29,636 nucleotides of DNA. Origin: a virus. The notes beneath the pieces are model-generated. The model was not told the DNA's origin, ran no database searches, and saw only the letters and a list, made by a program, of their open reading frames with translations. Of the stretch, positions 1 to 29,636 are shown one piece after another. The position numbers and the translations under genes are program-made. The stretch lies in IMG/VR virus record IMGVR_UViG_3300010938_000110, positions 1 through 29,636 of that record. One strand, given 5' to 3'. Each line of letters opens with the position of its first letter. Position 1 is the stretch's first letter.

Positions 1-60
1 AGTTTGACAATTTTTTACTTCTAATGGCAACCTGACATAAGCCCCCGATGCGTTAGCGGA
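1..60 (-). repeat. Partial palindromic cassette-end site, cut by window edge
   Basis: On the minus strand CCGCTAAC (59-52) is the inverted copy of GTTAGCGG at 790-783. It is followed by GCATCGGGGGCTTATG, which looks like the first arm of another palindromic site; the second arm would lie beyond position 1. It closes the unit carrying the zinc-motif gene. Confidence 0.45.
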
Positions 61-82
61 AACCGCAGTGTAGTCCTCCGTA

Positions 83-751
83 TCAAAATGGTAAATCATC
101 AATTGGTTCAAGTTGTTGTGGTTTGACTTTTAAATAATCAGCAAAGACTTTCAACGGGTTTGACTTTTCAAGCATCTTTTTTAGTTTGTGTTTTGCCCTC
201 GTTTGATATGAATTGACATCAGATGTAATCTGCTTGTAAAATTGCTCTCTGTTGTAATTCCATAGCAAGTAATAAAACGACCAAGTTGGACTTAGCTCCA
301 TCGGCTCATGTGTAATTAAACCTTCAATTTGATTGACTATTCTGCCGTTAAATGCTTCGTATTTGAATGTCGGATACCAGTCTTCGTATCCGTCAAATAT
401 TTTTAACTTGTCAAAGTATGACAACTCGCCCATTGGTTCGTGAAATAATGCACCGTTCAAAATGTATCGTTTCAAAACAACTCGCTTAGTTTGATAAACT
501 CCTTTGTCGCAATTCCAACAAGCATTTCCTGTATCGTGGTTTCCTTTCCCATCACATGACCAACATTTCTTTTTTATTGTCTGTAAATCATAATCAGCTT
601 CATGTCCATACTTTTTCAGTATTTCGTTTTTTAGCTTGTAAAAAGATTGTTTGTAATGCCATGCTCCGGCACTATTGCAAACCCTTAAAGCGTATAAATG
701 TGCTTCCGGTATGTCTGCATTTTCTTTGAATGGAATTATTATCTGTTTCAT
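83..751 (-). CDS. Conserved-type hypothetical protein with CxxC...CxxC zinc motif
   Basis: A 222-residue protein of unknown function. Residues about 63-85 hold two CxxC pairs (CWSC and CWNC) separated by a Gly/Asp/Asn-rich loop with a CDGKGN stretch, like one zinc-binding repeat of the DnaJ cysteine-rich domain. A stretch with RYILNG and LFHEPMGEL follows. The rest is basic and aromatic-rich with no membrane segment. The start at 751 lies about 39 bases inside the cassette-like unit, and the gene fills that unit almost completely, as expected for a single-gene cassette. A TAnnTTTG promoter was not found just upstream, so it may rely on read-through. The zinc motif is seen directly; a role in nucleic-acid or protein binding is only a guess. 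Confidence 0.8.
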   Translation of the reverse strand: MKQIIIPFKENADIPEAHLYALRVCNSAGAWHYKQSFYKLKNEILKKYGHEADYDLQTIKKKCWSCDGKGNHDTGNACWNCDKGVYQTKRVVLKRYILNGALFHEPMGELSYFDKLKIFDGYEDWYPTFKYEAFNGRIVNQIEGLITHEPMELSPTWSFYYLLWNYNREQFYKQITSDVNSYQTRAKHKLKKMLEKSNPLKVFADYLKVKPQQLEPIDDLPF

Positions 752-766
752 ATCAAAAATTTGTCG

Positions 767-862
767 TTAATCAATGCGGCATCCGCTAACATGGGCTACA
801 CAAAAGAGGCGGTGAAGTGCTTCTAATGTAGTGCAGTCGTATGTTTTAGTGTCGTTTTTCAT
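767..862 (-). CDS. Possible 31-residue mini-gene spanning a palindromic site
   Basis: A short reading frame starts in the loop of the palindrome (ATG at 862) and runs through its second arm, ending 15 bases before the start codon of the zinc-motif gene. The predicted peptide has three Cys and an LEALHRL stretch. A similar sequence (AACGACAAA) precedes both this ATG and that of the zinc-motif gene. It may be a leader peptide, a degraded gene, or chance coding in a structured site. Because half of it is constrained by the palindrome, protein function is doubtful. Confidence 0.22.
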   Translation of the reverse strand: MKNDTKTYDCTTLEALHRLFCVAHVSGCRID

Positions 863-917
863 AATTAGTTTTGTCGTTTAAATCGCATCCTTCGTGTAGC
901 CCAATCCCGTTAGTAGC
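783..917 (-). repeat. attC-like palindromic site A
   Basis: On the minus strand the site opens with GCTACTAAC (917-909) and closes with GTTAGCGG (790-783). Next to these lie perfect 10-bp arms, TGGGCTACAC at 792-801 and GTGTAGCCCA at 894-903 on plus. Inside them, 8 of 11 positions still pair before a loop of about 60 bases. Total length is 135 bases, within the range of known attC sites. The layout (outer boxes, unpaired spacer, inner stem, variable loop) matches attC architecture, while the core boxes deviate from consensus. Confidence 0.6.
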
Positions 918-944
918 AAATAAAAATCGCCAACGCTCCTGTGT

Positions 945-1205
945 TTATTCTAACTTTAATTTTGTTCCTGTGCATTTAATTTTAACTACTGTCTTTGTAA
1001 AAAAATCTTCTGGCACTTCAAAAAAAGCACATAATCCAAGCATAGTAACTAAGCAAGGAGTTAAATCGCCTGTTTCAAATTTGCTAATAGCCTGTTTTGA
1101 TAATCCTGTTTTATCAGCCAATTCCTGACAAGTTAAACCATAGTAAAACCTTAATAGTTTCAGTCTTTTCGGCAAAAATAATGGTGAAAAATCTTCTGTT
1201 TTCAT
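945..1205 (-). CDS. XRE-family HTH regulator (stand-alone)
   Basis: An 86-residue DNA-binding protein. Residues about 12-68 form a Cro/C1-type helix-turn-helix: RLKLLRFYYGLTCQELADKT, then the recognition helix with SKQAISKFETGD, then a third helix ending LCAFFEVPEDFF. In many Bacteroidota genomes this N-terminal type is fused to an ImmA/IrrE-like metalloprotease domain; here the protein stops shortly after the HTH, so it is either a truncated version or a free regulator. It is the only gene in its unit (1263-909), which is bounded by inverted GTTAGTAGC ends. Its target is unknown. It could regulate its own unit or act as an antitoxin, but no partner lies beside it, and nothing shows it to be the phage repressor. 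Confidence 0.88.
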   Translation of the reverse strand: MKTEDFSPLFLPKRLKLLRFYYGLTCQELADKTGLSKQAISKFETGDLTPCLVTMLGLCAFFEVPEDFFTKTVVKIKCTGTKLKLE

Positions 1206-1254
1206 TTTATATAATTAACATTAAGTTTCAAAAGCTCCCCTTCGGTTTTTATCA

Positions 1255-1337
1255 GCTACTAACATAATCCTTGCGCAAATTGGCAAGTACTGTGTTTGCT
1301 AAAAAGCCAATCAGCGCAAGGCTTCGGCTCGTTATAA
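1255..1337 (-). repeat. attC-like palindromic site B
   Basis: On plus the site runs from GCTACTAAC (1255-1263) to GTTATAA (1331-1337). Perfect arms CCTTGCGC (1269-1276) and GCGCAAGG (1314-1321) enclose a second perfect pair, ATTGGC (1279-1284) and GCCAAT (1306-1311), separated from the outer stem by a two-base internal loop on each side. The unpaired spacers next to the outer boxes differ in length (5 and 9 bases), giving the asymmetry seen in attC sites. It separates the XRE unit from the two-gene unit. Confidence 0.62.
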
Positions 1338-1370
1338 AACATTTATTTCTTGCTTTTTTGGCGAACAGCC
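1331..1370 (+). repeat. Inverted repeat closing the two-gene unit (partner 1895-1934)
   Basis: Plus 1331-1370 and minus 1934-1895 share GTTATAAAA, TTTATTT and GCTTTTTTGGCG in order, with only short differences between them: 28 matching positions over about 34, one gap. One copy overlaps the end of the RHH gene; the other lies in a small reading frame (1884-2012). Coding constraint alone would not give this similarity on opposite strands. Confidence 0.7.
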
Positions 1371-1495
1371 TTAACAGCCGTGCGCTCCAATATCCCTTCT
1401 ACATAGTTTTTGAAATTCGTCCCTGCTTTTATAGCCATGATACTTAAATTCTCTATGGCTTGCTCCGATAGGTTAATCTGTTTTGGTTTTTTCAT
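1343..1495 (-). CDS. Small ribbon-helix-helix-like protein
   Basis: A 50-residue basic protein. A strand-like start (KQINLSEQAIENLSIMA) is followed by KAGTNFKNYVEGILER, the pattern of a CopG/Arc-type ribbon-helix-helix DNA-binding domain. A basic tail follows. Its ATG overlaps the stop of the 93-residue gene upstream by four bases (ATGA), so the two are translationally coupled. The stop codon falls inside the inverted repeat that closes the unit. Four 9-bp tandem repeats precede the pair (1802-1837), and such repeats are typical operators for this fold, so self-regulation is plausible. The fold assignment comes from pattern only. Confidence 0.7.
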   Translation of the reverse strand: MKKPKQINLSEQAIENLSIMAIKAGTNFKNYVEGILERTAVKAVRQKSKK

Positions 1496-1773
1496 TGTTT
1501 TTTTGATTTTAACAACTGTTCATAATCAGCATCGGTCAATTCTCTTTCTTGCGCATCAACAAACTTTGCCTGTGCTTCGGCTAATGTGATATTAGCAATC
1601 ATGTGTTTGTCGTTTGCAGATGAATTAACCAACCTCCAATACAGGTTGCTTCTACCATCGGGATATTGAATGTGCATGAACCGAACCAACTGCATAAAGT
1701 TAGGATTGTTCGGGTGCTTGTGGCTTGTCCAGTCGGTTTGCTTTTCGCCAAATCTGTTTGTGATAGTTTCCAT
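1492..1773 (-). CDS. Unknown 93-residue protein, coupled to RHH protein
   Basis: I do not recognise this soluble, mixed-charge protein. It begins METITNRFGEKQTDW and has an aromatic middle (LVRFMHIQYPDGRSNLYWRL). The C-terminal half looks helical and acidic (ITLAEAQAKFVDAQEREL, then DADYEQLL). There is no signal peptide or membrane segment. It forms a two-gene unit with the downstream RHH-like protein, inside one pair of inverted repeats (1331-1370 and 1895-1934). The combination of an unknown protein of about 90 residues with a small RHH protein and upstream repeats resembles toxin-antitoxin or accessory modules, but no toxin motif is visible, so this remains a guess. Confidence 0.75.
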   Translation of the reverse strand: METITNRFGEKQTDWTSHKHPNNPNFMQLVRFMHIQYPDGRSNLYWRLVNSSANDKHMIANITLAEAQAKFVDAQERELTDADYEQLLKSKKQ

Positions 1774-1801
1774 TGTTTTGAGTTTTGATTTATAATGTAA
1801 A

Positions 1802-1837
1802 TATATACTATATATACGATATACACGCTATATATGT
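1802..1837 (-). promoter_or_regulatory. Four tandem 9-bp repeats, candidate operator
   Basis: On plus the four units are TATATACTA, TATATACGA, TATACACGC and TATATATGT, in exact 9-base register. They end about 29 bases before the start of the 93-residue gene, where a promoter would sit. RHH repressors commonly bind tandem short repeats, and the unit encodes one. Low sequence complexity is the main alternative explanation. Confidence 0.5.
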
Positions 1838-1883
1838 TGCATTATTTTCACTCATATTCGTAACTACTTGATTATCAATACTA

Positions 1884-2012
1884 TTAAATACATAACAGCC
1901 CGCCAAAAAAGCCCAAAATAAACGATTTTATAACATCGGGAGTAATCTTCATTCCATTGCAAAGAGCGTTGTATGTTGGTATAAATGGATAGACTTTAAA
2001 TGTTTGTTCCAT
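1884..2012 (-). CDS. Small 42-residue protein with hydrophobic tail
   Basis: The reading frame starts at ATG 2012, soon after the end of the small RHH-like gene, and ends at 1884. The first half is polar (MEQTFKVYPF, then NALCNGMKITP); the end is hydrophobic and Gly/Phe-rich (FILGFFGGLL) and could insert in a membrane. The second half coincides with the inverted repeat that begins the two-gene cassette unit (1934-1895), so the end of this gene may have been supplied by the inserted unit. Function unknown. The frame is open and well placed but short. Confidence 0.45.
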   Translation of the reverse strand: MEQTFKVYPFIPTYNALCNGMKITPDVIKSFILGFFGGLLCI

Positions 2013-2042
2013 GACGTTTATTTTTTTTGATGGGTGATGTGC

Positions 2043-2240
2043 TTATTCATAGAGAACTTTTTTTAATTTTTTCCCACGCTCTTTCAAAAACAAATACGTT
2101 TCAGATTTACATTCATCAATTCCGTTGTTCGCATCTATGATTGATTGTTCAACATAAATTGTAACTGCTTGCTTTGGGTCAGCAGCAGGCTTCCTGCCTG
2201 CACCTTGCCTTGCTCCTCCGTGTTGAAATTTCTTTGCCAT
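2043..2240 (-). CDS. Small phage protein with GARQGAGRKP motif, RHH-like
   Basis: A 65-residue basic protein. It opens with HGGARQGAGRKP, an N-terminal signature seen in many small phage-encoded RHH-type DNA-binding proteins. VTIYVEQSIIDANNG then fits a strand-helix pattern, and the C terminus is Lys-rich. The start lies two bases after the stop of the upstream 237-residue gene, so both are probably made from the promoter at 3000-3030. It is likely a DNA-binding accessory or regulatory protein; the exact target is unknown. Confidence 0.75.
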   Translation of the reverse strand: MAKKFQHGGARQGAGRKPAADPKQAVTIYVEQSIIDANNGIDECKSETYLFLKERGKKLKKVLYE

Positions 2241-2241
2241 T

Positions 2242-2955
2242 TCATTTAGTTAATTCAATTAGTGATTGTTTGTGCCTCTCCAAACAAGCCGAGTAGCTTG
2301 CAACTCGTTCATTCGTAAAGAGTGTAACTGCGTGTTCAATGTCAATCGGTGCAGCTTTGTAGTATCCGGCAGTTCTCTTACTGTTGCGACCTTTTAAATG
2401 GAGGTCAACGACAAGTGTCACTTGTTGTTTATCGCAGTAGTTCTTAATTGTAAGTGCGTAGCCAGTGATTGTTTCAGGAATTGATTTACCAAATTCTTTG
2501 CGAACAACAACATTGTTGAGCGCATTTGTAATCTGCTCTCTAACCTTCGGCTCTTGCCATTGGTAAGTAGCCATCTCTTCAAACTCTTCAACAATTTTAC
2601 GAGCATTTTCAACTTTTTTATCGTTCAATTCTTTTGCCTTTTCAGACGTCATAAATTCTGTTGCAAAAGCAATTCCTTCCTCTTTACAAAGGGCAACCAA
2701 TGTGTTAATTGTAATCACTTCAAGGTTGATTCCCGGAACATTGTGACCGTCTGCAATACAGTTGAATGTTTTACCTTTGAAAGTTGCAATTCCTTTCAAA
2801 ATAATTCTCAAATGGCAAGTGTCAAATGATTTGTAAGATGCTCCGATTGGCAGGTTAGGGTAGTTGTCCCAAGTACCCCAATTAAATTGACCTTCTAAAG
2901 CATACCAATTAAGGATGTCTGTTACATTTCTGATTGTTAATTCTACTTTTTTCAT
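2242..2955 (-). CDS. Unknown early phage protein, 237 residues
   Basis: I do not recognise this protein. ATG 2955 was chosen because the frame upstream of it contains the promoter (3000-3030), so a longer product from 3033 could not be made from that promoter. It is soluble, with an aromatic N-terminal part (DILNWYALEGQFNWGTW), a central acidic and Lys-rich helical part (about residues 105-130) and a basic segment with LHLKGRNSKRTAGYY near the end. There is no nucleotide-binding motif. It is the first gene of the last early transcription unit, followed by the small GAGRKP protein. Position suggests an early or host-takeover role, which is inference. Confidence 0.8.
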   Translation of the reverse strand: MKKVELTIRNVTDILNWYALEGQFNWGTWDNYPNLPIGASYKSFDTCHLRIILKGIATFKGKTFNCIADGHNVPGINLEVITINTLVALCKEEGIAFATEFMTSEKAKELNDKKVENARKIVEEFEEMATYQWQEPKVREQITNALNNVVVRKEFGKSIPETITGYALTIKNYCDKQQVTLVVDLHLKGRNSKRTAGYYKAAPIDIEHAVTLFTNERVASYSACLERHKQSLIELTK

Positions 2956-2973
2956 TTTTTTTGTTTTTAAATC

Positions 2974-2991
2974 AAACACTTCATTGTGTTT
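2974..2991 (-). promoter_or_regulatory. Inverted repeat at the transcription start region
   Basis: AAACAC (2974-2979) and GTGTTT (2986-2991) are perfect inverted arms around six bases. They lie where the transcript from the 3000-3030 promoter should begin, so this could be an operator or a 5' hairpin in the mRNA. Confidence 0.35.
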
Positions 2992-2999
2992 GATGGGTA

Positions 3000-3030
3000 C
3001 AAAGATAGGCATTAATTTTGAATTAACAAA
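3000..3030 (-). promoter_or_regulatory. Bacteroidota-type promoter, near-perfect
   Basis: On the minus strand TTTG (3030-3027) is followed after exactly 19 bases by TATCTTTG (3007-3000). This matches the TTTG-N19-TAnnTTTG consensus of the Bacteroidota primary sigma factor. The predicted start is near 2993, leaving a leader of about 38 bases before ATG 2955. Between 3031 and 3175 I see no gene, only A/T-rich sequence. Confidence 0.75.
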
Positions 3031-3175
3031 CATTTTTTCATTTTTTTTTCAAAATAATTGTAATTAATTGATTTTCAATATGAATAATTTTTGCCCACCC
3101 CACAAAAAAATAAAAAATTACCGAACTTCGTGAATAGCATCAAAATTAACTATTGCTAAAGTACACATACTGATT

Positions 3176-3616
3176 CTAACATACTCTAATTATCATTGTT
3201 TCAAAATCAATTTCTATAAATTGCGGTCTGCACATCCCATCTTTATCTATGTTAAATTCACTTTTAATAATCCAACTCCTTCCGTTCCATTCTTCGCAGC
3301 TATTAATTTCAATCAGTCCGGTCACCGTTTTGTTTCTGCATTCCATGCCATCAACAGCAACCAATTTCTCTATTTCAAATTCACTTAAATCATCGGTGTA
3401 AACCTCCCATTCTATTGATGCAACTACTTTTGTAACGTGAACCGAAATTGATTTCATACCCCAACTCCTTGATTCAGGCTCTAATAACCAATCTATATAG
3501 CAAGTTTGTTTATATGTATAAATGTCCACATCCGGAACACCGAAACATTCACTCAAACCGTAAACAGTGCAATCATCAGTAGTGGTTTGGTAATCGTAAC
3601 CCAATATAGTTGCCAT
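3176..3616 (-). CDS. Unknown early phage protein, 146 residues
   Basis: An acidic, beta-rich looking protein rich in Cys, Trp, Ile and Val, with no recognised motif. It begins MATILGYDYQTTTDDCTVYG and ends FETMIIRVC. Start ATG 3616 is preferred over the GTG one codon earlier because it overlaps the stop of the 41-residue gene (TGATG), a translational-coupling junction. There is no membrane segment or signal peptide. It lies at the end of the early operon that begins with the nuclease and replication genes. Function unknown. Confidence 0.75.
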   Translation of the reverse strand: MATILGYDYQTTTDDCTVYGLSECFGVPDVDIYTYKQTCYIDWLLEPESRSWGMKSISVHVTKVVASIEWEVYTDDLSEFEIEKLVAVDGMECRNKTVTGLIEINSCEEWNGRSWIIKSEFNIDKDGMCRPQFIEIDFETMIIRVC

Positions 3617-3741
3617 CACTTTTTTGTTTTATTTTTTTTTTGGCCCACCAAACAGCTATTGCATAATCCTGAATTAACAACTATTAATCTAATGCAACCG
3701 CATTTAACACATTCGCCTATGTGGAATTCAAGTGAACTCAT
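3616..3741 (-). CDS. Small zinc-ribbon-like protein, 41 residues
   Basis: The peptide holds two Cys pairs, CVKC at residues 11-14 and CNSC at 27-30, separated by a hydrophobic hairpin-like stretch. This is the pattern of a minimal zinc ribbon, and a Lys/Asn/Gln-rich tail follows. The start overlaps the end of the 220-residue gene by 14 bases, and the stop overlaps the next start by one base (TGATG), so the gene is embedded in a tightly packed operon. It is likely a small DNA- or protein-binding accessory factor; the partner is unknown. Confidence 0.65.
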   Translation of the reverse strand: MSSLEFHIGECVKCGCIRLIVVNSGLCNSCLVGQKKNKTKK

Positions 3742-4390
3742 ATTTTAATTTTAAATATTTTTTAATCCGCTCCTTTCTACACAACGTTTTAAAATATGCT
3801 TCATTTTGAATAAGCTGATTATATTTCTTTTTATCTTTAATTTCAGCTTGTAGTTTTAATTTAAAACACTCAATAAAGATTCTCTTTTCTTCATTAGTAT
3901 CTTCTATTTCACCTATCTTTTCAAGGTGTAAAAACAATTTATCCCATGCCCATATAAATGGCATTTTTTTACTTTCTGTTATCTGTTTTATAAATAAATC
4001 ATACGACTGTTCATCAGTGAGTGTTTCCCTTCTTTTTTCTTCAATTTGTACAAATGGTTTAATCTCTTTTGCTTTTTCATATTTATGCCTTTTATACGAA
4101 GCTATAATGCGACCAAATAGCTCCGCATTAAATACCTGATTGTATAAGTCTGTTCTTACATCTAATTGCCCTGTAATTGCTAATGAGAATGCTTCTTTTA
4201 TTTCATCGTATTTAAGTTTAGAATGATATGTATTAATAAAATCAATCAATACTTCTTTTGCAAATCCTGTTGGTATTTTGTTCTCTGGTAATCCCAATAA
4301 CGTAAACACATACATCATGGTTGCCATTAGCTCAGGATTGTGCAAATTCTTTGAGTTTATTTTCGATTCTTTGTTGGATTGTAAGTCCAT
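3728..4390 (-). CDS. Putative phage replication accessory protein
   Basis: A 220-residue Lys- and Glu-rich helical protein. The N-terminal part, with ELMATMMYVFTLLGLPENKI and then FAKEVLIDFINTYHSKLKYDEIKEAF, resembles proteins encoded just after DnaD-like replication initiators in Bacteroidota phages. No Walker A motif is present, so it is not a DnaC-type loader ATPase by motif. It overlaps the upstream putative initiator by 59 bases in another frame, implying coupled expression. A helicase-loading or primosome-linked role is inferred from position only; a later start at an internal Met is possible. Confidence 0.6.
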   Translation of the reverse strand: MDLQSNKESKINSKNLHNPELMATMMYVFTLLGLPENKIPTGFAKEVLIDFINTYHSKLKYDEIKEAFSLAITGQLDVRTDLYNQVFNAELFGRIIASYKRHKYEKAKEIKPFVQIEEKRRETLTDEQSYDLFIKQITESKKMPFIWAWDKLFLHLEKIGEIEDTNEEKRIFIECFKLKLQAEIKDKKKYNQLIQNEAYFKTLCRKERIKKYLKLKYEFT

Positions 4391-5054
4391 TGCTTTGTTG
4401 TTTTAATTGCTCATTATATTCTTTTATTAATTTCGGCCTATTGTCCTTCAAGTCTCTCAACATCCAATTCTTGGCTGTTGCTATCCAATCTTTCTTCTTA
4501 TTGCCCTGAGCTGACCAATTCTTGACAATCTCATAATAGTATTGCGTGTCAAAACAACTGTATTTTTCATCTGCCCGTATTTTTTTTTCAAATTTTTCAA
4601 ATTCAAAAAATTCGCAATCTTTAAATAAAATGTTTCCCTCACCTTTTACCCTTTTCCCCTTACCCTTACCCTTACCCCTTACCCTAATAATATGCTTATC
4701 ATTAATTAATGATTGCTCAATCATTGTGTAAAGATTGTATTTTATCAACTCTTTTCTTACCGATTTAATCATCGGCTTATTTGATAATAAGCCACTTGGG
4801 TACTGAATCTTCAAAAAACTGGGTATAAAATAAAATTTTCCGCAATCAATTACTTTTTCGCCAAAAATTTTCATAAAATGTTCCTCGTCAAGATTTGTAT
4901 TGCAGAAATAGTTTAGGTGACGAAACCCCTTCTGCCATACGCCTGCGATAGAACAGTTATCAATTAAATATTGCCATACGATTCTATAATCATTGGTTAA
5001 TGATAAATACCAATCGTCTTTCCATTTGTTCGTTTCAGTGAATCGTAAAGACAT
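4332..5054 (-). CDS. Putative phage replication initiator-like protein
   Basis: A 240-residue protein. The N-terminal half (about 1-110) contains KWKDDWYLSLTNDYRIVWQY and DNCSIAGVWQKGF, a pattern common in phage winged-helix replication proteins upstream of a DnaD-like module. A basic low-complexity linker (GKGKGKGKR, about residues 127-136) follows. The C-terminal half has YYEIVKNWSAQG and KKDWIATAKNWMLRDL, like DnaD-domain C-terminal helices. ATG 5054 was chosen over a GTG at 5072, which lies inside a hairpin. The linker is encoded by GGGTAA-type repeats that may serve as the origin, as iterons within initiator genes do in several phages. Function is inferred. Confidence 0.65.
   Translation of the reverse strand: MSLRFTETNKWKDDWYLSLTNDYRIVWQYLIDNCSIAGVWQKGFRHLNYFCNTNLDEEHFMKIFGEKVIDCGKFYFIPSFLKIQYPSGLLSNKPMIKSVRKELIKYNLYTMIEQSLINDKHIIRVRGKGKGKGKRVKGEGNILFKDCEFFEFEKFEKKIRADEKYSCFDTQYYYEIVKNWSAQGNKKKDWIATAKNWMLRDLKDNRPKLIKEYNEQLKQQSNGLTIQQRIENKLKEFAQS
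4636..4686 (-). repeat. G-rich GGGTAA repeat tract, candidate origin iterons
   Basis: On the minus strand the tract has at least six G-runs in units GGGTAA, GGGGTAA, GGGTAA, GGGTAA, GGGGAAAA and GGGTAAAA. It is in frame with the initiator-like gene and encodes the GKGKGK linker. Four or more closely spaced G-triplets could form a G-quadruplex on that strand. Coding of a basic linker is the simplest explanation. Confidence 0.5.
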
Positions 5055-5067
5055 ATTTTGTGATACT

Positions 5068-5088
5068 CCCACGCCTAAAGGCAGTGGG
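5068..5088. other. Strong hairpin resembling an IS200/IS605 terminal hairpin
   Basis: CCCAC-GCC (5068-5075) pairs with GGC-A-GTGGG (5080-5088): an eight-base-pair stem with a single bulged A and a TAAA loop. On the minus strand it reads AGCCCACTGCCTTTAGGCG followed by TGGGAGTATCACA, which resembles terminal hairpins of IS200/IS605 elements. It sits alone between two genes with no transposase or tnpB nearby and no U-tract, so it is not a normal terminator. It could also be an intercistronic regulatory hairpin. Confidence 0.5.
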
Positions 5089-5100
5089 CTTTCTGGCGAA

Positions 5101-5424
5101 TTACTCGTAATTTTTTGTTATTTTAAATTTTTCTCTGTTCAAAAAAATTTGTGCTCTATGTGGCTTAAAATGCAAGTATTGGCCATAAGTTTTAAAATAG
5201 GAAACAGAACATTCATAAAGCGTGTTTTCATCCTCATCAAGAATTTTTATTTCTGAACATTCTAAAAATATAATTTTATTAAACGCCTCAGCATCAATGC
5301 CCCAAGAATTGGTCTTATAGTGCAAATGTTTGTTTTTGGAAACTTTTTTATAAAATTTCCCTTTAAATATATGCCCAACGGTGCAAACCTTGCCTTTTTC
5401 TTCTATAATTTTTATTGTTTCCAT
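5101..5424 (-). CDS. Unknown early phage protein, 107 residues
   Basis: I do not recognise this small basic protein. It looks beta-rich at the start (METIKIIEEKGKVCTVGHIF). The middle is charged, with IIFLECSEIKILDEDEN, and the end is basic and aromatic (YGQYLHFKPHRAQIFL). It starts one base after the stop of the YqaJ-type nuclease gene, so it belongs to the same operon. A link to recombination or replication is suggested only by its neighbours. Confidence 0.75.
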   Translation of the reverse strand: METIKIIEEKGKVCTVGHIFKGKFYKKVSKNKHLHYKTNSWGIDAEAFNKIIFLECSEIKILDEDENTLYECSVSYFKTYGQYLHFKPHRAQIFLNREKFKITKNYE

Positions 5425-5425
5425 A

Positions 5426-6043
5426 TTAAAACTGAATATTTTTTTTTATTTCCAACACATAACTATCTCTTAATTCAATGGCTTCCTTAATTCTGTTTTT
5501 AATGAGTTCTATACGATTATCATCTCGTTCAACGATAATTTCGTGATACAATTCTTTTCCTTTAAATATAACATAATTAAAAAAATAGCATTTATTAGAA
5601 TTAGTACACAGCATCTGCATTTGCATTTGGTCGTAATAGACCTTATCAATCGCTTTTAATCCATCTTTGATTAGCCTAAATAGTTTAGTTGGTCGAGGGC
5701 ATTTTATCTCCAAACAAGCATCATTTCCAACTAAACCATCTGGAGAAGCACCGGCATGTTCTCCATAAGGGAAGAATGTAGTTTTTTGAACTTCTATAAA
5801 TTCAAGTGCCTTAATCGCCTTAAATTTATCAAATGCAAAAGGTTCTAATTCAATACCCCTCTTTATATCAAATGGAACAAAATCTTCATCATCACTTGAA
5901 CCAAAAACAATTTCACATGCTTTTTCAAAAACATAGCTTTCTCCTGTTTTGCCCACCCCTTTATCTGCTAACAATTCTGAAATTCTTGAGGCTGTAAATC
6001 TACCTAAACGAGCCTTGTACCAATCATCACTCCTTTGTTCCAT
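5426..6043 (-). CDS. YqaJ/lambda-type alkaline exonuclease
   Basis: A 205-residue recombination nuclease of the PD-(D/E)XK superfamily (YqaJ viral recombinase family), which degrades one strand of double-stranded DNA ends to prepare annealing. Visible motifs are the start EQRSDDWYKARLGRFTASRI, Glu67 in the GIELEP helix, Asp102 in GASPDGL, Glu112 and Lys114 in LEIKCP, and Gln139 in YYDQMQMQM. These are the metal-binding and catalytic positions of the family, and the length is normal. It overlaps the preceding 164-residue gene by 17 bases. No obvious RecT or Redbeta homologue is next to it, so that neighbour may supply the single-strand-binding partner. Confidence 0.93.
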   Translation of the reverse strand: MEQRSDDWYKARLGRFTASRISELLADKGVGKTGESYVFEKACEIVFGSSDDEDFVPFDIKRGIELEPFAFDKFKAIKALEFIEVQKTTFFPYGEHAGASPDGLVGNDACLEIKCPRPTKLFRLIKDGLKAIDKVYYDQMQMQMLCTNSNKCYFFNYVIFKGKELYHEIIVERDDNRIELIKNRIKEAIELRDSYVLEIKKNIQF

Positions 6044-6521
6044 AAGCTAAATATTTTATTTTTATTTCGTCTGCTATTTGATACAATCTTTCTATTTCTT
6101 CAATAGTAGCGTTTGCTTTTTTTGCTTTTTCAAAATTCGCTTCTGTAAAAAATGGTTTTGCCTTATTAGGTTGAACCGGTTTAATTCTTACCCCGCTTAC
6201 TATCTCCCCTTTCATTTTAACATTATCATCAATATACAATTCAATTGGAATGTTCTTCCAATCTTCTACAAACGGGCTGCCACCTGCAAATGAGCGAATA
6301 ATCTTTGAGTTCGTTGCATTTAAAACTAAAGGCTTTATGTTTTCAACAAAATAGGCAATGTTGTGATTTCCCTTCTTCCCTGCAACCAACACTCCTATCT
6401 CTTGCTTAACTTCTTTAATTGTGAAGATTAATTTCTTACCTTGTTCGATAAAATCTTCAAGGTCTGAACTCGATAGATGGTCAGACTTAAATACTGCTCT
6501 GTAGTGATGTTTCTTTTTCAT
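6027..6521 (-). CDS. Conserved-type phage protein paired with YqaJ nuclease
   Basis: A 164-residue protein without an enzyme motif. It starts KKKHHYRAVFKSDHLSSSDL and has a strand-rich centre with KPLVLNATNSKIIRSFAGGS and ELYIDDNVKMKGEIVSGVRI, then a helical end. Proteins with this pattern often lie directly before YqaJ-type exonucleases in Bacteroidota phages. The strand-rich core would suit an OB-fold-like, DNA-binding role as recombination partner, but that is inference from context. Its start overlaps the stop of the 68-residue gene by four bases (ATGA), and its end overlaps the nuclease start. Confidence 0.75.
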   Translation of the reverse strand: MKKKHHYRAVFKSDHLSSSDLEDFIEQGKKLIFTIKEVKQEIGVLVAGKKGNHNIAYFVENIKPLVLNATNSKIIRSFAGGSPFVEDWKNIPIELYIDDNVKMKGEIVSGVRIKPVQPNKAKPFFTEANFEKAKKANATIEEIERLYQIADEIKIKYLAYGTKE

Positions 6522-6724
6522 CTTTTTTTTAATTCTTGTTTAAATAATTCGATGCAATTCTCGTGTAAAATATCTTCACCTTGTATATTGAAATCATTGT
6601 TCTTCAATTTTTGCAAATCAAAGCCGAGAACTCCTTCCACTTCGCAAAATATACAAATAGCTTTTTTAACCTCTTGCTCTTGTTGTATATGCTCTTGAGA
6701 AATTTTAAGTAAATAGTTGTCCAT
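6518..6724 (-). CDS. Small protein with possible Cys/His metal site
   Basis: A 68-residue acidic, helical protein. CIFC at about residues 24-27 and HENC at about residues 54-57 could form one CxxC...HxxC zinc site. It is coupled at both ends: its ATG overlaps the previous stop (TAATG) and its stop overlaps the next ATG (ATGA). Function unknown; probably an accessory factor of the recombination operon. Confidence 0.68.
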   Translation of the reverse strand: MDNYLLKISQEHIQQEQEVKKAICIFCEVEGVLGFDLQKLKNNDFNIQGEDILHENCIELFKQELKKR

Positions 6725-6954
6725 TAGTTTTGATATTTAGAGTTGGCTAATAATCTTTCAGCAATTATATATTCATTCTGGATTGTTAAATCAAGTTTAT
6801 TTTGTTTGGCAATGATTAGCAAGAATTGCAAGTGAACTTCGGCTATTTTGAAATCCTTCCCACACATTGGATTTAAGCCGTAATATTCATGAATGTGAAT
6901 TAGTATTGGCATACATTCAGATACTGTCGAATTGTTTTTAAATTTTATTTTCAT
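6724..6954 (-). CDS. Unknown early phage protein, 76 residues
   Basis: A small helical protein, first gene of the recombination and replication operon after the promoter/operator at 6978-7007. It starts MKIKFKNNSTVSECMPILIH and contains EVHLQFLLIIAKQNKLDLTI. The central hydrophobic stretches are short and interrupted, so it is more likely soluble than membrane-bound. No family recognised. Its stop overlaps the following start (TAATG). Confidence 0.7.
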   Translation of the reverse strand: MKIKFKNNSTVSECMPILIHIHEYYGLNPMCGKDFKIAEVHLQFLLIIAKQNKLDLTIQNEYIIAERLLANSKYQN

Positions 6955-6977
6955 ACGCTGTTTTGTTTTTTTTTTGA

Positions 6978-7007
6978 CAAAAATATAAACTAAAACAATA
7001 CGTTTTA
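6978..7007 (-). promoter_or_regulatory. Early promoter with palindromic operator (second)
   Basis: A -7 box TATTTTTG (6985-6978) is preceded five bases upstream by an inverted repeat, TAAAAC-N5-GTTTTA (6991-7007). The layout copies that of the promoter at 7257-7287, including the shared GTTTATAT before the box. It would drive the recombination and replication operon and be blocked by a repressor bound over the -33 region. Confidence 0.5.
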
Positions 7008-7075
7008 CAAAAAAATAAAAAAAAAGGCGTAAATTATTGATAATTAAATGAATAAAATTATGGAAATAATATAAC

Positions 7076-7240
7076 TTAAATTATATTTTCATCCATTAAT
7101 AGTTTAATTTCCCAATCTTTAAAATCATTATCTTTGATTTTTCGATTAAGAGTTGGTCGAGAGATTTTTAATAAATTGGCAACGTAGTTCTTTTTTATTT
7201 TACGTACAAAGCTTCTGCGCAAACGTGTACTTGTATTCAT
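7076..7240 (-). CDS. Small HTH regulator, Cro-like
   Basis: A 54-residue basic DNA-binding protein. Residues about 14-36 read VRKIKKNYVANLLKISRPTL, then NRKIKDN: a helix-turn-helix with the ISRPTLNRKI recognition helix typical of small phage Cro- or Fis-like factors. WEIKLLMD follows. ATG 7240 was chosen because the longer frame from 7279 would start inside the promoter and operator. The gene stands alone between two promoter/operator regions with similar layout (7257-7287 and 6978-7007), so it probably regulates itself and the early operon. Whether it represses or activates cannot be read from sequence. Confidence 0.8.
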   Translation of the reverse strand: MNTSTRLRRSFVRKIKKNYVANLLKISRPTLNRKIKDNDFKDWEIKLLMDENII

Positions 7241-7256
7241 GTTTATATTTTTTTTG

Positions 7257-7287
7257 CAAATATAAACTTTTTTACACAAATGTAAAA
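7257..7287 (-). promoter_or_regulatory. Early promoter with palindromic operator (first)
   Basis: A -7 box TATATTTG (7264-7257) is preceded six bases upstream by a perfect inverted repeat, TTTTACA-N4-TGTAAAA (7270-7287). A second possible box, TACATTTG, lies inside the palindrome. The box is 17 bases before ATG 7240, giving the short leader usual in these hosts. The palindrome lies just after the lysis genes and would be the natural site for the small HTH protein. Confidence 0.6.
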
Positions 7288-7292
7288 TATGA

Positions 7293-7766
7293 TTATTTTC
7301 TGCGCGTAACGGTCATTATCTTTGTAAGTTCACGACCGCCAAAATAAAAAAGAAAAACGGATATAAGAAGGTATTTGAGTAATTCTACATAAGCATCATC
7401 CACATTAAAATTAATAGATGCAGAATCAGAAATTATAAGTCCAGAAAGAAACAACAATAAATAAACTAATGTATATGGTCGAATGTTCTTTGACATCCAC
7501 GAATCCGAAAGCATATCCGATTTATGTCTTTCAGTTATTTGCTTAATCTCATCACGATATGTTTCTTCTTCAGCTAATTTTAATTCATTAGCTAATTTTA
7601 AAGCTTCAACCTTATCTTCGGGCTTCATATCTGGTGAATCATTTATTAATGTTGTAAGCATCTTTGCTGGCGGAAAATAATCATCCACTACATCTAATAA
7701 TTTGGGTGCTTTTTCTTTTAAAAAAGATTTTATTTTATCAACCCGCTCTTTTACTTTTGGTTTCAT
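7293..7766 (-). CDS. Holin-like protein (3-TM holin family type)
   Basis: A 157-residue protein. A soluble helical region (1-95) is followed by two clear membrane segments, about 103-117 (LVYLLLFLSGLII) and 129-143 (LLKYLLISVFLFYF), and a basic end with RRK. The stretch DMLSDSWMSKNIRPYTLVYL just before the first segment resembles the conserved entry of the Holin_3TMs family of phages and gene-transfer agents. It is the last gene of the lysis cassette, coupled by ATGA overlap to the spanin-like gene. It is inferred to form the membrane lesion that releases or activates the peptidase. Confidence 0.75.
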   Translation of the reverse strand: MKPKVKERVDKIKSFLKEKAPKLLDVVDDYFPPAKMLTTLINDSPDMKPEDKVEALKLANELKLAEEETYRDEIKQITERHKSDMLSDSWMSKNIRPYTLVYLLLFLSGLIISDSASINFNVDDAYVELLKYLLISVFLFYFGGRELTKIMTVTRRK

Positions 7767-8059
7767 TTATTCTGAATTAATTCTTGTTCGATTTTATTTA
7801 AACGCTTATAGTCATCATCTACAAATCCTTCTAATGTACCAAGTCTCTGATTTAAAATCATAATAGTTGAATCTTTAAGTTTATTTTTTTGCGAACAAGA
7901 AATAGAATCATTCTTTATTTTTGTTTCTAATTTTTCAACACGCGATGGGAGAGAAAAAAATCTATTCATATAATCCCAAACAAATCCACCAAAGGAAATA
8001 GTGATTGTACAAAGTATGGCCACAAAATATTTATCTATTATTTCTCTTATACGTTTCAT
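7763..8059 (-). CDS. Spanin-like or lysis accessory membrane protein
   Basis: A 98-residue protein. It has a basic start (MKRIREIIDKY), one membrane segment at about residues 12-29 (FVAILCTITISFGGFVW) and a long coiled-coil-like periplasmic part. This is the shape of an Rz-type inner-membrane spanin. No separate or embedded outer-membrane lipoprotein partner was found. It is sandwiched between the M15 peptidase and the holin-like gene with ATGA overlaps on both sides, which supports a lysis role. A second holin-type role is the alternative. Confidence 0.6.
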   Translation of the reverse strand: MKRIREIIDKYFVAILCTITISFGGFVWDYMNRFFSLPSRVEKLETKIKNDSISCSQKNKLKDSTIMILNQRLGTLEGFVDDDYKRLNKIEQELIQNK

Positions 8060-8523
8060 GCGGATATTTCAAAGTGCATCCAATCATAATTCTTTTCTTT
8101 GCCCAAAGAAATAAATCCATGTTTATAAAATATATCAATCATAGGTTTATATTCTTCTCTTGCGAATTTAGCTGTTAGCCCTGTTGCTTTTAAAGGATTG
8201 TTCTCCGGGTCTAAATCTATAGCTATCCCCCAAGAATGTCTGCTCCAATCTGTGCCACCTCGCATCTTTCTGAAGCTAAAACAACCCCCATAAATATCTA
8301 TGCCAAGTGCAACAAGTTTTTCATAACCATAATAAGATAGTAATTCGTTAAAAACAGCAATAAAAGCAACACTTACAGCCTTATGACAGCTAATTTTAAT
8401 AACCCTTTTAGATTTATCCCAGGCTAATCTCATCGGGTAAGGCAATGTTATTGTTGTTAAATACCCTTCACCTGTTTCATTAGGCTCACCAAATCGTGAT
8501 ATTATTTCTTGAGTTGTTAACAT
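8056..8523 (-). CDS. Endolysin, M15-family peptidase
   Basis: A 155-residue zinc peptidase of the M15 (VanY / L-Ala-D-Glu peptidase) group that cuts peptide cross-links of peptidoglycan. Zinc ligands are visible as His96 and Asp103 in RHSWGIAIDLDPENN and His150 in DWMHFE, with Asp147 as the likely catalytic acid partner. There is no signal peptide, so it should need the holin to reach the wall. It follows the XhlA-like gene by 33 bases and overlaps the spanin-like gene by four. Confidence 0.92.
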   Translation of the reverse strand: MLTTQEIISRFGEPNETGEGYLTTITLPYPMRLAWDKSKRVIKISCHKAVSVAFIAVFNELLSYYGYEKLVALGIDIYGGCFSFRKMRGGTDWSRHSWGIAIDLDPENNPLKATGLTAKFAREEYKPMIDIFYKHGFISLGKEKNYDWMHFEISA

Positions 8524-8556
8524 AATTCTAAAATTTTTAAATCATCCTCTTTTGTA

Positions 8557-8814
8557 TCAAAAATGTAAATGACTTTTAATCCATGCCCAGAAGCCAATAT
8601 TTCCTCCGGTCAGAAAACCAGAAACAATCCACTTAAATTTTTTGTCCCGTTCAATGTATTTGTCATGTGAATTTACTTTTGAAGCAATACCTTTTACGCC
8701 AGCTTTTTCATTCCCGAAGACTGCAAAGTGCATCTCTGCCAAAACCTTTGATTGTTCATGTTGTTCGTCTCTTAATTCAATCAACAACTTTTCTATCTTT
8801 TCAAGTTCTGACAT
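8557..8814 (-). CDS. XhlA-like lysis membrane protein
   Basis: An 85-residue protein. The N-terminal coiled-coil-like helix (about 1-28) and a soluble middle are followed by one membrane segment near the C terminus, after the basic IERDKKFK (about residues 63-80, WIVSGFLTGGNIGFWAW). This is the layout of haemolysin XhlA-type proteins, which help phage and PBSX lysis at the membrane. It is the first gene of the lysis cassette, only four bases downstream of a promoter box, so its mRNA could be almost leaderless. Confidence 0.72.
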   Translation of the reverse strand: MSELEKIEKLLIELRDEQHEQSKVLAEMHFAVFGNEKAGVKGIASKVNSHDKYIERDKKFKWIVSGFLTGGNIGFWAWIKSHLHF

Positions 8815-8818
8815 ATTG

Positions 8819-8826
8819 CAAATATA
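8819..8826 (-). promoter_or_regulatory. Promoter box of lysis cassette
   Basis: TATATTTG (8826-8819) lies only four bases from the ATG at 8814. Since starts are usually about seven bases after the box, the transcript would have little or no leader. It could give the lysis genes independent late expression. Confidence 0.45.
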
Positions 8827-8829
8827 ACA

Positions 8830-8997
8830 TTAATCTGTTAATGTATATCCCTTTAATAATGGCGTTGTTTTCTCGTCAATAAATAAATATCTTTCCATTT
8901 CTATACCATCGTGATAATAAATTGCCACTTTTTTATTCATAGTAAAAAATGTTTCTGAATGAATGATAAATATGTCTATAATTTTGCAAGTTCTCAT
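8830..8997 (-). CDS. Small unknown protein between fibre and lysis genes
   Basis: A 55-residue protein. ATG 8997 was chosen because it overlaps the fibre-gene stop in an ATGA junction; an internal Met would give a 36-residue form starting MNKKVAIYYHDGIEMERYL. The second half looks strand-rich, while the first contains a short hydrophobic stretch. No family recognised. Confidence 0.5.
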   Translation of the reverse strand: MRTCKIIDIFIIHSETFFTMNKKVAIYYHDGIEMERYLFIDEKTTPLLKGYTLTD

Positions 8998-9812
8998 TCG
9001 ATATAAATTGAAGCGTAACACGAAATAGAAGTAGGATTAGTAGCCCATGTTGGCGTAATCCATTTGATTTCAAAAAAATCACCCCCTGACACAGCTATAT
9101 TAAGTGCTGTGTTGTTAAAATAAGTTCGTGAAGCATTGTTTACAATAGCAGAACTAATTATTGTATCAAAAGAATTATTAAGCCGAAAATAAACCGTTGA
9201 CGTTTCAGAAGAACCTGAAACTTGAATGAAATTTAGATAGACAGCTTTCACATTGCCTGATTTTGGTATGTAGATTCGTGAATTAGTCGCTATTGTGGTT
9301 AACACTCGGTCATACGCAAAACCGAAGTAATAAGTTGTCTCATCAAGAGGAGAACTTGATGAAGCGTATGCTTCCATTACATAGCTATTGCTTCCTGCTA
9401 TTGTAGTACCTATTTGGAATCCCGCCCCATCATAGGTTAAATCATAAACTGTTCCCGGATTAATTGCCCCAGCTAATAAAGCATACCCATAACTGTCTGT
9501 TAATGGAACAGCACCTATAGAGTTTAAATTGATTGTACTTGCTCCTGTGTTTGTGTTATTAAACACAACACGTAATCGTAGTCCTTTAAAATAACCAATA
9601 ATAAACGGTGACGCATAAGTAACTATGTATGTATCTGTTCCTGATACTGGGCTGAAATAAGTCGGAAAGTCATAATACATCAACTCATTCCATCTGTTTA
9701 CCCCATCCCCAATCTTCATTAGACCTGTATCTATTTCATAGCCCTGTTGCCCTTGTTTTAGAAGGATGTTTTGTGATGTCCAATATGCTGATGTGTGCTT
9801 TAAAGGTGTCAT
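8994..9812 (-). CDS. Tail fibre or receptor-binding protein
   Basis: A 272-residue protein. The first 50 residues hold the common phage fibre attachment pattern: SAYWTSQNILLKQGQQGYEI, then DTGLMKIGDGVNRWNELMYY. The remainder is Ser/Thr/Asn/Gly-rich beta sequence (GAVPLTDSYGYALL and NTNTGASTINLNS) of the sort that trimerises and binds a receptor at the C-terminal end. ATG 9812 overlaps the stop of the 368-residue gene (ATGA), so the longer frame from 9842 is unlikely. It is the last structural gene before the lysis cassette, a usual place for host-recognition proteins. Confidence 0.78.
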   Translation of the reverse strand: MTPLKHTSAYWTSQNILLKQGQQGYEIDTGLMKIGDGVNRWNELMYYDFPTYFSPVSGTDTYIVTYASPFIIGYFKGLRLRVVFNNTNTGASTINLNSIGAVPLTDSYGYALLAGAINPGTVYDLTYDGAGFQIGTTIAGSNSYVMEAYASSSSPLDETTYYFGFAYDRVLTTIATNSRIYIPKSGNVKAVYLNFIQVSGSSETSTVYFRLNNSFDTIISSAIVNNASRTYFNNTALNIAVSGGDFFEIKWITPTWATNPTSISCYASIYIE

Positions 9813-10915
9813 CCGATAGCCCCCTCTTTTAAATCGCAACAAATAGATTTAATTACTGACTGCTGTCCTTCTTCAAAAATAACTGTGACTTTAGATAACC
9901 TTCTACGTTGTTTGTCTAAATATTCCGGCTCATAAGAACCACCTTTAGTAATAGGCTTCCTTTTAATTTCATAATCAGAATTATTGTTATTATAATCAGA
10001 AACCAAAAGTTTATCGCTCATCATTCCGTAAATTTTAAATCTATCATGCAAATATTTTTGATAATAACCTGAACGAAATTCATATTTCTGCAATGCTTCA
10101 TCTTTTATTCTTTCTTGCAAGCCATTTTGATATTCATGTTTTATTTCTAAATATTCAGGAGTAGTTTCATATCCAAATAAACCATTAAGACGAACCGAAT
10201 CGTACCAATAAAAACCACATATATCAAAAATTTTTCCTTGCGTATATTTATCTCCAATCTTGCCTGTTACCCATGCTTCAAATTTTACTGTGCCATGCGC
10301 TCTTAAACAATCCCATGCAAGTAATCTAAATTTTTCGCTCACTAAACAACCGGTTAATTCTTTCATCATGGTTTCAACTTTCAATCTATAAATACCATGA
10401 CCAAATTTGTTATAAATGATTCCCCAATCTAATATGACACCTGAATAAGTAGTGTGGTTTGGTATGCTTGCAAGCGGGTAATATAAACCATAACTATTAT
10501 CCGTTATTGTCGCAATATCATTCCAAGTTTCATTTGTACATTTTTGTAGTTTAAACGATATTACACCATAACTCGTGTTTGGGCCGTAAATGGCGAAGTC
10601 GACAAGAAAAGAGCTAAAATCATTTTCATAAAGATATGTGTTTGCCGTTGTAGAGTTAACATCCCATAATGCACTTCCCAAATATTCTATTGATGTTTCT
10701 TTACCAAACACTATATTTTCAATACAACATTCATCTATTGTTCTACATTCTATTGCATCGCAATCGCAAAGCGGTATAAATCCAATAACCTGTATTGGAT
10801 TAAGTTTTATTTTAGGCACACCACCATGACCACCGCTGCCATCGTCTCCTGCGTGAGTATCTCCTTTGCCTGTGGCTGGGGCAAGTATCGGTGTGTATGG
10901 TACGTCTATCGGCAT
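9809..10915 (-). CDS. Tail-tip or minor structural protein, 368 residues
   Basis: I cannot place this in a named family. It begins with a Pro/Gly/Asp-rich flexible stretch (GKGDTHAGDDGSGGHGG). A Cys cluster follows at about residues 50-69 (CDCDAIEC, then CRTIDECC), which may bind metal or form disulphides. The middle is strand-rich, and the C-terminal third is basic and Tyr-rich (KITKGGSYEPEYLDKQRRRL type). Its place between the 918-residue structural protein and the fibre gene suggests a part of the tail tip or a fibre-attachment protein. Confidence 0.65.
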   Translation of the reverse strand: MPIDVPYTPILAPATGKGDTHAGDDGSGGHGGVPKIKLNPIQVIGFIPLCDCDAIECRTIDECCIENIVFGKETSIEYLGSALWDVNSTTANTYLYENDFSSFLVDFAIYGPNTSYGVISFKLQKCTNETWNDIATITDNSYGLYYPLASIPNHTTYSGVILDWGIIYNKFGHGIYRLKVETMMKELTGCLVSEKFRLLAWDCLRAHGTVKFEAWVTGKIGDKYTQGKIFDICGFYWYDSVRLNGLFGYETTPEYLEIKHEYQNGLQERIKDEALQKYEFRSGYYQKYLHDRFKIYGMMSDKLLVSDYNNNNSDYEIKRKPITKGGSYEPEYLDKQRRRLSKVTVIFEEGQQSVIKSICCDLKEGAIG

Positions 10916-10930
10916 ATTGTGTATGTCTAT

Positions 10931-13687
10931 TTATGTATATCTATATCCCAATCGTGGATAAATTAAAATTTTTTCAACATCAAATTTACTGCTGTCAAAA
11001 TAACCTGAAACAACAGCTTTATTTGCAGCATTATAAACATCTATAGTTACATTTCCATTTGCCAAAGAATAATCTGCTATAGGGTCAGGAGTTGTAGGCT
11101 TCCATGGCGAATCCGATTCAGAAGGTATTTCTGATGAGGCAAATCTTCTTGAAAATATTCCGCCACCATGTTGAAAATCTGCAAACATTATCCCATAAAA
11201 TTTTGTATATGAAGCCGGGAAAGTAGTTATCGTTCCAAAACAAGTAAAAGTCGCTTTTATCAATGTCGGATTATCTTTATCAATAGCCTTTATCTCTGTT
11301 AACCCATCTTCAGTGTAAAATTTAACATCAACTGTAAAATCAGGAGCAAGTTCAGGCGTACCACCGCCCTTAATTACTCGCATATCTGTTTGTACTTGAT
11401 ATTCATTTTCAAAACCATCATACCCTTCAATGAAACAAGTAAATGTAAATTTCAAATTCCAACCATTTACAGATGAATAATTCGACCATTGATGCGTTAC
11501 ATTTTCTATGTCTTTAAAAATATCATAAGCAGCACCCTCTGCTAATTGAATGACCTCTCTCCAATATTCATAACGAAGTACTAATCCATACTGCAATTCA
11601 AATCCTTTTTTGCTGCCGTTATCTAAAGTATAATCTCTGAATAATTTAACCCTATTTCTTGGGTCATCATCGTATGTTATAAATCCTCTTGTCTCATTAA
11701 TATCTATGGTTTGAATGCCAAGTAATTTTCTAAACCTACTTGTGTCCATGTCTTTTTTCTCCAACACAAAATCTTGATAGCCACTTTTTTCGGCTTTAAC
11801 CTGAACTACAATTTTGTTAATTGTTGGCCTTATGTCTGTTGATTCTATCGCACTAAATGGGGTTACAGAAACAATTGGCCCCAATAATATAACAGTTGGC
11901 ACTATGCCTTCATAAATGCCCCCAGGATTATTAGTAACAACTTCCAAAATCCAAGTCATTGATGCCCCTATATAAGTTAATTCACAGGTAAATTCGGGAA
12001 AATACATATCAAGAAAATTTTGAAAATCCGATTTTGACAAACTTACATTTGATGAATCGAAAGTAATCGAAGGTGGTATTGCAGGAATACCATTTATTTG
12101 ATACGTTAATGAAAATAATGATGAGCCTGTAAAAGTCGCTATTGATTTGCATTTGCCATAAAAACCTGTTTCGACTAAAAAAGGTATTCTAATATAAAAA
12201 GGGTCGCCTTCAAATCCAGCAATCTCGCCTACGTTGTTTGTGTTTTCGTAAGGATATGGATAAACCATAACCCCATTACTTGTTAACTCAAATAAATCTG
12301 CATTTGTTTTATCATAATCTGCATTTTCAAAATCACAAAGTACAGCAACCCTATCTACTCCTCTTGTAGTTGTAATACTTTTTCGTTGAGTGGTGACAAA
12401 AAAACAATAAAACCTATTGTCATCTGATTTGCTCTTTAGTAAATTTTTTATAAAGTTAGAATGATTAATAGTAAAAGTTAACGTAGCATTATAAACATCT
12501 ACAAATGCGATGGAATAGTTAAATATGCTTTGATAGTCACCTGCGCTTTCTCCATCAATAGCCGATGCTCCTATAGAATTAAATGCCCTGTCAAATAAAT
12601 AATTTTTCTTTAATACGTTATTTGTGTTAATGTAATCTTCTTCGTTTAGCGGACAATAAAAATAATGCAATACTAAATCAGTAGGCATAGCACCTGTTGT
12701 AAAGAATCCAGATTTAGAATGAAGTTTTATTGTTACATCAACTGACTTATTTATGTCCAAGCGTTCTAATGTATTTGAGCCTGAAACATAATCAATAGAA
12801 ACCACTTCATATTCTGGTTTTTTACCGTTCGGGTCTCTGTCAAACCAAACGGTCAATCCATCTAAACCATTTGTTTCTATTGTGTGCGCAACTTCGGAAG
12901 TATCAAAATCATATTTAGCATCTAAACGTGCAACGAATTTTAACGCTTCTTCGTCTTGAAAATATTCCGGTGGTATTTTATTAGCAAATAAAAATAATTG
13001 GTCTCGTAAGTAAAGAGGGGTAATAAAAAATGTATGATTTAGGATGAATTTCTGTTTATAGTCAGTTATTCCATCACCAATAATACTAAGTTGTGAAACA
13101 TTTACCTCCGCTGTAATTTCATCAAATATTTCGTTCGTCACCCAGCCCCAAGATGTAGTTCCTATTATTCCCTTTTTTAAGGCAACAGTATTGCTTGCAT
13201 CCAAATCTTTAAATAAAAATTTTTGAGTTGTACCCCTGTCTGTCTTTGATTTGAATGTGTTTACTTCACTATTCTTTATTAAATTGTAAAAGTAGTCTAA
13301 AGCAACAACAGGAGTAGTTCCAAACAATGAACAGTCCTCATCGGTTTCATCTACAAGTGCTTCTACTGTTGTAATCTTTCTGCCGTCTGATGATATTTCA
13401 GCTATTGTATAAGAACCGTTATTTGAAATAGTATCTGTAACATCAAATGTATCACCCACTTTGAATCCATCGGAAATAAAATCAGAGCGGTCTAATGGGT
13501 TTACGTTTTCGATTGTCTTTGTTGCAGACGTAAATTGAAGCCTTTTATTTTCAGAACTCCATTTTATGTAAAAATTAATAACACACGTAATTTTATCGCC
13601 TATACAACCATAAAGATAATCTACACCACCGCCACTTACACCAGTAAATTCGTCATAAAACTTTTTTGATGTTACAAAAATGCTCAT
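10931..13687 (-). CDS. Large tail-tip or baseplate structural protein
   Basis: A 918-residue protein, the largest in the window after which fibre-type genes follow. It is strand-rich, Thr/Asn/Asp-rich, with no enzyme motif and no membrane segments, as expected of a baseplate or tail-tip component. The N-terminal part contains a repeated-looking domain about field values (KTIENVNPLDRSDFISDGF, then GDTFDVTDTISNNGSYTIAE). The C-terminal part has Ig-like beta patterns near VTIDVYNAANKAVVSGYFD. The start overlaps the stop of the 84-residue gene (ATGA). Exact role unknown. Confidence 0.68.
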   Translation of the reverse strand: MSIFVTSKKFYDEFTGVSGGGVDYLYGCIGDKITCVINFYIKWSSENKRLQFTSATKTIENVNPLDRSDFISDGFKVGDTFDVTDTISNNGSYTIAEISSDGRKITTVEALVDETDEDCSLFGTTPVVALDYFYNLIKNSEVNTFKSKTDRGTTQKFLFKDLDASNTVALKKGIIGTTSWGWVTNEIFDEITAEVNVSQLSIIGDGITDYKQKFILNHTFFITPLYLRDQLFLFANKIPPEYFQDEEALKFVARLDAKYDFDTSEVAHTIETNGLDGLTVWFDRDPNGKKPEYEVVSIDYVSGSNTLERLDINKSVDVTIKLHSKSGFFTTGAMPTDLVLHYFYCPLNEEDYINTNNVLKKNYLFDRAFNSIGASAIDGESAGDYQSIFNYSIAFVDVYNATLTFTINHSNFIKNLLKSKSDDNRFYCFFVTTQRKSITTTRGVDRVAVLCDFENADYDKTNADLFELTSNGVMVYPYPYENTNNVGEIAGFEGDPFYIRIPFLVETGFYGKCKSIATFTGSSLFSLTYQINGIPAIPPSITFDSSNVSLSKSDFQNFLDMYFPEFTCELTYIGASMTWILEVVTNNPGGIYEGIVPTVILLGPIVSVTPFSAIESTDIRPTINKIVVQVKAEKSGYQDFVLEKKDMDTSRFRKLLGIQTIDINETRGFITYDDDPRNRVKLFRDYTLDNGSKKGFELQYGLVLRYEYWREVIQLAEGAAYDIFKDIENVTHQWSNYSSVNGWNLKFTFTCFIEGYDGFENEYQVQTDMRVIKGGGTPELAPDFTVDVKFYTEDGLTEIKAIDKDNPTLIKATFTCFGTITTFPASYTKFYGIMFADFQHGGGIFSRRFASSEIPSESDSPWKPTTPDPIADYSLANGNVTIDVYNAANKAVVSGYFDSSKFDVEKILIYPRLGYRYT

Positions 13688-13938
13688 TTATCAGATGTTA
13701 TTTTATTTGTGTCAAGATAAAAATTTTCCGCTTCATTCTTATTTTCAAAATTCAAAATTACTGCCCCGATAGGCGTAATTGACATATAAGCTCTTTTGTT
13801 ATTTATCATAATTAATTTCTTTTGTTCAGGCTCAAACGTAGGCAGGTTGCTTAAAGTCTTTTGCGCCTTTTCTATTATTGGCTCTAATCGCTTTTTAAAA
13901 TTCTCAAGAACTTGCATAGGGTCTTTATCTTGCTCCAT
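13684..13938 (-). CDS. Small tail-region protein, 84 residues
   Basis: A small mixed-charge protein starting MEQDKDPMQVLENFKKRLEP. A helical first half is followed by a strand-rich part with KKLIMINNKRAYMSITPIGA. It overlaps the 638-residue gene by 14 bases and the 918-residue gene by four. It may be a chaperone or minor structural part of the tail tip; no family recognised. Confidence 0.65.
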   Translation of the reverse strand: MEQDKDPMQVLENFKKRLEPIIEKAQKTLSNLPTFEPEQKKLIMINNKRAYMSITPIGAVILNFENKNEAENFYLDTNKITSDK

Positions 13939-15841
13939 CTTCTGTAATTTTTTCAGTTAAATTATTTGTAAAATTAACAAATATACGGTATTCCGCACCA
14001 ATAGCTATTTCGTTATGCAAATCCCACGGTATCTTCGTAAATTTACCAAAATAACCAGATGGGGTTTGAAAAATATTATTTCCACGAACCAAATAAAAAT
14101 CTTTGCAACATAACTTAAATGTCCTATCCCTATAAATTAGTGCCTGATTGCCTCTTGTTGCAAGCTCTTTGCCATGAAAATTATTTAAAAGATTAATCGC
14201 TGCCATATCTGTTTCATTATTTCCAGCTATTTCCCAATCAGAACCAACTTGTGTTCCTATAAAAATTTTCGGGATAGAAAAAGAATCATTACTAAGCAAC
14301 ATCCATCCTATCCTGTTGTTTAAAATATTTGTAGGCATCAATGGGATAGGGGCAAGTGTGGTAGAGTTTCCGCCAAATAAACTGATTGCCCAATTTACTG
14401 CATTGATTAACCCATTTATTGCACCAAGAACAAAATTAACTACAGATGCTACTGCATTAATAAGCGTGTTTAATAGACTTTCAATTCTTGTTAAATACTC
14501 TTTTCGTTTCGCATGAGCAAAAGATAGCCTAACCTCTTTGCCATTTCCTAATAAAACATTACCTTTTGTATTAACAACAGTTGGCACTAATGTTACATTA
14601 ACAGAAGTGCCTCTATATTTATGAATAGTGTTTAATTCTGTTTCATCAACAGCATACGTCAAATAAAGGTTTGCAGTTAATTCAGAAGCGTTTGTCCTAA
14701 ACGGCTCAGGAAGATTAAATGTATTCCCAGGGCTATCTACGTTTGGTGGTATAAATGTACCTACTGTATTAAAGTCATGCTTCTCACGAATGATTAACTG
14801 CCCATTATTTATAATGACTTTTCCATTACACCATGATAAAAAATCAATAAGTAAATCTTTGAATGTACCATCGTAATGTCCGTAAACGTCAGGATTAAAA
14901 GGGAAACCTTGACCTTCATCAAATGGTCTATCAAAGACTGATAATGGATTTGATAAACTTGGAATAACTGTTTTACTCGGACAGATTGTTAAATTAGCAT
15001 ACGTACCTGTTAATATTGGCGATGAAAATTGAAGCCCAAGATAATCACAAGCCTTGCGAATTAGTGTATCTACCTTCATCCCAAGTTTATATTTTTTTAC
15101 TTGTATTATGTTTGAGATTAAATCTTGTATCAAATTAATTAATGCTGTCAATATCAAACCTAAATAGACAATGTATAAAACTACATTGGCTATCGTAGCA
15201 ATTAAGGTAGCTGCTGATGTTCCTACTTGCGCAACTGCTGTAGTACCTTGCCCAATTAAATCATTTATTAATGAAGCTATCTTTTCTGTTATTTCATACA
15301 ACTCTTTTAGTGTAATATAAATATTTAATGAGATTAACATCGCTTGTTGATAATCTGGTATTTCGCTAATTGCGTATGGTATTAACTTGTAATCTGTAGC
15401 GGGATTAATTCTTCCCGGTGCATTTGCAGGAAGTGTAGTTAAATAAGCAAAACTAAAAGAGGCTGCTATGTCGTTTAACCAATCTATTTTGTTTGATTCT
15501 TGGCATGGTGCTTTTACCACGTCGCATTCCCAAACAGTAGCTTCGCTTGCTGTATGTATTATACCATCTAAAATCATTTGTGGGAAAGTTCCACAGCTCC
15601 AAATGCGCAAAGGTACGCCTTCAAAGATTCCTGCGCCACCTGTCAACCCTTGCTTTCTATATTCGTTTAGTTTTACTGCGTTTTCACCCACCCATTCAAA
15701 ATCTGTTCCTTGTAAAGATGCAGATGGTGAATCATTAGACCAATCCAATTCAATGCGAAGTGCTTTCCAATTTCTTGGTGGTGGAACAGTTACAAAACCT
15801 GTTCCCCAATTAATTTCAAATCTTAAATCTACAAAAGCCAT
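13925..15841 (-). CDS. Tail-tip/baseplate protein with hydrophobic segments
   Basis: A 638-residue protein directly after the tape-measure gene, the usual place of the distal tail or hub protein. The N-terminal ~110 residues are strand-rich (FVTVPPPRNWKALRIELDW, then GVPLRIWSCGTFPQMILDG), like a tail-ring domain. Two strongly hydrophobic stretches occur at about 208-246 (with ANVVLYIVYLGLILTALINL) and 457-489 (with AVASVVNFVLGAINGLINA). These are unusual for a purely soluble tail part and could be membrane-active during DNA entry. Start ATG 15841 overlaps the tape-measure stop (TAATG). Confidence 0.7.
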   Translation of the reverse strand: MAFVDLRFEINWGTGFVTVPPPRNWKALRIELDWSNDSPSASLQGTDFEWVGENAVKLNEYRKQGLTGGAGIFEGVPLRIWSCGTFPQMILDGIIHTASEATVWECDVVKAPCQESNKIDWLNDIAASFSFAYLTTLPANAPGRINPATDYKLIPYAISEIPDYQQAMLISLNIYITLKELYEITEKIASLINDLIGQGTTAVAQVGTSAATLIATIANVVLYIVYLGLILTALINLIQDLISNIIQVKKYKLGMKVDTLIRKACDYLGLQFSSPILTGTYANLTICPSKTVIPSLSNPLSVFDRPFDEGQGFPFNPDVYGHYDGTFKDLLIDFLSWCNGKVIINNGQLIIREKHDFNTVGTFIPPNVDSPGNTFNLPEPFRTNASELTANLYLTYAVDETELNTIHKYRGTSVNVTLVPTVVNTKGNVLLGNGKEVRLSFAHAKRKEYLTRIESLLNTLINAVASVVNFVLGAINGLINAVNWAISLFGGNSTTLAPIPLMPTNILNNRIGWMLLSNDSFSIPKIFIGTQVGSDWEIAGNNETDMAAINLLNNFHGKELATRGNQALIYRDRTFKLCCKDFYLVRGNNIFQTPSGYFGKFTKIPWDLHNEIAIGAEYRIFVNFTNNLTEKITEDGAR

Positions 15842-18273
15842 TAAAATCTCCTCTTTTCCAAATAAAAAATACGTCTTTTACCAGCCTCTATCTCATTTTT
15901 TATAAGTTGACCTGTTATTTTGTCAATATCAAAAACCAACTCTTTTTTATCCCTTATTGTTTTTTCAAGCGATTTAATATCATTATGCAAAACATGAATT
16001 AATGCTGTATTTGTTTGTTCTTCTATATTTTTATCATGTAGGGTTGGCATATTAGGTAAATACACATTTTTAAACATCCAATCCTGAACAGCATCTTTGC
16101 CCATATTCATTGCAGTTGCCAATCCCGGATTTTCTCTTGTTCCTTTTGCTGTTATTACGCTTTCTCCTTTTGAAAACCGTATCAAATTACTATCTGAAGT
16201 TTCTGTTCCTTTGCCTTTAAAATCTTCAACCCCATCTGCAAAAGAGCCTGCAATTACATCGCTTAAAGTCTTCGCTAATATAGTTTGCGCAAAAGCTTTG
16301 CCTGCCGCATTTGAATCTCCGTCTTTCGCAAAGTCTTTCAATAATTCTAAAAATAAACTGGCTAATTGTTTCGCTTGCTCTTGCTTTTGTCTGCGTTCTT
16401 CTAATTCTGCCTGTTTAGCTAATGCTTCTGCCCTGCGTTTTTCTTCAAAAGCTAATGTATTTTCTAAACCTTTATTTGCTAATTCCTGTTGTATTTGTAT
16501 TGCATTGTCTATTTCTGAAATTTCTTTATCTAATGATTCTTGTTCTTTTTGTAGCCTTTTCTCTATCCCGTCAAAATAAGCATTATTTATTTTATCTATA
16601 AGTTCTACCTTAGATTGAAATTCCTCCTTTTCCTGCTCCTCTCTAAATTTTTCTTCTGCTAATATTCTTTCATCCCTTAATTCTTTTTCTTGTTGTAACT
16701 GCATTTCTAATTCCTGCCTTCTTTGTCTTTCTAATTTTAATTTTTCTTCGGCATTCTTCTTTTCTTCATCTTCAATTTCTTTTAATATCTTTTGTGTTTG
16801 TTTAAAATATTCATCTTGTATTTTTAAACGCTCATCTTTTTCTTCTTCTTCTAATTTTAATGTTTTATCTTTCTTTGTTTTAGCATTATTAATAAGATTA
16901 TCGGTTGAATTTGTAGAATCGTCTTCTATTCTGTTATTACCATCTTTATTAATTTTAACAAGTTCATCCATAAACTGTTTTAGCTGTGTTGCGCGAAGTG
17001 AAAAATTCTTTTTTACAGCTATATCATTAGATTCATTTGAAATTCGTATTGCCTCATTAAATTGTTTAAATACCTCTTCGTATGCAGTAGATAGTTGTAT
17101 TGCTCCTGATTCTACTTGTTTACGTATTCCATCAGTAAATGCCTTTGTTTGTTTTGCAAATGATTCTTCGATTTTTAAAACTGTACTTGACTTTCTTGGG
17201 TCAAAATTTCCAGAAAAGAAATCAAATAAATCTACTGCTGCTGCCTTTAATTCATTTTTAATTTGGTCAATAAGTCCGCCTAATTTCTCCTGTAAATCGC
17301 CAATTCTATTATCTAAATTTTGTGCTGCCCCTGCTGATGTATTCAATGATAAAGCTGCCGAACCGGAAAATTTATCCAGTTTCTCCATTAATATAGCTAA
17401 ATTGTCTGTCTTGCTTCCTGTATCTTCAAATCGTATGCCCGCATCTTTCAACGCCCTTACCTGACCATTTATACCACTAATAACATTATCTGTCGCTGTT
17501 GATAAATCAATGCCTTGCGCTGAAGCTAAATCTAAAATTTTAGGTATTAATTTTTCTACTTGCGCAGTAGTTAGACCATATTGCAAAAGTGCTGTTTGAG
17601 ATTTTTGAATTTCATCATCTGAAAAGATAGATGTCTTTTGTAATTGTTCCGATTGTTTTATTAATGTATCAACAGCACCATCATTACCATTAGCAATATT
17701 CTTCACAGCAAATTCTAATTTTTTTGCAGCAACTTCCGCATCTCTGAATGATTTTAGGCTGTTTGAAAAAAACGATTGAACAGCGTTTGCAGCTACAGAG
17801 CCTATCTGTAAAGCAAAACCACCAATAATATTTCCGAGTGTATTAAATTTCTGTTGAAAACTTGCAAGTGCGGATGTCCATGTATTTGTATTCTTTGCCA
17901 AATTAAGTTGCTCCTTCGCTAATTCCCTATTCTTCTTTATTTGCTCTTGCTTTAGTATTTTTGCTTTCTCTAATTCAACCGCCTCTTTCTGTTGTGCAAG
18001 TTCAGTTTGCTTCATTATGTTCAACTTCTTTTGTTCTGTTATAAGAAGCTGCTTTTCTATATTATTTAACTTATCGTATTCATTAGTTAGTTTAACTAAT
18101 TCATCTATTGATTTCCCCTCATTTGCTTTGATAGCTTTGCCTGATGTTGCTGCTATTTTTTTTAGCCTTTCAATAACTCCATCTAAAGCTTTACTATAAT
18201 TTTCAGCTTTGATTATTTCGGGTCCAAATGGGTCTTCAAATAAATCATCATGCTTTACTTTCTCGCTTGCCAT
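15841..18273 (-). CDS. Tape measure protein
   Basis: An 810-residue protein that sets tail length and is ejected with DNA. There are coiled-coil regions at about residues 30-130 and 460-650 (very Glu/Lys/Gln-rich). Between them is the typical tape-measure domain, with SQTALLQYGLTTAQVEKLIP, then GIDLSTATDNVISGINGQVR and ALKDAGIRFEDTG (about 225-285). A Gly/Ala hydrophobic stretch lies near 145-170. At about 0.15 nm per residue the tail would be near 120 nm, which suits a siphovirus. It follows the 176-residue gene with a TAATG junction. Confidence 0.93.
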   Translation of the reverse strand: MASEKVKHDDLFEDPFGPEIIKAENYSKALDGVIERLKKIAATSGKAIKANEGKSIDELVKLTNEYDKLNNIEKQLLITEQKKLNIMKQTELAQQKEAVELEKAKILKQEQIKKNRELAKEQLNLAKNTNTWTSALASFQQKFNTLGNIIGGFALQIGSVAANAVQSFFSNSLKSFRDAEVAAKKLEFAVKNIANGNDGAVDTLIKQSEQLQKTSIFSDDEIQKSQTALLQYGLTTAQVEKLIPKILDLASAQGIDLSTATDNVISGINGQVRALKDAGIRFEDTGSKTDNLAILMEKLDKFSGSAALSLNTSAGAAQNLDNRIGDLQEKLGGLIDQIKNELKAAAVDLFDFFSGNFDPRKSSTVLKIEESFAKQTKAFTDGIRKQVESGAIQLSTAYEEVFKQFNEAIRISNESNDIAVKKNFSLRATQLKQFMDELVKINKDGNNRIEDDSTNSTDNLINNAKTKKDKTLKLEEEEKDERLKIQDEYFKQTQKILKEIEDEEKKNAEEKLKLERQRRQELEMQLQQEKELRDERILAEEKFREEQEKEEFQSKVELIDKINNAYFDGIEKRLQKEQESLDKEISEIDNAIQIQQELANKGLENTLAFEEKRRAEALAKQAELEERRQKQEQAKQLASLFLELLKDFAKDGDSNAAGKAFAQTILAKTLSDVIAGSFADGVEDFKGKGTETSDSNLIRFSKGESVITAKGTRENPGLATAMNMGKDAVQDWMFKNVYLPNMPTLHDKNIEEQTNTALIHVLHNDIKSLEKTIRDKKELVFDIDKITGQLIKNEIEAGKRRIFYLEKRRF

Positions 18274-18803
18274 TATTTTATTTTATTAATAAGTTTAATG
18301 TATGAATAATATTCAGAAACCGAAGTCTTGTGCACATCAATGACAAAGCCTAAATATTTTTGCATTATTGCTTTCATTTCAAAAAAATCATAGTTGCTCG
18401 AATTTGCTTTTAATAATTTTTGAAATTCTATCTCGGCTATTTCAATAAATGTTTGATAGATTTTATCACCAGTAACTATCTTACGAACTTTAAGTAAAGC
18501 AATTTCTTTTTGTTTTTTAAATATATTTTTGAAATTTTCAGAAAAGCCGAACATTTTTATGTACTCATCATATAACTGAAACCATATTTTTTTCAAAAAA
18601 AGTTTTTCCTTTGCATTTATTGTTTTTTTTTTATACAGTAAATACGAATAATCGCCAGTCTCATGAACCTTCATCCAATTATAAATTGGTAAATTATCAA
18701 TACTGTTATAATAATTCAATGCCGATTTATATTCCGAGTTCTTTTCTCGTAATTTTAAGAAAAGATTCTTTAACTTCCGGCATAAGTTCATTAATGCTTT
18801 CAT
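18273..18803 (-). CDS. Putative tail assembly protein upstream of tape measure
   Basis: A 176-residue Lys/Tyr/Phe-rich helical protein. SIDNLPIYNWMKVHETGDYS (about residues 34-53) is its most distinctive stretch. Its place directly before the tape-measure gene is that of tail assembly chaperones. It overlaps the 154-residue gene by 77 bases in the +1 frame. I see no standard -1 slippery heptamer that would make a G/GT-type fusion, so it is taken as separately initiated, at ATG 18803 or the second Met four codons later. Confidence 0.62.
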   Translation of the reverse strand: MKALMNLCRKLKNLFLKLREKNSEYKSALNYYNSIDNLPIYNWMKVHETGDYSYLLYKKKTINAKEKLFLKKIWFQLYDEYIKMFGFSENFKNIFKKQKEIALLKVRKIVTGDKIYQTFIEIAEIEFQKLLKANSSNYDFFEMKAIMQKYLGFVIDVHKTSVSEYYSYIKLINKIK

Positions 18804-19191
18804 CTGTTAAGCCTAATATCTTTCCATAAACAAAAGATAAATCTGTACCTTGTTTATCTGTATTTGCATCTATAGACCACCCATCGTTTTCATTATTGAA
18901 TTTAAAACTTCTATAAAAATCTCCAGTATCTTTTAGCGTAATATGGTCTGTTCGACCATCTCTGCCCTCTGCCCTTGCCAATGGCTTATAATAAAATATA
19001 GTTATTGGTGCATAATCTCCCAATGATTTTTCGTCAGAAGTTATTCCTTTTTCATAAAGTTGTGATTCTGTATTTAAGTCAATAGCCTGTGCTTGTAATC
19101 TGGCATCATCCCAAACATTTTTCATAATTTTAATAGCACTTAAATTTTTAGTCTGCCTTATTAATTTATAACAAGGTTCAAAATACATCAT
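18727..19191 (-). CDS. Putative head-tail or tail completion protein
   Basis: A 154-residue protein. The C-terminal part contains GRDGRTDHITLKDTGDFYRS, a stretch typical of phage neck or tail-completion proteins, which often carry an LxDTGxxxxS pattern. It begins right after the promoter box at 19196-19203 and a terminator, so it opens the tail operon that continues through the tape measure. Two consecutive ATG codons start the frame. Role inferred from motif and position. Confidence 0.6.
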   Translation of the reverse strand: MMYFEPCYKLIRQTKNLSAIKIMKNVWDDARLQAQAIDLNTESQLYEKGITSDEKSLGDYAPITIFYYKPLARAEGRDGRTDHITLKDTGDFYRSFKFNNENDGWSIDANTDKQGTDLSFVYGKILGLTDESINELMPEVKESFLKITRKELGI

Positions 19192-19195
19192 AATA

Positions 19196-19203
19196 CAAAT
19201 TTA
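19196..19203 (-). promoter_or_regulatory. Promoter box of tail operon
   Basis: TAAATTTG (19203-19196) fits TAnnTTTG and lies four bases before ATG 19191, immediately after the terminator of the major tail protein gene. It would give the tail operon its own start. Confidence 0.45.
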
Positions 19204-19233
19204 AAAAAAAACCAGCGATTATTCTCGCTGGTT
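19203..19233 (-). terminator. Rho-independent terminator after major tail protein gene
   Basis: The perfect 9-bp stem AACCAGCGA (19210-19218) and TCGCTGGTT (19225-19233) has a six-base loop. On the minus strand it is followed by a run of T (19209-19203). It lies 22 bases after the stop codon at 19255. Confidence 0.9.
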
Positions 19234-19254
19234 CAGAAAAGAAAATAAACAAAA

Positions 19255-20178
19255 TTAAGGAACAGTTATAGGATTATTAATAACATTAGTAAAATCAAAT
19301 CCATCTTTAGTAGGCGTTAACCTTAAAACATCGCCACTTGTTTGTGCTGCGAAGTCTATGTCATAAGTACCTTCTGGATTTTCAGTTACTGATGTTATAG
19401 TAACGGCTAATGAATCTGTAACATTAAATAAACTAAAATCTGAAATAGTTAAACCTTTTACTAAAACAGGGTTGATTGGTGTACCATAATCTGTATAAAG
19501 ACGAACAGAAAAATCAGTAGTTGATTCACTTGAAATTTCAGAATTAACGTCAAGTAAACCATTAAGCGAAAGCAAATCCGCATCGCCTAATTCATCGCAA
19601 GTTATCATTCGAAGATTTTCGTCTTTTTCGTCAACAGAAAAATTAAACGACAGTTCCAATTTTTGAGTTGTTGTATCTGAACTCCAAATTAACATAGCTG
19701 CTACGCTTGATTTATCGAGTTTAATCGGATAAAGTATTGTTCCATCTGATGAAATAGAACCTATTAAATTACCATTTTTATCGATTATAAATACACCAAT
19801 ATCCACACATCTTGCTGATTCTATTTTGCCTTTCAATTGTGGCGGGCCTTCAACTATCCAACCCTTAAATGACCTTGAACCTTCTTGAATGAATACAGAA
19901 GAGTTATCTTCAAAAGTTTCTAAGATATTTTCACCGCGTGTATTTTCAACATTCACTAAAGAAGGCAATGGAAACCATCTATCTTCCTTATCAGCTTCAT
20001 TCACTAAAGCATCAAAGAACGCTTGGTTTAAAGTTGATGAAAGAAGTATTCCATTTCTTGAACCGCTACTTCCATAAATAGGAACGAAAATAACTTTACG
20101 AGCTACTTTCATTATCGGTGTGCATTCTATCCCTGTGTTGGAGAGACCTGCATTGCATTCACATGTTTGACATCCCAT
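19255..20178 (-). CDS. Probable major tail (tube) protein
   Basis: A 307-residue beta-rich protein. The Cys-rich start is MGCQTCECNAGLSNTGIECT. The middle reads like a tail-tube domain (SIFIQEGSRSF-type strands and GWIVEGPPQLKGKIES). The C-terminal part at about 220-307 looks like an added Ig-like domain, with NPVLVKGLTISDFSLFNVTD. The gene has its own promoter (20200-20207) and a strong terminator (19203-19233), the same arrangement as the capsid gene, as expected for a protein needed in many copies. Family assignment is by position and this expression unit, not by a diagnostic motif. Confidence 0.65.
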   Translation of the reverse strand: MGCQTCECNAGLSNTGIECTPIMKVARKVIFVPIYGSSGSRNGILLSSTLNQAFFDALVNEADKEDRWFPLPSLVNVENTRGENILETFEDNSSVFIQEGSRSFKGWIVEGPPQLKGKIESARCVDIGVFIIDKNGNLIGSISSDGTILYPIKLDKSSVAAMLIWSSDTTTQKLELSFNFSVDEKDENLRMITCDELGDADLLSLNGLLDVNSEISSESTTDFSVRLYTDYGTPINPVLVKGLTISDFSLFNVTDSLAVTITSVTENPEGTYDIDFAAQTSGDVLRLTPTKDGFDFTNVINNPITVP

Positions 20179-20199
20179 TTTTTTATTTTTTTAGTTATA

Positions 20200-20207
20200 C
20201 AAATATA
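20200..20207 (-). promoter_or_regulatory. Promoter box of major tail protein gene
   Basis: TATATTTG (20207-20200) lies 21 bases before ATG 20178, with a TTTTTG stretch about 15 bases upstream as a possible -33 element. It gives a short leader of about 15 bases. Confidence 0.65.
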
Positions 20208-20239
20208 AAATAGTTCCAATTGCAAAAATAATCATTTTT

Positions 20240-20947
20240 TTAACACTTTGCGCATTTACCTTCTTTATAGCGTCTAATTTCTATCTCATTTTCAACTCCA
20301 GACAGATTATCTAAAAATAAAGACCTTACTACCCCCTTGTTCGTAATATAAACACCGAATCGTGCATGGTTTGTAATTATAGATTCTAATTTACTTGAAT
20401 CTGTAAATTTATCTTCTTTTATTATTTTAACTAAATTTTCCATTAAATTTCTCATCGGCAAAATATATTCGGAATAAAATTCACTTGTTAATTTTTTATC
20501 AAAGTCTGCTTGTGTTAATGCAAATAGTCTTATAGAAGATTCACGCTCTAAAGCATTGTCTAAGTCGGTTTCAAAAAATCTTTCTTTAAACAATTCCAGA
20601 AGATATATCATTGGTGTTTTTTCATAGGCATTATGCTCTTGGTCTAATTCAACGCTTGTTTGTATTGGTGTTCCGTGATAAAACTTTACGGTGTACAAAT
20701 TAAATGATGTAGCAGTTATAGAAACTGACCCCTGAACAACTATCTCCTTTGTAGATTGATTAACAGATATTATAGTGTACGTGTTTCCGCCTATTGTAAC
20801 TTCAAACCCGGATTGCGAATAAAGTACATCGCAAACAGTTAATGTATGTAAATCACCAGATGTTACTACGCTTTTAATTTCTACTGTATTAGGAATGGCA
20901 TCTACCCATTCAGAAATTATGTCAATTAGATTTTTCTTGTAGTTCAT
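20240..20947 (-). CDS. Head-tail joining region protein, 235 residues
   Basis: I do not recognise a family. The N-terminal ~90 residues look like a beta domain (TLTVCDVLYSQSGFEVTIGG). The rest is helical and charged, ending with Cys residues (KEGKCAKC). It lies between the connector-type gene and the probable tail tube gene, where tail terminator or neck proteins are coded. ATG 20947 overlaps the stop of the small membrane-protein gene (ATGA). Confidence 0.68.
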   Translation of the reverse strand: MNYKKNLIDIISEWVDAIPNTVEIKSVVTSGDLHTLTVCDVLYSQSGFEVTIGGNTYTIISVNQSTKEIVVQGSVSITATSFNLYTVKFYHGTPIQTSVELDQEHNAYEKTPMIYLLELFKERFFETDLDNALERESSIRLFALTQADFDKKLTSEFYSEYILPMRNLMENLVKIIKEDKFTDSSKLESIITNHARFGVYITNKGVVRSLFLDNLSGVENEIEIRRYKEGKCAKC

Positions 20948-21075
20948 TTTTTAGTTATGTTTATTGAAATAAATACGATAAACATAGAAAATGAAAATAA
21001 TGGCTCAGTATAAATCATTCCTGCAAATCCAACCAACATAAGAGTGTACTTTATCCATACTATTAATTTTTTCAT
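20944..21075 (-). CDS. Small two-segment membrane protein, 43 residues
   Basis: A short open frame fits exactly between its neighbours with ATGA overlaps at both ends. The peptide starts MKKLIVWIKYTLMLVGFAGM and has two hydrophobic segments, about residues 4-22 and 26-40, separated by TEP. It ends NITKK. Such a hydrophobic peptide is unexpected among head-tail joining genes. It might act at the host membrane, for example in superinfection exclusion. Function unknown. Confidence 0.62.
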   Translation of the reverse strand: MKKLIVWIKYTLMLVGFAGMIYTEPLFSFSMFIVFISINITKK

Positions 21076-21599
21076 AATATAGCTGAAAATTTTGGCTCTA
21101 ATGAACTCCCTTTAAATTCAGGGTAAGTTGAAGAATCAAATGTTTTGCAAAACCATTGAATAGTATCCCAACTCATTAAGCATTCATTATAACGTATTTC
21201 ACCATATCGTGAGGCATTTTCTGGCGACTGAACTATTCCTGCTTCTACTATTCTTTTTGAAACACCGCTTTGTGAACTGCCTATTTGCGTTTCATGTATA
21301 TATTGCCAAAAAATTATTGATGTAAGAATGTGTTTTATTCCCTTGCTTTCATAAATAATACCATTCTCTTGCTCATAAATTGGATTAAATATGGTAATAA
21401 ATCTTGCATTTACAGGATTTCCTGTTAGGTTTAAATCAGAAATAAATAAATCTGCTAATTCTTTTCCTAAAAGCTTAATAAGGTAAATTCTTTCTATCCT
21501 ATCTCTGTAATTTTCTATCACTGGGATAAGATGACTTGAAAAAGCTAATCTAAATGCTCCTGTAAAATCATCTGGTACTTTTACGATAGGGAGTGGCAT
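21072..21599 (-). CDS. Head-tail connector/adaptor protein
   Basis: A 175-residue helical protein following the capsid gene, the usual site of the gp6-like adaptor that extends the portal ring. Visible features include ERIYLIKLLGKELADLFISD at about residues 36-55, a helix with KHILTSIIFWQYIHETQIGS, and NECLMSWDTIQWF towards the end. It has its own promoter box (21609-21616), separated from the capsid gene by a perfect terminator. Assignment rests on size, helical content and position. Confidence 0.65.
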   Translation of the reverse strand: MPLPIVKVPDDFTGAFRLAFSSHLIPVIENYRDRIERIYLIKLLGKELADLFISDLNLTGNPVNARFITIFNPIYEQENGIIYESKGIKHILTSIIFWQYIHETQIGSSQSGVSKRIVEAGIVQSPENASRYGEIRYNECLMSWDTIQWFCKTFDSSTYPEFKGSSLEPKFSAIL

Positions 21600-21608
21600 T
21601 TTTTTTTA

Positions 21609-21616
21609 CAAATATA
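21609..21616 (-). promoter_or_regulatory. Promoter box of head-tail joining operon
   Basis: TATATTTG (21616-21609) directly follows the capsid-gene terminator and lies nine bases before ATG 21599. The upstream promoter region falls within the terminator palindrome. Confidence 0.55.
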
Positions 21617-21653
21617 TATAAAAAGGGCAAGCTTAAGCTTGCCCTTTTTATAT
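21616..21653. terminator. Perfect 38-bp palindromic terminator after capsid gene
   Basis: GGGCAAGCTTAAGCTTGCCC (21625-21644) is flanked by AAAAA and TTTTT tracts, and the symmetry extends to ATAT on both sides. It lies 12 bases after the capsid stop. It should end transcription on both strands. Confidence 0.92.
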
Positions 21654-21664
21654 TAATTAAACTA

Positions 21665-22963
21665 CTATGGAGTTTCAAGTGCTGCTTTAGCAGTGCTGAA
21701 TGTTCCTTTTACAAAAGCTTTCGTGTGGTTAGATTTGATATAGTGACACGCTCTAATTTCACCTAAGATTGTAACTAAGTTCTTTGTGAAGTCATCGTTT
21801 TCGTAACCAATGGAAAGCGTTACATTCTCTCGCATGTGAACAACTGACTTGGTAAAATCTCCTACCAAAAAGTCGCCCTCTGTCATTCCAATATTTGAAA
21901 TGATTGGCAAGCCTTTAATCGTATTACCACCAGCAGTTAAGAATGGAGGCAATAGATAGCGGTCTTCAGCATCTTTCGTCAAATCCATTGCGGCTACATC
22001 AGAAGGGTGCATAACTATATAATTTGGCACAAATGGGCCATTAGGTGTTGCAGTTTCAATTTGGTTTATTGCAACTCGAATTACATCAAAGTTATTTGCA
22101 TTGTTAATTGTAGCTGCAAATGAGCCTGCAGAAAATGAAGTTGCAAACGACATAATTCCTGCAAGGTTTGGAGAAATACCATCGCCTTTTAAAATCTGTT
22201 CATCAAGTTTCAGCAGTAGTAATTCAACAATTTCCCTGCGAATTTCACCTTCAATAAATGCAACATCGTCAAGCATTTCTTTAGAAACTTTAATGTAGTA
22301 TGTTATCTTTTCAACATCACATTTTGATTCTACTAAGTCAAAATCGCCTTGAGTTTTTGCAGACCCTTCTGCTGTTGTTCCTGCTGCTCCGGGGTCTGGA
22401 TTCTTCTGTTCAACCCATTGAACGATATTTTTAACCGTAGTTGCCATTGATACAAGTTGCTGAATGAATGGCATTCTGCGAACAACACGAGTAAGGCCGG
22501 GTAAGTAATCTGAAAGAGTAAATGGAGTTCCACCACCAACACCACTGATATTTCCAGTAGTCATTGTGGCAGCAGCTTTAACTTCAAGTTCAGCGTTTCT
22601 GATTTTCTTCGCTTTAATTTCAGAAAGTTGTCCCTTTCGATTCATTTCATACAACGCATGAATTAAAGCATCGCCTAAATTCTTCCGTTTTAATTCTTCT
22701 ATTTTGCCCTCTTCTTTAAGCGACTTAATGTCAAGACCAATCTTTTCTAAATCGTCTTTAAGCTTTACTATTTCCTCTTGTGTAGAAGCGGCTTTCAGTT
22801 TTTCGTTTAATGAATGTATTTGCTCTTTCAAGCCTGTTATGTCTTTATTTTCGTCAAGTTTCTTTTGAACTTCTGACTTAATTACTTTTAAAAAGGCTTC
22901 CTGCTCTTTTGTCAAGCCTCCGCCTTCATTAACTTCTGGGCTTCTTTGGATATGAGTGTTCAT
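21665..22963 (-). CDS. Major capsid protein, HK97 fold
   Basis: A 432-residue protein. The first ~110 residues are a charged coiled coil (LTKEQEAFLKVIKSEVQKKL onwards), as in the scaffolding delta domain that the prohead protease removes in HK97-type phages. The capsid domain follows from about 140, with VVRRMPFIQQLVSMATTVKN, then LLLLKLDEQILKGDG and PNYIVMHPSDVAAMDLTKDA, all typical of the family. Length and order (portal, protease, capsid) agree. It is a single-gene unit with its own promoter, a leader with duplicated hairpins and a strong terminator. Confidence 0.95.
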   Translation of the reverse strand: MNTHIQRSPEVNEGGGLTKEQEAFLKVIKSEVQKKLDENKDITGLKEQIHSLNEKLKAASTQEEIVKLKDDLEKIGLDIKSLKEEGKIEELKRKNLGDALIHALYEMNRKGQLSEIKAKKIRNAELEVKAAATMTTGNISGVGGGTPFTLSDYLPGLTRVVRRMPFIQQLVSMATTVKNIVQWVEQKNPDPGAAGTTAEGSAKTQGDFDLVESKCDVEKITYYIKVSKEMLDDVAFIEGEIRREIVELLLLKLDEQILKGDGISPNLAGIMSFATSFSAGSFAATINNANNFDVIRVAINQIETATPNGPFVPNYIVMHPSDVAAMDLTKDAEDRYLLPPFLTAGGNTIKGLPIISNIGMTEGDFLVGDFTKSVVHMRENVTLSIGYENDDFTKNLVTILGEIRACHYIKSNHTKAFVKGTFSTAKAALETP

Positions 22964-23002
22964 AATTGTTTTTTTTAAATATTAAACTTTGATTTTTTTT
23001 CT

Positions 23003-23050
23003 GCGACCCCGAAAGGTGCTAAAAATATTAAAGCGGCCTCGAAAGGTGCT
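23003..23050 (-). promoter_or_regulatory. Duplicated hairpins in capsid gene leader
   Basis: GCGACCCCGAAAGGTGCT (23003-23020) and GCGGCCTCGAAAGGTGCT (23033-23050) agree in 16 of 18 bases, with a period of 30. In the mRNA each copy can form a small hairpin around a UUCG-type loop (ACCU-UUCG-GGGU and CCU-UUCG-AGG). They may stabilise the capsid mRNA or bind a regulator. Confidence 0.6.
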
Positions 23051-23058
23051 TGCGAATA

Positions 23059-23066
23059 CAAAATTA
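23059..23066 (-). promoter_or_regulatory. Promoter box of capsid gene
   Basis: TAATTTTG (23066-23059) fits TAnnTTTG. The transcript would start near 23052, giving a leader of about 90 bases, longer than for other promoters here, that contains both hairpins. Confidence 0.55.
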
Positions 23067-23078
23067 AAAACAAATAAT

Positions 23079-23912
23079 TTAATCTAAATTAAAGTTATTA
23101 ACAAACACTTGGTTTATTAGTTCTTTCGTAACTTCTCTATTACCAGTTTCTATTTTCGATTTGTTAATAATTAATTCATCGGGCAAGTTAAATATCATTT
23201 GCTTTAATTGCGCTATCTGAAGTTCAAAAATGTGCATCATATCATCAGATTGCGAACCGTGTTTTAATGTATATTGAAGTTTATTTATCTTTTCATATAT
23301 CGCCCTTTTAAAATCTTCTGGCTTGTTGGATTTAGTTTTGATTCCAATCATCGGAGTAAATTCATTAGAACCAAATGCTACAGTTGAGCCTTCAAATAGT
23401 TCTATCTCTTTAACTATAAAGACAAAATTACTTTTATCCATTTCTTCCTTATTAATAACTTGGTCGTAAATTTTGCTCCATCCCTTTGCATCTCTTTCAA
23501 TCATCTCTGTATCTATATACCGGAATCCGATTGAATGATTATCATAAATCTTTTCTTGATAATTCTTTAAAGTGTCATTGCCAAGCGTTGTATCACTCAT
23601 TTTAGTTTCAAAATAAATACCTTTGATACCATCTATTTCCCTTTCTTCCAATAAAATTATCTTTCCCGGAAGTTGAGTAAGGTCATGGTTTAAAGCGTGT
23701 TTTATTTTTGCAATAGAATTTGATTTTGGGCCGCGCTCCCGTATAGATTTTTTTGCACTTCCTGGGACTAATATATCTTTATCGTTGTCAATAAAATTAA
23801 ATGTATTAAAAAAGCCTGTCACAATTCGACCTGATGTATCTACATCCTTAATAGCTCCTTGAGTTAATGCAAAATCTTTTGTCGAGTAAAATGTTTTTTT
23901 ATCAACTTTCAT
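23079..23912 (-). CDS. Prohead protease (HK97/U35 type)
   Basis: A 277-residue serine protease that trims the capsid scaffold. Motifs are GFFNTFNFIDNDKDILVPGS (about 33-52), the catalytic His in ALNHDLTQLPGKI (about residue 77) and the catalytic Ser in NHSIGFRYID (about residue 127). A C-terminal extension past the protease domain is Lys-rich and helical and may act as scaffold. It lies directly upstream of the capsid gene. The start overlaps the stop of the 41-residue gene (ATGA). Confidence 0.93.
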   Translation of the reverse strand: MKVDKKTFYSTKDFALTQGAIKDVDTSGRIVTGFFNTFNFIDNDKDILVPGSAKKSIRERGPKSNSIAKIKHALNHDLTQLPGKIILLEEREIDGIKGIYFETKMSDTTLGNDTLKNYQEKIYDNHSIGFRYIDTEMIERDAKGWSKIYDQVINKEEMDKSNFVFIVKEIELFEGSTVAFGSNEFTPMIGIKTKSNKPEDFKRAIYEKINKLQYTLKHGSQSDDMMHIFELQIAQLKQMIFNLPDELIINKSKIETGNREVTKELINQVFVNNFNLD

Positions 23913-24034
23913 TTTGTTATAATATTAGTTAGTGGTTTTATATTTCTATTTTTAACCTTTTTAGATTCTTTAATCTTCTTTTTTTGTTTACGCAAAGCAG
24001 CCAATATTTTTATTCTTTCACTTTCTATTCTCAT
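23909..24034 (-). CDS. Small highly basic protein, 41 residues
   Basis: An open frame fills the space between two genes, with ATGA overlaps on both sides, which strongly supports it as coding. The peptide is extremely Lys/Arg-rich (RIKILAALRKQKKKIKESKK) and should be helical. It might bind DNA or act as a scaffold-like helper next to the prohead protease. Function unknown. Confidence 0.62.
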   Translation of the reverse strand: MRIESERIKILAALRKQKKKIKESKKVKNRNIKPLTNIITK

Positions 24035-24336
24035 AATAATGATAATATTTTAGAATATAAATCTTCGATACTTTGTATTGTTTCACCATTAACCCTCTCT
24101 ATTGGGTAATATAAAACAGAGCCATCTAAAATATGCGTAAGCAAATATATAGGCTGATTATTGTTGTCAAAAATCTCAACGTGTTTATCGTCATTTCTAC
24201 CAACTAACGATATACTCGAAATAAAATCTTTTCGTAAGTGTTTTTTTATTGTTTCGGATTTTTTCGCAACATATAAATCATTTAATGTAATTGTGAAAAA
24301 CCCTGCCTTTTCTGTGTCATCTATGGTTATTAGCAT
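24031..24336 (-). CDS. Unknown protein in head operon, 101 residues
   Basis: A soluble protein starting MLITIDDTEKAGFFTITLND. Basic residues cluster around SETIKKHLRKDF, a strand-rich middle follows (KHVEIFDNNNQPIYLL), and the C terminus is acidic and helical. Located between the surface-type protein and the basic peptide upstream of the protease. Possibly a head accessory protein; family not recognised. Confidence 0.65.
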   Translation of the reverse strand: MLITIDDTEKAGFFTITLNDLYVAKKSETIKKHLRKDFISSISLVGRNDDKHVEIFDNNNQPIYLLTHILDGSVLYYPIERVNGETIQSIEDLYSKILSLL

Positions 24337-24355
24337 ATTATTTATTTTTTATTTT

Positions 24356-25066
24356 TTATTCTTCTACCCATTGTACAAATATATCAAAATTAGAACCTGC
24401 TATTGTAGCACCATTCAGATTAATAGAAATTGATTCATTACTTGTTAACAATAAAGGCTGTTTATCCGTTTCTGAAAAATTAAATTTCAAAGGCATATTA
24501 AAAGCTGTCGTTGTAGCAGGCATAAAAAGCTTTGAAGCCGCAATAATACCTACCAATGTTCCAAGTATTGGATTTGTTGTGTAATATACTACAGTGGCAT
24601 CAGAACTACTATCGCTACTGTCAAATGGCACATTAGTTAACGATATTGATGCTCCACTATTTAAAGTTGAACGCTTTACTAAGTGAACACTTATATTTGC
24701 TGCAGTTGACCTTAAACCGGAAATTGTAAAGGATACAATTTTTATTTTTTTATTTGCGCTACCAGAAATTGTAAAAACATCTGTAGCTGCTGGTGCTACT
24801 GTAAGACCTGAAATAGCTGCTCCATAAGTTGCCTTCTTTTTAATCATCCCTGTTACTATATCAACTAATTCACTTAATTGGCTTGTAACAGGCGATGTTA
24901 TTTCAGAATAGTTATATTCATTTAAACCACTATTATCTATGATTCTTAATTTAGTGCCTAAAAGAGACTCTACCCTTACAATAGTGTTCTTTTGTATATA
25001 TTTGGAAATGCCATCTGTTGTAATTTCAACAAAATCTAATTTATCGTTAATTTGAATGTTTGCCAT
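24356..25066 (-). CDS. Putative virion surface protein (head fibre/decoration type)
   Basis: A 236-residue protein. The short N-terminal domain (about 1-75) is followed by a beta-sandwich-like domain of a type common on phage virions, with KIKIVSFTISGLRSTAANIS, then VHLVKRSTLNSG and a final ISINLNGATIAGSN to FDIFVQWVEE. The domain resembles proteins often annotated as structural in Bacteroidota and other phages. Its place between portal and protease suggests a head decoration or head fibre rather than a tail part. No enzyme motif. Confidence 0.65.
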   Translation of the reverse strand: MANIQINDKLDFVEITTDGISKYIQKNTIVRVESLLGTKLRIIDNSGLNEYNYSEITSPVTSQLSELVDIVTGMIKKKATYGAAISGLTVAPAATDVFTISGSANKKIKIVSFTISGLRSTAANISVHLVKRSTLNSGASISLTNVPFDSSDSSSDATVVYYTTNPILGTLVGIIAASKLFMPATTTAFNMPLKFNFSETDKQPLLLTSNESISINLNGATIAGSNFDIFVQWVEE

Positions 25067-25069
25067 ATT

Positions 25070-25283
25070 TTAATTTAATTTTTTCCAGATTATTTTTACT
25101 TTGTGAAAAATTTTATTACCGAATTCATCTATGCCAAAACTAAATCTATCTTGCCCATTTATATATGCATTTAGATGTGCTTTTTCAAATGCTTTTTCTT
25201 CTTCGGTAATAAAATTTTCTGTTTTACCACCAAATAATCTTGCCCATTTTTTAGGTTTTTTTTTTATTTAAAATCCCAAACAT
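25070..25283 (-). CDS. Small gene interrupted at an A10 run (frameshift)
   Basis: ATG 25283 overlaps the portal stop (TAATG), a convincing coupled start. The frame MFGILNKKK runs into ten A (25265-25256) and stops almost at once. If one A is skipped, it continues for 60 codons to TAA at 25072-25070 as KPKKWARLFGG, then FITEEEKAFEKAHLNAYING and FSFGIDEFGNKIFHKVKIIW, giving a 70-residue product. The second part has no start codon of its own. A sequencing error in the homopolymer, a real mutation, or slippage at the A run are all possible. The AYINGQDRFSFG pattern resembles small proteins found in this position in related phages. Confidence 0.6.
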
Positions 25284-26716
25284 TAATCTATTGCTTCTTT
25301 TATTACACTTGTTATCATTGAAGATGCTATAGTAGCATCATAGCCGTATTGGTTTATTAGCACATTAATAGCAGTTTGTCTATCCATATTTCCATTGCTT
25401 ACAGCTTCATTTAAATCAATTATGCCTTGTGTTCCGCCTACTGTTGACCGTAGTTCTATTTGGGCATTTCTAATTTTATCTTCAGTACTTTGAACATCTT
25501 CTTGAGCTTTAAACTCATAACCCATTTCTATTGCAAATTGTTCTTTAGTTATGATTCCATCGGTAAACAACATGTTCAGCCGTTCTGTTTTTATTTTTTT
25601 TGTTTCTTCTTCCTGTTTTTTATCTTCTTGCATAACAGCAAGCCAACTATAATCAGCAAACAATTCTAATCCATCATTTTGTAATCCGAACTGATTTGTA
25701 AATGTGCGCATTAGCAAATCTGCTTCAGGCTGTATAGTGTTTTGATATGTTTGCTTTAATGCTTCTTTTTGATTTTCAAAAGTTGCGCCTTTTGTGCTTG
25801 GGAAAATATCTCTTGACAAACCATAAGCAGAACATAATGCTTGAAAGTCATCTTCAATTTCCTCAAACAACATCAAATCTTTTGTCGGATAGCCCATAGG
25901 TGTCCATGTTACATTTGCTGTAGTTATAATCCATCGCATTTGGTTATCGAAAATTCCGTATTTATTTTCCCTGTAACTTTTTTCTATTCTTTTTCTTTCC
26001 TCTTCTCCTAATGGTATTCCACCATCAGCATCTTTACTTTGATTTGAAATAATGCCTAAAGCCCCTTTCTCATTTATTAAAATGTTTCTCGTCTTTATTG
26101 CCCCTTGCATATTAGAAATGTTTAAACAAAGAGATTCTAATTTTGACTTTGCGACAAAATAATTTTCACTTACTCCTTGCGATACATGTATAATATCATC
26201 CACATCAAAAATTTTTACATAGTCTGCCTTTTCAAATCTATATTCTTTTATTATCCCTTCAAGTTGATATTGTTCAAATAGTTTTCCAGACGGTATAACT
26301 TGCATACCATCTGGTGGCAAATTCCAAAGCACCTTTGTTTGGTTAATTCCTTTAAGTTTATATATAAAAGCATTTGCATATATATCTTTATAAATAGAAA
26401 TCTGTGAAATAAAATCCTCTTGATTTTGTAAAGGATTTGGTTGTTTAAATAATTCTAAAATTTTATGTTCAGATATTATTTCACCTGTTTTTTTATTGCG
26501 CAACTTTATATCCATGTTCTTAAACATATCTGCCTTTTTATCAATAACAGCACGAACATAAGGCGAACTACAATAGACAGCCATTAAATCTGACATATCT
26601 ATTAGAATGGGCATTTGCCCATTTAAAAAAAAATTTGAACGTAAAGCGTAAAATGGTGGATTCTCATTTAGGAATACTCTGAAAAATCTCGAAAACCAAT
26701 TACCAAATCTATTCAT
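25283..26716 (-). CDS. Portal protein (HK97 family type)
   Basis: A 477-residue protein that forms the DNA entry ring at one capsid vertex. Family patterns are SPYVRAVIDKKADMFKNMDI at about 45-64, ILELFKQPNPLQ at about 80-91, the central NLPPDGMQVIPSG, and CSAYGLSRDIFPSTKGATF at about 295-315. The C terminus is helical and charged. ATG 26716 was chosen because the frame start at 26734 falls inside the promoter box (26732-26739). It follows the terminase genes and heads the portal-protease operon. Confidence 0.92.
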   Translation of the reverse strand: MNRFGNWFSRFFRVFLNENPPFYALRSNFFLNGQMPILIDMSDLMAVYCSSPYVRAVIDKKADMFKNMDIKLRNKKTGEIISEHKILELFKQPNPLQNQEDFISQISIYKDIYANAFIYKLKGINQTKVLWNLPPDGMQVIPSGKLFEQYQLEGIIKEYRFEKADYVKIFDVDDIIHVSQGVSENYFVAKSKLESLCLNISNMQGAIKTRNILINEKGALGIISNQSKDADGGIPLGEEERKRIEKSYRENKYGIFDNQMRWIITTANVTWTPMGYPTKDLMLFEEIEDDFQALCSAYGLSRDIFPSTKGATFENQKEALKQTYQNTIQPEADLLMRTFTNQFGLQNDGLELFADYSWLAVMQEDKKQEEETKKIKTERLNMLFTDGIITKEQFAIEMGYEFKAQEDVQSTEDKIRNAQIELRSTVGGTQGIIDLNEAVSNGNMDRQTAINVLINQYGYDATIASSMITSVIKEAID

Positions 26717-26731
26717 CAAAATTATTTTATG

Positions 26732-26739
26732 CAAATATA
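26732..26739 (-). promoter_or_regulatory. Promoter box of portal operon
   Basis: TATATTTG (26739-26732) lies 15 bases before ATG 26716. It overlaps the end of the preceding intergenic space and gives a short leader. Confidence 0.62.
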
Positions 26740-26748
26740 TAAAATAAA

Positions 26749-26952
26749 CTAAAATAACTTAAACTTATTAACAACTGCTGCTATAAGTCTTGAGGTGTAT
26801 TTGTTTTCGCAAGAACTACATATATTTGATTTACATAGGTTGCAGTAATAAACCTTTTTTTTATTCGCATCTTTTCTTAAGATAAAGCACACATCGCACT
26901 TGGCTTCTATCCAAACTTTCTTATTACCATTATTGAAGTTACAACAACTCAT
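26749..26952 (-). CDS. Small zinc-binding protein between terminase and portal
   Basis: A 67-residue Cys-rich protein. CDVC (about 19-22), CNLC (37-40) and CSSC (45-48) are three CxxC pairs with basic residues between them, a pattern for two zinc sites as in treble-clef, B-box-like or ribbon folds. An additional CC lies near the start. The start overlaps the terminase stop by four bases (ATGA). It may help terminase or another nucleic-acid process; the role is unknown. Confidence 0.72.
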   Translation of the reverse strand: MSCCNFNNGNKKVWIEAKCDVCFILRKDANKKKVYYCNLCKSNICSSCENKYTSRLIAAVVNKFKLF

Positions 26953-28211
26953 CTAAACAAATTCGGCATAAATGAATGAATGAATTTTGCTAAACCAGAA
27001 ATACTATCTGGGGCATCATCGTGTTTTGACGTTCCATCTTTTAAATAATCAAACAATTCACGCATAAATTTATCATAATCGCTTCCCGGTATTATATCTT
27101 TATCTTCTAAAAAATAAAAATACTCTTTTATAAAAGCATATTCCAAAATAATTCTTGAATGTTTATTCGCAGTGTTACTTACTTTTAAAACTTTTTCAGG
27201 TGAAACTTTTTCTCGCAAAGATTTTATAAATATGCTACCTTGATTGTTTGATTCTACACGCAAATAATTTATTTTTAAATCCCGCATCGCTGCTACTGTT
27301 CTTGGCATAGTAATATCAATATTATCTTTTGTAAAAATAATATCAGTTATAAATACTTTATTCTTAAATAATCTTGCTATCGGCATAGCAAATGAATCAT
27401 CGCCTTCATCAGCTATATCTGCATAGGCTAATGTCGCTTCAAGCCCTTCCTCTTTATAGTCGGATTTGCTAAACCTTTTTAAATCAGAACGTCTAAATAA
27501 TGTACCCTCAGCTTCCATCTTCCACCCACCTATTATTTCATGATAATATCTTTGTTTATCTTCGAGCTTTATCTTTTCTATTGCCTCAATAAAACTATCC
27601 GAAAGGTTTTCTTTATTATCGAGATAGCTTAAATGTATATGTTCAACTTCAGGGTGCGTGCTTATTGGTACTTTATAACTATCAATTTCAATAAATTTAT
27701 GTGTGTTTTCAAAAAACCTACTCCAAATCCAATGGTCTTTTACTGTTGGGTTTATAACTATTATAATTCTATTTTGTTTCTCTTTATTTCTTACACTTAA
27801 ATCTATTTTATCAAATGTTCGCTCGTCAATTAACTCTTCAGCTTCATCAATTACCCATGTAGTTATGCCCTGCAATGATTTTAAATTAGCTGTTTGAATA
27901 CCAGAGCTTGTCTTTATTCCACGAAATAATATCTCACTTCCAGTATTTATCTTTTTTATATCAGTAGATGAAATAATAAATTCACTTACTATATTTAATA
28001 ATTCAAGCTTCTGTTTAAATTCCGGTATTATGGAAATTTCAGCAGATGTCATTGTGTAGCGTGTAAATAGAATGCGATGACCTGCCTCATACGTTAAAAG
28101 AGTAAGAAATGTAGATGTGCTAAATGATTTAGATGAACCGCGACCGCCTGTTATAATTATGTAACGCTTTTGTGTTGTAAATAATGGCTTAACCTTTTCA
28201 TTTAATTTCAT
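26949..28211 (-). CDS. terL: Terminase large subunit
   Basis: A 420-residue DNA-packaging motor. The N-terminal ATPase has Walker A GGRGSSKS (residues 22-29) and Walker B with WVIDEAEE (119-126). The C-terminal nuclease has candidate metal ligands Asp265 in YADIAD, Glu320 in LRVESNNQG and Asp398/Asp399 in KHDDAPDS. The pattern is that of PBSX/T4-like Terminase_3 proteins. ATG 28211 is preferred; the longer frame would need a TTG start. It overlaps the small-subunit gene by 14 bases. Confidence 0.95.
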   Translation of the reverse strand: MKLNEKVKPLFTTQKRYIIITGGRGSSKSFSTSTFLTLLTYEAGHRILFTRYTMTSAEISIIPEFKQKLELLNIVSEFIISSTDIKKINTGSEILFRGIKTSSGIQTANLKSLQGITTWVIDEAEELIDERTFDKIDLSVRNKEKQNRIIIVINPTVKDHWIWSRFFENTHKFIEIDSYKVPISTHPEVEHIHLSYLDNKENLSDSFIEAIEKIKLEDKQRYYHEIIGGWKMEAEGTLFRRSDLKRFSKSDYKEEGLEATLAYADIADEGDDSFAMPIARLFKNKVFITDIIFTKDNIDITMPRTVAAMRDLKINYLRVESNNQGSIFIKSLREKVSPEKVLKVSNTANKHSRIILEYAFIKEYFYFLEDKDIIPGSDYDKFMRELFDYLKDGTSKHDDAPDSISGLAKFIHSFMPNLFR

Positions 28212-28620
28212 CAGTATTTGTCTGCACAAAAGTTATAACAGGAATAGATTTGCCATCTGTTGAAGCGTGTTGTATTTGTTGTGTTGCCTTACCATGACTT
28301 CTATCAAGCATACGCTCTAATGTCTCGTAAGCATCTTTGCTTTCTATCAACCGATTTGCAATTATATGAACTAAAATAGGCTGATTTTCATCTTTTGAAA
28401 GATTTTGCAATTCCGCTAATGGTAAATTAAACATAGCTTGAAACGCTTGCCGTACTTGTTCAGGGCTAACTTCATCATAGCCATTTTTTTTAAGCGTTAA
28501 GATTAATTCTTTTACAAGTTTTGGTTTTCTGCCATTCTTGTTTTTAGGTTGGTGTTCAGAACTCCATTGATATTTCTTGCCTTCCTTTGCTAAATTTGCA
28601 TTCCGTTCTTCAATCGTCAT
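28198..28620 (-). CDS. Putative terminase small subunit
   Basis: A 140-residue protein. The start contains YQWSSEHQPKNKNGRKPKLV, a basic GRPK-like N-terminal pattern, and a helical core and LERMLDRSHGKATQQIQ follow (about residues 104-120), the last typical of small phage proteins upstream of the large terminase subunit. ATG 28620 was chosen since the longer frame begins at a TTG inside the promoter box. Position next to terL is the main support for the DNA-recognition role. Confidence 0.75.
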   Translation of the reverse strand: MTIEERNANLAKEGKKYQWSSEHQPKNKNGRKPKLVKELILTLKKNGYDEVSPEQVRQAFQAMFNLPLAELQNLSKDENQPILVHIIANRLIESKDAYETLERMLDRSHGKATQQIQHASTDGKSIPVITFVQTNTDEIK

Positions 28621-28627
28621 ATTACGT

Positions 28628-28813
28628 TTAAATAGCGTTTTCGTTTGCAAATATAAAACTTTTTTTTGAGTTTTTAACTGTTTGGTTTGTGATTAGTTTG
28701 TCTGAATCTAACTGTTTAAGTTTAGCGATTAAAACTTTTGTGTACAAATCTATATTAAAATTATCCCAGCCTTTAATAAAATGAATAATTGGTTTCATTT
28801 GTTTTGATTTCAT
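28628..28813 (-). CDS. Small unknown protein upstream of terminase
   Basis: A 61-residue basic protein with FIKGWDNFNIDLYTKVLIAK as its clearest stretch. It overlaps the previous gene by about 40 bases in another frame; an internal ATG at 28798 would shorten the overlap. Its end covers the terminase promoter box. No family recognised. Confidence 0.45.
   Translation of the reverse strand: MKSKQMKPIIHFIKGWDNFNIDLYTKVLIAKLKQLDSDKLITNQTVKNSKKSFIFANENAI
28648..28655 (-). promoter_or_regulatory. Promoter box of terminase operon
   Basis: TATATTTG (28655-28648) lies 27 bases before ATG 28620 and within the end of the upstream small gene. It marks the start of the packaging genes. Confidence 0.62.
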
Positions 28814-29042
28814 TTTTTATGTTTTTGATTTTTTTTTCTATTTCCTTTATTTCATTAATTAATTTTTCGATTTGAAAGTAAGAATTTTTTTCATTTTCGA
28901 GAAATTGTATAATTCCTTTCTGGTATTTTTTCCAAAAAATTAATCTTTCATTTATGGTTAATTCATCATAAGGCTTTAAGGCTGTTGTTTTTCTTTTCTT
29001 GTTTTCCATAATATAAAGTTGCTTTTCTGAAAAATCGCTCAT
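28773..29042 (-). CDS. Small coiled-coil protein, 89 residues
   Basis: Lys/Glu/Asn-rich helical protein; the second half, with KLINEIKEIEKKIKNIKNEI, is a predicted coiled coil. ATG 29042 was chosen because it overlaps the stop of a 23-residue frame (ATGA); a start at 29057 is also possible. Pattern and position suggest a minor phage protein of unknown function. Confidence 0.55.
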   Translation of the reverse strand: MSDFSEKQLYIMENKKRKTTALKPYDELTINERLIFWKKYQKGIIQFLENEKNSYFQIEKLINEIKEIEKKIKNIKNEIKTNETNYSFY

Positions 29043-29110
29043 ATTGTTGTTTTGCAATGAAAAAGTTTTACTTCATCCTGCATCTTAATTCTAAATTCCT
29101 TTGGTGTCAT
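29039..29110 (-). CDS. Possible 23-residue peptide gene
   Basis: A very short frame beginning MTPKEFRIKMQDEVK is coupled by ATGA overlap to the coiled-coil gene. It may be a leader peptide or a remnant. Its length makes the call weak, and the junction is the only support. Confidence 0.3.
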   Translation of the reverse strand: MTPKEFRIKMQDEVKLFHCKTTI

Positions 29111-29141
29111 TTTGTTTGTTTTATTTAGTTACTATTTTTAA

Positions 29142-29181
29142 TCCGCAAAAAAACTTCTCTAAGCCCCGAATCGTTATACGC
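29142..29181 (-). repeat. Half-site resembling a cassette-end arm
   Basis: On the minus strand GCGTATAAC (29181-29173) is followed by GATTCGGGGCTTAGAGAAG, resembling the first arms of the sites at 1-60 (AACGCATCGGGGGCTTATG). The matching second arm is not found next to it. On plus, ATAACATCGGG at 1931-1941 shows partial likeness, which would fit a site split by the phage region. Weak evidence. Confidence 0.35.
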
Positions 29182-29196
29182 AATTTGTTTTCATTT

Positions 29197-29475
29197 TTAT
29201 AGATTAAAAACGTGGTTAAGTTGTTCTTGAATATACCATTGAAGATTGCTTACATCTACATTTGTTTTTTCAATTTTAATCAATTTTTTTGCTTTTGCTT
29301 TTGTTAGCTGCTTTCTTTTGACAAGCCAAGCGTTGGCTATAAAATTAAACGGAACAAATGTTGGTGTCTCGGTTATGTCAAACAGATGTTTCTTTCTGAA
29401 CGCTAATTTTCTGCCCTCAAATTCAAGATAATTAGAATATTGTATCAAGTATATGTTTGGGTTTTCCATGTTCAT
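29197..29475 (-). CDS. Unknown protein, 92 residues
   Basis: A basic soluble protein with ENPNIYLIQYSNYLEFEGRK near the start, an aromatic middle (ETPTFVPFNFIANAWLVKRK) and a Lys-rich segment (KAKAKKLIKIEK). ATG 29475 or the next ATG at 29469 is the likely start. Its reading direction agrees with the phage genes, but it may belong to a cassette-like unit, because the half-site at 29142-29181 follows it. The space 29482-29528 holds no clear promoter. Confidence 0.6.
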   Translation of the reverse strand: MNMENPNIYLIQYSNYLEFEGRKLAFRKKHLFDITETPTFVPFNFIANAWLVKRKQLTKAKAKKLIKIEKTNVDVSNLQWYIQEQLNHVFNL

Positions 29476-29528
29476 TATCAATCATATATGGTTTTACGTG
29501 GAACAAATACAATGTTATAGGAAAGCTG

Positions 29529-29636
29529 CTACATCCGTGTTCCATTTGACAGTTCCGTTTCAACTTTTAATAATTTTTTTTCCTCCCCTTTTAAGAAAGA
29601 GAAAATGTAAGCGATAACATCAACCGTCCAACCATC
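29529..29636 (-). CDS. C-terminal end of an unidentified gene
   Basis: An open frame enters from the window edge and ends at TAG (29531-29529). It gives 35 residues that include WTVDVIAYIFSFLKGEEKKL. The piece is too short to identify. Confidence 0.45.
   Translation of the reverse strand, partial: DGWTVDVIAYIFSFLKGEEKKLLKVETELSNGTRM

Follow-up and report, generated by a model that had tools for sequence, protein, structure and literature searches.

A phage-borne gene cassette array with attC-like hairpin sites, probably part of an integron-like system of Bacteroidota

Sedentary chromosomal integrons comprise an integrase (IntI), an attI site and an array of cassettes with attC sites. An insertion in IntI is regarded as essential for integron function (PMC8138268, citing MacDonald 2006), and the established role of XerA is in resolving chromosome dimers (PMC8138268). 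Phages, Polaribacter phage P12002L among them, have already been reported to carry clusters of attC sites that lack an integrase (CALINs; Qi et al. 2023, PMC9892861), so the phage location of a cassette array is not new by itself. In that study, one of two tested P12002L sites (attC2) recombined with attI1 in an IntI1 assay.

We analysed an entire IMG/VR virus record of 29,636 bases (the window), which is linear and possibly incomplete. It encodes a terminase large subunit (26949-28229) and a portal protein (25283-26734), both on the minus strand; the relatives of the terminase are mostly from phages of Flavobacteriia. At the left end of the window (1-1934), with genes on the minus strand, lies what is probably an array of cassettes with attC-like hairpin sites, belonging to an integron-like system of Bacteroidota, carried by the phage and mobilised in trans.

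The array has three head-to-tail units on the minus strand, each opening with GTTA, closing with TAAC and having complementary ends. Unit C (1934-1331, 604 nt) has its 5' GTTA arm at 1901-1934 and its 3' TAAC arm at 1331-1363, and its translated ORFs are of 93 aa (1492-1773) and 50 aa (1343-1495). Unit B (1263-909, 355 nt; arms 1243-1263 and 909-929) carries the gene for an HTH_3 regulator (945-1205; HTH_3 E = 9e-7), and unit A (790-52, 739 nt; arms 772-790 and 52-70) carries a gene whose 222-aa translation has two CxxCxGxG-like zinc motifs (83-751). Folding the regions between units, as had been proposed, gave a hairpin upstream of unit B (site B, 1330-1264; z = -4.73, none of 200 shuffles as stable) and another upstream of unit A (site A, 908-791, or 919-780 with flanks; z = -3.27, 1 of 200 shuffles as stable), both on the minus strand. 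Upstream of 1934, before unit C, we found no hairpin. After unit A's TAAC, a further site begins (1-51) and is truncated where the contig ends; this stretch does not fold alone, which is expected of half a site but is uninformative too. Thus the large palindromes of the original prediction are present as two complete hairpins, not three, the third being cut at base 1.

The own ends of the window units pair in a common pattern: 9 contiguous pairs, 2-3 unpaired positions, and then further pairs. The arms of unit A are 84% complementary over 19 nt (16/20 paired) and those of unit B 86% over 21 nt (17/20 paired); unit C's pair at 20/30 positions without gaps, or at 28/33 by eye with one gap. Among the 4,860 GTTR/YAAC pairs on the minus strand, no more than 1-2 match the arms of A or B over 18 positions, and no more than 3 equal unit C over 28 positions; at 18 positions unit C is unremarkable (36 pairs are equally good). 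The rarity of these arms, together with the two strong folds, bears out the prediction of three GTTA-led, hairpin-separated units with complementary ends. Complementarity had been put at 19, 21 and 34-36 positions; the long paired ends are there, but the stretches contain mismatches. The cores (GTTAGCG, GTTAGTA and GTTATAA) have only GTTA/TAAC in common and do not fit the 7-bp GTTRRRY/RYYYAAC boxes, a deviation that was correctly foreseen. The window thus resembles integron arrays in having tandem units of one to a few genes, with GTT/AAC-cored hairpin sites at their boundaries, and in the complementary ends of each unit. A complete integron (IntI with its specific insertion, plus attI) was not found in the record. 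Elsewhere in the 29.6 kb, a detector that requires a hairpin and paired arms found nothing more, and an Rfam search of positions 1-5000 gave chance-level matches only.

Searches with exact DNA patterns for a single type of site yielded few matches, so covariance models were needed. Model R1, built from eight sites from phage and viral contigs, has three pairs in its alignment that are nearly always G.U, with the G on the gene-sense 5' side. R1 found no window site, but had matches in 18 of 296 Bacteroidota genomes (a sample from the phylum of a Prevotellaceae MAG). For model R2, built from 53 sites with the window excluded, the best window match was site A on the minus strand, the one predicted (28.6 bits, E = 8.8e-5; the next match had 16.3 bits), with E-values being rough because calibration was short. 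Site B was recognised by neither R1 nor R2, and the models did not find unit C; site B and unit C are identified by architecture alone. R2 sites are present in at least 63 of the 296 genomes (ten candidates were scored per genome), in host arrays of up to about 15 sites. R2 had no match in the control phages with canonical integron parts (Vibrio, Shewanella, TJE1).

When the hairpin and paired-arm detector was run on 80 terminase-relative contigs (679 kb), it found only one other array, in the related phage L002. This array has the same build as the window's, with two units called and a third seen by eye, and lies directly upstream of the small terminase gene. One of the L002 sites matches R2 with E = 1e-10, but it was in the training set of R2. 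(The same phage encodes, at L002:5576-6199, a protein with many repeats of the short motif NARVGD/NASVGD.) The same unit build is found in Polaribacter phages P12002L and P12002S and in the IMG/VR contigs L081, L091 and L092. We found no relative of unit A's 222-aa protein in the viral contigs, genome contigs or phage records, and none of the gene adjoining the array in the viral contigs or phage records, so by protein comparison no close relative of the window's array came to light.

Many of the host arrays adjoin a tyrosine recombinase. Among the family-model (A6) matches listed, which include weaker Xer-like matches, 26 of 100 have a listed site within 25 kb, as a raw count, and 42 of 100 are in site-bearing genomes. 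The linked recombinases are of two types. Type I proteins (about 350-410 aa) have an N-terminal extension of about 80-140 aa and are encoded upstream of the array in the same direction, while type II proteins (about 280-335 aa) are encoded divergently from it. With both types, the sites are oriented with GTT towards the recombinase, and the genes point away from it. A guess that type II host arrays have the phage gene direction was disproved by the actual ORFs.

The array-linked recombinases lack the IntI-specific insertion: they have 75-76 residues between the KGxKDR and LRHSxATH motifs, as compared to 116-118 in IntI and 83-86 in Xer. In a phylogenetic tree, IntI (100/100) and Xer (100/100) are apart from the branch that holds all of the array-linked recombinases, whose support (94/95) is just under the 95/80 threshold. 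For the host proteins tested, the best NCBIfam match is the XerA-type family NF040815 (named site-specific tyrosine recombinase/integron integrase), at 216-237 bits around its cut-off of 220. Unlike XerA, type I proteins have the extra N-terminal region, and both types adjoin hairpin arrays. In the literature, with preprints and most subscription papers outside our scope, we found no account of such recombinases with such arrays.

The original prediction proposed a search for more sites and for IntI. More sites were found, but the recombinases linked to them are XerA-like. IntI exceeds its family cut-off in 3 of 18 site-bearing Bacteroidota genomes (G057:C18:74583, G146:C5:529082 and G155:C1:74584), and these genomes have the site family elsewhere. 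Within about 10 kb of these three genes, or up to the contig end, R2 found no site and unfiltered R1 gave only chance-level scores. The window record, which may be incomplete, encodes no PF00589 recombinase. Among the best 10 matches in phage records (33-35% identity), none is close to type II. The tyrosine recombinase near sites in Cellulophaga phage phi18:3 is an ordinary phage integrase.

The sister phages P12002L and P12002S show which hairpin belongs to which gene. Their flanks are over 99.8% identical, and between the flanks they have different cassettes that differ by whole units. At junction J4, P12002S carries an extra hairpin, GTTA, methyltransferase gene and TAAC relative to P12002L, inserted after TTGCAGGTAAC, with TAACGT on both sides. 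At J2 and J5, the upstream unit is common to both phages and the sequences diverge directly after AAC; at J3, the flank is common from AAC onward. J1 switches inside a hairpin stem, which fits homologous recombination better. Because four of the five junctions break at the AAC side (TAAC|G), the hairpin travels with the downstream gene. In P12002S and L091, the same 46-nt hairpin, almost unchanged, lies ahead of different genes (L096:6642-6688; L091:5650-5696).

We had first assumed the canonical polarity, with each hairpin belonging to the upstream gene, and the original prediction likewise took the hairpin as the closing site of the preceding unit. Junctions J2-J5 and the comparison with host arrays overturned this: the breakpoints and the reversed gene direction indicate assignment of the hairpin to the downstream unit. 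In phage arrays, the gene strand is that of the site in 36 cases and the opposite one in 1, and the canonical order of a gene followed by its own attC was not found. Host genes run mostly against the site strand, both in the first set of host loci (35 opposite, 7 same) and in the recombinase-linked arrays of types I and II (132 opposite, 15 same). The difference between phage and host has a Fisher p of 5e-25, which overstates the case because sites within one array are not independent.

One of the same-direction host loci, L145, is a prophage: it has DnaB and methyltransferase genes, and the same recombinase gene is found in an IMG/VR virus record. L145 also has three 426-aa ORFs (8181-9461, 10350-11630 and 12648-13928) near hairpin sites. 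For the one tested, matches to RVT_1 and GIIM identify a reverse transcriptase of the group II intron type, and the other two are taken as copies by their size. Their proximity to hairpin sites fits introns of the kind that target attC sites. In L164 and L167, 1.88-kb repeats end at sites.

Phage units also differ from host units in how far their ends pair. We compared the two ends of each unit with each other and with the ends of other units, using a permutation test. Among 26 phage units, a few of which are probably mis-paired and some of which are homologous between P12002L, P12002S and L091, own ends score higher both at positions 5-9 (6.9 versus 3.8 for other units, p = 0.0005) and at positions 10-36 (14.8 versus 8.5, p = 0.0005). 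Among 13 host units, two of which come from loci whose genes run in the phage direction or whose kind is uncertain, own ends score higher at positions 5-9 (5.7 versus 3.9, p = 0.002), but there is no second block at positions 10-36 (7.7 versus 7.5, p = 0.37). Within this sample of 26 phage and 13 host units, the second block of complementarity is confined to the phage units. Own-end complementarity in Vibrio and Shewanella cassettes is about 9-12, outside the permutation test and read by eye because neither the contiguous-stem detector nor the strict GTTRRRY detector recognised the canonical control arrays. Hence complementarity beyond 7 bp, which had been put forward as unusual, is shared with those cassettes and, as the first block, with host cassettes; what is unusual is the second block. 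This block and the reversed gene direction of the phages are features new to us.

The type II recombinase regions of L155 and L157 (genomes G041 and G103) are 98.5% identical up to ...TTATGTTG, where the shared region stops, directly after TATGTTG, and different cassettes follow. In G201, the cassette adjoining the type I recombinase (L144:10101-11200, G201:C1) has ends of 75 and 72 nt that are 93% and 90% identical to those of the P12002L Mom cassette. Its gene has the phage direction but is not Mom; motifs resembling those of methyltransferases are visible by eye in its protein, which has no match in Pfam. The G201 array seems to have acquired a cassette of the phage type.

The system resembles sedentary chromosomal integrons in its tandem cassettes, GTT/AAC cores, hairpin sites and cassette-specific end pairing, and in having a recombinase at one end with adjoining divergence at a GTT junction. 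It differs in its linked recombinase, which is without the IntI insertion and lies outside the clade of IntI proteins, in the unequal spacers beside the cores, and in the reversed gene of phage cassettes. The window's array resembles the P12002L CALIN (PMC9892861), with the same site family, arm pattern, gene direction and methyltransferase cargo. The main text of that study does not describe the complementarity of the arms and links no recombinase of the XerA-like clade; also, the P12002L attC directions are divergent in that account, whereas we find one polarity for the sites of its array. The suggestion of a divergent Bacteroidota attC-type family is upheld by the model match of site A, its relatives in phages and chromosomes, the arrays that adjoin recombinases, and the gain and loss of units between sister phages.

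We propose that a cassette is one hairpin plus the downstream GTTA...gene...TAAC stretch. Excision would join the cassette's own ends, probably as a circle, so that the two arms would pair and the hairpin stem would lengthen. Cleavage by the recombinase would fall on the AAC side (G^TT as read on the strand opposite to the gene-sense one), and the unit would be inserted at another TAAC|G. Joining their own arms gives sites A and B a gain of about 10 kcal/mol each, which does not decide the polarity because it holds whichever neighbour the hairpin is assigned to. By its position, the XerA-like recombinase is the candidate enzyme for these sites. As there is no recombinase on the phage contig, the likeliest source of the activity is an enzyme that the host encodes and that acts in trans, and because IntI1 can use a P12002L site (PMC9892861), classical integrases may act on some sites. 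The window's own array presumably moves too; we did not see movement of its units because we found no close relative of the window phage.

The strongest alternative is that these are ordinary integron cassettes spread by a host IntI, as in a classical CALIN, and that the XerA-like recombinases are bystanders or serve another purpose. The IntI1 assay on P12002L_attC2 and the three genomes with IntI are consistent with this, but no convincing site lies beside those IntI genes. In many genomes, XerA-like recombinases flank the arrays in an orientation that does not vary, and in two arrays the same recombinase and junction are followed by different cassettes, so we consider this alternative unlikely. 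It is still less probable that the array is a relic on which no site-specific recombinase acts any longer, and that homologous recombination between similar hairpins of phages infecting the same cell is all that reshuffles it. Junction J1 and the near-identical hairpins ahead of different genes would be explained, but the four other junctions are at the AAC side, beside dissimilar hairpins. Also, most units retain pairing between their own ends, a sign that the joined form may be under selection.

Two further explanations seem very improbable. If the hairpins were transcription terminators or mRNA structures, with the paired ends an RNA feature, then one would expect the gene-sense strand to fold better, as the phage gene-sense strand does in 50 of 53 sites, and the conserved G.T pairs would make sense. 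However, the genes of host arrays lie on the strand opposite to the better-folding one, which would therefore be absent from host mRNA, and neither unit-wise indels nor the linkage to recombinases would be explained. Equally improbable are small transposons with cassette-specific inverted ends, moved by a DDE or HUH transposase of unknown kind. Every unit does have inverted ends, and the 93-aa protein of unit C has a weak DDE-like profile match (E = 0.03, noise level). But the ends of neighbouring units differ, unit starts abut a hairpin of a shared family, and the one clean insertion has no target duplication beyond the TAACGT core. We noticed no linkage to a transposase, short of a systematic search.

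Returning to the integron-like reading of the array, a broader and more tentative version, plausible but somewhat short of probable, is that a XerA-lineage recombinase that lacks the IntI insertion, and that evolved apart from IntI, drives an integron-like system in Bacteroidota. Phages would hold a separate pool of cassettes, with the gene reversed relative to the site and with ends that pair further, and the two pools would exchange cassettes. Arrays beside recombinases that lack the insertion make it testable whether recombination of hairpin sites arose more than once, or needs less than was thought. Tools that require IntI would label such arrays as integrase-less.

The cargo of the window's array comprises the HTH regulator, the 222-aa zinc-motif protein and short proteins of unassigned kind. 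Across the phage cassettes, the cargo includes N6/N4, Dam-like and Mom modification genes, a C5 methyltransferase, DUF3850/ASCH proteins and small HTH proteins. Several of the reversed phage cassettes encode DNA methyltransferases, which suggests that phages maintain anti-restriction genes in a pool of their own and trade them by this route.

Some short ORFs overlap the sites. In the window, a 31-aa ORF (767-862, minus strand) begins in the loop of hairpin A and crosses the GTTA boundary, and similar loop-start ORFs are present in P12002S. More generally, the loop of a phage site often contains an ORF start, and the ORF then crosses the 3' stem and the GTT boundary (L096:15132-15317, L082:31124-31310 and others). 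A 42-aa ORF (MEQTFKVYPF...; window 1884-2012, minus strand) spans the start of unit C.
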